This document shows positions 1-64,000 of a DNA stretch of 64,000 nucleotides, piece by piece. The stretch spans positions 23,185,983-23,249,982 of the forward strand of contig CM044966.1 of the NCBI GenBank assembly GCA_024516035.1, written 5' to 3'. Source of the stretch: Bactericera cockerelli. Lineage: Eukaryota; Arthropoda; Insecta; Hemiptera; Triozidae. The stretch's first letter is position 1. Each line of letters starts with the position of its first letter. The notes under the pieces were generated by a model that was given only the letters and a program-made list of their open reading frames with translations, was not told the DNA's origin and ran no database searches. Made by a program: the position numbers and the translations under genes.

Positions 1-171
1 ACCTAGGATTTTGTGTTGACTCCAAGCTCAACTTTAACTATCATATTTTAAAAACAATTGCAACAGCTAGTAGAAATAGTGGTCTAGTATACTGGGTGAC
101 CAAAGATTTCAAAAATCCAACCACCTTCACAGTTCTCTTTAACGCACTTGGTCGCTCCAGGTTAGAATTCA
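1..171 (+). mobile_element. Fragment of the same LINE family (RT thumb region)
   Basis: Translation LGFCVDSKLNFNYHILKTIA...LVYWVTKDFKNPTTF...RSRLEF aligns with the equivalent LGIFFDSKLHFNYH...RSRLEY part of the 313-4200 element. It is a different copy, ending just before an exon 15 fragment. Confidence 0.82.
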
Positions 172-184
172 ACAAGAGCCTCAC

Positions 185-255
185 CGTGTTTCCTTGAGAG
201 CAGCACGAGCCGGTACACGTTGGAGCTACTCTGCGGCTGGTGTCGGTAGCACTTC
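185..255 (-). repeat. Truncated copy of pocket exon 15 (3' edge with donor)
   Basis: 71-bp copy of the exon 15 3' end with its GTGAGG donor, joined to an ATT-repeat at exactly the same exon base as the copies at 4214-5355. Separated from them by a LINE. One difference from the exon is a synonymous Ser codon change (TCT to TCA). Confidence 0.88.
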
Positions 256-312
256 TTTATAATTATTATTATTATTATTTACAAATCATATTATTTATTT
301 CATAATTAAAAA

Positions 313-3300
313 ATGATAAGTATATATTACCAGAATTGTAGGGGTCTTAGGACCAAGAGTTCATTGTTCTATTCCAATTTAGTAGGTTGTCACTATGATT
401 GTATATGTCTCACAGAAACATGGTTAAATGAGAATCATAGCAGTTGTAATTATTTTACAGACCAATATTATGTTTATAGAAAAGATAGGCACGGTCCAAA
501 TCCTGATGTAGATGTGCGAGGGGGAGGCACTTTAATCTCAGTAAATAAGAAACTCAAGGTCCATAGAAGGTTTGATTTAGACTTCAATGGAATTGAATGT
601 ACATGGGTCGAAATCCATTTAGACTCTAATCAGATTTTACTCATTGGTAATCATTACCTTCCTCCCACAATAAATATTGATGTTCTTAAAAACTATCTAC
701 AGTTCTTAGAAAATAATATAGATATTAGTTGTACAGGGTGCGGCGCGGTAATGTCCCATTTTGAATCGCTTAGTGTGAAGCCGCACTTCTAATTAGACAA
801 GTTCAAACAAAGTTCGAAGATGCAAAAACTACTAATTTTTTCGATTCAATTTAGCTCTATAGTCAAAATGATTTTATCAAAGCAACAGAAAGCTTATTGC
901 GTGGAGCGTTATTTTTCGAAAAATAAGTGTATCGTAGCAGTGCAGCGGGAGTTTGACATTGCACACCAAACTGTAACTCGATCTGCATGGAGGGGGTTTT
1001 CATGAAGTTCCCTAGGGTTGTTGTCACTCCAATAACGCATATTTTGTTTATTAACACAGCCTGACATGTGAAAATGGGCTTCATCACTGAAGAAAACTAT
1101 CGCATCTGGAAGTAAGGAGTCAATCAGGGTTTCACATGCATTTTGTCGTTGAATAAAGTCTCGCTTGAATAATTCCTGCACCACTACCATTTTGTAGGGA
1201 TGAAAATGCAATTCTTTATGAAGTATCCTCCGCAATGAACGGTCTGATATGCCAAGAGCAGCAGCATGCTTGCGAGCTGAGCACCTAGGTGACCGCAATA
1301 TCGCCTCACGTACTCGTTCAACGTTTTCGGGGGTTGACACAGGCTGTGTTAATAAACAAAATATGCGTTATTGGAGTGACAACAACCCTAGGGAACTTCA
1401 TGAAAACCCCCTCCATGCAGATCGAGTTACAGTTTGGTGTGCAATGTCAAACTCCCGCTGCACTGCTACGATACACTTAATTTTCGAAAAATAACTCTCC
1501 ACGCAATAAGCTTTCTGTTGCTTTGATAAAATCATTTTGACAACTGAGCTAAATTGAATCGAAAAAATTAGTAGTTTGTGCATCTTCTAACTTTGTTTGA
1601 ACTTGTCTAATTAGAAGTGCGGCTTCACACTGGGCGATTCAAAATGGGACATTACCGCGCCGCACCCTGTACTAAATTGTTGCTCTTAGGAGATTTTAAC
1701 ATCCCCAAGTTTAATTGGGAACTGGGTGTAGGCGAGAATGAGAACTCGTATATCAGAAATAAATCTGACCTAATATTTTCCACTTTAAGTTCCCTAAACC
1801 TTGTCCAAAAAAACTTTGAACGTATTCGCAATGAGGACAATTTATTAGATTTAGTATGTACAAATTTCTCAGATGAAATTCAGCTGTCAAAGGAACTTGG
1901 TTTGGTAAATTGGGATGATCAACACCCGAGCCTTCTATTAAAAATTTCACTACCCATCTTTAGAAATAACTGTCCACCGTTAGTACGAAAGAACTATTCC
2001 AAGGGAGACTACTTGGGTTTGTATACATATCTTGATAGATATCAATACTCTGATTCAGACGTTTTAGACGTATTAGTTGATGACCTTACTAATGCTGTTA
2101 ACACTGCCATTCAAACCTTTGTACCGGATAAGGTGGTTCGCTCAACCAAATATCCTCATTGGTTCTCTAGAAACTTAATTAATTTATTGCATTTAAAGGA
2201 AAAATTTCATAAAAAGACCAAAAAATATGCTAATAACATTAACTTTAGAGTAGCTTTTGTTAAGTTTAGAAATCTTTCTAAGAAAGCTTTGCGAAGAGAT
2301 GAGCTAGCTCACAAACGTACAGTCGAAGCAGATTTGAAAAACAATCCAAAATTCTTTTGGCAATATGTCAAAACACAGTATAAAAACTCACATGAGGTTA
2401 GTATTGTTGATGATAATAATGGCCTGGTCATAGCAAATGAAGATGTTCTTGAATATTTTGCTAACCACTTTTCTTCTATCTATACACCAAGTCATTTATC
2501 TTATGATTCTCATGAAAGTCCTGTTTATAATGCCCCTGTACTTGAGCCACCCTCTATTATTACCTCTGATGTTGTCAGAGCGGCTGTTTCCCTCAAGCCG
2601 TCCCAAGTATCAGGGTCTGATAACATACCCTCTTTTATAGTTAAAGGCTGTATCAATATAATAGCACCTGTTCTATGTAATATTTTTCAGAAATGTCTTG
2701 TTTTAGGTATTTATCCAACTCAATGGAAAACGTCTTTTGTGGTACCAGTTCCCAAAAATAGCAATGTAAGCAGGGTCAAAAACTACAGGCCAATTTCTCT
2801 GCTATGTAATTTTTCAAAATTATTTGAAAAAATTTTGATAGGTCATTTAACATTTCATGTAAAATCACAACTCTCACCACATCAGCACGGTTTCTTAAAA
2901 GGGCGTTCAACTTCAACCAATCTTATGTCTTATCTACAGTATACTGCCCCTGCTGTGTTGGATAGAAAGCAAGTAGACAGCCTATATTTCGACTTAAGTC
3001 GAGCTTTTGATGTTGTTAACCATTTGTTACTTATCAAAAAACTGGAAAATTTTGGTCTATCCCCCTTGTACTTAACTTTTTTCAAAAATTACCTTGAAAA
3101 CAGAGTTTTTAAAGTAAAAGTAGGAAATTTTTTGTCCTCTGAACATGTTATTCCTTGTGGGGTCCCTCAAGGATCAAATTTAGGTCCATTGTTGTTCATA
3201 ATTTTCTTTGATGACATTAAAAATGTCATTAATAGTCATTTTGAAATTTTCGCAGATGACTTGAAAATTAGTCGAGTGATCAATGATCCTGAAGATTTTT

Positions 3301-4200
3301 TCCTTCTTCAAAATGATATAAATTCTATTATTATGTGGTGCACCCTAAATGGAATGTCCTGTAATGTTGAGAAGACTACTGCTGTTACCTTCAGTAGAAA
3401 GCATAACACCCTGTATCATAGTTATACAATCAACAACAATGTTATTACAAGGAAACATGTTCATAGGGACTTGGGCATTTTTTTTGACAGTAAACTTCAT
3501 TTTAATTATCATGTACAAAAAATAATCAATAATGGTAAAAAATGTTCATCCTTAGTTTATTGGGTAATAAAGCACTTCCAAAACCCCTTGACGTTTAAAG
3601 TGCTCTTTGGGGCTCTTGTCCGATCAAGACTTGAGTATTGTTCTGAAGTATGGGGTGGTCTGGGTGTTACAGACACAAAAGCTGTGGAACAAATTCAGAA
3701 AAATTTTCTAAGGAAAATTACTTACCGGTCTTTTGGTGAGTCTGCACCTTACGGTATTTCTCTCACTACTTATAAACTTACTAAACTTAGTGTGCGTAGA
3801 ACATACAAGGATATGCTTTTTATGTACAAACTTATTAATAATATTATAGATTGTCTTTACCTTTTGGAAAGGATCAATTTTAATGTGCCAAGATTAAGTT
3901 CTAGACACACTTTGCCCTTTCGGTCCTCACCTTCTAATTTAATACCCCTCAACAGGTTGATGAATTTGTGTAATATTTATCCTAATATGGACTACTCACA
4001 AAGAATGGGGTGCTTTGTAGCAGATCTAAAAGATATTCTTTATGGATTATGATTTTCTTTATTTAAAAATGCTGTTATTTTTACTATTTTTATTTTACTT
4101 TAGTCAATTATTATAAGTGTATTAATGATGTTATAGGTGGGAAACCACTGTTTTGTAATGCACTCTAAATAAAATAAATAAATTGAAATTGAAATTGAAA
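313..4200 (+). mobile_element. Jockey/CR1-like LINE, ORF2 interrupted by a foldback element
   Basis: 313-733 encodes the APE-type endonuclease N-terminus (YYQNCRGLRTKS, CLTETWLN). 1672-4052 encodes the rest (LLLLGDFNIPKFNW) and the reverse transcriptase, with YRPISLLCNFSKLFEKI, HGFLKGRSTSTNL, YFDLSRAFDVVNH, GVPQGSNLGPLLF and the catalytic FADD. The frame is open apart from the 936-bp insertion, and removal of that insertion with one TA leaves the two parts in the same frame (about 935 codons). The 3' end has AATAAA-like sequence and a (TTGAAA)n tail. The element lies between truncated copies of pocket exon 15. Whether a separate ORF1 existed cannot be seen. Confidence 0.88.
732..1671 (-). mobile_element. 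Tc1/mariner-like foldback element inserted in LINE ORF
   Basis: 936 bp flanked by TA, with inverted arms of about 320 bp (734-1060 and 1340-1669) beginning CAGGGTGCGGCGCGGTAATG. Each arm contains the transposase N-terminus (SKQQKAYCVERYFSKNKCIV). Minus-strand 1340-1010 encodes a helix-turn-helix (SARKHAAALGISDRSLRRIL) and the first catalytic Asp region (FSDEAHFHMSG, VNKQNMRYW). Later catalytic residues are missing, so it cannot encode an active transposase. Confidence 0.85.
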
Positions 4201-4213
4201 ATTAGAGAATCAC

Positions 4214-5355
4214 CGTGTTTCCTAGAGAGCAGCACGAGCCGGTACACGTTGGAGCTACTCTGCGGCTGGTGTCGGTAGCACTTCTTTATAATTATTATTA
4301 TTATTATTAGAGCCTCACCGTGTTTCCTAGAGAGCAGCACGAGCCGGTACACGTTGGAGCTACTCTGCGGCTGGTGTCGGTAGCACTTCTTTATTATTAT
4401 TATTATTACTTTTTTATCCACAGTGTAATGTACTTAACTTTTTTTATTTACTTACTTATTTCCTCTTATTTTAAGTTTTAATTTTGCTTTGTTTTAACTG
4501 ACTTTGTATACAAGCCATATGGTTTAAAATGTACAATAAAATGAATTTATTATTATTATATTTTTTTTTTCTTTTTTTTTTTAATTTTATTATTATTACA
4601 TATTTATTATTAGAGCCTCACCGTGTTTCCTAGAGAGCAGCACGAGCCGGTACACGTTGGAGCTACTCTGCGGCTGGTGTCGGTAGCACTTCTTTATTAT
4701 TATTATTATTATTATTAGAGCCTCACCGTGTTTCCTCGAGAGCAGCACGAGCCGGTACACGTTGGAGCTACTCTGCGGCTGGTGTCGGTAGCACTTCTTT
4801 ATTATTATTATTATTATTAGTAGAGCCTCACCGTTTTTCCTTTTCCTTTTAGTTTTAAGTGACTTTGTATACATGCCATATGGTGTAAAATCTACAATAA
4901 AATGAATTTATTATTATTATTTTTTTTTTTTTTAGACCGACCTCAGTAGCTTGATCGATAAGGCAGCGGACTTGTAACCTAGAGGTCGGTGGTTCAAGTC
5001 CAGGTTTCAGCGTGGATTTAGTAAAGCGAGTTTGAGTAGTTGTGATATCACGAAAGTGATTTACACAAATATGATAACTTATTTTTTTTAGTTTTTTTTT
5101 ATTTATTTTTTTTATTTTTTTTTATTATTATTATTATTTTTTTTATATTATTATTATATATTTATTATTATTATTAGAGCCTCACCGTGTTTCCTCGAGA
5201 GCAGCACGAGCCGGTACACGTTGGAGCTACTCTGCGGCTGGTGTCGGTAGCACTTCTTTATTATTATTATTATTAGAGCCTCACCGTGTTTCCTAGAGAG
5301 CAGCACGAGCCGGTACACGTTGGAGCTACTCTGCGGCTGGTGTCGGTAGCACTTC
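4214..5355 (-). repeat. Array of six truncated exon 15 copies
   Basis: Copies at 4214-4284, 4319-4389, 4622-4692, 4727-4797, 5186-5256 and 5285-5355, each 71 bp, each ending in the exon 15 donor and joined to (ATT)n at the same exon position; the junction shows a short AAG match. Copies differ at the third base of one Ser codon (TCT/TCG). A short fragment lies at about 4823-4838. Between them, 4480-4580 and 4850-4925 hold two LINE-like 3' tails (motif TGACTTTGTATACA, AATAAA, then ATT repeats). Confidence 0.88.
4936..5083 (+). repeat. tRNA-derived SINE, family B
   Basis: Forward copy: GACCTCAGTAGCTTGATCGA, GTCGGTGGTTCAAGTCC, then TGTGATATCACGAAAGTGAT tail. Lies between truncated exon 15 copies. 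Confidence 0.78.
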
Positions 5356-5389
5356 TTTATTATTATTATTATTATTATTAGAGCCTCAC

Positions 5390-5555
5390 CGTGTTTCCTA
5401 GAGAGCAGCACGAGCCGGTACACGTTGGAGCTACTCTGCGGCTGGTGTCGGTAGCACTTCATGATCTCGGTGAACGTTTTCTCGTAGGTGGGAGAGTTGG
5501 CAACCTTGCAGATGATGTACACGGCTGACATGACCAGCTGATCCACGTGTCGGTC
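5390..5555 (-). CDS. Rbf: Pocket protein exon 15 (pocket B)
   Basis: Acceptor GTTCTCCCTAG, donor GTGAGG. Encodes DRHVDQLVMSAVYIICKVAN and then a segment ending CYRHQPQSSSNVYRLVLLSRKH, matching p130 DRHLDQLLMCAIYVMAKV and RCYRTQPQARSQVYRSVLI. This is the last recognisable exon; the next must lie left of the window. Confidence 0.93.
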
Positions 5556-8500
5556 CTAGGGAGAACATAAACACAATGCTTCCTCGTGAATAGTTCTAGG
5601 GAGAACATAAACACAATGCTTCCTCGTGAATAGTTCTAGGGAGAACATAAACACAATGCTTCCTCGTGAATAGTTCTAGGGAGAACATAAACACAATGCT
5701 TCCTCGTGAATAGTTCTAGGGAGAACATAAACACAATGCTTCCTCGTGAATAGTTCTAGGGAGAACATAAACACAATGCTTCCTCGTGAATAGTTCTAGG
5801 GAGAACATAAACACAATGCTTCCTCATGAATAGTTCTAGGGAGAACATAAACACAATGCTTCCTCGTGAATAGTTCTAGGGAGAACATAAACACAATGCT
5901 TCCTCGTGAATAGTTCTAGGGAGAACATAAACACAATGCTTCCTCGTGAATAGTTCTAGGGAGAACATAAACACAATGCTTCCTCATGAATAGTTCTAGG
6001 GAGAACATAAACACAATGCTTCCTCATGAATAGTTCTAGGGAGAACATAAACACAATGCTTCCTCGTGAATAGTTCTAGGGAGAACATAAACACAATGCT
6101 TCCTCGTGAATAGTTCTAGGGAGAACATAAACACAATGCTTCCTCGTGAATAGTTCTAGGGAGAACATAAACACAATGCTTCCTCATGAATAGTTCTAGG
6201 GAGAACATAAACACAATGCTTCCTCATGAATGGTTCTAGGGAGAACATAAACACAATAATAATAATAAACCTTGCAGATGATGTACACCGCGGACATGAC
6301 CAGCTGATCTACGTGCCGGTCCTAGGGAGAATATATTATTATTATTATTATGGTATGCTTTATTAGGAGGACAGAGTACAATGGTAACAGTATAAAATTA
6401 AAAAAAAAAAAACAAACAAAATGACAAAATAAATAAGTAAAAAAGAAAATAACATAATGTCCTACCTAATACTTCCTGAACACAATACTCCCTCATGAAT
6501 GGTCCTAGGGAGAATATATTATTATTATTATAGTATGCTTTATTAGGAGGACAGAGTACAATGGTAACAGTATAAAATTAAGTGACAAAATAAAATAAGT
6601 AAAAAAAAAATAACAACAATGTCCTATCTAATACTTCCTGAACACAATACTTCCTCATGAATGGTCCTAGGGAGAACATAACACACAATATTTCTTCGTG
6701 AACACAATACTTCCTCGTGATTTTTTTTATATACTATTAAATACTGAATACAAAATCTATTGTATCTCCAAAAATTCTCAACCGATTCTCTTCAAATTTG
6801 TTTCAGGTGGTCGAAACGCGTATTTTCTATTTTTTAAATTCTACAAAAAAAATCTGTTATGGCAGGTATAAGACCTTTTTTTTGCACTTTTTTGTAAAAA
6901 AAGGTAGCTACAACTTACCTTCATGATGTGAAGCTAGCTACAACTTACCTTCATGATGTGCTCCCCGTCATTGTCAATCCCATGAGTGATGGAGTACTCG
7001 AAACAGGTCCAGATCTTGTGAAGCTAGCTACAACTTACCTTCATGATGTGAAGCTAGCTACAACTTACCTTCATGATGTGAAGCTAGCTACAACTTACCT
7101 TCATGATGTGAAGCTAGCTACAACTTACCTTCATGATGTGAAGCTAGCTACAACTTACCTTCATGATGTGCTCCCCGTCATTGTCAATCCCATGAGTGAT
7201 GGAGTACTCGAAACAGGTCCAGATCTTGTGAAGCTAGCTACAACTTACCTTCATGATGTGAAGCTAGCTACAACTTACCTTCATGATGTGAAGCTAGCTA
7301 CAACTTACCTTCATGATGTGCTCCCCGTCATTGTCAATCCCATGAGTGATGGAGTACTCGAAGCAGGTCCAGATCTTGTGAAGCTAGCTACAACTTACCT
7401 TCATGATGTGAAGCTAGCTACAACTTACCTTCATGATGTGAAGCTAGCTACAACTTACCTTCATGATGTGTTCCCCGTCATTGTCAATCCCATGTGAAGC
7501 TAGCTACAACTTACCTTCATGATGTGCTCCCCGTCATTGTCAATCCCATGTGAAGCTAGCTACAACTTACCTTCATGATGTGCTCCCCGTCATTGTCAAT
7601 CCCATGTGAAGCTAGCTACAACTTACCTTCATGATGTGCTCCCCGTCATTGTCAATCCCATGTGAAGCTAGCTACAACTTACCTTCATGATGTGCTCCCC
7701 GTCATTGTCAATCCCATGTGAAGCTAGCTACAACTTACCTTCATGATGTGCTCCCCGTCATTGTCAATCCCATGTGAAGCTAGCTACAACTTACCTTCAT
7801 GATGTGCTCCCCGTCATTGTCAATCCCATGTGAAGCTAGCTACAACTTACCTTCATGATGTGCTCCCCGTCATTGTCAATCCCATGTGAAGCTAGCTACA
7901 ACTTACCTTCATGATGTGCTCCCCGTCATTGTCAATCCCATGTGAAGCTAGCTACAACTTACCTTCATGATGTGCTCCCCGTCATTGTCAATCCCATGTG
8001 AAGCTAGCTACAACTTACCTTCATGATGTGCTCCCCGTCATTGTCAATCCCATGTGAAGCTAGCTACAACTTACCGTCATGATGTGCTCTCCTCCGTCAT
8101 TGTCACTCCCATGTGAAGCTAGCTACAACTTACCTTCATGATGTGAAGCTAGCTACAACTTACCTTCATGATGTGCTCTCTGTCATTGTCACTCCCATGT
8201 GAAGCTAGCTACAACTTATGGGGTTCGGTGGAAGAGAAAGCCACAGGCTTTAACCTCGCCCCTTGGTTCACTACATATTCTATTTTTTTTTAATTTTTTT
8301 TTTTTAGCATGTCCTATTTTGTTGAATGTATGTAGTTGACCAATAAAGAATTAAATAATAATAATAATAACTTACCTTCATGATGTGCTCCCCGTCATTG
8401 TCACTCCCATGTGAAGCTAGCTACAACTTACCTTCATGATGTGAAGCTAGCTACAACTTACCTTCATGATGTGAAGCTAGCTACAACTTACCTTCATGAT

Positions 8501-11500
8501 GTGAAGCTAGCTACAACTTACCTTCATGATGTGAAGCTAGCTACAACTTACCTTCATGATGTGAAGCTAGCTACAACTTACCTTCATGATGTGAAGCTAG
8601 CTACAACTTACCTTCATGATGTGCTCCCCGTCATTGTCAATCCCATGAGTGATGGAGTACTCGAAACAGGTCCAGATCTTGTGAAGCTAGCTACAACTTA
8701 CCTTCATGATGTGAAGCTAGCTACAACTTACCTTCATGATGTGAAGCTAGCTACAACTTACCTTCATGATGTGAAGCTAGCTACAACTTACCTTCATGAT
8801 GTGCTCCCCGTCATTGTCAATCCCATGAGTGATGGAGTACTCGAAACAGGTCCAGATCTTGTGAAGCTAGCTACAACTTACCTTCATGATGTGAAGCTAG
8901 CTACAACTTACCTTCATGATGTGAAGCTAGCTACAACTTACCTTCATGATGTGCTCTCCGTCATTGTCAATCCCATGAGTGATGGAGTACTCGAAGCAGG
9001 TCCAGATCTTGTGCTTCAACTCTTCGTCATCTATGTGCAGCTGAGAGCAGAGCTCCTCCATACGGACGAACGCGAGGTGGTAGAACTGAGGACAGACAGA
9101 GGTGGGGGGAATTCAGGGCTCGATTGTTTTTTTCAAAATAGATTTTTTCCCCAAAAATAATAGTGAAAATATCTCTCATGGGCGACAAGTGAAACAAATC
9201 TTACTTCCCATTTAGGTGCTGGGTCAACACGAGCGCTCCGGTAGGTATCTCTTCCAATGCCAGGGATTTTGTCACGTCATTTTATTATGACTTTGCGTTG
9301 TTACGTAACTAATAATAATACTCTTTAGTGGAAGGTAACCACCAGGCGAGGTTAATGCTCAAAACATTTTCTACCACCTAACCCTCAGAGTCTTATTATT
9401 ATGTGGTCACAAACTCAAATTTATGAGGAAAAATTCGTGCACTGGGTGGGATTCGAACCAACGGATCCCTACGCTACCTGGACTACCAGACTAGCGCGTT
9501 AACCACTTGACTACCACTTGACAGAATAGATTTTTTCCCCCAAAAATATTAGGGAATTTTTTTTGAAAATATGTCTCATGGGCGAGAAGTGACACAAATC
9601 CTACTTCCCATTTAGGTGCTGGGTCAACACGAGAGCTCCGGTAGGTATCTCTTCAAAGGAGTGTGACCAGATGGGATTTCAGGAAATTCACTACTGAAAT
9701 CTCATCTGCTCCAGCGCATTTCCTTGGCAGTACCAAGAGGCAACGCTGGATGCATTCTTGGGACTTTTCCAGCAAGAAATCCTCCACAAATTACTGATGA
9801 TTAACCTGATAACCTGATATATCGATAATTTAAATATTGTTGAAAAATTCTTAATAAAAAATGTCCATCTTTAATTCCGACGTTGTTCAATATCATGGTT
9901 GAGTTTGGTTGGTTTTGGCACATTTTATACGGCTGGATGCCCTTCCTAACGCCAACGATTCTATTTGATTTAACGTCCAGGATTAGGACGGGGGTTTTAC
10001 CCTCCATTCGCTGGGAATCGTATACCAGCTACCCACATTTACCTCACCCAGCCTGGGTAGGGCCGGAAATGCCAGCCTCACATGTACGGAGGGAACAGAA
10101 TTTTCCGTGTGAAAAATCTGCTCCGACCGGGGATCGAACTTAGGATCTCTGGACTACGGGTAGTAGTCACAACCGTTATGCCACGGAGGCTGGTACTAGT
10201 TCTTTTTTTTATTTCTACTGTCAACACTTTAATCAGAACCAAAATTCCGATTAAAGCAATGCCAGATTGTCATAACAAGTGGTCAGGGTACGTCTTCTCT
10301 CCTTCCTCGATCTACCACCTTTGATCCACTTCTAAAGGCGTAAGTACTTGGTACAAGTACTCAAGGTAAGATCCTTTTAAATTTAATACTCTTCAATCCT
10401 TTTAATACACCTTTCGTAGTAGCCTTATTGAACCAGCGGCCTTTTCTCGTTAAAACCCAGTAACTGGGAAACTTAGGTCTTTCGGCTTCAAAGCCCCAGT
10501 TACTACATTAATTCATAGTTAATGGTTACCCTACTTTTTATCCTGTTTCATAAAAAAAATACTGTAGAAAACAACACCTCTCACCTTCCTGAAGAACAGG
10601 CCGAGACTTCCCTTCCTCTGAGGCACATCCTTCTCCCCCTCCCTCGCCTCCTCCTCCTCAGTGCTGGAGGTGATGGGGTGGAGGGGGGGGACTATCACCC
10701 GCGCGGGACCACCCTGCACGACTGGAACACACAGGGAGAGAGAGACAGGGAATTTGAATGAATGAATATTCATTGTAATTATACAAGTTGTACGTTTAGA
10801 AGTTACGAAATACAAAACAATATTATAAAATATAAAATAAAATAAATTTAAGATAAAGAAAAAGAAGAAAAACTTAAAAATAAAAATTGAATAGAATCTT
10901 AGCTTGATTTTTTTGTTGGTTTAACGTCGCTCTTATGCTCTGTCCCGCTAGCTCAGTGGTAAAGGCGAGGCACTCTGTAAATCCAGAGGCTCCGGAGGTC
11001 GCGGGTTCGAAACCCAGCCGGGACATGACAAGTTATCCTCCGACTTGGAAATTTTAACACATAATCATACGTCTTGGGCTTACTGCTGGAATAATGGGAC
11101 TTGATAGTCCTAATCGGGCAGTAGAAATAAGGCGATATTATTAACATTATTAACTGCATGGTCATATCACGACGGGGGTTTTACCCTCCATTCGCTGGAA
11201 ACTCATAAAGCAGGTACTCAAATTAACCTCACCCAGCCTGAGTCGGGCCGGGACTAGCCAGCATGACGATGGTTCGAATTTGAATGGTCACTCATCCAAG
11301 TCCGAGCCTTGCTGGGCGTTGCTTAACTTCAGTGACTGAATGAGAACTGATGTATTCAACGTACCATCGACGCTGGCTTGCTGGATTTTACTTTCGATAA
11401 ATTTTTAATATTAGAAATCGGAAGTATTGTGTTCGTTTTATCTTTTCCTTCAGTACCCGGGGCGATAAGACGCTACTGATCGCTACTTGGACGCTACATC

Positions 11501-14500
11501 GACGCTACTGGTCGCTACATCGACGCTACTGGTCGCTACATCGACGCTACTGGTCGCTGCATTGACGCTACTGGTCGCTACATTGACGCTACTGGTCGCT
11601 ACATTGACGCTACTGGTCGCTACATTGACGCTACTGATCGCTACATCGACGCTACTGGTCGCTACTGGTCGCTACATTGACGCTACTGGTCGCTACATTG
11701 ACGCTACTGGTCGCTACATTGACGCTACTTGGACGCTACTGGTCGCTACTCAGACACTTACCTCGTAGCACGGAGCTGGTATCTCGCCGGGTGACCGGAG
11801 ACTGGAATCTATCTGATACCGGGGTCACTCCTCCAGTGCCCGGGCCAGTGGTCGCTACATCGACGCTACTGGTCGCTACTCAGACACTTACCTCGTAGCA
11901 CGGAGCTGGTATCTCGCCTGGTGACCGGAGACTGGAATCTATCTGATACCGGGGTCACTCCTCCCGTGCTTGGGCCAGTGGTCGCTACATTGACGCTACT
12001 GGTCGCTACTTGGTCGCTACTCAGACACTTACCTCGTAGCACGGAGCTGGTATCTCGCCTGGTGACCGGAGACTGGAATCTATCTGATACCGGGGTCACT
12101 CCTCCAGTGCCCGGGCCAGTGGTCTCTACATGGACGCTACTGGTCGCTACTTGGACGCTACTGGTCGCTACTCAGACACTTACCTCGTAGCACGGAGCTG
12201 GTATCTCGCCTGGTGACCGGAGACTGGAATCTATCTGATACCGGGGTCACTCCTCCCGTGCCCGGGCCAGTGGTCGCTACATTGACGCTACTGGTCGCTA
12301 CTTGGTCGCTACTCAGACACTTACCTCGTAGCACGGAGCTGGTATCTCGCCTGGTGACCGGAGACTGGAATCTATCTGATACCGGGGTCACTCCTCCCGT
12401 GCCTGGGCCAGTGGTCGCTACATTGACGCTACTGGGCGCTACATTGACGCTACTGGTCGCTACTTGGACGCTACTCAGACACTTACCTCGTAGCACGGAG
12501 CTGGTATTTCGCCTGGTGACCGGAGACTGGAATCTATCTGATACCGGGGTCACTCCTCCAGTGCCCGGGCCAGTGGTCGCTACATTGACGCTACTGGTCG
12601 CTACTTGGACGCTACTCAGACACTTACCTCGTAGCACGGAGCTGGTATCTCGCCTGGTGACTGGAGACTGGAATCTATCTGATACCGGGGTCACTCCTCC
12701 AGTGCCCGGGCCAGTGGTCGCTACATTGACGCTACTGGTCGCTACTCAGACACTTACCTCGTAGCACGGAGCTGGTATCTCGCCTGGTGACCGGAGACTG
12801 GAATCTATCTGATACCGGGGTCACTCCTCCCGTGCCCGGGCCAGTGGTCGCTACATGGACGCTACTGGTCGCTACTTGGGCGCTGCGGAGCTGAGACGGA
12901 AGGGTTACCTGCGAGGAACATACGATTTAAAATTATGATTTTTTTATTATATAATAAGACATATGTACAGTACAAAATATGATTATAAAAAAATTAAAAA
13001 AGGAAAAATAGATAAATATATACTTACACAGCTACACACATACGTCCTAACGAAAGAGCGGGGGTTTTTTTTGTTGTTGATTGTTTCGTATATAAAATAA
13101 ATTTTAATAATAATTTTTTTTATGTATTTTGATAATTAAAGGTAGATGGACAATGGACATGCCCATCACCCGATAACATTTAAAACTACGTGGTCCCATA
13201 CTCAAATTATTTTTATTTGAAACATATTCACAACTTAAATTTGTAGTTTTATTTATATTTTTTTTTTACAAGGAAATCATACATACATGGATAAGGAAAA
13301 AATAAAATAAAAAATACAAGCATTGAGTGGGAGATAGACTCACGTGTTCACAGACCGGGATCTCCTGGCCAGAGTTCTCTATGCTTCTCCACAGGGGAGA
13401 GGCGGAGGCCCAAGCCAGAGAGTCCAGCACCTGTTCCTCGCTCAGGTTGAGATGGTTGACTATGTCCCGAGACAGGGACTGTTCCGCCCGGACTATAACC
13501 TGGGGAGATAAATAGAGAGAAGAGTCAGAGATAAATAGAGAGAAGAGTCAAAGATAAATAGAGAGAAGAGATAAATAGAGAGAAGAGGCAGAGATAAATA
13601 GAGTCCAGCACTTGTTCCTCACTCAGGTTGAGATGGTTGACTATGTCCCGAGACAGGGACTGTTCCGCCCGACTATAACCTGGGGAGATAAATAGAGAGA
13701 AGAGTCAGAGATAAATAGAGAGAAGAGTCAAAGATAAATAGAGTCCAGCACCTGTTCCTCGCTCAGGTTGAGATGGTTGACTATGTCCCGAGACAGGGAC
13801 TGTTCCGCCCGGACTATAACCTGGGGAGATAAATAGAGAGAAGAGTCAGAGATAAATAGAGAGAAGAGTCAAAGATAAATAGAGAGAAGAGATAAATAGA
13901 GAGAAGAGGCAGAGATAAATAGAGTCCAGCACTTGTTCCTCACTCAGGTTGAGATGGTTGACTATGTCCCGAGACAGGGACTGTTCCGCCCGGACTATAA
14001 CCTGGGGAGATAAATAGAGAGAAGAGTCAGAGATAAATAGAGAGAAGAGTCAGAGATAAATAGAGTCCAGCACCTGTTCCTCACTCAGGTTGAGATGGTT
14101 GACTATGTCACGAGACAGGGACTGTTCCGCCCGGACTATAACCTGGGGAGATACATAGAGAGAAGAGTCAGAGATAAATAGAGATAAGAGGCAGAGATAA
14201 ATAGAGAGAAGAGTCAGAGATAAATAGAGAGAAGAGTCAGAGATAAATAGAGAGAAGAGTCAGAGATAAATAGAGAGAAGAGTCAGAGATAAATAGAGAG
14301 AAGAGTCAGAGATAAATAGAGAGAAGAGTCAGTGATAAATAGAGAGAAGAGGCAGAGATAAATAGAGAGAAGAGGCAGAGATAAATAGAGAGAAGAGTCA
14401 GAGATAAATAGAGTCCAGCACCTGTTCCTCACTCAGGTTGAGATGGTTGACTATGTCCCGAGACAGGGACTGTTCCGCCCGGACTATAACCTGAGGAGAT

Positions 14501-17500
14501 AAATAGAGATTAGAGTCAGAGATAAATAGAGAGAAGAGTCAGAGATAAATAGAGTCCAGCACTTGTTCCTCACTCAGGTTGAGATGGTTGACTATGTCAC
14601 GAGACAGGGACTGTTCCGCCCGGACTATAACCTGGGGAGATAAATAGAGATTAGAGTCAGAGATAAATAGAGAGAAGAGGCAGAGATAAATAGAGTCCAG
14701 CACCTGTTCCTCGCTCAGGTTGAGATGGTTGACTATGTCCCGAGACAGGGACTGTTCCGCCCGGACTATAACCTGGGGAGATAAATAGAGATTAGAGTCA
14801 GAGATAAATAGAGAGAAGAGGCAGAGATAAATAGAGTCCAGCACCTGTTCCTCGCTCAGGTTGAGATGGTTGACTATGTCCCGAGACAGGGACTGTTCCG
14901 CCCGGACTATAACCTGGGGAGATAAATAGAGAGAAGAGTCAGAGATAAATAGAGAGAAGAGTCAGAGATAAATAGAGAGAAGAGTCAGACATAAATAGGG
15001 AGAAGAGTCAGAGATAAATAGGCAGAAGAGTCAGAGATAAATAGAGAGAAGAGTCAGAGATAAATAGAGAGAAGAGTCAGAGATAAATAGAGAGAAGAGT
15101 CATAGATAAATAGAGAGAAGAGTCAGACATAAATAGGGAGAAGAGTCAGAGATAAATAGGCAGAAGAGTCAGAGATAAATAGAGATTAGAGTCAGAGATA
15201 AATAGAGAGAAGAGTCAGAGATAAATAGAGTCCAGCACCTGTTCCTCACTCAGGTTGAGATGGTTGACTATGTCACGAGACAGGGACTGTTCCGCCCGGA
15301 CTATAACCTGGGGAGATAAATAGAGATTAGAGTCAGAGATAAATAGAGAGAAGAGGCAGAGATAAATAGAGAGAAGAGTCAGAGATAAATAGAGTCCAGC
15401 ACCTGTTCCTCACTCAGGTTGAGATGGTTGACTATGTCACGAGACAGGGACTGTTCCGCCCGGACTATAACCTGGGGAGATAAATAGAGAGAAGAGTCAG
15501 AGATAAATAGAGAGAAGAGTCAGAGATAAATAGGCAGAAGAGTCAGAGATAAATAGAGAGAAGAGTCAGAGATAAATAGAGAGAAGAGTCAGAGATAAAT
15601 AGAGAGAAGAGTCATAGATAAATAGAGAGAAGAGTCAGACATAAATAGGGAGAAGAGTCAGAGATAAATAGGCAGAAGAGTCAGAGATAAATAGAGATTA
15701 GAGTCAGAGATAAATAGAGAGAAGAGTCAGAGATAAATAGAGTCCAGCACCTGTTCCTCACTCAGGTTGAGATGGTTGACTATGTCACGAGACAGGGACT
15801 GTTCCGCCCGGACTATAACCTGGGGAGATAAATAGAGAGAAGAGTCAGAGATAAATAGAGTCCAGCACCTGTTTCCTCACTCAGGTTGAGATGGTTGACT
15901 ATGTCACGAGACAGGGACTGTTCCGCCCGGACTATAACCTGGGGAGATACATAGAGAGAAGAGTCAGAGATAAATAGAGAGAAGAGTCAGAGATAAATAG
16001 AGTCCAGCACCTGTTTCCTCACTCAGGTTGAGATGGTTGACTATGTCACGAGACAGTGACTGTTCCGCCCGGACTATAACCTGGGGAGATAAAAGTTACT
16101 TAATAACTTTGGATAGGTATCTTATTTTTTCGAAATATGTACAATGTACAGACATGATTTCTTCTTTAGTATATGGACAATATGGGCATATAATGAATAC
16201 ATAATAAATTGTTACATATTGGATTTCAAACAAGTTTCAAAATAATTAACATTATTCAGAACATCATCATTTGGATGACAACCCAAAACGCTTGCAGCAT
16301 TGCCTCGTTGAACTGCAAGGCTTATCTGTTGCAGCAAAAAAAAAACAAGTTTTCTATTTCAAAGTAAAACATTTCTGCAAACTCACTACCGAGAGGAAGC
16401 GTGCCTCTAATGCTCGAGCAAGTTGAATTTAAGATTTTATTTATTTATTAAAGATGAGTGTTTCACAGCCCTTTTTATTTCGTAGCCATGAAACAGGAGC
16501 TATTGTAGAGGCTTGTGGTCTGTGTTGTAGCCTGCCCATCCCGGAGTATGCCTCCCCTCTGATGGGCGAGAAGTGACACAATACTTCTCAATCAGGTGCT
16601 GGGTCAACACGAGGGATCCCTTACAAACAATTGTAACCAAATTAAGAATACAATTTTTTGTCGGCATGGGGGATCGAACCCGGGACCTTCCGCATGGCAA
16701 GCGAGTGCTTAAGTCATGTAACTACATGACTTGGAGTCTCTAGCTCCTTAATAGGTGTTCTCACCTCAATGACTTGGTAGAATTTTGTTTTCTTCAATAA
16801 CTTTATTATATTTTATTTTAATATTCATACATATCCTTCATTTAATATTTAATAGTTACTGCAATCCAATGTACTTTTCAGTATGTGGTGGATTGCAGCA
16901 AATAATATTGTCTTCTTTTTTTTTCATGTCTTTTTTTTATGGTAGGCGTCAATGTTCAGTACGGAGACAATTCATGGAAACGTTCTGTTGGAATTGTAGC
17001 AGAAGATGACAACCTTTTTCAATACCAGACAGTGACTTAATAACACAGAGACATACATTTCCACCTGTTTGTAATAACATTAGGTGTTCTTACCACAAAG
17101 ACATACATTTTCACCTGTTTGTAATAAGATTAGGTGTGCTCACCTCAATGACTTTGTAGAAATGGTAGGCGTCAATGTTGAGTATGGAGAGAATCCATGG
17201 AAACGTTCTGTTGGAGTTGTAGCAGAAAATGACGATCTCCAGGCAGCAGGCGAACAGGGTCTCGTGAAACACCCGCAGAGATAGAAGCACCTGCAAGAGA
17301 ATAGAATAATAAAAATAAAAATAATAATAATATCGCCTTATTTATACTGCCCCGATTAGGACTATTAAGTCCCATTATCTTAGAAGCCAAATAAAAATGG
17401 CTTAGTATGGGTCCTCTGTATAAAAAAATATGAAAAAAAAAAGATTTATTATTATTATTAAGACATATTATTATATGGTAACAATTCCAAATGAGAGGAT

Positions 17501-20500
17501 ATCTTGTCATGTCCCGGCTGGGTTTCGAACCCACGACCTCTGGATTCATAGAGTGCCGCCTTTACCACTGAGCTACCGGGACAGACTGAGCTACCAAATG
17601 TGATAACTTTTGTAACATTTAACTTACGTTGAAATCATACGAGGGCTTCTTCTGTTCGTCGGTGAGAATGCTCTCGAGCAGTTTGTAGTAGAGACACACC
17701 GCCACCGAGAGGCGCTTCAACTAAAGGGCGGGGTTATTGCCTTAGGCAATCTCTTCCACCCAACCCTTAACTTAACTTACATTGTAACTGTTGTTAACTC
17801 ACATTGAAATCATACGACGGCTTCTTCTGTTCGTCGGTGAGAATAATATATGACCTAACTAAAGGGCGGGGTTATTGCCCGTGGCAATCTCTTCCACCCA
17901 ACCCTGTTAACTCACATTGAAATCATACGAGGGCTTCTTCTGCTCGTCGGTGAGAATACTCTCGAGCAGTTTGTAGTAGAGACACACCTCTCTTCCACCC
18001 AACCCTTAACTTAACTTACATTGTAACTGTTAACTAACTCACATTGAAATCATACGAGGGCTTCTTCTGTTCGTCGGTGAGAATAATATATGTCCTAACT
18101 AAAGGGCGGGGTTATTGCCTTAGGCAATCTCTTCCACCCAACCCTTAACTTAACTTACATTGTAACTGTTAACTAACTTACCGTTAAACTACCTGCAACG
18201 TCATTTATTGCTGCAGTTCGGTGACATATTACAAGTCTATCTTGTTTTATATCACTAGCTTCAGTGTAGACGTTAAAAAATAAAAAAATAACTTACATTG
18301 AAATCATACGACGGCTTCTTCTGCTCGTCGGTGAGAATGCTCTCGAGCAGCTTGTAGTAGAGACACACCGCCACCGAGAGTCTCTTCTCCGCGAAGTCTC
18401 GGGAGTGCTCGGCATTGCTCGCGTAGGCTCGGGTGAACTTCTCGCCCAGGCAGGAGAGAACCGAGTCGATGAGAGCTGTGGGGTTCGATTCGCACGACCT
18501 GGAAATTAAAAATAAGAAATCATAGGTATGTTATTACTTCCGAGAAATTTCTAATATTAGAAATCGGAAGTATTGTGTTCGTTTTTGTAAAAAAAAATAT
18601 TTTTTTCTCCGATTTCAATTTATTTCATATTTCTGGACGTTTCATAACCTCCTGAGCAAATTTGGTTTTGTGTCCGTCCGTCGGTCTTTTAAAACGATTC
18701 CTTGTAACGCGCAAATCTCGGAAACTACTCGACCGATTTTGATGAAATTTTGCACACATCTAGGAGACATTCTGTAGATGGTCCCATTTTAAATAAATTA
18801 ATCGAATTCGTACTAGCGGTTCTGGGTGAAAGAGACCATGAGCCTGACCACTAACTTTTTACTTAAACGCTTATATCTCGTGAACGGTACACCCGATTTT
18901 GATGAAATTTTGTATGTATATGCATATTATTGTTTTACGTAGGCTATTTATATTTATTTTTGAATTAATTATAATTTGACTCTGATATTTAAGAAAATCC
19001 GAAATTTTGGACAAAAAAGTAAAAAAATAAGGACCACGACTTGCCGATACAGAATTTTTTTGTGGAATCTAGAATATAGGAAAACCGATATTCAACCATA
19101 TAAAACAAATTTGAAGAAAATCGGTTCAGTCGTTTTGGAGATACAAGTAATTTTGTATAAAATCTCAAAATTGGCACGTGTTTACAATGTGAAACAATCA
19201 CGAGGAAGTATTGTGTCCATAATTGGCAGTGTTTAAAAAAAAAAAAAAAAAAATGTCAACACTTTATTAGTACAATTAAATTGTTACAAATAGAGCAAAT
19301 ACAGCCAAGTATACAAAATAATAATAATACAGTAAAATCAACAAGAGAGATATAACAGAGTAAATTAATGTCAACACTTTATCAACAATAAATTAAATTG
19401 TTAGTCTCGGGAGTGCTCGGCATTGCTCGCGTAGGCTCGGGTGAACTTCTCGCCCAGGCAGGAGAGAACCGAGTCGATGAGGGCCGTGGGGTTCGACTCA
19501 CACGACCTGGAAATTAAAAAAAAAAAAAAAAAAAAAAGGATTCATAGGTATGTTATTACTTCCGAGAAATTTCTAATATTAGAAATCGGAAGTATTGTGT
19601 TCGTTTTTTTTTTACTGTTATGGAATTCTTACTTACTTTACTTTCCGAGTCCATGTGTGACGTCATGGTGGTGGAAGGATTGATATGGGTGAACCCTGTG
19701 GACGCTCAGAACGATTGTTCTGGCAGAGAGCTACTGCTTCATAGCTACAAAATATAACATTCTAACACTCATCTTTTTTTTGAAGAATTGAAAGGATGTG
19801 TTCCCATTTATTCCAATATTAGGTAGTGTTTTTACTTTCCACTACCTCTTAAAAGGTATAGAAAGTAAAGGTATAGAAAGTATTCGATTTTTTCGAAATT
19901 GAGCTGATAACATTTCTGGACGAATTAGACTCTCCTGATTCCAAAAAAGTGATCTTGTCAATACTCACTGGAAGATACGAGTCAGAGCGGGACTGGGAGC
20001 CGGATCAGGAGATTGAGTCGGCTCACACTCTGAGTGGCGGATTGGTTATTACAATACAATATTAACTATTTTGTTCTTTTTTTTTCTCTCTTTTTTTTCT
20101 TTTTTTTATAGCTGTAAGTTTTTTTTTTGTGTAGATTTAAGTGTCTTTGTACTAATGGGGACCTCCCTCGTCAATTAATAAAATAAAATACTATTTGTCA
20201 ATACTCACTGGAAGATACGAGTCAGAGCGGGGCTGGGAGCCGGATCCCGCCCGCACAGGAGATTGAGCCGGCTCACACTCTGAGTGGCGGACTTGACCGG
20301 GGTGGAAATGCCATGCTCCAGGTCGCGAGTAGAGAGGTAGTGGCGGCCCGTGAGAGGGGTGCGGGGGGCCGTCTGTGGAACCAATCAGTGGGGGAGAGAG
20401 AGAGGGTGTTAGGAACAGTTGTTGTTTTTTTTTTTTCTTCAAAATACTCAATCATAATTTATTTACATCAAAATGATATGTACAAAAGACAATAACATAT

Positions 20501-23500
20501 TAAAAGATAATGTAAAAACTTGAAAAAAGAAAATGAGTTACTGTGATGCCTGTGACCTCTAAGTATGAGGTTGTGCTGGCATCACCGGAAAATCATATCA
20601 TAAGTGACTAATTAATTACAATAATAACAATATAATAAGATAATTGGAAAATAGTTACAATAAACTTTTTTTATATACAATATCATATAATTATACTTCC
20701 TTACATAAGATGTTTTGATAATTTCTTTTTTTTCCTTCCTCTGAAAACGTAGGTACCTAATTATCTGTTCATAGTTATTTGATCTGTGTTGATGGTATTT
20801 TTTAAATGTTACAGTGCTTTTCTACTTTCTATTACTTTTCTACTTTCTATTACCTATAAGGTATAACAAGTATTGTTTTTTTTTTTTTTTAAGCCAGCGT
20901 CAATGGCATGTTGAATACACCAGTTCTTATTCAGTCACTGAAGTTAAGCAACGTTTAGCGAGGCTAGGTAGGACTTGGATGGGTGATCATTCAAATTCGA
21001 ACTCTCGTGATGCTGGCCCCAATCAGGCTGGGTGAGGTTAATGTTGTTGTAGCCAGCTTGGCTACAGCTGGGAGAGTTGGCTTGTTCTCAAGCACATATT
21101 TCTATGTGAGGTCAACCATCATGAGAACATAAGACTTTTCATTAATAATCAAGCAAAACACTGGTTTTGCAACGCCAAGAAAAACAAAACGAGCGTGCTA
21201 TATATAATAATACATTAAACCCTATGAGAACTGCAAGCTAGTTTGGCTTGTTAGGGTTGACTAGTCTGTTCTCTGTAAATGTCCTCTAGCGAGACACTGG
21301 TCTTCTCGCTGTTTAACTACAAGCTAGCCTGGCTTGCAATGGATGGCTAGTCAGTCCTCTGTTTATAGTCCTCTAGCGAGACACTGGTCTTCTCTCTGTT
21401 TAGTGCAAGCTAGCCTGGCTTGTCAGGGTTGGGTGGAAGAGATTGCCACAGGCAATAACCCTTTAGGTAGGACATTAGCTTTATTCTCGTTTCTTTGTTC
21501 AATCTATTTATTTTTTCTTTGTCATTTCATTGTTCTCACTTTTCTCTTTATACTGATTAAACAAGAGAGGTTAGTTGATTGCATGGATATTCAGAACTAT
21601 TACCTGCTGATGAGAGCAAATAAGCTCGAAACAGCTGTCCAGGTATTTTCTGATATTCATGTACATCTAATACAACTTCTCACTTTACTCTTTATACTGA
21701 TTGTATTTTACTGTATATAATTTGTCTTACCTTTTTTTTTTCTTTTTTTTTTAAATTAATTTGTGTTAATCACTTTCGTGATGTCACAACTACTCAAACT
21801 CGCTTTACTAAATTTTTGCTGAAACCGGGACTTGAACCACCGACCTCCAGGTTACATGTCCGTCGCCTTATCGATCAAGCTACTGAGGTCGGTGATTGGT
21901 CTTACCTAATAAAGCGTAATATAAGAACAACATACCTTGGGTCGGAAGGAGGTGAAGTCGATGCCGAAGTCCACCTCCGGGGGGGCATGTCCCCCTCCCC
22001 CTCCGGTGAGGGAGGAGGGGGTGGAGGGGAGGGGAGGGGTTCGGGGTGATCCTCCGTGGAGGAGGCGGGGTGGGTGGCGTCGAATGAGGGGAACTTGGCT
22101 GGGGAGGAGAGGGGAGAGGTAAGTTTCAATAATAATAATAATAATTCAGAAAAGTGTCATCTTGTAATCCTGCCATCTAGTCCGAAAAAATTTAAGTTCT
22201 CAGTAGATTTTTTTTTTTTTCCTTTCTCCCCAGTAAATTTTAATACTTATTGTCCAAGTTTATGTGAGAAAGTATGAATTTACTCCTCACATAAACTAAG
22301 AAAAACTGTAAATGAAAATACAAGTATCTCCTTCATAATAAAAATAATAATCTACACCCACACTAAGAAAATCAACCTGCCTCTATCACTTGTACATGAA
22401 ATGCAAAAAGCTGTCCTGCTCGAAAATATTGTCGCCTGCTCAGAAAATTCCTGTCCCACTCATAATATCAACATCTCCTTATCAACACTATAATACTTCT
22501 ATATTTGCTACTGCTAGTCCATAGAATAATCTTTATTACCATAATATCTATAAATATGAGAAATAAAACGAATAATAATAATAATAATACTCTTTAGTGG
22601 AAGGTAACCACCAGGCGAGGTTAATGCTCAAAGCATTTTCTACCACCTAACCCTCAGAGTCTTATTATTATGTGGTCACAAACTCAAATTAATGAGGAAA
22701 AATTCGTGCACTGGGTGGGATTCGAACCAACGCATCCCTACGCTACCTGATTTACAAGACTAGCGCGTTAACCACTTGACTACGTTCAAAGGGCTGTGTG
22801 GAAGAAAATGCTTTGATAATCACGCCCTTTGTCAATATTATTCTTGTCAATAAAGAGTTATTTTTGTTATTAATCTAAGTGTTCGGTGGAAGAGATCGCC
22901 ATAGGCAATAGCCTCGCCTTTTAGTTAAGACACCATAAAAAAAGATGAGTGTTTCACAGCCTTTTTTAATTCGTAGCCATGAAACAGAAGGTACTGTAGA
23001 CGCTTGTGGTCTGTGATGTAGCCTGCCCATCCCGTAGTAGGTATGCCTCTTCTCTGATGGGCGAGAAGAAGTGGTGTTGTTTATCTTTTCTTGTTTATAT
23101 TGTTCTAATTTTTTTTTTTTTTTTTACTTGTTTGTACATATGTCCTATTGACACATACACGACCGGCACCATTTTCAGTGTATGTACGCATGGGACCGCT
23201 ATATCTGAGCACGAAAAACGAAGTATACGAAAAACCCGCTTGGAGAGTAAAATTATACAGGGGTATAGAGTATATTTCTATACTAAAACATAGGAATAGA
23301 TGTCCCACCGGTGGGACAAGCAGGTTTGAAATCAAAAAGGTCACTTGACCGGCTTGACCCACCGGTGGGACAACAACCGGTCCATTGCGTACATACTCAC
23401 TTGTCCTACCGGTGGGACAACCGGTCCATTCAGTACACACGCAGTTGTCCCACCGGTGGGACAACCGGTCGTGTATGTGTTAATAAATAAAGTCAAATTT

Positions 23501-26500
23501 CTCAGCACTCAGAATGTACTACTCGTACATTTTGTTCACAAGGTACTGATACTAGTTCACATGTACTAGCTCTGGAAGCACAGAGAGGCATATACTCACG
23601 CAGGAATATTCTCTCGTCAAAGTCTCCAACACTGAGAATGTACTCCTCGTACATTTTGTTCACAATGTACTGATACTAGTTCACATGTACTAGCTCTGGA
23701 AGCACAGAGAGGCATATACTCACGCAGGAATATTCTCTCGTCAAAGTCTCCAACACTCAGAATGTACTCCTCGTACATTTTGTTCACAAGGTACTGATAT
23801 TAGTTCACATGTACTAGCTCTGGAAGCACAGAGAGGCATATACTCACGCAGGAATATTCTCTCGTCAAAGTCTCCAACACTGAGAATGTACTCCTCGTAC
23901 ATTTTGTTCACCACTTTGAAGTTGAAGTCGAAGTTTTCCTGTTCCAACAGCCTTGAGAGATCTTCATAGTTTCCTCGCAGCTTCTGAAATGAGGACAAAG
24001 AAATATACTGAGCATTAACAAACAAAGAAATATACTGAGTATTAAAAAACAAAAAAATATATTGAGTATTAACAAACAAAGAAATATACTTATCATTAAC
24101 AAACAAAGAAATATACTGAGTATTAACAAACAAAGAAATATACTGAGCATTAACAAACAAAGAAATATACTGAGTATTAACAAAATACATGTACTTTTAT
24201 TTTAAACATAATATTCTTACTAAGAATAATTTTCAGTTTACAATTTAATAAACATAAAACATTTCATCAGAAACTCCAGTTGCTCCCAAAAGTGAAGCTG
24301 CGTTTCCTCTCTGGATTGCTAAACCAATCCTCTGCATTAAGAAGAAACTTGATCTGGGATCTCCAGTTTTTGCATTACTTTACATATCATTATTGGACCT
24401 AGAACAGAGACCTATATCGAGGTTTCTCTTATAAATTATTTTATTTATTTGAACAATATATGGGCATATTTACCCTGTACTAACTAGTTTTACAATTCAT
24501 TTCCCCAACTAATCATAATAAAAACAAAATATAAACATCCAGGTTTGAATGAATTATTTACAAGCTTCATGCATCGTTAGTTCACAGTTGGCTCCAAGCA
24601 CCCACCTCTACCTTATCAACAAGCCACCTCTTCCCCACCTAGCTGGTCTCATCCACAACCCCTCAGATGGGTGCTTGGAGAGATCTCAGCGAGGTGGTAG
24701 AGGATGGTTTGGATGCAGTGGATGGTATAGCCAGGAGCTCATCAAAATTTGCGCAACGTGTTTGTAATCATTAGCTTGAGAGATTCTGACTCGGAGGTTG
24801 CGGGTTCGAATCCCGGCCGGAGCCGAAATTTCTGACCGAAATTTTCTGTTTCCGGAATGGCATGGATGTAAAGGTAAAGTGCCCTGAAGTAATACGAAAG
24901 CAGTTTCGGGGCACAATTACCTTTAAAAAAAAGCTAGAGATTTTTAACTTTCCTTCTTTTTTTTTTAGAAATGAACGGGGGAGTTGAACTAATGTTTAAA
25001 TCCTATATATTTTGCAAATCTTGCCGGCTGAACAGTTTCCCCTGTTTGACCTCGCGGATCCAGCTTTCTCATCAACACTCGACCGTGCATTTAAAAAGAT
25101 ACATTATTATTTTATGTTGATATGTTGAGGTACATTATACATCACTATACAGTCATATTTGTTTTTTTTTTTTTTATCAACTACGGAACAGATGACAGTT
25201 GAGAATTTTGATGGAGTCTTTGATAATTTGTATGGAGATGTCAGTAAGTAGATTAGTATTTAATCCATGTTTTCTGAAGAAATCACTGACAGTGTTTGGA
25301 ATGGCTCCTCTTGCTCCAAATAATAATCCATCTGTTTCAAAATTAGTTTCAGGTATTCTGTATTTTTTTGAGAGGTCTGGGATACATGGATCGTAAATTT
25401 GTTTTTTCTCAAGATGAACTGAGTTAGGTTGGTCTTCACCTTGCTCGAAGCGAACAGTTGGATTAACTATTAGTACTTTATTTTTAGTAGGATGAATTGC
25501 TATGATGTCACATCGTCTTGTAGAAGAATCAGTAGAGATGCATGATACCTCTTCAAATGTGTTCCAACCAACTCTCTTCAATTCACTTGCTATTGCAGAT
25601 CTTACTGTGTGGTGTCTTTTGTTACGCAGCAGTTCGCCATGTCTGCAGGATCCCAGCACGTGTCCAAGGGTTTCAGTCTCCTCACATCCAGTTATCCGGC
25701 AGAGGGAAGATGTGCTGCGTCCTGGAACAGCTCTAACAGCCGCAACATTACAAGACATTTTAATAGCATTTGTCCATTCACTTGAGCTCATCCCAGTTTT
25801 TGTATAAATCCATTTGTTTGTTTTATGATTGTGTTTATATAGGGTGATGCCTTTGCCTTTCTGAATTAGAGAACTCCATTGATCAAATGATTTTTCTCTC
25901 ATTTCTTCTCGAATTTGTTTTCCTGATTTTGATGGATCAGTTTGAAGTTTAGATGCAGCATTTACAATTTCATCTGAGATATCTCTTGACTTGTGTAGTA
26001 GATGGTTGTCTATATTTTCTAATTTCTTGCAAATATTTATGTTTTGTATTGGAGCCTCCCATTCAGCCTTCATGATTCCTAGGCCACGATTTTTTCGAGC
26101 AGCATAAATCATGCCTGTTGGAGTATCACTGGGGAGGTGGAGGACTTCTTTCACCGTACTTCTGACTGATTTATCAATGTCTTGAAGGAATGAATCAGGT
26201 ATCTTTGAAAGTGGAGCGCATTGTAATGGATATATAAGAGTAGGCCATACATATTGATTGATGATATTGAGTTTTTGGTCTGGTTGAAGCAATTCTGACT
26301 GGGCTAATTTATTTAATTTATATGTGAGCTTTTTTATGATTTCAGGTTTATCAATTATGATTTCGTCTTGTATAGTAGTCCCAAGATATTTAATTTTTCC
26401 AGTATCTCCTATCGAGTGGATTGATCCAGTGGAAGCATCAATAATTTCTTGATGTAATTTCCCATTTTTTATTACTATTGCTTGGCTCTTGGCTGGGTTG

Positions 26501-29500
26501 ATGGATAGCCCTATTTCACTAGCTAAATCTTCAATCAAGCTGATGATAGCTAATGCAGCAGTTGAGTTTTTACCAATAACAGCTAAATCATCAGCAAAAG
26601 CCAGCAAAGTCACTTTTTCTGTATCAAAGTCATAGCCAAAGGCTTGTTTTACACTTTCTTCATTCACTTTCTCGTATAAGCCAGTTTTCTCCTATAATAA
26701 AGAAAGTATTGTATTCCCCAAAATTTTGACCTTCCCAGTTTTTCACATTCATGGAAAAAATATTATTTTTTTTCTTCTCATTATAACTAATAATAATAAG
26801 TACCTGCTTGCTGAGTAGCTTGGACTGAGTATTCCTGAAGAAATACTAACATTGTTCCAGGAAATACTAAAGAAGAACGGGGGGGTTTTTAGCGGGTGAG
26901 CCGACAGAATTGGTGCCCTTCAAGAGGGGCGACACACCATACCCTGCCGGCAAGTCCCGCATATCCTCCAGCACTAGAGCTTTGCTGAAGGAATCTTAGA
27001 AGATTTTCCCCCTCAAAAAAAAAAAAAAGCTTGGACATGTTGTTGCGCCAGCAGTACTCCTTGATGCTCTTGTATAACTAATTGAATTGAATTGAATTGA
27101 ATTGTGTTTTATTGGATTAAAAAACAGTTATTACAACCAATTACATTGAATCACTACAATAGGTTCTTAAGAGTAAGAGAAGAATAGATATTTCAAACTA
27201 AAAATTATAATAAAATTAAAAAATTAATTAAAAATGATCTTTTTTTTAAATTAAAAAAATATTTTTTTTTTAATTAAAAAATTAAAAAAAATTAAATTAA
27301 AAAAAATAATTAAAAATAATAATAATAATAATAAGTACCTGCTTGCTGAGTAGCTTGGACATGTAGTTTCGCCAGCAGTACTCCTTGATGCTCTTCGCCT
27401 CCATGTGAAGACCATCGTGGTGCCGGCACAGGATGCCTATGGAGCAAGGGGGCTCCTCCGGGGCTACGAAGCGGGAGTCGAGGAAGTTCTGTGGCATGCC
27501 CTCGAACTCCGGGTTCACAATGTCTGGAAGCAGAGATCAATTTTTTGAAATGTTAGTTTCTGGTTTATTACAATTCATTATTCAACTCATCTCCCTGGGG
27601 CACACAGCCCACAACTGCCGCCGCATTCCCTCTTTGTATTGCCAGAATTATCATTTGTGATAGGTAGAAACCCGTTCTACCATCAATTTTATTTATTTCA
27701 TCATCGTAGGGCGGCGTCATTGTGAACGATGGTAGCCACACAGTGGAGGAATGACTCAGCACTTCTACCACTGTTTTTAATCACTTTTTTATTTTTACTT
27801 TTTAATATATAAATTTATGTACACTTTTTAATATACAAAATATTTGTAAAAAAAAACTTTGTGAAACTAACTCTTCAATAAATGCTATACTAATTTATTT
27901 TGTCTATTTTATTTATATATCTCCCTTGCCTTCATCCCATATTAGCTTATGTTGCTTTTGGGGTCGGCATTGTTCAACCTCATGGTTGAGGTTGGTAAGG
28001 TGGAGCACGTTTTTTATGCCCTTCCTAACGCCAACGATTCTACTTGGTTTTAACGTCCTGATCTGGACGGGGGTGTTACCCTCCATTCGCTGGGAATCAT
28101 AACAGCTACCCACATTAACCTCACCCAGCTTGGGTAAGGCCGGAAACGCCAGCATCACGTGTTTGGAGGGAACGGAATTTTCTTCAAAAAGTCTGCTCTA
28201 ACCGGGGATCGAACTCGGGATCTCTGGACTACGGGCAGTAGTCACAACCATTACGCCACGGAGGCTGGATTTTATTTAAAAAAAAATATTTACTTTATTT
28301 ATTCAATTTATTTCATCTCTTAATGTATTTTGTTTACTTCTTATTACCTCTCAGTTTGCTCTGGATAACATTGGCGTAGATGAGATCACAGGTGGCTATG
28401 AGCAGGTGGAAGGAGCTGACCAGGTCATTGCTTACGTCCAGGTACTCGGCTTTCGTCAGCACAAACAGGATCCACGTGAACTCAAACACCTTGGTGGGAG
28501 TGCAGTGGATCATTCTGAGGAGAAGTTTTAAAGTTACCATATTTGTGTTAATTTTTTTATTTTTTTTAAGAGGACATAGACAGCCAGACACGTACAGATT
28601 TGAGTTATATACATAGAGAAACCTCAGCAAATAAGCTGAATTGGAACCAGTTGTTCTGATATATGTATTAATTTTGATGTATGTAATATTTATGTTCCAA
28701 ATAAAGGTTTATTTTTTATTTTTTTATTTATTTTTTATTTTTTTATTTTTTTTTAATTAATTAATTGTTTAATAATATTAACAATGGATTGAGAAAATGT
28801 ATATACAAATATATGTAAATGTACAAATAATAATTTGGTACCTTAATAAAATAATTTTCTTATAAGTAGATAGTATAATATTTTATCTCCTTAGAATATA
28901 AAATAAGCTGTACCAGATTCTACAAAAGGATTTGAGTCTTTTGAAGAATATGCAAACTTTTGAGCACACAATGTGTTGAATTCTCAAATAATCTTCTTTA
29001 ACAAAAGTTATTCATCTGATTGCTAATTCATATAATAAACATCTAAACTAAAAAATATAGTAAACATCTAAACTAAAAATATCTATCTCTCCACTACTTA
29101 TTACAATTCCTGGATATTTTATTATGTCTAGGTTCTATCATTTATGACAATTATACTTTAAAATGGTACTTTTTAGGATACATTAATTTGTTACCATACA
29201 CTGATGACATAATGGGATCCAAGTATGAAATTATAAGACAAAAGTCCCAGCAAATAGTATGAAATTAGGAAATTAATCTGGATATAAAAATCTATCAGTC
29301 ATACTCACTTTGGATTAGTTCCCTATAGTATTTTATCTCCTTAGAATATAAAATAAGCTGTACCAGATTCCACAAAAGGATTTGAGTCTTTTGAAGAATA
29401 TGCAAACTTTTGAGCACACAATGTGTGCTCAAAAGTGGTAATTTTGAAGAATATGCAAAAAGGTTTATTTATTTATTTATTTACATAGAGATAACAGAGA

Positions 29501-29912
29501 GTATAGTAGAAAGGACATACGTATACCGACTTCAGAAGCTCGATCGATAAGGTGGCGTAACCGGAGGTCACGGTCGGTGGTTCGAGTCCCAAGTTCAGTG
29601 AGGATTTAGTTTAAAAAAATGTATAATTGAGTCATCACATTAATTAACATATTTTTTTTATTTAAGATGAGTGTTTCACAGCCTTTTTTATTTCGTAGCC
29701 ATGAAACAAACATGAAATTGTAATTTGGTTACAATTGTTTGTAAGGGATACCTTCCGGTGCGCTCGTGCACCTAATTGGGAAGTATTGTGTCACTTCTCG
29801 CCCATCAGAGGGGAGTCATACTACGGGATGGATAGGCTACAACACAGACCACAAGCGTCTACAGTAGCTCCTGTTTCATGGCTACGAAATAAAAACGACT
29901 GTGAAACACTCA

Positions 29913-29952
<40 letters not shown>

Positions 29953-32900
29953 AGGAGCAACTGTAGACGCTTGTGGTCTGTGTTGTAGCTTCCCCCTCTG
30001 ATGGGCTAGAAGTGACACAATACTTCCCATTTAGGTGCTGGGTCAACACAAGCGCACCGGAAGGTATATCTTACAAACAACTGTAACCAAATTTAGAATA
30101 CACTTTTTTTGTCGGCTCGGGAGATCGAACCCGGGACCTTCCGCATGACAAGCGAGTGCTTAACCACTGAGCTAATCGCGAGCTTATTTAATTTTATAAA
30201 GATAGTCATAATTTATAGTTTATCACAATTACTCAAATTTTCCTAAATCTTGCCCAACTTGGACTTGAACTACTGACCTCCAGATTACAAGTCCACTCAA
30301 TCAAGCTACTTAGGCTAGTCTGAGTTTTTTAATAAATATGTCCAAGGTTTACTGCTGGAATAACGGGACTTATATAAGTTCTAGTTGGGCACCATCAATA
30401 AGGCAATATGTTTTATTATTACTACTGTAGACAAACCTAACAGAATTTCAAGGGACAAGAAATAGATGAATAATAATTAAATTAAAATTAGCCAGCATTG
30501 ATGCCATGTTGAATACACCAGTTCTCATTTGGTCCAGCAAAGCTAGGACTTGGATGGGTGACCATTCAATTTCGAAACCCTTGTTATGCTGGATGCTAAT
30601 CTCTACCCTACTCAACTGGGTGAGGTTAATAAGAGTAGCTGGTTTGTGAGTTTCCAACAAATGGAGTATGAAACCCCAGTTGTGAAATGACCATGCATTG
30701 AAAGCAACATAGAAAACATTCATGGCTTACTTCTTCTTGTTGTGTCGCACGTGCATTAACAGCTCATCTAGATCAGGAGGCCTGAACATCTCCTTGAACA
30801 TAGGTAGATACTTTGTGAAGATCACCTTGGAAACAGCAAAGTTCCGCTCTAGGCGAGAGATCTTGGATCGGAAACTGTCCGGCAGTTTGCGCATGTCTGC
30901 CCACTTGCGGCACTTGTTAAGAAATTGATTCAGTCTGTGGACAAGAGGAGATGTTAGAATAGAATCTATACCTTGTTTATTCTGTCAAGCTGAGACTGAA
31001 AAGTCCCTTTACTCTAGCAGTCAAACACGTCTTATGTATTTCTTGTTATCTTTGAGTTAGTAGTTTGTTGATGTTTTTCTGTCTGTTTTCAATGGTGAAA
31101 GCTGAACTGAGTTTTGATAGTCTTAGAAAATGATAGTCCTAGCTGGCTTAGAAAACAATAGTTTTTGCCTGAACCTCTAAAGGTCAGAAATATTACACTC
31201 CATTTCCACAAATATCAGCTACTCTCATGAACCTCATTCATTCTGTGTGGGTCTGGAAATAGCCACCAACTCCTAAACTTGTTAAATTAATATCAGTGAT
31301 CTGACAAGGAATGGTACACCATTTTGATTATAATCAATGTAACATTGACTCTGTCTTGTGCTAACTTTCAGTTGGCCTTAGAAACCAGTTTTTCAATATG
31401 CGACCATACTGTCACTATATGTATACAGGGTGGTCCAGAAAGTTTGCACCAAAATGATAGGGGTAATAAAAGAGACCATTTCCAACAAAAATATTCCCGG
31501 ACATTTTCCTTTATTTTTTGTCGTTTTCAAAATGGCGGCCAAAATGTGTGTTTTTCAATTATGTGCGTTCAGAACCTTGACAGCCTAAATGAGCATGATC
31601 ATTAAAACATTGAACGGGTTAATTTAACTTATTTTAATTAAAATTTTATTTTCAATTAAAAAATGCAATCCGTTTTTTTCTAGGTGGTACAGAAAAAATT
31701 GAAAAAATCAAAAGCCAAACCAAAGTCGGAATATTTGAAAAACACGTTTTGGCCGCCATTTTGAAAACGACAAAAAAATAAAGGAAAATGTCCGGGAATA
31801 TTTTTGTTGGAAATGGTCTCTTTTATTACCCCTATCATTTTGGTGCAAACTTTCTGGACCACCCTGTATATATAATGCTTTTTTCTTTGTGTTATTATGT
31901 CACAATTTTAGTGGGTAGCGCAGAATCATAGGACTTTACCACTTTAATTTTCAATACCTTGTATTATTTTTTTGCCTAAGATTCTGCCACTGGTCGCTGC
32001 TTCACATTAAAGCAGCTACTCATTTTTCCTCACGAGGTATGAGTGGACCCCGAAAATCCAAGTACAGAGCAGAAAAAATCCTCCCCCGCTGGGAATCGAA
32101 CCCAGGTCACCATGTGTGCAATGCCTAGCGCGCTAACTCGCTCTGCCACAGTGACTACTTGTCACTATATGTACATTCAATAAAGACTGAAAACTACAAT
32201 GAGCATACTTACGACATTTTGCAGTGTTTCAGTAAACTTGTGAGGCAGACTAGATTGCCTTCGATAGTTCTATTTGAGTTTACTGTGGGGACAGTAGCTT
32301 TGCGACAGGCAACATACAGTGAGCATCCTAGCCAGTGCAATTGAGATCCCTGAGGAAGAGGAGTAATTTGCTATTATTAAACTTGTTAGCAGAATTAATA
32401 AATATGATACATTAAACTTGTGATTTTTTGAGTAAATTATGAAATTTTGAAAAATGCCTGGTGTGACATGTTAGATTGCTAGATGTGACAATGACTGCTC
32501 ATGCTCAGCCATCGTCTTGAATGCAATGGGGAAGTGAGGTTTTCTTAAAAATCTGTTGACTTTCCATCATTCTAAAAAATCTGTTGAAGTATTTTTACAT
32601 CTTTCAGTCTTTAAGGGTGGAATTAATAGACAACATCAATAACTTAAGTCATTGGTAATTGTCGATTTTCCCTATCTTACACAGTACGCAATGCCTGACT
32701 TAGCGCCACAGAGGTATTACAAAAACGTCTATTAATTCCACCCTAAATCTACTTGGACTATTGAGAAGCCTAACAAAGTTATTTTATATTAGGATGGAAA
32801 TCTATGCTGAAAATTATCCCTTCTTGTAGGGTAGAGTTAACAATGTGAACTTTAAATTACATGAGATTCATTGTGGTTCTGTAGGGTTAGGTTAAGTTAA

Positions 32901-33782
32901 CAAGGTGAAATTTCACATTAGATCACTAATAAAGGTTTGTTGAGTGGCTGGCCTCAGGTTTGTTTGCCAGAGTGAAGAAGGAGTGAAAATTAGCGCTGGC
33001 AATTAACAACTGAGTGCAACTCGGTCTAATTGCTTAACTTTCATGGAAAGCATTCTTTATCACATCCAATTTTTTAATGTGAGTGAGCAGGTTTTCCAAA
33101 TTAAGGAATCTGTGTTGTTAAAATTTATAAAAAGGTTTCACATGTCTTGATTTTTTAGACTCCATTTGGATTGTTTACATTTATATCAGACCGGGTTTAT
33201 TTAAAAGGTTGTGAAAAGTTGCATGATGTTGAGATTTTGCAAAATTTTACTTCCATTTAATCTTAAAAATCCAAGTATAATTTGCAATTTAGAAGTAAAA
33301 TTTAAAGATTCTGCAGTTTGTGGACATGTAATATATTGATTAATACTGTTTTTAAGTCAACATAAGGTAAATTCAGTGGAAAAAACCCAACGCCCAACTT
33401 CTGAATAATTAAAAGGACTTGGACTTGATAATAATATGTCTTGGGCTTACTACAGAATATGGGACTCCTTAGACCTCATTGGGCACTTTCTCAAGGAGAA
33501 AATGTTTAAAAGTCAATGGTAGGTATGTAATACACAAAAATACAGTCAAACCTAGATATAATTGTAAAATCTATAAAACAGATATAATCAAGGGTCCTTG
33601 TGTTACCTGTTTTTAGAGGACTGACTGTACTGAACTGAAAGATATCTTACTTCTAGAGAAAAGTCATGCGACATTTCTTTGTACGAGTTCCAAGCTTCCT
33701 TGGCGGTATTGCTGTCAATGTTGAGGGCTGAACACAATTCTTGGTGCTGTTGGGCTACCTCATTCTCCGCTAGCTGACCCAT
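5390..33782 (-). CDS. Rbf: Retinoblastoma-family pocket protein (p107/p130 type), 15 exons, 3' end outside window
   Basis: Fifteen exons with consensus splice sites and compatible phases were joined by eye (listed separately). The product has an N-terminal cyclin-fold region (exons 1-6), a Pro/Ser/Glu-rich linker (exon 7), pocket A beginning at TPLTGRHYL (exons 8-11), a spacer (exons 12-13) and the start of pocket B (FYHLAFVRMEELC, exons 14-15). These match the p107/p130 family in order and motif (e.g. LHWLGCSLYVACRK, LFACCLEIVIF, YHFYKVIE, DRHVDQLVMSAVYIICKV). About 797 residues lie here; family members have about 1,000-1,100, so the rest of pocket B and the C-terminal domain are off the left edge. 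Known role: nuclear repressor binding E2F/DP and, in DREAM, MuvB proteins, controlling cell-cycle genes. Oddities: an apparent 1-base deletion in a G7/C7 run of exon 7, and truncated exon-edge copies in most downstream introns. The copy 5' of Aurora B shares its promoter. Confidence 0.93.
5556..6257 (-). repeat. 40-bp tandem array carrying the exon 15 splice acceptor
   Basis: About 17 head-to-tail 40-bp units. On the minus strand each contains GTTTATGTTCTCCCTAG, the acceptor of exon 15, preceded by a piece matching the terminus of a dispersed repeat (TCACGAGGAAG.ATTGTGT, compare 19198-19216). Unit differences are mostly one C/T site. Confidence 0.88.
6270..6690 (-). repeat. Diverged 5'-edge copy of exon 15 and two 180-bp repeat units
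   Basis: 6271-6324 is a copy of the first 54 nt of exon 15 with its acceptor; it differs from the exon at four sites, all synonymous. It is followed by two tandem units of roughly 180 bp (about 6325-6500 and 6505-6680), each starting at the CTAGGACC acceptor junction and an ATT run. Confidence 0.8.
6720..6900. repeat. Fragment of dispersed repeat seen again at 18536-19225
   Basis: Contains the CACAATACTTCCTCGTGA end and an AT-rich body with the same order of motifs (TTGTATCTCCAAAA...) as the end of the 18.5-19.2 kb repeat in opposite orientation. Confidence 0.55.
6903..8941 (-). repeat. Exon 14 donor array: more than 40 reiterated 5' splice sites
   Basis: The basic 30-bp unit on the minus strand is the last 12 nt of exon 14 (CACATCATGAAG) plus 18 nt of intron (GTAAGTTGTAGCTAGCTT). 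Units of 30 bp alternate with longer units reaching further into the exon: 56-bp units in 7498-8100 and 90-bp units elsewhere. A non-repeated interruption at 8218-8370 ends in AATAAAGAATTAAATAAT-like LINE tail sequence. Joints share CACA/CAC microhomology. Long open frames on both strands here are a consequence of the repeat length. Confidence 0.9.
8942..9085 (-). CDS. Rbf: Pocket protein exon 14 (pocket B)
   Basis: Acceptor TCTGTCCTCAG, donor GTAAGT. Encodes FYHLAFVRMEELCSQLHIDD, then EELKHKIWTCFEYSITHG...EHIMK, matching p130 VYHLAAVRLRDLC and KIWTCFEFSI. Its 3' edge and donor are reiterated over 2 kb downstream. Confidence 0.93.
9300..9520 (-). repeat. tRNA-derived SINE, family G
   Basis: Shares GGAAGGTAACCACCAGGCG, TTCTACCACCTAACCCTCAG and a tRNA-like GGGATTCGAACC box with copies at 22583-22788 and 42778-42965. 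Flanked at 9175-9260 and 9570-9655 by two direct partial copies of SINE family A. Confidence 0.75.
9872..10195 (-). repeat. tRNA-derived SINE, family D
   Basis: Contains TGCCCTTCCTAACGCCAACG, GACGGGGGTTTTACCCTCCA and a minus-strand tRNA-like head (CCTCCGTGGCATAACGGTT ... GTTCGATCCCCGG). Further copies at 27945-28268, 34985-35262 and 37030-37160. Confidence 0.78.
10585..10721 (-). CDS. Rbf: Pocket protein exon 13 (spacer to pocket B)
   Basis: Acceptor GTGTGTTCCAG, donor GTGAGA. Encodes VQGGPARVIVPPLHPITSST, an acidic run EEEEAREGEKD, then PQRKGSLGLFFRK, matching p130 KTSSLSLFFRK just before pocket B. GC-rich. No flanking copies seen. Confidence 0.92.
10942..11110 (+). repeat. tRNA-derived SINE, family E
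   Basis: Starts GTCCCGCTAGCTCAGTGGTA (A box) with GGGTTCGAAACCCAGCCGGG (B box), then ACGTCTTGGGCTTACTGCTG and GGCAGTAGAAATAAGGCGAT. A reverse copy lies at 17325-17584. A true tRNA gene is unlikely because the same SINE tail follows each copy. Confidence 0.75.
11167..11385 (-). repeat. SINE family C copy
   Basis: Reverse-strand match to GTCGATGG.A.GTTGAATACA...CTCATTCAGTCACTGAAGTTAAGCAACG, shared with 20894-21055, 30492-30680, 44396-44515 and 55958-56215. Confidence 0.7.
11467..12740 (-). repeat. Exon 12 array: 21-bp minisatellite and seven extra exon/donor copies
   Basis: 11467-11750 is mainly a 21-bp unit (minus strand TAGCGACCAGTAGCGTCAATG) that in the exon frame reads VATSSVN. From 11751 to 12740 the exon segment TGPGTGGVTPVSDRFQSPV...SSVLR with its GTAAGT donor recurs; last exonic bases are at 11762, 11892, 12033, 12184, 12325, 12487 and 12628. 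Four of the seven spacings are multiples of three, and read-through stays open for up to 178 codons. Confidence 0.85.
12758..12908 (-). CDS. Rbf: Pocket protein exon 12 (A/B spacer)
   Basis: Acceptor GTTCCTCGCAG, donor GTAAGT. Encodes VTLPSQLRSAQVATSSVHVA, then TTGPGTGGVTPVSDRFQSPVTRRDTSSVLR. The first copy in a head-to-tail array is the only one with the exon's 5' end. Which of the eight donors is used cannot be read from the sequence; the first gives correct phase with exon 13. Confidence 0.78.
12910..13340. other. AT-rich intron without recognised elements
   Basis: Intron between pocket exons 11 and 12. No coding similarity or clear repeat family was seen. Confidence 0.6.
13344..13499 (-). 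CDS. Rbf: Pocket protein exon 11 (end of pocket A)
   Basis: Acceptor TTTATCTCCCCAG, donor GTGAGT. Encodes VIVRAEQSLSRDIVNHLNLS, then EEQVLDSLAWASASPLW...IPVCEH, matching p130 EEQILDHLAW.PESPLW. Only this copy continues past LDS; thirteen truncated copies with acceptors precede it in transcription order (up to 16095). Confidence 0.93.
13500..16095 (-). repeat. Exon 11 acceptor array: thirteen truncated exon copies
   Basis: Thirteen copies of the first 84 or so nt of exon 11, each with its TATCTCCCCAG acceptor, all broken at the same place after the GGACTC of codons LDS and joined to a 20-bp unit (TCTATTTATCTCTGACTCTT) that itself is repeated many times. Copies end near 13603, 13743, 13923, 14064, 14413, 14554, 14694, 14835, 15229, 15396, 15746, 15859 and 16003. 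Substitutions noted are CGG/CGT, AGC/AGT, CAG/CAA and TCC/TCA, all synonymous; two copies carry 1-bp indels. Confidence 0.9.
16450..16720 (-). repeat. tRNA-derived SINE, family A
   Basis: Body motifs AAGATGAGTGTTTCACAGCC, TGATGGGCGAGAAGTGACAC and TGCTGGGTCAACACGAG; tRNA-like head on the minus strand with GGTTCGATCCC. 16096-16449 before it is AT-rich intron with nothing recognised. Confidence 0.78.
16757..17012 (-). repeat. Decayed partial copies of pocket exon 10
   Basis: 16757-16783 copies the donor junction; 16944-17012 copies an internal 3' segment and contains a Trp-to-stop change plus two missense and three synonymous differences, so it looks older than other exon copies. A further donor-proximal fragment lies near 17085-17100. 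Confidence 0.72.
17144..17290 (-). CDS. Rbf: Pocket protein exon 10 (pocket A)
   Basis: Acceptor TATTCTCTTGCAG, donor GTGAGC. Encodes VLLSLRVFHETLFACCLEIVIFCYNSNRTFPW...DAYHFYKVIE, the most conserved pocket A helices (p130: LLACCLEVVTF ... LYHFYKVIEVF). Decayed partial copies lie at 16944-17012 and 16757-16783. Confidence 0.94.
17325..17584 (-). repeat. tRNA-derived SINE, family E, reverse copy
   Basis: Minus strand carries GTCCCGGTAGCTCAGTGGTA and GGGTTCGAAACCCAGCCGGG and the same tail as 10942-11110, interrupted by a poly(A)/ATT run. Confidence 0.72.
17628..18200 (-). repeat. Four truncated copies of pocket exon 9 (3' edge with donors)
   Basis: Copies at 17628-17718, 17804-17846, 17916-17988 and 18042-18090. 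The longest (91 bp) differs from the exon at several third positions and one AGA/CGC Arg codon, with no amino acid change. Spacers repeat GGGCGGGGTTATTGCC and TCTTCCACCCAACCCTTAAC. Confidence 0.85.
18297..18498 (-). CDS. Rbf: Pocket protein exon 9 (pocket A)
   Basis: Acceptor AATTTCCAG, donor GTAAGT. Encodes SCESNPTALIDSVLSCLGEKF...FAEKRLSVAVCLYYKLLESIL, matching the YYKVLESVI helix of p130. GC-rich. A 5'-edge copy lies upstream in the intron (19402-19508) and four 3'-edge copies lie downstream (17628-18090). Confidence 0.92.
18536..19225. repeat. Dispersed repeat, about 690 bp
   Basis: Begins with a small palindrome (AATTTCTAATATTAGAAATC) and GGAAGTATTGTGTTCGTTTT, contains CCGATTTTGATGAAATTTTG twice, and ends GAGGAAGTATTGTGTCC. 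The left end recurs at 11392-11445 and 19557-19605. Superfamily not determined. Confidence 0.6.
19402..19508 (-). repeat. Truncated 5'-edge copy of pocket exon 9 with acceptor
   Basis: 107-bp copy of the start of exon 9 including TTTCCAG. Four differences from the exon (TGC/TGT, GAA/GAG, ACA/ACG, GCT/GCC), all synonymous. Confidence 0.86.
19957..20043 (-). repeat. Truncated copy of pocket exon 8 (3' edge with donor)
   Basis: Includes the GTGAGT donor. It has a 10-bp deletion relative to the exon plus two synonymous differences (AGC/AGT, CGG/CGA). It is followed by a poly(T)-rich LINE-like 3' tail to about 20190. Confidence 0.8.
20209..20372 (-). CDS. Rbf: Pocket protein exon 8 (start of pocket A)
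   Basis: Acceptor TTGGTTCCACAG, donor GTGAGT. Encodes TAPRTPLTGRHYL...TPVKSATQSVSRLNLL...LTRIFQ. TPLTGxxYL and the xATxSVSRL motif are diagnostic of the start of p107/p130 pocket A. A diverged 3' copy with a 10-bp deletion lies at about 19957-20043. Confidence 0.93.
20460..20890. other. AT-rich intron sequence without recognised element
   Basis: Between exon 8 and a family C SINE. Nothing identifiable. Confidence 0.5.
20894..21055 (+). repeat. SINE family C copy
   Basis: Matches GCCAGCGTCAATGGCATGTT, TCACTGAAGTTAAGCAACG and GGATGGGTGATCATTCAAAT, shared with the 30.5, 44.4 and 56.0 kb copies. Confidence 0.7.
21190..21470 (+). repeat. Three tandem copies of a 75-90 bp repeat (family K)
   Basis: Repeats of GCAAGCTAG.CTGGCTTG...CTAGCGAGACACTGGTCTTCTC. 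A reverse copy is at about 51237-51350. Confidence 0.65.
21757..21896 (-). repeat. tRNA-derived SINE, family B
   Basis: Minus strand reads CCGACCTCAGTAGCTTGATC...GGTGGTTCAAGTCCCGG then the AGTTGTGACATCACGAAAGTG tail. Other copies at 4936-5083, 29524-29645, 44115-44262, 46634-46778, 49659-49767 and 49885-50030. Confidence 0.78.
21936..22098 (-). CDS. Rbf: Pocket protein exon 7 (linker; apparent 1-bp frameshift)
   Basis: Acceptor TCCTCCCCAG, donor GTATGT. From exon 6 the frame reads PKFPSFDATHPASSTEDHPE, then a Pro-rich run ending EGEGDMPP. The frame compatible with exon 8 ends PPEVDFGIDFTSFRPK. The two frames meet at a run of seven G (plus strand 21979-21985); one extra base there would make the exon 164 nt and restore every downstream phase. 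This is either a homopolymer sequencing error or a recent frameshift. No other exon is needed between 6 and 8. Confidence 0.8.
22130..22580. other. AT-rich intron without recognised element
   Basis: Part of the intron between pocket exons 6 and 7. Nothing identified. Confidence 0.5.
22583..22788 (-). repeat. tRNA-derived SINE, family G
   Basis: Near-identical to 9300-9520, including GGGATTCGAACC. Confidence 0.75.
22941..23072 (-). repeat. SINE family A, truncated
   Basis: AAGATGAGTGTTTCACAGCC to GATGGGCGAGAAG; the tRNA-like head is missing. Confidence 0.72.
23148..23483. mobile_element. TTAA-type (piggyBac-like) MITE with ACCGGT palindromes
   Basis: Termini CACATACACGACCGG and CCGGTCGTGTATGTG are perfect inverted repeats, flanked by TTGA (left, presumed decayed TTAA) and TTAA (right). 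The interior holds four copies of the palindrome TGTCC(C/T)ACCGGTGGGACA at about 23301, 23357, 23402 and 23445. No transposase. Confidence 0.72.
23580..23847 (-). repeat. Three truncated copies of pocket exon 6 with donors
   Basis: Each carries the last about 60-70 nt of exon 6 with the CTGC|GTGAGTATATG donor, separated by an identical spacer. The only difference noted in the exonic part is CTC/CTG, synonymous. Confidence 0.85.
23848..23983 (-). CDS. Rbf: Pocket protein exon 6
   Basis: Acceptor TCATTTCAG, donor GTGAGT. Encodes KLRGNYEDLSRLLEQENF...KMYEEYILSVGDFDERIFL, matching the family's AYEEYVLSVGNLDERIFL. Ends one base into a codon. Its 3' edge, with donor, is repeated three more times down to about 23580. 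Confidence 0.92.
23995..24185. repeat. 30-bp tandem repeat (AAATATACTGAGTATTAACA)
   Basis: Six or seven units starting immediately upstream (in transcript sense) of the exon 6 acceptor. Open on the minus strand but low complexity. Confidence 0.75.
24755..24925 (+). repeat. tRNA-derived SINE, family H
   Basis: Contains GGTTGCGGGTTCGAATCCCG and GTTTCCGGAATGGCATGGAT; second copy at 46795-46955. 24190-24750 before it is otherwise unidentified AT-rich intron. Confidence 0.7.
25165..26690 (-). mobile_element. R2-clade LINE, 5'-truncated
   Basis: A single open frame of 496 codons (26667-25177) with poly(A) at its 3' end (poly(T) near 25161 on the plus strand). It begins inside the reverse transcriptase at LLAFADDLAVIG (palm FADD). 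It continues through the thumb and a CCHC zinc knuckle (CRITGCEETETLGHVLGSC) into a restriction-like endonuclease region with the RRCDIIA motif. That order, with no N-terminal APE endonuclease, defines the R2/NeSL-type group. The frame is unbroken, so insertion is probably recent. Most R2 elements target rDNA; this copy is in an intron of the pocket gene. Confidence 0.85.
26794..27075 (-). repeat. Two partial copies of pocket exon 5
   Basis: 26794-26834 copies the exon 5 donor edge; 27028-27075 copies about 45 nt of exon 5 with one synonymous (CGA/CGC) and one missense (Tyr to Asn) change. Confidence 0.7.
27339..27523 (-). CDS. Rbf: Pocket protein exon 5
   Basis: Acceptor TGCTTCCAG, donor GTACTT. 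Encodes IVNPEFEGMPQNFL...PPCSIGILCRHHDGLHMEAK...CWRNYMSKLLSKQ, matching the PPCIIEKLCSLHDGLVLEAKGIKE block of p130. Two partial copies of its 3' edge lie downstream (26794-26834 and 27028-27075). Confidence 0.92.
27945..28268 (-). repeat. tRNA-derived SINE, family D
   Basis: Same body and tRNA-like head as 9872-10195. 27560-27930 between exon 5 and this SINE is unidentified. Confidence 0.75.
28348..28514 (-). CDS. Rbf: Pocket protein exon 4
   Basis: Acceptor TTCTCCTCAG, donor GTAATA. Encodes MIHCTPTKVFEFTWILFVLTKAEY...DLVSSFHLLIATCDLIYANV, the second N-terminal cyclin-like repeat. Phases agree with exons 3 and 5. Confidence 0.92.
28700..29460. other. AT-rich intron with a 100-bp direct repeat
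   Basis: About 28880-28985 and 29330-29425 are direct repeats (TATTTTATCTCCTTAGAATA ... TTGAGCACACAATGTGT). Nothing else recognised. Confidence 0.65.
29524..30183. repeat. SINE cluster: family B plus three family A copies in inverted arrangement
   Basis: 29524-29645 family B (+); 29664-29712 family A fragment (-); 29713-29915 family A (+); poly(A) of about 34 nt; 29951-30183 family A (-) with intact tRNA-like head. The opposed copies can form a long hairpin in RNA. Confidence 0.75.
30492..30680 (+). repeat. SINE family C copy
   Basis: Contains GATGCCATGTTGAATACACC and GGATGGGTGACCATTCAA. A degenerate family B copy precedes it at about 30220-30320. Confidence 0.65.
30731..30934 (-). CDS. Rbf: Pocket protein exon 3
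   Basis: Acceptor TTGTCCACAG, donor GTAAGC. Encodes LNQFLNKCRKWADMRKLP...NFAVSKVIFTKYLPMFKEMF, matching the family's FFNKMKKW and SAVIFKKYEPIF segments. Ends with AA completed to AAA (Lys) by exon 4. Confidence 0.92.
31424..31868. mobile_element. Mariner-like foldback MITE (441 bp)
   Basis: Long terminal inverted repeats of about 130 bp starting CAGGGTGGTCCAGAAAGTTT, flanked by TA duplications; the left arm (31426-31555) and right arm (31735-31866) are nearly identical. No transposase frame in the centre. Confidence 0.82.
31915..32155 (-). repeat. tRNA-derived SINE, family F
   Basis: Minus strand: CACTGTGGCAGAGCGAGTTA, GCGCGCTAGGCATTGCACAC, GGGTTCGATTCCCAGCG. Other copies at 42334-42500 and 42590-42775. 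Confidence 0.7.
32213..32349 (-). CDS. Rbf: Pocket protein exon 2
   Basis: Acceptor TTCCTCAG, donor GTAAGT. Encodes GSQLHWLGCSLYVACRK..., the hallmark N-terminal cyclin-fold helix of p107/p130. Starts in phase 0 and leaves TC, which joins with A of exon 3 to give Ser90. Confidence 0.92.
32613..32745. mobile_element. 140-bp MITE, family I
   Basis: Termini AAGGGTGGAATTAATAGACA / GTCTATTAATTCCACCCT form inverted repeats; core CCTATCTTACACAGTACGCA and TTAGCGCCACAGAGGTATTA. At least eight copies in the window. Confidence 0.8.
32760..33600. other. Pocket gene intron 1, no recognised element
   Basis: AT-rich, apart from a short family E SINE fragment near 33420-33480. Confidence 0.5.
33651..33782 (-). 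CDS. Rbf: Pocket protein exon 1 (start codon)
   Basis: Begins MGQLAENEVAQQHQELC and runs to residue 44, ending ...SHDFSLE followed by a GTAAGA donor. The ATG at 33782-33780 is the first in frame after an upstream TGA. The motif LCSALNIDSNTAKEAWNSYK matches the extreme N-terminal helix of p107/p130. AT-balanced exon with no flanking copies. Confidence 0.9.
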
Positions 33783-34386
33783 GGTAGAGTCTTCAGGCAA
33801 AACGATCTGGCTGAATCACAACTCACACTGATACGATATTTTAAGAGCTAAAGAGAAAAAACATATTATTCAAATCGCAAAATGTACTTGGAGCTACTAC
33901 GCGAAAGTATTTCATGCAGCAAAGATAATTTAGGCCGAAAAAGTAGAGCTTTTTATTACTCCTCTACTTTAAGGACCTTTGGGTTTTTGGACTTTTTGGA
34001 ATTTGGCAATTTTTTTGTTGTTCTGTAGCGCCAAATATAAACAATCAAAATGGATGGCGATTGGCGCGCACGGCCACAGAGGTTTTTGACGAAATATCCC
34101 GCGTAAAATTTTTCACTGGCGCGGGAGTTTTTGAATATTTTCTTTTCAAATTAATTTCTTTTTGTCCGTTGAGGTTGAGGTGACGGTTTTTTTTTCCCCA
34201 ATAGTTTAATTCCTGTAATTTCTGTTTCTTGACTCTTGCAAACTCTTGTTTCTGAACCTTGTGTCAGATATGTGAAAAGCTGATGCTCTTATGTTTAATA
34301 TAAAATATTCATATTGGTGTTGTATTAGACTTTGAAGTACACAGCCCATTCTGTTCTGTGTTAAAAAAGTTGTACCCTCAAACACA
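33783..34386. promoter_or_regulatory. Divergent promoter between pocket protein and Aurora B genes
   Basis: 604 bp between the two start codons. Sites seen: GCGCCAAA at 34028-34035 (perfect E2F consensus TTTGGCGC on the minus strand); TTGGCGCG at 34061-34068; TCCCGCG at 34097-34103; and GGCGCGGG-AGTT-TTTGAA at 34118-34135, a CDE-like element four bases from a CHR. This is the arrangement bound by DREAM/MuvB in cell-cycle promoters of other animals. No TATA box is evident. Function is inferred from motifs and from the two genes' families. Confidence 0.72.
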
Positions 34387-34398
34387 ATGGTGGAATTT
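34387..34398 (+). CDS. aurB: Aurora B exon 1 (MVEF)
   Basis: ATGGTGGAATTT followed by GTAAGTATCC donor; phase 0 and compatible with exon 2. A four-codon first exon is short, so another upstream start cannot be excluded, but no alternative ATG precedes exon 2 in frame. Confidence 0.68.
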
Positions 34399-37300
34399 GT
34401 AAGTATCCCATATCATTGTTCAATTCTATATGTTTTGTATCATCTCTTCATTTTGAACTTCATTTAGGGTCAAGGGGGGTAATTACGAACGATTTTGAGC
34501 TACATTTTATAAACATATCTGTAACCCTGAGTTGCTTTTGTAAAATCCATGTCTTGTGATTTTTTTGGTATATAGACTTATTTAGCATTCTAATGGTGCA
34601 TTATAAATAGTTTTGTGCATACTGTAGTATCTGTTTAGTGGTGTTCTTATTTACCCCCGCCTGTTTGCATTTACCCCCGTCAGGCGGGGGTAAATGCGAA
34701 CACATTATACAATATTAAAAACGAACTTTTTAATGGCAATATGTGCTTTTTATGAACAAATAATACACCAAAATTGTACTTTGTGTCTTTAGCCACCTGT
34801 ATGATAATATGCAAAGTTTATGGACACACAGGATAGTGGTTTGAATCCTAACCACGAAGGTAGTCAGCTCTTATCAAATAGGGTATCTCTATCTTGCAAA
34901 TATTAGTAATAATAATAATTTCGTGTCCGTGAGATAGGTAAAGATACCTAAATCACAGTGGTGAGAGGATTATATGGACGCCCAGATCCAATGTCTAGGC
35001 TCCTTTCATGTCCATTGATTCTATCTGGTTTTAACATCCTGACTTGAGGTAGACAGGACGGGGGTTTCACCCTCCATTCACTGGGAATCGTACCAGCTAC
35101 CCACATTAACCTCACCCAGCCTGGGTGGGGCCGGAATCGCCAGCCTCACATGTTCGGAGGGGACAGAATTTTCTGTGCGAAAAGTCTGCTCCAACCGGGA
35201 ATCGAACTAAGGATCTTTGGACTACGGGCAGTAGTCACAACCGTTACGCCACGGAGGCTGGTAATATAAGCATAATAATAGTAATAGTTAATTATGAGAG
35301 CTTTTGAAAGGTGTTTTTTATATTTTTAAATTTTTTTTTTACAGATTTTGTCCTTATCAGTAGTTTCTAGGTCATTGTCAATCTCAGATTTGTCTTCTTC
35401 TACCTTAATTTTTTTCTTCTTTTTTGAAACTGTTCCCCCTATATTTCTTTTCGTTTTCTACACTTTCATTTTTCTTCCTTTCTTTTGCTATGTTCAAGTA
35501 CACAAATACCTTCATTGGGTCCAATACATTAGGGTACTAATATCTTGGTACTTCTTACAACCTCCCAGTATTTCAGGATTTTGAGCCTTACGTTTGGAAA
35601 ATTCTACTTTGGTTTGCGGAATCTCAAAACACTGCCGTTGCTCTTCTGACAGCCAGGTTGCCATTAAAAACATCTAATACGATAGCAGATATCATTTGTG
35701 CTTCTGTATACAAAGGAGGTGGTTTCTTCATCTTGTAGTTCCGGGGCATTCTGAGTGTTTTGATAAATACAAAAAAAGTTATAGGGTAAAACAAACACCC
35801 AAAATATGCGTTCGTAATTACCCCATAGCAAAAAAATGCGGGGGTAATTAAGAACACCCAAAAACTATAACTTAAAAAATGGTTAAAACAATATTTTTGT
35901 AAAATAATAACCAAAAACATGCTTATCAATAATTAAAAGTAAAATAATGATAAAAATTCAAGTAACACTTACCTAAAAAAATTGTTTTAAAAAAATCAAA
36001 AACTTCAAAAATCAATTTTTTTGATAGATCTATTTTCACTAGCTTACTAACTACAACTGAAAATAAATACTATCGAAAACTCGTGTTCAACCTGTAAAAA
36101 CAATTCAAAATAATAGTATTCAACCACCAGATTCGAAATATCTTATCCTGTTTAGTTACAATGACCACTGTTCGTAATTACCCCCTGTTCGTAAATACCC
36201 CCCTTGACCCTAACACTTTGAATGGGTTTATCTACTAAGTTTCTGCTCGGGCCATTTTTTTGCTAGTGTCCAACTGTATGCTAAGGTCAAAATTAATAGA
36301 CAAATTCTGTATCACAAGGCATTACTAAGTGTCAGTTTTCCCTATCTTACACAGTACGCAATCCGTGACTTAGTGCCACAGAAATATTACAAAAATGTCT
36401 ATTAATTCCACCCTAGATGTCCTTCATATTGTTGGATGTGGTCCCTCGGAAGTATTGGTGGCAATATGCTGGACATGTCCTATTGAAAACTGATAAACCA
36501 GCTACTCTCTTTAAACTTGCCCTTACCTTCTGTTTACATGTGTAATATCATGGTGGTGGAAGCATTGATACGGTTATTGAAACCTTTAGATGCCCAGAAC
36601 AAGTGTTCAAGGCTCCTCAAATGAAATATATTCTATGCTTTTCTATTTGTCCTTCTAGAAAATTGAGAACCTTCAAAACATCACAGTCCCTGATGAAAAC
36701 AAAGAGAATGTGCAAGACTACCTGAAAAAAATGCAGGCACATTGCGATGCTCGTGAGGCAACCAACAAACTGCATGACTGGCAAATGAATGATTTTGAAG
36801 TTGGGTGTCCTCTGGGATCAGGAAAGTTTGGCCATGTCTATTTGGCACGGGAGAAGTCAACCAAAATCATGGTGGCCCTCAAAGTATTGTACAAGCAGGA
36901 AATTATCAAAGAAAGGATGACACATCAGGTAAGTCTTACTTGATGTCAAAATTATTACCCTAGGCATTCTTAAGAGAATATGTAAGGCTCTAATTCTTCT
37001 TCTATTACTCTGTCTTATCCTGCTTAAGCAGGGTTGACATTGTTCAACCTCATGGTTGAGGTTGGTTGGTTTTGGCACATTGTTACAGTTGGATGCCCTT
37101 CCTAATGCCAACAATTCACAATAACCTCACCCAGCCTAGGTAGGGCCGGAAACAAGGCACTAATGAAATGATTATAACACCCACAATTGTAGTTATAATT
37201 TTAGAATTTAATCAATTAAGTTTATTTATCTTTTCATTTAAGGACTGCTACATATTTTGTGTATTTTGATTTTCTTCATAGATATAAACACAAGATCATT

Positions 37301-40002
37301 TTATTACCTATAATGTATAAGATATTGTTCAAGTACTGTTAATACAAATCCATTTAGACTGTCTTGCTCAAATCTTTGATGTCTATTCTCAGGTGATCCG
37401 TGAACTTGAAATCCAGAAACATCTGAAGCATCCAAACATAATCCAGCTCTACACATACTTCCATGACAAGACCCGAATCTGTCTGATTCTAGAATTTTGT
37501 GCCATTGGAGAAATGTTTTCACATATGAGAAAACAACCAGGCCAAAGGTAACATTGAGTGCTTAATTTCCTAGTAGTCTCTGTAGCCTAATAGTAGTAGA
37601 CACTTATTCATACTGCCCAGTTGGAACTAAACTCTAAATATTGTTAGCCAGGTATCAAAAATAAGTAGGATTTTACTTAGTTAAAAAAGGGAGTTGAGTA
37701 AAAATAAAAATAGAAATCTGATGTTGAAAACATTCCACCATTAGCATGTGAGAAACAAATATTTTTGGGAATATTTGCCAACAGTGGTCCCCCTCCTACC
37801 CATATTTTGTAAATATCACTCCACCTCTGACTTTTTCTTACGGAATATTATGAACATAATATAATTAAAAGTATAATAAACAGAACCCAATCAAGGGTAG
37901 TGATCATGCTTTTGCCATTCTCTTCACCTTCCACACCATCCTTGATTGCGGAAAATAAATAGATTTAAAAAAATACAGCTAAAAATATTTTTTATTCGGT
38001 GCTTCTCTCCGTTTTCAGGTACACAGAAAAGGACGCAGCCAAGTACATCTACCAAGTTTCCGACGCCATCAACTACTGTCATCAGAAGAAAGTAATTCAT
38101 CGGGACATCAAGCCCGAGAACTTGCTGCTCACTATGCACGAAGACGTGAAGATTTCAGACTTTGGATGGTCTGTTCATGCCCCCTCCCTCTACCGCAAGA
38201 CAATGTGTGGTAAGTATTGATGCTTTCTTGGATTCTGGTATTGAACTTTCATATAAAAAAAGCTTTAGTGGAACATTAAATTGATTTAATTAAATTTCCT
38301 CTCTTTTAATTTAAATTAAACTAAAAGCAAGTTTGGTGACAATTGAGCACTACGACAAGGAAGTTGACAACTGATGCATCAGCATTCTCTGCTACTGTTT
38401 TTTATTCTATTCTACTCTACTCTATTATATTGTATTATACCCTACTCTATTGTATTCTATTCTATTTCAGGAACCCTGGACTATCTGCCCCCGGAGATGG
38501 TGACGAGCGAGCACTACGGCAAGGAGGTGGACAACTGGTGCATCGGCATTCTCTGCTACTGTATTTTATTCTATTCTACTCTACTCTATTATATTGTATT
38601 ACACCCTACTCTATTGTATTCTATTCTACTCTACCCTACTCTATTGTATTCTATTCTACTCTACCCTACTCTACTCTATTCTATTCTACGCTTCTCTATT
38701 ATATTCTATTCTACTGTACTCTATTTTATTCTATTCTACTCTATTATATTCTATTCTACTCTACTCTATTTTATTCTATTCTACTCTACTCTATTTTATT
38801 CTGTTCTACTCTATTTTATTCTATTCTATTCTACTCTACTCTATTATATTCTATTCTACTCTACTCTATTTTATTCTATTCTACTCTACTCTATTTTATT
38901 CTATTCTACTCTATTATATTCTATTCTACTCTACTCTATTTTATTCTATTCTACTCTACTCTATTTTATTCTATTCTACTCTATTATATTCTATTCTACT
39001 CTACTCTATTATATTCTATTCTACTCTACTCTATTTTATTCTATTCTACTCTATTATATTCTATTCTACTCTACTCTATTTTATTCTATTCTACTCTATT
39101 TTATTCTATTCTACTCTACTCTATTTTATTCTATTCTATTCTACTCTATTTTATTCTATTCTACTCTATTATATTCTATTCTACTCTACTCTATTATATT
39201 CTACCCTACCTACTCTATATATTATATTCTACTCTATTATATTCTATTCTACTCTACTCTATTTTATTCTATTCTACTCTATTATATTCTATTCTACTCT
39301 ACTCTATTATATTCTACCCTACTCTATTATATTATATTCTACTCTTTTATATTCTATTCTAATCTATTATATTGTATTATACTCTACTCTATTATATTGT
39401 ATTATACCCTACTCTATTGTATTCTTCTCTACTCTTTTTTATTCTATTCTACTCTACTCTATTATATTCTACTCTAATCTATTATATTGTATTATACTCT
39501 ACTCTATTATATTGTATTATACCCTACTCTATTGTATTCTTCTCTACTCTTTTTTATTCTATTCTACTCTACTCTATTATATTGTATTATACTTATACAC
39601 TACTCTATTGTATTCTACTCTACTCTATTCTATTCTACTTCAGGAACCCTGGACTATCTGCCCCCGGAGATGGTGACGAGCGAGCACTACGGCAAGGAGG
39701 TGGACAACTGGTGCATCGGCATTCTCTGCTACGAGTTCCTGGTGGGCCGCCCGCCCTTCGAGTCTCGCGACCAGGAGACCACCTTCCAGAAGATTCGCGC
39801 CCTCTCCTACAGCTACCCTTCGTGGGTTTCCGACCAAGCTCGGGATCTCGTGTCGTCGCTTCTCGTGACCGATCCGAAGCAGCGAATGTCGTTGACCTCT
39901 GTGCTGCGACACAAGTGGATTCTGTCCAACTTCGGGGCGCATGCGCACGGACTGCGGGAACAGATGAATACGACGGTGACGCTGAGTGGGAAGTCGTTGT
40001 GA
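34387..40002 (+). CDS. aurB: Aurora B-type serine/threonine kinase, 5 exons
   Basis: Exons 34387-34398, 36659-36928, 37393-37547, 38019-38209 and 39644-40002 join in phase to give 328 residues, typical for Aurora B. Motifs: KEN at residues 19-21 (APC/C degron), glycine loop GSGKFG 57-62, VAIK lysine K79, alpha-C glutamate about E100, HRD 173-175, DFG 193-195, activation-loop RKT with T207, then [10 protein letters not shown] and [26 protein letters not shown] and WCIG favour Aurora B over Aurora A (which has WSLG). Known role: chromosomal passenger complex kinase, phosphorylating histone H3 and kinetochore proteins in mitosis. Exon 5 has an upstream truncated duplicate, and the 3' UTR is a minisatellite containing the stop codon region. 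Confidence 0.93.
34465..36212 (-). mobile_element. Pogo-like DNA transposon remnant, 1744 bp, in Aurora B intron 1
   Basis: Inverted ends GGGTCAAGGGGGGTAATTAC... / ...AAATACCCCCCTTGACCC flanked by TA. The minus strand at about 35745-35600 encodes [20 protein letters not shown]...LAVRRATAV, a psq-type helix-turn-helix like that of pogo/Tigger transposases, then a frameshift/stop. A family D SINE is inserted at 34985-35262. No DDE core was recognised. Confidence 0.72.
34985..35262 (-). repeat. tRNA-derived SINE, family D, inside pogo-like element
   Basis: GGCGTAACGGTTGTGACTAC head on the minus strand and GACGGGGGTTTCACCCTCCA body. Confidence 0.75.
36282..36415. mobile_element. MITE family I
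   Basis: Ends AAGGTCAAAATTAATAGACA and GTCTATTAATTCCACCCT; core CCTATCTTACACAGTACGCA. Confidence 0.75.
36659..36928 (+). CDS. aurB: Aurora B exon 2 (KEN box, glycine loop, catalytic Lys)
   Basis: Acceptor TTTGTCCTTCTAG, donor GTAAGT. Encodes residues 5-94 including [28 protein letters not shown] and VALKVLYK. Confidence 0.93.
36950..37160 (-). repeat. SINE family D fragment in Aurora B intron 2
   Basis: 37030-37160 matches TCAACCTCATGGTTGAGGTT and TGCCCTTCCTAA. The rest of the intron is unremarkable. Confidence 0.6.
37393..37547 (+). CDS. aurB: Aurora B exon 3
   Basis: Acceptor TCTATTCTCAG, donor GTAACA. Encodes [20 protein letters not shown] and [16 protein letters not shown] (hinge region). 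Confidence 0.94.
38019..38209 (+). CDS. aurB: Aurora B exon 4 (catalytic and activation loops)
   Basis: Acceptor CTCCGTTTTCAG, donor GTAAGT. Encodes [26 protein letters not shown] and YRKTMC. Confidence 0.95.
38345..38560 (+). repeat. Two truncated copies of Aurora B exon 5
   Basis: 38345-38397 is a decayed fragment (Trp to stop and two missense changes). 38471-38560 copies the first 90 nt of exon 5 exactly, with a CAG acceptor, and breaks after ILCY into the TCTAT-rich repeat. Use of this acceptor would give a kinase truncated in the C-lobe. Confidence 0.88.
38398..39640 (+). repeat. Pentanucleotide-like satellite in the last Aurora B intron
   Basis: More than 1.1 kb of TCTAT/CTACT repeats (TCTATTCTACTCTACTCTAT). 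It gives long stop-free frames in all three phases, which are not genes. Confidence 0.92.
39644..40002 (+). CDS. aurB: Aurora B exon 5 (C-lobe, stop)
   Basis: Acceptor TTCTACTTCAG. Encodes [39 protein letters not shown] and [18 protein letters not shown], ending TVTLSGKSL and TGA at 40000-40002. GC-rich compared with exons 2-4. Confidence 0.94.
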
Positions 40003-41660
40003 GGACACCCTGTATGTAGGGACTGATTGTGAGTGGGAAATAGTTGTAAGGACACCCTGTATGTAGGGACTGATTGTGAGTGGGAAATAGTTGTGAGGAC
40101 ACCCTGTATGTAGGGACTGATTGTGAGTGGGACACCCTGTATGTAGGGACTGATTGTGAGTGGGACACCCTGTATGTAGGGACTGATTGTGAGTGGGAAG
40201 TCGTTGTGAGGACACCCTGTATGTAGGGACTGATTGTGAGTGGGACACCCTGTATGTAGGGACTGATTGTGAGTGGGACACCCTGTATGTAGGGACTGAT
40301 TGTGAGTGGGAAGTCGTTGTGAGGACACCCTGTATGTAGGGACTGATTGTGAGTCGGAAGTCGTTGTGAGACACCCTGTATGTAGGACTGATTGTGAGTG
40401 GGACACCCTGTATGTAGGGCTGATTGTGAGTGGGACACCCTGTATGTAGGAACTGATTGTGAGTGGGACACCCTGTATGTAGGGCTGATTGTGAGTGGGA
40501 CACCCTGTATGTAGGAACTGATTGTGAGTGGGAAATAGTTGTGAGGAAATGAGATTTTGTAAGCCCTATGTAAATCCTATATTATAGGAACGGGGATGTA
40601 TGAGCGGAAGAACACTATATTCATGCTGAGTCGGAAGTCGTTGTGAGACACCCTGTATGTAGGGACTGATTGTGAGTCGGAAGTCGTTGTGAGGACACCC
40701 TGTATGTAGGGACTGATTGTAAGTGGGAAGTCGTTGTGAGACACCCTGTATGTAGGGCTGATTGTGAGTGGGAAGTAGTTGTGAGGACACCCTGTATGTA
40801 GGGACTGATTGTGAGGGAGAAAAAGTTCCAGGACAAAGAAGTGGGAAATGAGATTTTGTATGTCCTGTATTCTATAAGGGCCTTTTTGTGAATGGGAAAT
40901 AGTTGTGCGACACCCTGTATACTAATTTTGAGTGGAAAATAGTTGTGGAACACCCTGTATGTAGGGACTGATTGTGAGTGGGAAGTAGTTGTGGGGCACC
41001 CTGTATGTAGGAAGTGATTGTGAGTCGGAAGTCGTTGTGAGACACCCTGTATGTAGGGAATGATTGTGAGAGGGAAGTCGTTGTGAGACACCCTGTATGT
41101 AGGGAATGATTGTGAGTGGGAAGTAGTTGTGGACACCCTGTATGTAGGGACTGATTGTGAGTCGGAAGTCGTTGTGAGACACCCTGTATGGAGGGAATGA
41201 TTGTGAGTGGGAAGTAGTTGTGGGACACCCTGTATGTAGGGACTGATTGTGAGTGGGAAGTCGTTGTGAGACACCCTCTTTGTAGGGACTGATTGTGAGT
41301 GGGAAGTCGTTGTGAGACACCCTCTTTGTAGGGACTGATTGTGAGTGGGAAGTCGTTGTGAGGACACCCTCTTTGAGGGAGAAAAAGTTCCAGGACAAAT
41401 AAGTGGGAAATGAGATTTTGTATTCTATAAGGGTCTTATTGTGAATGGGACATAGTTGTGCGACACCCTGTATACGAATTTTGAGTGGAAAATAGTTGTG
41501 TAACACCTTGTATTGTGAAAAACGAGATTTTATATGTTCTGTATTTTATATTGACTTATTGTGAGTGGGAAAAAGTTGTGGGCACCCTGTATGGTAGGAA
41601 ATGAGATTTTGTATGCTGTGTATTCTATATGGACTCATTGTGAGTGGGAAATAGTTGTGG
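40003..41660 (+). repeat. Minisatellite array in the Aurora B 3' UTR/downstream
   Basis: About 30 units built on GTGGGAAGTCGTTGTGAGGA and CACCCTGTATGTAGGGACTG. The first unit overlaps the last codons and stop of Aurora B (GAGTGGGAAGTCGTTGTGAGG). CACCCTGTA resembles mariner termini. Units diverge after 40,550, with spacers containing AATGAGATTTTGTA. Antisense open frames here are repeat artefacts. Confidence 0.87.
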
Positions 41661-41679
41661 GACACCCTTTTTATTTATT

Positions 41680-42330
41680 TACACTTAATTTTTTTTACAA
41701 AACAATCATCAAAAAAAAAAAAAAAAAAAAAAAAAAAAACAATAAATTAAAAAAAAAAACTTTAGAAGTATTCAAAGAGAAAGCAAGATCAAAATTAATT
41801 TTTAATTACAATTGTTTTGTAATCCGGGGCGAAGTTAATGCCTTAAGCATTCTCTGCCACTTAACCCCGTATGGTATGGTAGGAAAGGAGATTTTGTAAG
41901 CCCTATGTAAATCCTATATTATAGGAACGGGGATGTAAGAGCGGAAGAACACTATATTGATGCTGAGTGGAAAGTAGTTGTGGGACACCCTGTCTTCCTG
42001 TTTTTGTGTACCCTGTAGTAGGGACTGATTGTGATTGGGAAAAAGTTCTGAAACACCCTGTATGTTGGGAAATAAGATACATGCCGTATGTTATAAACTA
42101 CAAAGGAACTGATTGAGAGAAGAATATTATTCGGAATTGATGTATAGTGAAAGGTTTTTTCCCGCTTCGGTGTCTTGATTATAATATTTATAATAACAAT
42201 AAAAGACACTCATTTATACTGGCCGATGAGAACTAGAGTCCCAAATAATTTTCTAGCTATAATTTTAGTGTCTTAAACTTGAGAGGTCATAGTTCCGTCT
42301 AAGGGCGGAATTAATAGACAAAAATTGTAG
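41680..42330. other. Downstream of Aurora B: poly(A), AT-rich sequence and leftover minisatellite units
   Basis: Poly(A) around 41710-41740, a SINE-like fragment (CGAAGTTAATGCC...CACTTAACCCC) at 41826-41868, then more CACCCTGTA-type units to 42070. Confidence 0.55.
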
Positions 42331-42333
42331 TCA

Positions 42334-42775
42334 CCGTGGCGGAGTGAGTTAGCGCGCTAGGCATTGCACGCATGGTGACCTGGGTTCGATCCCCAGCGGA
42401 GCAGGATTTTTTCTGCTCTGTACTTGGGTGTTCGGGGTCCTCTCATACCTTGTGAGGAAAAATGAGTAGCTGCTTTAATGTTAGCAGCGACCAGTGGCGG
42501 TATTATAGGATTCATGGAACAAATGCCGAGCCCAAGTAGATTTGAGAAAAGGAAAAGTGAAAGAAGACGATCTTGTACCATAATATATTTTGTCTATAAT
42601 TGCGCCCCTGGTCGCTGTTTCACATCAAAGCAGCTACTCATTTTTCCTCACGAGGTATGAGTGAACCCCGAGTATCGGAGTACAGAGCAGAAATATTCCT
42701 GCGCCGCTGGGGATCGAACCCAGGTCACCGTGCGTGCAATGCCTAGCGCGCTAACTCACTCTGCCACTCTTCAAT
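42334..42775. repeat. Inverted pair of family F tRNA-derived SINEs
   Basis: 42334-42500 (+) starts GTGGCGGAGTGAGTTAGCGC with GGGTTCGATCCCCAGCGG; 42590-42775 (-) is the reverse copy. A family I MITE end (TAAGGGCGGAATTAATAGAC) lies just before at 42300. Confidence 0.75.
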
Positions 42776-42777
42776 CA

Positions 42778-42965
42778 AAGGTAACCACCAGGCGAGGTTA
42801 ATGCTCAAAGCATTTTCTACCACCTAACCTTCAGATTCTTATTATTATGTGGTCAATAACTCAAATTAATGAGGAAAAATTCATGCACTGTGTGGGATTC
42901 GAACCACCGGATAGTGTTACGTGGATTACTAGACTGGCGCGTTAACCATTTGACTACCAGTGCAC
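42778..42965 (-). repeat. tRNA-derived SINE, family G
   Basis: GGTAACCACCAGGCGAGGTT and GGGATTCGAACCACCGG. Followed by a LINE-like 3' tail (AATAAAGAATTCC) near 43060. Confidence 0.72.
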
Positions 42966-43235
42966 TTATAATAATTAGGTTTTAGAGTTCTGATATATTT
43001 TTAACTTCTCTTACGATATGCTTAGTTATTTTTATGTATGTATAAACTCTCAATAAAGAATTCCATTTTTTAATGTATTTTTTATATAAAAAAAAAACTA
43101 TTATAGTTTTCTTTTATTTGCACATCTATTTTCCGTTTCTCTCTATTTACTACTTTATGGCTGTATGGAAGGGTCTTGCCAACCAATGCCAAAAAAAAAC
43201 TACTAAAACCAGCTACTCAAATTAACCTCAACAAG

Positions 43236-43375
43236 CCCAGTGTGTTCGTGTTGACCCAGCACCTAAACGGGGAGTAATGTGTCAGATCTCGCCCATCAAA
43301 CGGACGTCATACTACGGTATGGGCAAGCTCCTGTTTCATGGCTACGAAATTTAAAAGGCTGTCATCTTTTAAAAA
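43236..43375 (+). repeat. SINE family A, truncated
   Basis: GTGTTGACCCAGCACCTAAA through CTGTTTCATGGCTACGAAAT. Confidence 0.68.
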
Positions 43376-43400
43376 ATAAATAGGTTTGAACATCACATGA

Positions 43401-43833
43401 CTAAGGGCAAAATAAATCGACAAAATCGTTTATTTAGGGCGGAATTAAGAAACGTTTCGACATTTTCATGTCTTTGCTCTGGCACATAACCAAAATTATG
43501 TAACGAAATTATGTAACGAAATATTAAATTATAAAAAGAGAGAAGAGAAAAAGTATGTGTCATGCGCACAATAACGAAATATTAAATTATAAAAAGAGAG
43601 AAGAGAAAAAGTATGTGTCATGCGCACAATACGAAATTTGGTCAGTTAAGTTTTAGACCTTGAATAGTAAAGATGAAAATGTCCCAATGGTTGCAGACTC
43701 GTATGCAAGCGTTTTTTTTCTTTTTGTAATGCTCTGTGGCGCTAAGTCACGGATTGCGTACTGTGTAAGATCGGGAAAACCGACGCTTAGCAATGACTTG
43801 TGATATAGAATTTGTGCATTAATTTCGCCCTTA
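43401..43833. mobile_element. MITE family I, enlarged copy with internal 59-bp duplication
   Basis: Outer ends TAAGGGCAAAATAAATCGAC and AATTTCGCCCTTA; internal AACGAAATATTAAATTATAA...GTGTCATGCGCACAAT is duplicated in tandem (about 43504-43629). Confidence 0.65.
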
Positions 43834-44114
43834 ATCTTCTTAAGTAGCTGCTGTGTCATAAAAAAAGGCTCTGAAACAAATTTGCGAAAATAAAAATCCC
43901 GAAACGTATTTAAATAAATAGAAAAAAGGTTTTCCTCCGTTTAATAGAAGTTAGAATTGTTTACATAGACACAAAAGAATAATAGACATGTACAATAATA
44001 TAAAGATAATATATAATTTTATAATAACTATTTACATAATTATGCAGTAACAGAGAGAGCAGATAAGAGTTCTGGGCTTATTAGCTTTATTCATGCTTTG
44101 CCCTCATAAAAAAA

Positions 44115-44515
44115 GTTATCATATTTGTGTTAATCACTTTCGTGATATTACAACTACTCAAACTCGCTTTACTAAATCTACGCTGAAACTGAGACTTGAA
44201 CCACCGACCTCTAGGTTACAAGTCCACCGCCCTATCGATCAAGCTACTGAGGTCGGTATCTTTGCCCTCATTAGATGAACTATAGTTGAATTTCAGTATG
44301 TGTACCAACACAAACAGTCGGAATTAAATCATAAAATGACATGTTACATAAATTTTCTATAACCCCCCCCCCCCCCTAAACAGTTCTCCAAGAAACCAGC
44401 ATTGGCGTCGATGGCACGTTGAATACACCAGTTCTCGTTCTGTCACTGAAGATAAGCAACGTCCAGCGGGGTTAGGACATGAATGGACGTTCAAATTCGA
44501 ACCCTCGGCGATTAG
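44115..44515. repeat. SINE family B (-) and family C (+)
   Basis: 44115-44262 minus-strand family B head (CCGACCTCAGTAGCTTGATC); 44396-44515 family C. 44516-44912 holds nothing recognised. Confidence 0.68.
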
Positions 44516-44912
44516 AAGTTTTTCATGTCTTAATTTAACCGTTGAATAAAACAGTGACACTTCATAACACACTTCTTTCCTAGCGATATAAATAAAGTTT
44601 ATTATTATAAATTTGTTGTTTATTTTTAAACTATACCTAGACGTGAGTAGTAAAATTGGTTTTGGTCCATGTTTTGTTTTTTTTCTAACCGCCAGTTGCA
44701 AAGTCTTGTGCTCTAATTTACCATTAAACCTAATCAGGCGCTCGACTAATCAGGATGAGCAACCAGAGAAGAGAGGCAATATAGCTAAACAAAACACAAA
44801 ATAATTTTTTTTAAAAATGTATCAACATGATAAAATTTTGATTGGTCATAAAATTTTGAAACATGGCATTAGCAAGAACTTTGCAACCGACGGTGACTCC
44901 AGTAGAAGGGTC

Positions 44913-45046
44913 TAAGGGCGGAATTAATAGACAACATTCATAACTTAAGTCGTTGGTGAGTGTCGGTTTTGCCTATCTTACACAGTACGCAATCTGTGAC
45001 TTAGCGCCACAGAGGTATTACAAAAACGTCTATTAATTCCGCCCTA
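44913..45046. mobile_element. MITE family I
   Basis: TAAGGGCGGAATTAATAGAC...GTCTATTAATTCCGCCCTA, the best-preserved inverted ends in the window. Confidence 0.82.
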
Positions 45047-45309
45047 AATCTCTAACTGATGGGACTCATGGTTTAAATCTATAATATACAAAAGGTGTTG
45101 CTACCACTGTTTTAAAATACATGAACGTAAATAAATATGAATCAAGTTTAAGGAAACAAACTAAAATCAATAATGTCATGCCGGAATCAAGTCAATTACA
45201 TTTTTAGAATTAAGTTTAAGTTTTTTTTTTTTAACAATGAAGAAACCCTAAAACTTCAATAATGAATAAATTATTTATAACAATGTTGAGACATTGAAAA
45301 AAACCAACG

Positions 45310-45474
45310 CTCCGAATTATGAAACAGGATTAGATTAACTAATACTAAACAATTCCTCATGAGCACTCTCTGGTGGGAATTTCAACCAATTACAGTGCAT
45401 TTATATCAGCTGTTAAGTGATACCATTGGATTAACAAATCCTGGATATTTAATCTTGTTTCTTAATTTGGCCCT
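45310..45474. mobile_element. MITE family J
   Basis: Ends CCGAATTATGAAACAGGATT and TTCTTAATTTGGCCC with internal TCAACCAATTACAGTGCA; related copies at 46105-46265, 47130-47570 (split) and 59288-59462. Confidence 0.62.
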
Positions 45475-45479
45475 TTGAG

Positions 45480-45745
45480 GGTTCTGTTCTGCTTGGAACA
45501 GAACCCTCAAATTGGTTCTTCACATTAAACAAAACCCTAAAATCAGAATCAGTCCCTCACATTAAACAAAACCCTAAAATCAGAATCAGTCCCTCTCACA
45601 TTAAACAAAACCCTAAAATCAGTCCCTTTCACAGTAAACAAAACCCTAAAATCAGTCCCTCTCACAGTAAACAAAACCCTAAAATTAGAATCAGTCCCTC
45701 TCACAATAAACAAAACCCTAAAATCAGATTCTGTAGGTACCAACA
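45480..45745. repeat. Tandem array, 30-40 bp units (AAACAAAACCCTAAAATCAG)
   Basis: Seven or so units with TCAGTCCCTCTCACA spacers. 45746-46104 contains nothing recognised. Confidence 0.75.
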
Positions 45746-46104
45746 GAAAATCAGTACCTACTCATGTAAATGTATACGGGGTTCAAACTAAGAGACTCGA
45801 GTGCATTGCATTGAACAAAATCCCAACAGTTCTAAAAATTCTATAAAAACCTAACAGTATCAGTTCTTCACATAGAACAAAACATTCCACTGTACATATT
45901 AGAAGGGGACTGCGGATAGATTTAAAAACATGTGCTGCACCCCAAAATCATGCTCAAATCAGTCCGTTCAAGAGTTATGACTTGTGGCAGACAGCATACA
46001 GAAAAGGGCTCTTTAATAGGTTTTGTTTGTTTTTTTTTTTCATACAAACAAACCCCTAAAAATCTGAGTTTTGCAATGGGGAACGATCAATGACAAATAT
46101 TCCT

Positions 46105-46265
46105 ATTTACAGGCCAGATTATAAAATTTAACCAAAGATAAGCCAGGCCAACTTGGCTCAAGTTGGAGTTTCAACCAATCACAGTGCACCATTGCCCAAC
46201 CTTGAGGAACTGTCTTGCATGGCTGATCTTTGTTAACATCCCAATTTATAATTCCAGTCCTAACA
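46105..46265. mobile_element. MITE family J
   Basis: Contains TCAACCAATCACAGTGCACC and AATTTATAATTCCAG near the ends. 46266-46630 is unidentified. Confidence 0.58.
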
Positions 46266-46633
46266 CAGTTAAATTATTCCTTTCTTAATCAAATGAAAGC
46301 TATTGAAACAAAATTATCCGTAAAAAAATTATGAATTGAATCTAAATAAAGTTACAATAAAATTTGATTATACCTATGTTTTATTAACCCTATATGAGCT
46401 AGATATTGGAAAAAAAAGCCAGTACAAATGCAAAGCAAGTGGTAATGTCATCAAGAGGCAGCTAAAAGGTTAAGAAGGAACAATAATGAGGAGGAATGTG
46501 GTTAAGAGGGCTTAGAAAGTCAAACCTGGATAGAAGAAGATCAGTATAAGAATACCTGATAAGAGACAAAAAAAAACAGGTTAGATTTACCTTTCTATGA
46601 TGGAAAATAAAAAAGATTAAGTTAAAAGTTAAG

Positions 46634-46955
46634 TTATCATATTTGTGTTACTCATTTTCGTGATATAACAAATACTTCAACTCGCTTTACTAAATCTACG
46701 CTGAAACGGGGACTTGAACCACCGACCTCCAGGTTGCACGTACACTGTCTTATTGATCAAGCTACTGAGGTCGGTGAATAAGAACAATATAAGAAAAACC
46801 TACTTTGCTGACCCGGAGGTTGAAGGTTCGAATCCCGGCCGGAGCGGAAAATTCCAACCGAGTTATTCCGTTTTCGGAATGGCATGGATGTGAGGTGAAA
46901 GTACCCTTAAGTATTGCGTAAGCGGTTTCGGGGCACAACTACCTTTTAAAAACTT
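46634..46955. repeat. SINE family B (-) followed by family H (+)
   Basis: 46634-46778 with CCGACCTCAGTAGCTTGATC on the minus strand; 46795-46955 with GAAGGTTCGAATCCCGGCCG and TTTTCGGAATGGCATGGATG. Confidence 0.7.
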
Positions 46956-47129
46956 TTATTAAAATACAGGTCCACTGTCTCAAGGTTGGTTTCTTGGCTT
47001 AATAGTTTTATTTATAAAGCTTTACTAGATTAACTTTTATTATTTTCTCTTGTACCCAGGCTCGACTGTATTTTATTCAGTAACATGTTTTGGACTATCA
47101 AACTACAGTCAGTCATTTCATAGGACATT

Positions 47130-47570
47130 AAGGTCCAAATTATAAAACAGGATTAAATTCAAGGGAAGCCTGACTCTCCTTCAGGTTGGGCTATAGTGCG
47201 CTGTGATTTTTTTTCATTTTTTAAAGATGAGTGTTTCACAGCCTTTTTTTATTTTCAAGCCATGAAACATGAGCTACTGTAGACGCTTGTGGTGTGTTGC
47301 AGCCTACCCATCCCGTAGTATGCCTCCCCTCTGATGGGCGAGAAGTGACACAATACTTCCCAATTAGGTGCTGGGTCAACACGAGCGCACCGGAAGGTAT
47401 CCCTTACAAAGAAATGTAACCAAATTTTGAATACAAATTTTTGTCGGTGCAGGGGTTCGAACCCGGGACCTTCCGCGTGGCAAGCGAGTGCTTAACCACT
47501 GTGCTATTCGTGATTGGTTGAAACTCTGACTTGAAGGAGGGTCTGGCTTATCGTAAATTTATACGAGTGC
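47130..47570. mobile_element. MITE family J split by a family A SINE
   Basis: Left part 47130-47210 (CCAAATTATAAAACAGGATT ... GTGCGCTGTGATT) and right part 47513-47570 (GATTGGTTGAAACTCTGACT) flank a full family A SINE (47225-47512) with intact minus-strand tRNA-like head. Confidence 0.65.
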
Positions 47571-47587
47571 CACATTTTCTGCCCTTA

Positions 47588-47748
47588 TACATTCCAGAAA
47601 GCTTTCTCACTCTCAAAATCCCCAAATCTACCCTTCTTCAACCATACACGCTATGCTTCAACTGTCCAAGTTCGTTCAATTAACCCACTCAGAGTGCAGT
47701 TGAAAGAGAGATTAGGGGATTATGAGAGAGAGAAAACTTTCTGGAATG
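47588..47748. mobile_element. Short palindromic element (MITE-like)
   Basis: ATTCCAGAAAGCTTTCTCAC ... GAGAGAAAACTTTCTGGAAT inverted ends around 160 bp; internal inverted CAAAATCCCC / GGGGATTATG. Confidence 0.55.
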
Positions 47749-47905
47749 ATGGTGGTGTTGTTGTTTTTTTTTTAATTCTTCTTTTTCTTCTTCAAATTGT
47801 ACAGGTCAATTTGAAAAAGAACTTTGTGAAATAGAACAAAAATTCTCAATTTTGAACAGAGAATTTCTTTTTGAAACGATCTTAGTAAAACTAAAACAAG
47901 GAACA

Positions 47906-48231
47906 TTGAGGGCGAAATTAATAGATAAAATCGAGATCTTAAGTCATGACTTAAGCATTAGAGGCAAAATTAATAGACAAAATCGATAGCTTAAACCACT
48001 TAGGCCATTGCTTAGCATTGGTTTCCCACATTTAAGATAGTATGCAATCTGAGGACCACAGAGGTATGTAGCACAAAAACGTCCATTAATTCCACCCTCA
48101 GGGCGAAATTAATAGACAAATTCTACATCACAAGTCATTGCGAAGTGTCGGTTTTCCCTATCTTACACAGTACGCAACTTGTGACTTAGCGCCACAGAGG
48201 CATTACAAAAATGTCTATTAATTTCGCCCTA
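47906..48231. mobile_element. Two adjacent MITE family I copies
   Basis: A diverged copy (47906-48100) and a better copy (48101-48231) ending GTCTATTAATTTCGCCCTA. Confidence 0.7.
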
Positions 48232-48606
48232 AATGTTAATTTCTTAGAAGCAATCCACATACTTTTCATGGTCTCTCAGAAAAAAGCTAAATGACACCAG
48301 AGTAAATATTTACAAAAATTAAAAAAAAAAAAGATAAATTTAATGAAAATTTCCATAGATAAAAATTACCTAGATTTAAGTTGTTTTAACATTTTGAGTA
48401 CATACAATATTTAGATTAAGTATAATATACAAATTGTATAACAAACAATTAAATAATATTATATTTTTTTTATTATTAATAATGATGCAAAATTTGACGT
48501 GCATGTTTTGACACAAGGTTTCTCTCTGGATTTGATTGGAATTGGGCTGGTTTTGAGCTAGGATTTATATTTAATGCATAGAAACATGAAGTCGAAAGAG
48601 AGTGCA

Positions 48607-48746
48607 ACATTAAGGACAAAATTAACAGACAAAATCGAGAAATTAAGTAATCACTTAGCATTGGTTTTCCCTGTTTAAGACAGTATGCAAATTGAGACTT
48701 AGCTCCACAGAGGTATTACAAAAGTGTCTATTAATTTCGCCTTATA
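48607..48746. mobile_element. MITE family I
   Basis: TAAGGACAAAATTAACAGAC ... GTCTATTAATTTCGCC. Flanks 48232-48606 and 48747-49655 are AT-rich with nothing recognised. Confidence 0.68.
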
Positions 48747-49658
48747 TTTACTAGGGGAAGTGGTTGTATAAAAAATATCTTGCTCAGTTCAATGCAATAC
48801 TACATGTCTAAAAATGAATACCACTCATCAATAATGTGCTAAGTGCCAAAAAGTTCATTTTGAGATAATACAGTTTTTACGACTGGTTATTCCATTGTCA
48901 CTTAACACAAGCTGTCTGTTGGGGTTTTTCTTAATTTTTTGGAAGGTCATGGAGCTTAGCACACTTTACAGATTGTGCTCACTGGTATATAGCACATGAA
49001 TCTTTACCAAAAAAAAACTTTGTTTTGGCACTTTATTAAGAGTGGTCTTCAAATGTGAAAAACATTGAAATCAGAGCAAAAATATATACATAAATGAACA
49101 GAATACCTTCCTATATATCAATAGACATACCTGGATGTTCTAACATAAAGTAGAAACAAATCTCGGATATGAAACACATCAATTTCTTACCACTATTGTC
49201 ATTGAAAAGCTATTTCTCAAGTCTTGGTTTTGCCTATTGAAGTTGTACAATGTATGAACATATTTTTTTTTTTTTTTTTTTGATGGGTGAAACTCAAAAA
49301 CACAAAATAATTAATTTATCCAGATGAAAATTGATTTATTTCGACATTTATGTACTAATGTTGTACCTATCTATATTTATTCATTATTTTAATGCTCTGT
49401 TTTGATGGTTCATATCTATGATGTATTTTTTAAATACATCATAGATATACATGATGGATTTTTTTTTCTTTCAAATACTATAAATAAGCCAACCACACAT
49501 GTACAATTGTACATGCATGCCTGCCATGCATGCATGAGTGTGTTTCACAGAAAAAGATAACTAGCATAACCTTATTTATACAGCCTCTTGGCTGTTCATT
49601 CATGCATGTATGTGTGTGGCTGGCTTTAGAATTACATGTTGAATCATAATAATGAGAT

Positions 49659-50030
49659 ATCAATTTGTGTTAATCACTTTTGTGATATCACAACTACTCA
49701 AACTCACTTTACTAAATCTATGGTTACAAGTCTGCCGCCTTATCGATCAAGCTACTGAGGTCGGTCGAATCATAATAATGATACAGAATATAGGCTAATA
49801 AACTGTACGCAGAGTATTTTTGCAACTTATTCATGTCTGCATTTTTTGCAATTCCTTTAATTGCATGCAGTGACAAAAAAAAAAGAGTTATCATATTTGT
49901 GTTAATCACAATCGTGATATCACAACCACTCAAACTTGCCTTGCTAAATATTTGCATAACTTGGGACTTGAACCACCGACCTCCGATTACAAATCCGCCA
50001 CCTTATCGATCAAGCTACTGAGGTCGGTAC
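49659..50030 (-). repeat. Two family B SINEs in the same orientation
   Basis: 49659-49767 and 49885-50030, both with CCGACCTCAGTAGCTTGATC at the right end on the minus strand. Confidence 0.72.
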
Positions 50031-50363
50031 AAAAAAAAAAAAAAAAAGTCTTATCATTATATGGTTACACATTCAAATATTTGAGGAAAAATTCAAGCAT
50101 CCATGCACTAGTTTGGATGCATGGAAAAAAAAACAATACAATAATCAGTTTCTTATTTTCAGAATGGGTAATTAAAATCTTACATCAGTTTCTTTTGGAA
50201 TTGGATGTGGAATTTCATACTTCCCTAATAAGTAAATAAAATCTTACATCAATTTCTCGCTATCGTTGGAATTAGATGTGGAGCTTGCAGTGGTAATGGT
50301 CAGAGCGGTCGTGCCATTAGTGAGCGCAGAGCTAGCGGAGTCTGCCCCACTGAGGGCCTTGTG

Positions 50364-50447
50364 TCAATTGAGCAACTCAACCGAGACAAACTTCTTCAGT
50401 CGATCCAAGTACTGTCCGAACAGCTCAATATCATTGTGGCCGGCACC
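50364..50447 (-). CDS. ABHD17: ABHD17 exon 3 (catalytic His, stop)
   Basis: Acceptor TATGTCCTCAG. Encodes [20 protein letters not shown] and VSVELLN, then TGA. Confidence 0.92.
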
Positions 50448-53400
50448 CTGAGGACATACAATAATTAAAATTATAATATGTCTTATTATAAGACAAAGAC
50501 ATTATATGTTTTAGTATAATAATTCAAAGAAAGATCTTTTGATGTTATAAGTATATTTTATATAATTCTAGGATTCTTGAGTCAGTGAGTGAAATTTTCA
50601 AAATTTAACATTATAACAAATGATCAAACACTTGGCTAATCAACATTGATGTCATAATTTATAGCAGTTTGTAAATAAAATTATCAAATACTCATTACAA
50701 ATTCAATTTATAATAAAATAAATATTCTTTCTTATTGCACAATGCACACCCAGATACCATAAGAAACACATTTTATTTTTCAGCATCCAAGATATCGGCC
50801 GCATACTAATATCCAGAATTTCTTTTAGGAAGAGGTCATTTTCCCTTGTACATATAGAGAGGTGAATTTGACTTGGAAATGGTTCTCTTGTATCCAGGTT
50901 TGACTGTAATATTGTCTTACCTACACTGCCCAACTAGCATCAATAAGACACTTGTAGTAATGATTATTTATTTTACCTCAACCCAAAGTGGTTCAACAGG
51001 TCGTGGACACCTCTCGTAGATTGCAATGCCATGTGACAGGTCAATCACTTCATCTTCAGTTCCGTGAATGACAAGAACAGGTGATGTCACCTTTGGTACT
51101 TTGTCAATACTGAAAATAAAAATATAAAGCATTACTATTATCATCATTATTTTAGAACTCTGTTTACACATGTTAAGCTAGTAGCATTAACAGGCAATAA
51201 CTAACGCAGTCTTATGTTTTTTCATTCATATGAAATTATAATTCATAATGCTTCTGGCTGGGGGCCTTTAAACAGGGAGAAGACCAGTGTCTGGCTAGAT
51301 GACTCTAAACAGAGAATTGACCAGTCAACCCTAACAAGCCAGCTAGTTACAACAACATGATGATTACTTAAAAACTTTCAATTTGTACATATTGTTTGAT
51401 ATAGTATTTGACAAGGTCTCTTAATTGTTAAAACAGTTGTTATAGAAAATGGCTTCAGATATTTTTGTGCACAGTAATAATAATAATGTTTTTTTATTGT
51501 TGAATGTTACCTTTCGGTGTTAACAATGTTGTGCTTAAAACTAAATTAAAACTAAATTCTTAAGACTATAAAGATAATGATGTTAAGGAAAGAGTAATAT
51601 AGGTAAGTAAATAATAATAATAACAAATTAACTAAAACTAATCTCTGTATCATAGTAAAGTATGTGAAGAGGGAGAGAATTTAAACAAGGTAAGAAACTG
51701 ATAATGTGGTAGAGTTGTAGAGAGAAGGAGAGAAAATAGGAGCGAATTGAGAAGAAGAGAAAATAGGAGCGAGAGAAAATTTAAGGGCTCACCAGGTCAG
51801 CTGGTCATCAAAAGAGTAGGGAACCAAGTCCAGCAGTTGATCTTTAAGTCTGTTCTTAAAGGTCGTAGCCTCAAGTAGCCTTACTTCCTCAGGGAGTTTA
51901 TTATATGTTTGAATACCCAATTTCAAAAATGATTTCTCCATGATTTTGTTATTGCTTATTATTATTTTATTTTTATTTCGCGTATTGTGCTCATGGACTT
52001 TACTATGCTTAGTGAGGTTGGGAGAAAGCTTGTGTATTAGGATACATGAATCTAGTATTACCTGGCCATAAACAGTTAATATATTATTTTCTTTAAACAG
52101 AGATCTACATGATGTCATTTTGCAGAAACCAAAGATAGCACGGACAGCTCGTTTTTGTAAAAGAAAAATTGAGCGGATTTCAGATGAGTAACCCCAATAC
52201 ACAAGAGCATAGCTCATCAGGCTATGGAAATAGGAAAAATAGGAAATGAGCGCAGTGCTGGAGCTAACATTCCTGCGGACTGAGGAGACAGCAAATACAG
52301 CTTTTGAAAGCTTAGATATAGTTAATTGTATATGAATTTTCCATTTCAATTTACTGTCAACTACTAGTCCAAGGAATTTAACTTCAGCTGCGGGGGAAAT
52401 GGATATATCCAAGGAATTAATAGGTGGAAGAGTGGTAGATGGTTGGGAGTTGAAATAGATGTAGGAAGTTTTAGACTGGTTCAGGCTAAGTTTGTTAGCA
52501 CTGAACCACTTAATTATGTTCGACATCACCTCAGCAGCTCTTGCGAGAACACCTGAAAGATTAGTACCATTGACTAGAATAGTAGTGTCGTCGGCAAATA
52601 GAGTTAGAGATGCCCTTGGATCTGCCGAGATGATGTCGTTCACGTATAAGAGGAAGAGGAGGGGTCCAAGGACTGATCCTTGAGGCACTCCTGTAAGGAC
52701 TTGAAGACTGGAAGAGAAGGTATAGGAGGGGTTAGGAGGAAAGAAGAGAGAGGTAGAACTGTTGATTTCTGACACCTGTGATTGAGATTGTTGTCCAGAT
52801 CTAGTAGGTAGAGACTAGGGTTGCAATATCGAAACGAAAATATCGATATTAGGTATATCGATAATATCGAAACCATAATATCGATATCCGATATTATCGA
52901 TGGGTCGAATATCGATATTGGGAATATCGATATTTTCAATATCGGTAACCGCTAACCGCATGAGATAATAAAACATGCTGCTTACTACGGTATGTGGGAT
53001 GAAAAGGCTACATATTAATAACAGGCAAACTGCAAAGGAGTCTAAAGACTTCAAGCCAGCCTAAGTTGGCACAGTGGTTAGTGTATCTAACTTTGAGTCA
53101 CTAGGCCGCAAGTTCAATTCCCGCCCAAGGCAAAAATTTATCTAAAGATTTTTCCGTTCCCGGAATGATTGACTTTCTCTCTTTTCCTGTCTCTCTTCTC
53201 TTTTGTGATGTACGACGGGAACAAAATATATACATTTGTTTATTATTAGAAGCCATTGCTCAAACTCATATTTTATGTTTATGTAGGTACATGTAAACTA
53301 TAAAATAACAATAACAATATTTTGCAAGTACTACTATCAGTACCTTTGATGTAATGCCTCCACAATGTGGAGTTGGAATGCTTTGGCATATTATTTACTT

Positions 53401-55202
53401 GCTGTGAACTTTTCAATATTAAAAACTACTGACCACAAACTTCTTCAATTTACATAGTCCTTCTAACTAATATTACTAATAATAGATATACTGATTACTG
53501 ATATAAACCAAAATAATAAAATCTTCAAAAAAAAATAAAAGCTTCAACTTTAATCAAACTAGTTCAAACTAATTCAGTATTTCAAAATTTCCCGGCTACT
53601 AACTGTTAAAAAAAAAAATGTCCCGAGTCCCGATAGCGATATTTTTATTCGATATTGTCTTTTTTTTCGATATATCGATATAATATCGGAACCTTAATAT
53701 CGATATAAAATATCGATATATCGAAAGCAGAATATCGATATTCGATATTATCGATATAATATCGTCATCCCTAGTAGAGACTGCTGCAGGTGAATTATAG
53801 AACTGGACGAGGGAAGAGGGAGTGAACAAGATGTTTGGGAGGGATGGGGAGGGAGTGTGATGGGATAAGTAGCAGTAGTAGTAGTAGTTGTAGCAGTAGT
53901 AGTAGTAGAAGTAGAAGTAGTAGTAGTAGTAGAGTTTGCAGAATTTGGAATTTTAACTTTCTGCCGACGAGAAGAGAGGTAGGACTGGATCCAATGTAGA
54001 GCCCCATCTCTAATGCCAAAGGATGGAAGTTTGGATAGGAGGAGGGCGTGGTCAACACAATCGAAAGCCTTTGTGAGATCGCAAAAGACTCCGATAGCGT
54101 GTTGACCTGAAGCCAAAATGATATCCAATTCTTGCAAAAAGTTAGCTACTGCATCAGAGGTAGAGCGTCCATTGCGAAATCCAAATTGTTGATTTATCAG
54201 TAAATTATTAAGTTCAAGGTGAGAAGAAATACGGTTAGAAACTAGCTTTTCGAGAACCTTGGAAAAATTATTTAATAAGGAAACAAATACAGTATCAAAT
54301 TAACAAATTTATCATTAATAGACATATTTGTTATATCTCTGTGAACTTCAGTCTCCATTTTGCATATTGTTTTATTAGGGCCTAAGTTGGTTCTGACTTA
54401 AACTTGTGATAATGATGTGTCCATTATTTATGGCCTTAGAAATGCAACTTATATGAAATTTAATCTGAAACATCCTATACTTTGTCAAACAAAATGATAT
54501 AAGCAAAAATTTGGCTCACCAAACACTTTTAACCAAGCTATACAAAAATTCTCACCTAGGAAATACATCAAAGAACCAGGTTCTCTTGGTCCGTGGGAAT
54601 GCTACTCTCATGCCAGACATGAGCGGAGAATGTAGAATGACAGCTCCTACTTGATACCTTGAGGCTAGATCAATTGTTGGCACGGTACCAATACTTTGTC
54701 CATAAAGAATAATGTTCTCTGGTGAAATGCCATATCTGGTTCTCAATGTGTTCCAAGCTGCATCAATGTCTGCATACAGATTCTTCTCTGATGGTCTGCC
54801 CGTACTTATTCCATAACCGGAATAATCATAACTAAATATATTACAGTTGATACGTGAGCCTAAACCAGTGAAGAATGATGACATCTGTCCTATATCAACA
54901 GCATTACCATGAGAGAACAGTATTGTGAATCTTGCATTGGGACTGCATTTCATGAACATACAGGCAAGCCGATTTCCTCGGGTAGTGCGAGTGAAGAAAC
55001 CTTCAATATTTTGCCGTTCATTATCTCCATACTGCCATTCAGCTTTGTCATTAAATTGCACATGATATGTTGAGCTACCTGCTTCACTTGGTAAGAAGTT
55101 GTATGTGCTTTCGGGAGGGAGGAATGCAACTTTTGATGCAATTCTTGACGGACATGGTGGGAAGCAAAAGAGGCAACAGAGCTCACTGAAATTCAGATTC
55201 AT
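50364..55202 (-). CDS. ABHD17: ABHD17-type alpha/beta-hydrolase (protein depalmitoylase), 3 exons
   Basis: Exons 54556-55202, 50977-51109 and 50364-50447 join in phase to 287 residues, close to the 290-310 of the family. The N-terminus [20 protein letters not shown] is the Cys-rich, palmitoylated membrane anchor typical of ABHD17. Catalytic triad by motif: Ser170 in YGQSIGT, Asp235 in HGTEDEVID, His264 in GAGHND; oxyanion-region FSHGNAVD near residue 98. Known role: removes palmitate from membrane proteins such as Ras-family GTPases, at plasma membrane and endosomes. The first intron carries a nested LINE/MITE/SINE. A TTG three codons upstream is not needed; the ATG at 55202 fits the family start. 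Confidence 0.95.
50977..51109 (-). CDS. ABHD17: ABHD17 exon 2 (catalytic Asp)
   Basis: Acceptor TTTATTTTCAG, donor GTAAAA (weaker than consensus). Encodes [20 protein letters not shown], then VIDLSHG...[11 protein letters not shown]. Confidence 0.92.
51120..51475. other. ABHD17 intron with family K repeat
   Basis: 51237-51350 matches the 21.2-21.5 kb repeat in reverse. Otherwise AT-rich. Confidence 0.5.
52808..53781. mobile_element. hAT-like MITE (958 bp) with ATCGAT-rich ends, inserted in the LINE
   Basis: Element 52816-53773 begins TAGGGTTGCAATATCGA and ends ATCGTCATCCCTA, short inverted ends flanked by a perfect 8-bp duplication GTAGAGAC, the target size of hAT elements. About 130 bp inside each end is packed with overlapping AATATCGATATT palindromes. 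The interior has no transposase. Confidence 0.8.
53052..53220 (+). repeat. tRNA-derived SINE inside the hAT-like MITE
   Basis: AGTTGGCACAGTGGTTAGTG, GCCGCAAGTTCAATTCCCGC and CGTTCCCGGAATGATTGAC. A ninth tRNA-like head, distinct from families A-H. Confidence 0.68.
54556..55202 (-). CDS. ABHD17: ABHD17 exon 1 (residues 1-215)
   Basis: Donor GTGAGA after ...FFDVFP plus AG of a split Ser codon. Contains the Cys cluster, the oxyanion HGN and the nucleophile Ser170. Confidence 0.94.
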
Positions 55203-55957
55203 TCTGACCAAATGTTAGTCTTACTATTTGTGTTGTGATTGGCACTGTTAGCCAATTCTCCCAAAATTATAATGAAACAAGATTGCACTAAGATGTTCTA
55301 ATCCATTGTACATGGAAAATTTAATGAAGCATCACAGACCCTGGAAAAGGAAAGGTAAATAAATATTTATAAAAATATGATGAAAAATAAGAGAGTAAAA
55401 AAACAAGAAGCTACAAAATTTTAAATTTTGCTGAACTTACATAATTTATTTATGTACATAATGGGACTATCCATAATTTGCTGCAAGGTGAAATAAAGCA
55501 CCATTTATTTTTAAAAATGCATAAATTTGTGACCTTTTTAAAAATGCATAAATCCCAGCTATCAGATTTTTTTTGTAGTTTAGATTACAGGAGTTTGTAG
55601 TTTAGATAACAGCAGGAGAGGAAAAATGAGTAGCTGGTTTAATGAGAGCAGCTGAAGAGTAATGGAATTATGGGCAAAAATAAGATATTAGGATATTTAA
55701 GGAATATAATAAAGTCCTATAATTCTGCACTCCCCACTAAAATTGTGATATAGTAACACAAATAAACACATTTTGTAAGAAAAAATCCAATGTTGCTAGG
55801 AATATAAAAATAACTGTGAGAGAGAAAAATGGTTATTTATTAAGGTAAACTAAATCCCTTCATCTAAGTGGTCACACCCAAACAAGGGTTCTACCATCCA
55901 TTTTCTGGAGACTCACAAACCAGCTACTCAAATTAACTGTAAAAATAAACTAAAGCT
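55203..55957. other. 5' flank of ABHD17, no clear promoter motif
   Basis: AT-rich. A non-coding first exon could lie here but is not visible. Confidence 0.4.
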
Positions 55958-56352
55958 GAGGCCAGCGTCGATGGCATGTTGAATACACCGGTTCCCTTCA
56001 GAACACCGAAGTTAAGCGACATCCAGCGAGGTTAAGACTTGGATGGGTGACCATTCAAATTCTAATTCTCGTGACGCTGGCTTTTCCCGGCCCCACTCAG
56101 GCTGGGTGAGGTCAATGTGAGTAGCAGGTTTGTGAATTTCCTGCGAATGGAGGGTAAAACCCCCGTCGTGATATGACCATGGCAGTTGAAAGCGACGTTA
56201 AACCCCAATTAAAAAAAAAAAAAAAACTAAAGCTGGGGTCTGAGTGGGGCTGGGAATATCCAGCATCACGAGGGTTTGAATTTGAGTGGTCAACCAACCA
56301 AATCCAGATCAAGAAACTATTGAATTCAATGTGCTATCAATGCTGGCTGATG
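55958..56352. repeat. Inverted pair of family C SINEs
   Basis: 55958-56205 (+) and 56225-56352 (-), separated by poly(A). The forward copy has GGCCAGCGTCGATGGCATGT and GTGACGCTGGCTTTTCCCGG. Confidence 0.7.
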
Positions 56353-56729
56353 ATACTTTATTAAATTACTTAAATTCAATAAAATGGGAGGGTTTCTTTA
56401 GAGGTATCATTGGATGATTTTGGTAATTTGGACAATGTAAAAAAAAAAATCAGGAGTTGTAGGATGTGTATCCTGGGAAGTGAAGTGTATTTAGTTTCTG
56501 ATAGTGTGGTTATTTGATAAAGTGTTTCTAGGGATTTGTTTATTTGTAATATGTAAATATATGAACTTAAGTTAATGTATTGATGTACTTGATATAAAAA
56601 ATTATGAATATTTATTAAAAGAGAGGACTGTAACACTCAAGTCCTTGCCACTAAAACTTGATGGTCAATTTACTGACTCAGTTATTCTAGTTCCTATTGA
56701 AAGTCTCCAAGCTTGACTGGTCATATTTT

Positions 56730-56955
56730 TTAACACGTATGAGACGGCGTGCCCACCGGTGGGTCACGTTTTTTTGTTCAATTTCCCTTGTAACTTGACC
56801 CACCGGTGGGCACAGATAATGCTATAAATAATATATTTTTGTACTCGCCCGTCCCAATTTTTTTTCGTTGTTGTCATATTTGGAACACATACCCTATTTT
56901 GAAGCCGTCCCAGCATACAAACTATTGAAAATAGGACCCGTCTCATACGTGTTAA
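56730..56955. mobile_element. TTAA-type (piggyBac-like) MITE, 218 bp
   Basis: Inverted ends CACGTATGAGACGG / CCGTCTCATACGTG flanked by TTAA on both sides; two palindromes CCCACCGGTGGG inside. Related in design to 23148-23483. 56956-57757 beyond it is unidentified. Confidence 0.75.
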
Positions 56956-57757
56956 GAGCCAAAGATAGTATACAACTACTAAAGGTGCTAGTACTCAAAC
57001 ACTCAGAAAAGTAAAAATTAAATACTAAAATGGGATGACTTTAATTATAATTCCTGACCTGCAGATTTGGTTGTCCAAATAAAACCAAGTCACTAACTGA
57101 TAAGAGTCGAGTACTTCAACTTGAAGTTTACTGGGACTTTAAACAATAGGTTATCTCAAGGAAACCAAACATGATTGTCTGATAATTAGATTAAGAAGAG
57201 AGTAATTAAATTAAACAATACATTTTCATTGAGAAATAAAACCTTGTATGAAAAAACCCCAACATCATCTGAAGTAGCACTGGTTTTTTATCATCTGTTA
57301 TTTTGAGAACTAAAAATGATGATTTACCTCTTTAATTAAATGGTAAGCAGTTGAACATTTCAATAATTACTAATTCAAGTTAATGATATTAAAAGGAAAT
57401 ACATTGTTAAACGGTTAAAGATTACAAGGAATAGTAGGTATTTTATCAGTGATTCATGAATCTTTTGTAATAAAATACAATTTAAAATATAGTTATAAAT
57501 GCAGATCACAGATGATATGAAACAACAACACAAATCACTCCTCCTTCGGGAAATATTTATGGAATGCACTCGCACAGAGATGGAGAAACGAGGGAATTTT
57601 CATCCTTTTAAAAATCCCATTATTAATTCCCTTTTCAATTTTTGAAGCTGGGTTCCAAATTTTTCGGTATCTCACATAAAAAATGAAGTTTGATCAATCT
57701 AATGATTAAATATAGAATGAACACGTGTTACGGCTTGTATGCGAGAATGATAAAAAG

Positions 57758-57893
57758 TAAGGGCGGAATTAATAGACGTTTTTGTAATACCTCTGTGGCG
57801 CTAAGTCACGGATTGCGTACTGTGTAAGATAGGGAAAATCGACACTTACCAACGACTTAAGTTATTGATGTTGTCTATTAATTCCGCCCTAAA
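57758..57893. mobile_element. MITE family I
   Basis: AAGGGCGGAATTAATAGACG ... GTCTATTAATTCCGCCCTA, reverse orientation of the core relative to other copies. Confidence 0.8.
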
Positions 57894-58023
57894 TTTGTCT
57901 TTTATTAAATTACTCTGGTTGATTGTTCAACTAAAATCCATAGATAAAGCTAAAATGTCCCTGGGTCTCTGATAAACAAACAGTTCTAGATATCTGTTGG
58001 GGAAACCTGGCAACGATGTTGCA

Positions 58024-58056
58024 TTTGAAATTTGAAATTCGCTGGAAATTTCCCGC
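58024..58056 (+). promoter_or_regulatory. Possible E2F/CHR promoter element
   Basis: TTTGAA twice (58024-58029, 58031-58036) and TTTCCCGC at 58049-58056, an exact E2F consensus. It lies 1.7 kb upstream of the Artemis start codon; which gene it serves is unknown. Confidence 0.4.
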
Positions 58057-58267
58057 TTGTTTTTTTCAAAATTCAAAAAACTTCTTATCTAACTCATCTT
58101 CTTTTACATAATATTTTCAATTACTAATTCTTTATAACTGTCCATTCTAGTTTTGTCTAGTCACTTTGCTTATATTAAATATAATATCATGCCTTGTCTT
58201 CACTGAGAAGTCCTTTTGATTGCTATAAAGTTGAAAATATAAACCCTTTGAATTGAATTAGTCATTC

Positions 58268-58531
58268 CAGATTCCTGTAAAACCAAATTCTGGATACAGA
58301 GTTCCTTCAGGTTTGTACTCTGCTTTTGGATTTACCTTTATGCAGCGTGAGATTGTCAGAGTTAATTGGATTTCATTAGATGGGGAAAAAAGGGAGAGAG
58401 AAAAAAAAAAATGTTCATTACACTTGGAAGAAAATAATATGCTTGCTAGTGAACCTATTGGTATTAGTATAAGTAGAGCTGTTGGGTACAAAAGCTCTTT
58501 GTCACTGCAACCTCAAATAGATCTTTTGTGA
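58268..58531. other. Unassigned open segment
   Basis: Plus strand: after an acceptor-like ATTCCAG it reads IPVKPNSGYRVPSGLYSAFG... to a TGA at 58529. Minus strand is also open, ending KPEGTLYPEFGFTGIWND. No family was recognised on either strand. Confidence 0.3.
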
Positions 58532-58743
58532 TGTGCCCCTGTAACTCTAAAAGAGTTCAAGCCATTAATGTAGCTTAAGATTCTTTTAGGACTGATTCCG
58601 GTAACTTCTTTAGGTGTTAGAATCAGCCTTGAGAAGTGTTTCAGTCGAGCGTGAGAGGCTGCTCCACATTCATAGAAATAGTGTATTGCTGTCACTGGGG
58701 CCTCTTTACAGAGACTGCATTTTAGGTCTTGAGCAATGTCCAT
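58513..58743 (-). mobile_element. LINE remnant (C-terminal zinc-knuckle region)
   Basis: Minus-strand CSLCKEAPVTAIHYFYECGA resembles the Cys/His motif at the end of non-LTR reverse transcriptases, followed by a typical LINE ORF end. Confidence 0.6.
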
Positions 58744-59287
58744 TTGTTTATATGGTAGTTGAGGCTACAGTGGTCTGTTAAAGGTTTAGACCTGATAGGT
58801 TAACTGCTGATGCATTAGTACATTTTTTCACTATTCTTGATAGTGCTCTTTCAGACAAAAAACATGTAATAAGCCTGTTTCTAAATCATTTGATGTTCTA
58901 TCAATTATGCTGAAAGATATGACTGAAGAATAATTTTTAATTCCTATAAAAGATTTGGTACAAAAAAGTATATATTTTTAAAGAAATAACCTACATGTAA
59001 TTCATCATAGCAGAACTTTTTAATAACAAAGATGATAAAAATAACAATTATGCAGAAAATTTGTTTAAGCATAACCTTAAAAAAAATTCATTTTATATTA
59101 CCTTTTATTTTTAACTATTTCTTTCCTTTTTTCTGACATCACTCATATCACAATGTCAAAACCATTAATTTGTCAAAAAAAAAAAAAAAGCCATGTCCTT
59201 ATTCTTAATACCAGGAACATAGTCACGTATGGATCAATTTAATATTCAACTCAATTTACTGAATTAATTTAGTCAATCAATTAATTT
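58744..59287. other. AT-rich, nothing recognised
   Basis: No repeat family or coding similarity seen. Confidence 0.5.
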
Positions 59288-59462
59288 TGGCCCTTAAGTT
59301 CCTGTTTAATAGGCAAGTTATAAAATATAATTACAAAAAAGAAATAAGCCAGATGATTGTCTGTCTGGTTGGATTTTCAACCAATCAGAGCACACTCTAG
59401 TCCTACTTGAGAGCTGGTCTGGCCCATCTTTGTTGTGATCCTATTTTATAATTTGGCCCTAA
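59288..59462. mobile_element. MITE family J
   Basis: GGCCCTTAAGTTCCTGTTTA at the left and ATTTTATAATTTGGCCCTA at the right; internal TTTCAACCAATCAGAGCACA. Confidence 0.6.
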
Positions 59463-59769
59463 ATTATAATATGAGAAACTATGCAAGCAATGTTTTATTG
59501 GTAATTATTCAATGAGTTGACTTGCTCATATGAAACTAAAGCCTTTTTTTTACACATATTTTTACCCTAGCAATGTATTGAAAAAAATACATTTGTATGA
59601 ATACCATCCCAATCTCTTAGAGATGGAAACAAACCAAGAAGGACTATTGAAAAGTTTCTATGAATTCAATTCAAAGATGTATTTGTATATTGGACACTAT
59701 AAAGTGTGACCTCAAAAAGGAATCATCATTTTCTGATTGCAGAATAGATTATCACAAGCAGAAACAAAT

Positions 59770-61059
59770 ATGTCAACATTTAAAGGTCTATTTGATGAAA
59801 AGGAGTTGAGACACATAGCTGCTGATTATTTTGAACCTAGTGTCCATCATTGTAAGGCATTTTTCTTCTCTCATGCTCACACTGATCACATGTGTGGCCT
59901 AAATGCTACTTTTGGACAACACTTGAAAGACAACCCAAACAAGAAAATTTACTGTTCTCTCATAACCAAAGAGTTCTTCTCAAAACTTGACAAATATTCC
60001 TCGGGATTTGATTTGGACAGTCTTGTTGTGTTGGATATTGGTGTTTCTCATTTGCTGACAGTCCATGATCAGTATATGACTGTAACATTGATCCCTGCAG
60101 GGCATTGTCCTGGCTCTGTTATGTTCTTGTTTGAAGTGAATGATGTTTGTGTATTGTTCACCGGAGACTTCCGATATGATTCTAATGACATAAGTAAACT
60201 TAAGCAATTGAAGAACTCAGATGGATCATTGAAAAAGATTAATAATATTTATTTGGACACTACATTTGCATATGAGGAGTACAAAAACTTTCCTAGTAGA
60301 AAGCAAAGTTTGCAGGCTATACTAACAGAAATTAACAAATGGCTCAGAGAGAGCAAAGACAATGTTGTGAATCTAGAACTTCCAGCTAGATTTGCATATG
60401 AGTTTGTATTTGGATCTATTCATGAGAGACTAAAAATCAAGGTTCATGTGCCAACAGTCAAACTCGATCTTTACCAGAACATCACAGACATTTTTCAAAG
60501 TGTTACTGATGATTCCAGATCTCAGGTGCATTCATGCCCAAGTCATGCATCTTGTGTAAGAGATCAAGGAAGAAATACACTCACAATACGACTATGTACA
60601 ATGTTGTTCAAAGAGTCTTTTGTTGAATATTGTGGTGGTGGTGTGTACAAGAATTGTGATGCCTCGGAGATAAAAATCTTCTATGCCACACACTCTTCAT
60701 TAAATGAATTGAGGACTTTTGTGAAATATCTTTCTCCTCTGAAAGTAACCCCATTTGTCATTCAGCCGGGGACTGGTGTCAATTTAGAAATCCTTACAGA
60801 GCGAGTGCTAAAATCTCCTGATACAATTATTGAGAACTCTCAGCCATACAATTCAATGCTTGAGTCACCTGTGAAGAAGAAAGCCAGAGTAGAATTTCAT
60901 GAGGAGACGCTCAATCTGAAATCTGGATCTGGTTGGACTCTTGCCTCTTCCAGTGTTCTTGTGCAAAAGGACCACACTTCTGTATTGAAATCAAATAATT
61001 CCAATCGTAAGCTTTTATCTTTAAATATTGAATCTCCTCCAAGCTCACCTGATTCTTGA
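59770..61059 (+). CDS. DCLRE1C: Artemis/SNM1-type metallo-beta-lactamase (beta-CASP) nuclease
   Basis: 429 residues from ATG 59770; an upstream TTG extension is only 11 codons and follows a CTGATTGCAG acceptor, so a non-coding upstream exon is likely. The start MSTFKG resembles human Artemis MSSFEG. Metal-binding motifs: HAHTDH at 35-40, AGHCPGSVMFLF with His112, FTGDFR with Asp133, YLDTTF with Asp163. A beta-CASP domain follows to about residue 360, then a short basic/Ser tail with KKKAR and SPPSSPDS. Human Artemis has about 690 residues; the long regulatory tail is absent here. Known role: 5'-3' exo- and endonuclease opening hairpins and trimming ends in non-homologous end joining. Intronless coding region. 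Confidence 0.9.
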   Translation: MSTFKGLFDEKELRHIAADYFEPSVHHCKAFFFSHAHTDHMCGLNATFGQHLKDNPNKKIYCSLITKEFFSKLDKYSSGFDLDSLVVLDIGVSHLLTVHDQYMTVTLIPAGHCPGSVMFLFEVNDVCVLFTGDFRYDSNDISKLKQLKNSDGSLKKINNIYLDTTFAYEEYKNFPSRKQSLQAILTEINKWLRESKDNVVNLELPARFAYEFVFGSIHERLKIKVHVPTVKLDLYQNITDIFQSVTDDSRSQVHSCPSHASCVRDQGRNTLTIRLCTMLFKESFVEYCGGGVYKNCDASEIKIFYATHSSLNELRTFVKYLSPLKVTPFVIQPGTGVNLEILTERVLKSPDTIIENSQPYNSMLESPVKKKARVEFHEETLNLKSGSGWTLASSSVLVQKDHTSVLKSNNSNRKLLSLNIESPPSSPDS

Positions 61060-62036
61060 TTTAAGACTAGCAAGTCAGCAGGCGTGACAGCAGAACTGGC
61101 GGCTCAAAAGAAAATCTCCACCTATTCCACCATTATTCAATAAAACTACACATTCAAGCCTTTAGCTGTAGAAACCTTTGGTCCATGGTGCAAGACAACA
61201 AAAAATACTATGGACTGTCTGGAGACGAGAATTTGTACTTTTATCTTAAGTAATAGATTTCCATTGCTATTCAAAGAAGGAATGTGGCAAGTGCCTTGGG
61301 CATCTTGCTGGCTGGAGAAGAACTAGAAGTCTTTTAACTAAAATAAAACATATTTTTTTACTTAAGTATTCTTTGCACAGATAAAATGCCGAGCTGAGTG
61401 TTTCAGACTAGACAGTTCATACTTCACCCTCATTGTATTAATAAAAAAAATTCTTTCAATAAAGTATCTACAAATCATAAGGAGTACCTATCACCTTTGG
61501 TCACTTATTTTCATACAAATTCTATATCTTAAAACAAATTAGTTTCAATTATAATAATTACAAATAAGTAATTTATTGTTAAAATAAGAGGTTAAAATAT
61601 TAATTTAATGGATATCTGCAGGATGTGTCAAAGGTTATTGATCAGACCAAAAGCCTATGTAGGTAGTTCACTTCTTCCCAACAAATTTTCTTTTCATTTC
61701 AAGTTATGATGACATGAATATTCAGAGCTACTCCCTGGTAGAGAGAGACAATATGTTCAGGTATGTTCCAACATCCATGTACATCTAGTTCAACTTTTCT
61801 TATTTCTTTTTGTACTGATTTATGTATTCTTATGAATATTTTTGTTGTTGTAAAACTCAACTATTAGATTGTTGTATTTTTTGGATCTATACAAAATTTC
61901 TTTACAAAGTCACTAAAAATCTAATAAATTGGAAAATTTTCAACATGAACTTAAATATCTTTGAACGTTTTTTTTTTATTTAAAAAAAAGGTTTTATGGT
62001 CTTCAGTGTTTGAAATTTTTCTTGGTCTGTTTTCAG
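61060..62036. other. Artemis 3' UTR and BTB gene upstream sequence
   Basis: AATAAA at about 61140 and again at 61458 may be Artemis polyadenylation signals. 61707-61830 resembles 21580-21705 (CATGTACATCTA.TTCAACTT), a dispersed repeat. The segment ends with TTGGTCTGTTTTCAG, the acceptor before the BTB start codon. Confidence 0.5.
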
Positions 62037-62037
62037 A

Positions 62038-63534
62038 ATGTCAGACATTTCAGATTCAGAAGTTCTAAATGATGTCTATATGTACCAGAACCCTGATGTT
62101 TCTGAAACACTGGAAGAGATGTTCAACAATGAAGAGTACAGTGACACACTGTTCCTCATCAACAAATCACAATTTCATGCTTCTAGTCACCTTGTCTCTG
62201 CCTCATGCAAAGTTTTGGCCTCTGAGTTGAAAATTCATTTCAAGAATTGTGGAGATAGGGAAATAAGAATTGGATCAATTAAACATGATTCAAGTTTTTC
62301 TTTAATCTTAAAGTGCATCTATGGCTTGAAAATTGTCTTTGATGAATTGGAAACATCAGTACTGTGTGAAACTTTGAGTTTGTCTGAACGTTTTGAACTT
62401 GCAAATTTATCAGAAGAGCTCAAGTGGTTCATTTCACACCTTGAGTTTTACGAAATTAGATCTGTTGTGCCCCTTTTAAATACAGCAAAAAAATTTCAAC
62501 TCGAAGAATTGTATGAGAAATTGACAGTTTTTGCGTTTCAGAATGCTGATCAAGTTGTGAAGGACGAGACTTTTGGTGATCTAAATTATGATGTCTTGCT
62601 TGAGTTGATTAAGTCCGACTTTTTTGCTGCTTTGGAAGTTGATATACTTGGAAGTGTGCTTAGCTGGCACAGTATTAATATAAAAGATTGTGCAAGTGAC
62701 AGCGAAATTATGCCTGAAATACGTGAAAATATTGAAAACAATGTAGAAGGTAGAGAAGTCAAAGAAAAAGAAAGTGAAAACATGGTCTTGAATAAAGGAT
62801 CAAATCATTCTGGTAGATATCCTTTGAAAAATGCTTCTACTTCTGATGCATCTTGTTCAACTGTTGAAATAGGAAACAGCAAAGAACTAGAAACATTTTC
62901 AAAAAATATAATGATATCTTTGCTGTCCCATATTAGATTCGATTTGATCTCAGTTGTTCAAATGTACAATTTTTCAAACACTGAAATTTACACGAAATAC
63001 AAAAACTTTCTTCAGGACTTCAAATATTCTTCAACAAACTCTGAATGCAGGAAAACTGCCCCAGAAGCAGTAGCTGAAGTAGAATCTTCATCATTTTCCA
63101 TACCACCTACTACTCATAAATTTGTTGTACCTTGTGATTTGGACTGGGGCAAAGAGTGTGAATCAATTAGTGAACTGCTCACTGAAGATATGAAATTGAA
63201 AATTTCTTTTACTTACCAGAGACATAATGAGCAACGTCATTTGAATATGTTCTTGAAGTGGTCCTCTGATAAATTTAGTTCTTGGGAAATTCAATTTAAA
63301 TGTAAGGTTACACTAATTTCAAGGGATGAAATAAAGGCTCCTTCTTTGGTTATTCCTCAACAAGTTCCATTTGCTTCTGTGTCATTGACATCAAATGAGC
63401 CCACTGCAGAAGTTGGTATTTTCAAGTATAAAGCTAATCAACCTAATTACTATCATACCACACCTAGTCCTACCATTAGTGCTTACTTCACCTTTGAGGT
63501 GCATTTCTTTCATTTTGAAGGCAACCATGAATAA
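62038..63534 (+). CDS. BTB-BACK domain protein
   Basis: 498 residues. A BTB/POZ domain occupies about residues 20-135 (EEYSDTLFLINKSQFHASSH, LVSASCKVLASE, IYGLKIVFDE); a BACK-like helical region follows (LNTAKKFQLEELYEKLTVFA, LLELIKSDFFAALEVDILGS, VLSWHS). Then comes a Ser/Glu-rich disordered insert with a second half of the BACK region (SLLSHIRFDLISV). The C-terminal 130 residues, with LKWSSDKFSSWEIQFKCKVT, look like a beta-sandwich, possibly MATH/TRAF-like. BTB-BACK proteins often serve as Cullin-3 substrate adaptors; the substrate is unknown. An acceptor TTTTCAG lies one base before the ATG, so an upstream non-coding exon is probable. A second copy starts 1,774 bp downstream. Confidence 0.82.
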   Translation: MSDISDSEVLNDVYMYQNPDVSETLEEMFNNEEYSDTLFLINKSQFHASSHLVSASCKVLASELKIHFKNCGDREIRIGSIKHDSSFSLILKCIYGLKIVFDELETSVLCETLSLSERFELANLSEELKWFISHLEFYEIRSVVPLLNTAKKFQLEELYEKLTVFAFQNADQVVKDETFGDLNYDVLLELIKSDFFAALEVDILGSVLSWHSINIKDCASDSEIMPEIRENIENNVEGREVKEKESENMVLNKGSNHSGRYPLKNASTSDASCSTVEIGNSKELETFSKNIMISLLSHIRFDLISVVQMYNFSNTEIYTKYKNFLQDFKYSSTNSECRKTAPEAVAEVESSSFSIPPTTHKFVVPCDLDWGKECESISELLTEDMKLKISFTYQRHNEQRHLNMFLKWSSDKFSSWEIQFKCKVTLISRDEIKAPSLVIPQQVPFASVSLTSNEPTAEVGIFKYKANQPNYYHTTPSPTISAYFTFEVHFFHFEGNHE

Positions 63535-63811
63535 TTTAAAAAAATCCATGTTTTATTATTATTTTTCTCTCCCATTTCTATTGCCTTTTTAATGTACATG
63601 AAGTCCCTTAGGTTTACGTAGGAAAGTTTATGCATAGTTTTGAATATTAGTATCTATATGTTTTTTGGAACGCTAAACACAAATTTAAACTTTGCCAAAA
63701 CCAGAAAAGCACGGTAATTAGAAAAATCGACAAAAATCTCAAATTGTTTATTAAAAAAAAAGAGGTTTTATGGTTTTCAGTGTTTGAAATTTTTCTTGGT
63801 CTGTTTTCAGA

Positions 63812-64000
63812 ATGTCAGACATTTCAGATTCAGAAGTTCTAAATGATGTCTATATGTACCAGAACCCTGATGTTTCTGAAACACTGGAAGAGATGTTCAA
63901 CAATGAAGAGTACAGTGACACACTGTTCCTCATCAACAAATCACAATTTCATGCTTCTAGTCACCTTGTTTCTGCCTCATGCAAAGTTTTGGCCTCTGAG
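63812..64000 (+). CDS. Second copy of the BTB-BACK gene, cut by window edge
   Basis: The first 63 codons match 62038-62226 with a single synonymous difference (GTC to GTT); homology extends about 45 bp upstream through the acceptor. Tandem duplication with period 1,774 bp. Confidence 0.88.
   Translation, partial: MSDISDSEVLNDVYMYQNPDVSETLEEMFNNEEYSDTLFLINKSQFHASSHLVSASCKVLASE

Follow-up and report, generated by a model that had tools for sequence, protein, structure and literature searches.

Results

Two Genes in the Window

The window, that is, the whole stretch of 64,000 nucleotides of Bactericera cockerelli DNA that was analyzed, holds the following two gene models:

5390 to 33803, minus strand: p107/RBL1-like pocket-protein gene, 15 exons found, from exon 1 (33803-33651) to exon 15 (5555-5390)
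36690 to 40002, plus strand: Aurora B-like kinase gene, exons 36690-36928, 37393-37547, 38019-38209 and 39644-40002

The pocket-protein gene was detected by tblastn with the human p107 sequence as query. The 5' limit of exon 1 was set arbitrarily, and exons following exon 15 lie outside the window. The exon model is backed by splice sites and by reading phases, which are consistent except at exon 7, where a frame change is required to match the orthologues. Orthologues from named psyllid species share 68-77% identity with the B. cockerelli gene, a psyllid p107/RBL1 orthologue. Four exons of the Aurora B-like kinase were found, the first with its 5' limit not fixed. The kinase is 79-81% identical to its three best psyllid-like matches and 63% identical to the fourth, a D. 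citri model. Its C-terminus reads TVTLSGKSL, while other psyllid-like sequences finish in TVTL, TVTLSK or TVTLNK. At the end of the window the start of a BTB exon is duplicated (61972/63744) with 99.5% identity, more likely as a tandem gene or haplotype duplication.

Truncated Copies of Exon Edges

Truncated exon copies adjoin nine of the 15 p107 exons found (5, 6, 8, 9, 10, 11, 12, 14 and 15), exactly those that had been named in an earlier note on this DNA. They also lie on both sides of the last Aurora B exon, at the exon start and at the stop codon, again as claimed. The phenomenon is thus present in the sequence, and the counts given in the note are correct. Within the window, BLAST revealed no copies of p107 exons 1-4, 7 and 13 or of the first three Aurora B exons found. 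The edge regions are:

4201 to 5460, minus strand: exon 15 donor side, six copies of 71 nt exon + donor + (ATT)n
5502 to 6702, minus strand: exon 15 acceptor-side 40-bp minisatellite with 3' splice site (TRF and motif search)
6901 to 9085, minus strand: exon 14 (9085-8942) and 40 donor-edge copies
11469 to 12908, minus strand: exon 12 (12908-12758) with seven copies of its donor edge, each of 118-127 nt exon + ~12 nt intron
13344 to 16093, minus strand: exon 11 (13499-13344) and 13 acceptor-edge copies, 81 nt exon each
16752 to 17290, minus strand: exon 10 with a single older copy of its donor edge, split in two (17010-16939 and 16782-16752)
17629 to 18498, minus strand: exon 9 (18498-18297) and four donor-edge copies with 42, 73, 42 and 83 nt exon
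19403 to 19506, minus strand: exon 9 acceptor-edge copy, 104 nt exon, 96% identity
19955 to 20291, minus strand: donor edge of exon 8 with a single diverged copy
23506 to 23911, minus strand: exon 6 donor-edge array, 124-bp unit of 64 nt exon + 60 nt intron (TRF)
23995 to 24184, minus strand: intron-only array of 27 bp x 7, beginning 11 nt upstream of exon 6 (TRF)
26780 to 27395, minus strand: donor edge of exon 5 (exon 27523-27339) and two fragments
38334 to 39643, plus strand: Aurora B last-exon start, two truncated copies in a TATTC-like repeat array
39977 to 42078, plus strand: Aurora B stop-codon minisatellite, unit of the last coding bases + stop codon

For exon 14 the earlier note had given over 40 copies. 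The assembled sequence has 41 donor motifs here, the functional one and 40 copies, the latter with 12 nt (n = 21), ~36 nt (n = 14) or 72 nt (n = 5) of exon. The array is broken at 8219-8368 by a sequence with relatives elsewhere in the window (five matches, 77-86%). At exon 11 the claimed 13 copies were recovered, each with 81 nt of exon. They are separated by a 23-bp intronic minisatellite, and three of the 13 carry small indels or a one-base gap. The exon 12 array ends in a tail of 21-bp repeats, a unit that is present within the coding exon too, and additional scraps contain 16-31 nt of this exon. Exon 15 is flanked on both sides. The acceptor side shows 20 extra acceptor motifs (up to three substitutions), its 40-bp unit includes no more than one or two exon bases, and one 54-nt exon copy lies beyond it at 6321-6268. 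On the donor side a seventh 71-nt copy was found at 255-185, past a ~3.9 kb retroelement, and a shorter fragment at 4840. A reverse-transcriptase element lies within the exon 15 array and splits it, and the sequences interrupting this array have nine matches elsewhere in the window, with 72-93% identity among the matches listed (six).

Smaller sets occur at the other exons. The exon 6 array has two extra copies and one truncated copy. Exon 5 has a 44-nt fragment that stops short of the edge (27071-27028) and a 22-nt fragment with the donor (26825-26804). The exon 8 copy (20041-19969) aligns to 83 nt of exon with 86% identity and a gap, and keeps its donor. The exon 9 donor copies are interspersed with relatives of the element that interrupts the exon 14 array. 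The two pieces of the exon 10 copy are separated by 156 bp, and a 50-bp repeat (17044-17152) overlaps the exon 10 donor, taking 9 nt of exon. The sequences that break up the exon 10 copy and the exon 9 donor cluster had no relatives in the window. In Aurora B, the exon-start copies comprise 89 nt with 100% identity (38471-38559) and 51 nt with 90% identity (38345-38395), and the stop-codon array holds 18 extra motifs (up to three substitutions).

The description of the arrays in the earlier note needs correction. A break at the same exon base throughout an array applies to exon 11 and to the seven 71-nt exon 15 copies, but not to exons 14, 9 and 12, whose copies vary in length. Head-to-tail units do not describe exons 5, 8, 9 and 10, which have a few separated fragments, and the exon 15 acceptor unit departs from the rule that each unit carries an exon edge.

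Splice Motifs and Breakpoints

All 94 BLAST matches between exons and copies are on the same strand and at most 9 kb from their own exon within the window; none of them is antisense or distant, and the 12-nt copies of exon 14, being too short, are not included. A dispersed transposable element, expected on both strands and at a distance, was rejected on these grounds for this window. Whole-exon tandem duplication was rejected because the copies are truncated.

A motif search allowing 2-3 substitutions, with GT/AG not inspected individually, found, in the two genes, 99 copies of splice-site motifs in addition to the functional sites, 64 of donor and 35 of acceptor type. The affected edges are eight donors and four acceptors. 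Most donor copies of exons 14, 12, 6, 8 and 5 and most exon 11 acceptor copies match exactly; among the donor copies of exon 9 and the acceptor copies of exon 15 exact matches are few. The edge is missing in the 44-nt exon 5 fragment and in one exon 6 copy. Breaks fall inside exons, with 12-127 nt of exon retained (except in the exon 15 acceptor 40-bp array), and inside introns, with 12, 18 and 60 nt of intron for exons 12, 14 and 6. Basic TRF periods of the exon-bearing arrays are 21-164, and larger ones look like multiples or composites.

A process starting at exon/intron junctions, as proposed in the earlier note, finds no support in these data, since breaks mostly occur within exon and intron sequence and not at the junctions, and since a stop codon, which is no splice site, is part of one array. 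Splice sites thus appear to be carried along and not targeted. A related idea is that a splicing- or transcription-linked process, such as R-loops or splice-site pausing, breaks the DNA at exon/intron junctions. The eight donor and four acceptor edges hit would suit it, but the stop codon was hit too, breakpoints are scattered through exons with up to 127 nt retained, and p107 exons 1-4 as well as the first three Aurora B exons found are free of copies. We regard such a process as unlikely.

Local Duplications Exceed Random Placement at Coding Edges

Using a duplication caller blind to exon positions, we found that 13 of 18 local, non-dispersed duplications in the window touch a coding exon. 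Random placement of 18 loci, with one unit per locus, arrays collapsed, and unit lengths and settings chosen by hand, predicts 1.3 at edges (P = 2e-12) or 3.1 at any exon (P = 4e-7). When all dropped or missed loci were included, again with hand-chosen lengths and settings, namely two intronic/intergenic TRF arrays missed by the caller and six dispersed loci dropped earlier, 13 of 26 loci touched an exon against 2.1 (P = 7e-9) or 4.6 (P = 2e-4) expected. Removal of the BTB locus left 12 of 17 (P = 1e-11 for edges, 1e-6 for any exon) and 12 of 25 (P = 3e-8 and 4e-4, respectively). A cruder and weaker test, in which the exon map was rotated over the arrays without collapsing them, yielded P values of 0.003 (loci) and 0.13 (exons touched). 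Local duplication at coding edges hence exceeds random placement in this window, a single one that was picked for its odd look. To this extent the repeated local duplication of coding edges into fields of splice-site copies, as put forward in the earlier note, is supported.

These numbers bear on the view that the arrays are ordinary intronic minisatellites in a repeat-rich genome, among which a reader noticed those with recognisable exon sequence. Five of the 18 local duplications touch no exon, including the 27-bp array beside the exon 6 acceptor, which was scored as not touching it, and TRF adds the two arrays missed by the caller. Several arrays are largely non-coding in bulk (the exon 11 23-bp repeat, the exon 15 40-bp repeat, the Aurora B simple repeat), and the rotation test for exons touched points the same way. 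Against this stand 13 of 18 loci where at most 3.1 are expected, and 13 of 26 where at most 4.6 are, with arrays collapsed and exon positions hidden from the caller; the view seems improbable to us.

Exons with copies have a mean G+C content of 0.56 and exons without copies of 0.48 (P = 0.03; 10 versus 13 exons, BTB excluded), and P rises to 0.10 when BTB is counted as copy-bearing. Exons 7 (0.69) and 13 (0.65) are G+C-rich and have no copies. G+C content as the whole explanation was rejected, as the difference is weak and has exceptions.

Copies Carry Their Own Variants

Copies are 86 to 100% identical and have variants of their own. Of the exon 14 copies with at least 36 nt, 15 of 19 have one 36-nt sequence that is one base off the functional exon. 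Exon 11 and exon 12 copies have a few variants in common, combined differently, and three of the ten exon 11 copies without indels or gaps are identical to the functional exon over 81 nt. A homogenisation pattern that excludes the border copy is fitted by exon 14 and not by exon 11. In the exon 14 copies of all three lengths (12, 36 and 72 nt), one and the same intron end is joined to CAC or CAT, so that the short forms may derive from the long one by microhomology deletion.

Allelic or noisy reads assembled as false tandem copies would be another source of such arrays. False tandem duplications and falsely duplicated exons are described, in the accessible parts of two reports, for Diaphorina citri assemblies (PMC9933525, PMC11659978). 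In our window the exon 7 frame change indicates that small errors may exist in the sequence, and the BTB duplicate is nearly identical. However, the copies are truncated, include intron pieces and differ from each other, the exon 14 and exon 15 arrays are interrupted by sequences with relatives elsewhere in the window, and the exon 15 array is also split by the reverse-transcriptase element. The insertions in the exon 10 copy and the exon 9 cluster, which had no such relatives, were left out of this argument. Judged by sequence, the arrays do not consist of near-identical whole stretches lacking independent insertions, as false tandem assembly duplication would predict. Insertions within arrays and diverged copies argue against a pure assembly artefact, which we consider quite unlikely. 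A selected function for the copies, such as alternative splice sites, is highly improbable: 99 extra splice-site motifs in two genes and an exon 12 region open in frame across several units could be taken in its favor, but read-through past the exon 14 donor runs into a stop after a few codons, several units are not multiples of three (e.g., 40, 56, 124), and copy sets vary from exon to exon.

Other Psyllid Proteins

Among four psyllid RBL1 models, one has the exon 14 end repeated, starting at the same residue. Exact internal repeats of at least nine residues were found in five of 267 proteins compared and in one of ten named psyllid proteins (P0124), so that other gene models bear little trace of the phenomenon. 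The Aurora B models of three named psyllids and a further close model showed no such repeat.

Discussion

The original Adh3 mirage paper is reportedly that of Canestro and co-workers from 2002. As far as the accessible text of two papers goes, amphioxus mirages are tandem repeats across exon-intron boundaries, known from Adh3, the globins BflGb6 and BflGb9, PGBD5 and troponin C; they occur at 5' and 3' edges as homogenised clusters of 10-160 bp units, many with AG/GT, and normal splicing and length variation were reported (PMC3087553, PMC3902484). This contradicts the statement in the earlier note that no described process acts in this way. The psyllid arrays share the boundary-spanning tandem or clustered repeats, the involvement of either exon edge, the AG/GT in many but not all copies, as judged by motif counts, and a unit size in agreement with the basic TRF periods. 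Unlike the amphioxus cases, they occur in an insect, at nine of the 15 exons found in one gene and also in its neighbor, with 40 copies at one edge and one array on a stop codon. The pattern is a known curiosity, here unusually dense in a very distant animal. Among the matches listed for exon-edge repeats outside cephalochordates, which mostly leave subscription papers uncovered, there was no insect or psyllid case, and the main text on three chromosome-level psyllid genomes contains, in its accessible part, no word starting with tandem or satellite (PMC12203342).

We think that the arrays are probably mirage-type minisatellites in an insect, which began as short tandem duplications across a coding border and grew from there. 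The initial duplication, of ~20-160 bp and including the coding/non-coding border, would result from fill-in of a staggered double-strand break or from slippage. Duplicates would expand via unequal exchange or slippage, lose internal parts by microhomology deletion and take up other sequence by insertion. The mRNA would be made with the exon-adjacent site, leaving the copies as mostly harmless intron. Slippage or re-replication, suggested in the earlier note, and staggered-break fill-in with unequal exchange are both possible on these data. Small tandem duplications are said to arise in rice by patch-mediated repair. Break-end fill-in by Pol alpha-primase and CST yields small tandem duplications of tens of bases and needs no prior repeat, much as proposed here, but the accessible part of that study describes no exon-edge preference and no array expansion (PMC8355091). 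Intron gain by coding tandem duplication with a proto-splice site, as outlined in the portions available, likewise involves short exon duplications (PMC2891723, PMC3087553), whereas the psyllid copies sit in existing introns or the 3' flank.

As to the preference for coding edges, our guess, which we hold weakly, is that breaks or repair events may concentrate in transcribed, somewhat more G+C-rich exons, and that selection would remove duplications wholly within an exon, sparing those that spill over its edge. It is conceivable, if rather doubtful, that psyllids share with cephalochordates a mutational process favoring coding borders (splice junctions and stop codons). Such a process would be strong enough to place truncated copies around the majority of a gene's exons and to alter short pieces of coding sequence (exon 12, Aurora B C-terminus), and the same exon 14 break would have persisted or recurred across psyllid genera. 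If the pattern is genome-wide, many exon-edge duplications, old and young, would be available in an insect group with several sequenced genomes. It would then be possible to test directly why coding edges are favored, how splicing copes with dozens of identical sites, and whether introns are gained as in the mirage-based model. Some of the exons described as falsely duplicated in psyllid annotations may in that case be genuine.

Genes in the window

The p107/RBL1 orthologue lies on the minus strand, and 15 exons were located via homology to human p107 and splice sites. Psyllid RBL1 models match it at 68-77% identity across the full query. Its phases are consistent from exon to exon, except for a frame change within exon 7 (window 21936-22098). 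This frame change, required to match the psyllid orthologues, lies in an exon with a run of G and represents either a small sequence error or an unusual splice. Two further genes are relevant here.

Neighbouring genes, in window coordinates
36690-40002, plus strand, Aurora B, four exons
59770-61056, Artemis-like reading frame with psyllid protein matches

The best match of the Artemis-like frame has 77% identity; Diaphorina citri reaches 70%, Cacopsylla melanoneura 67%, and Cyamophila willieti 74% over 86% of the query. These identities place the window in a psyllid other than the three species named.

Truncated exon edges flank their own exons

An exon-by-exon search of the window revealed truncated copies of exon edges for p107 exons 5, 6, 8, 9, 10, 11, 12, 14 and 15 and for the last Aurora B exon, which bears out what the earlier note had described. 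Its copy counts also hold, with 13 extra acceptor edges at exon 11 and 40 extra donor edges at exon 14. For the other located p107 exons (1-4, 7 and 13), the first three located exons of Aurora B, three exons of ABHD17 and the Artemis frame, the same search recovered no copies. All 94 exon-copy matches in the window are on the same strand and at most 9 kb away. Identity is 86% for the exon 8 copy, 92% for the exon 10 copy and ~90-100% for the remaining longer copies. Eight donors, four acceptors and one stop codon are affected. A motif search tolerating 2-3 substitutions, with GT/AG not verified singly, counted 99 splice-site-like copies in excess of the functional ones (64 donors and 35 acceptors).

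The copies are less uniform than the earlier note had proposed. A single exon break shared throughout each array does not apply to exon 14, where 21 copies keep 12 nt of exon, 14 keep ~36 nt (one of them with an indel) and 5 keep 72 nt. Clean head-to-tail arrays are likewise not what surrounds exons 5, 8, 9 and 10, where we observed scattered fragments. Amplification starting at exon/intron junctions is not supported by the breakpoints, which fall mostly inside exons and introns; the exception is the exon 15 acceptor unit, which includes at most 1-2 bases of exon.

Among 16 TRF arrays picked by hand (period at least 20, score at least 150), seven overlap an exon directly and four are part of the clusters at exon 15 and Aurora B. 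The other five, including 23995-24184 at 11 nt from exon 6, are unrelated to exons. Intronic 44-bp TRF repeats at 23353-23470, with a palindromic core recognized by eye, adjoin the exon 6 array.

Between the exon 15 copies, a retroelement at ~295-4195 contains a nested inverted pair (~730-1670, by eye) around a minus-strand frame at 909-1367. This frame gave no Pfam match; we take it to resemble a transposase.

Real arrays or assembly artefact

Assemblies of D. citri contain false duplications, including falsely duplicated exons, according to PMC9933525 and PMC11659978, and the arrays might similarly be products of assembly. We consider this improbable, since the arrays are interrupted by other sequence, the copies differ, and a D. 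citri protein model has a repeat that begins at the exon 14 break. At 8219-8368 an insert breaks up the exon 14 array; it has five relatives elsewhere in the window at 77-86%, and three of these lie within the group of exon 9 copies. In the exon 15 array, an insert at 4832-5172 has nine matches, the best 6 of 9 at 72-93%, and a ~3.9 kb stretch containing a reverse-transcriptase domain also splits this array. For the pieces breaking up the exon 10 copy and the exon 9 cluster, the window search found no relatives. The D. citri RBL1 model P0124 repeats 24 residues, HKIWTCFEYSITHGLDNDGEHIMK, starting at exactly the residue where the 72-nt exon 14 copies start in the window. This repeat is absent from the three other psyllid RBL1 models, two of them from D. 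citri, and the P0124 model could itself stem from assembly or prediction error. Taken together, the interrupting inserts, the copy divergence and the P0124 repeat speak at sequence level for real arrays.

Two near-identical D. citri RBL1 models, P0121 and P0122, come from contigs that have the same length and are probably a single contig; they may represent a recent or false gene duplication. In the window, the start of a BTB/BACK-domain exon and its upstream sequence are duplicated (61972-62226 and 63744-64000, 1.8 kb apart, 99.5% identity). The duplicate runs off the window end and is either a tandem gene copy or an assembly duplicate.

Local duplications touch coding exons more often than expected

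Local direct duplications were called blind to exon positions by self-comparison, requiring a length of at least 25 bp, a score of at least 40 bits and a spacing between copies of no more than 3 kb. Removal of mostly dispersed repeats dropped six of 24 loci and kept 18, of which 13 touch a coding exon. Random placement of one unit per locus in the window with arrays collapsed (51,694 bp) predicts 1.3 on an exon edge (P = 2e-12) and 3.1 on any exon (P = 4e-7); these and the following P values describe the window and not the genome, because the window was picked for its oddness. Within the 3' half of the p107 gene, 9 of 11 loci touch an exon against 1.6 expected (P = 5e-7). Two TRF arrays that lie clear of exons (23353-23470 and 43514-43637) escaped the blind caller. 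Including these and the six dropped loci gives 13 of 26 against 2.1 or 4.6 expected (P = 7e-9 and 2e-4), which weakens the excess, yet stays well above random placement. Without the BTB locus, 12 of 25 touch an exon (P = 3e-8 and 4e-4). Rotation of the exon map over uncollapsed arrays, a procedure that favours chance overlap, yielded P = 0.003 when loci were counted and P = 0.13 when touched exons were counted.

Selection can account for the lack of duplications within exons; it does not account for the scarcity of non-coding ones. G+C content is 0.56 in exons with copies versus 0.48 in those without (P = 0.03, 10 versus 13 exons; P = 0.10 when BTB is placed among those with copies), exons 7 and 13 being exceptions to the trend. 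None of the local duplications called blind in the window lies in the three frames with a reverse-transcriptase domain; these frames may be young.

Formation and exchange of copies

The units are short, tandem and contain a coding border, and the arrays have shared variants. Break repair with end fill-in yields small tandem duplications, as described in PMC8355091. The three types of exon 14 copy share one intron end, joined in each case to CAC or CAT. Deletion between short matches within the 72-nt type seems to have produced the 36- and 12-nt types; the 72-nt break, also seen in the D. citri model, would then probably have come first.

At exon 11 we compared 10 of the 13 copies, omitting three with indels. 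Over 81 nt, three of the 10 are identical to the functional exon; the rest combine three shared variants in various ways. Copies differ pairwise by 1.7% within the exon part and by 5.1% within the intron part (27 nt). Exchange with the functional exon may underlie this pattern, which involves few bases. In the exon 12 copies the 12-nt intron part is invariant and the exon part differs by 2.2%.

The repeat unit of the exon 12 array (21 bp) recurs inside the coding exon (window 12758-12908), in a part where alignment with D. citri and Cacopsylla is poor. Similarly, the Aurora B C-terminal SGKSL is encoded inside a minisatellite unit (window 39977-40002), where other psyllid-like Aurora B sequences end in TVTL, TVTLSK or TVTLNK. 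The repeats may thus have slightly edited both protein stretches.

Comparison with amphioxus mirages

The earlier note knew of no described process of this kind. However, tandem repeats spanning exon-intron boundaries, termed mirages, are described for the Adh3 and globin genes of amphioxus, with an echo in PGBD5; they are reported to be length-variable, seemingly without effect on splicing, and put forward as a route to new introns (PMC3087553, PMC3902484). Among the mirage features checked in the psyllid window, we found boundary-spanning repeats, either edge affected, many AG/GT kept and a matching unit length. Mirage homogenization excludes the border copy. The exon 14 copies fit this pattern, with 15 of the 19 copies that keep 36 nt or more sharing one 36-nt sequence that is one base different from the functional exon; the exon 11 copies do not, since three of the 10 examined equal the functional exon. 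Among the matches listed, the open-licence literature contained no insect case of exon-edge repeats, which is limited evidence of absence. Given the shared features, the psyllid arrays probably belong with the mirages, in a distant taxon and at unusual density. The bias toward coding edges seen in this window is the interesting point.
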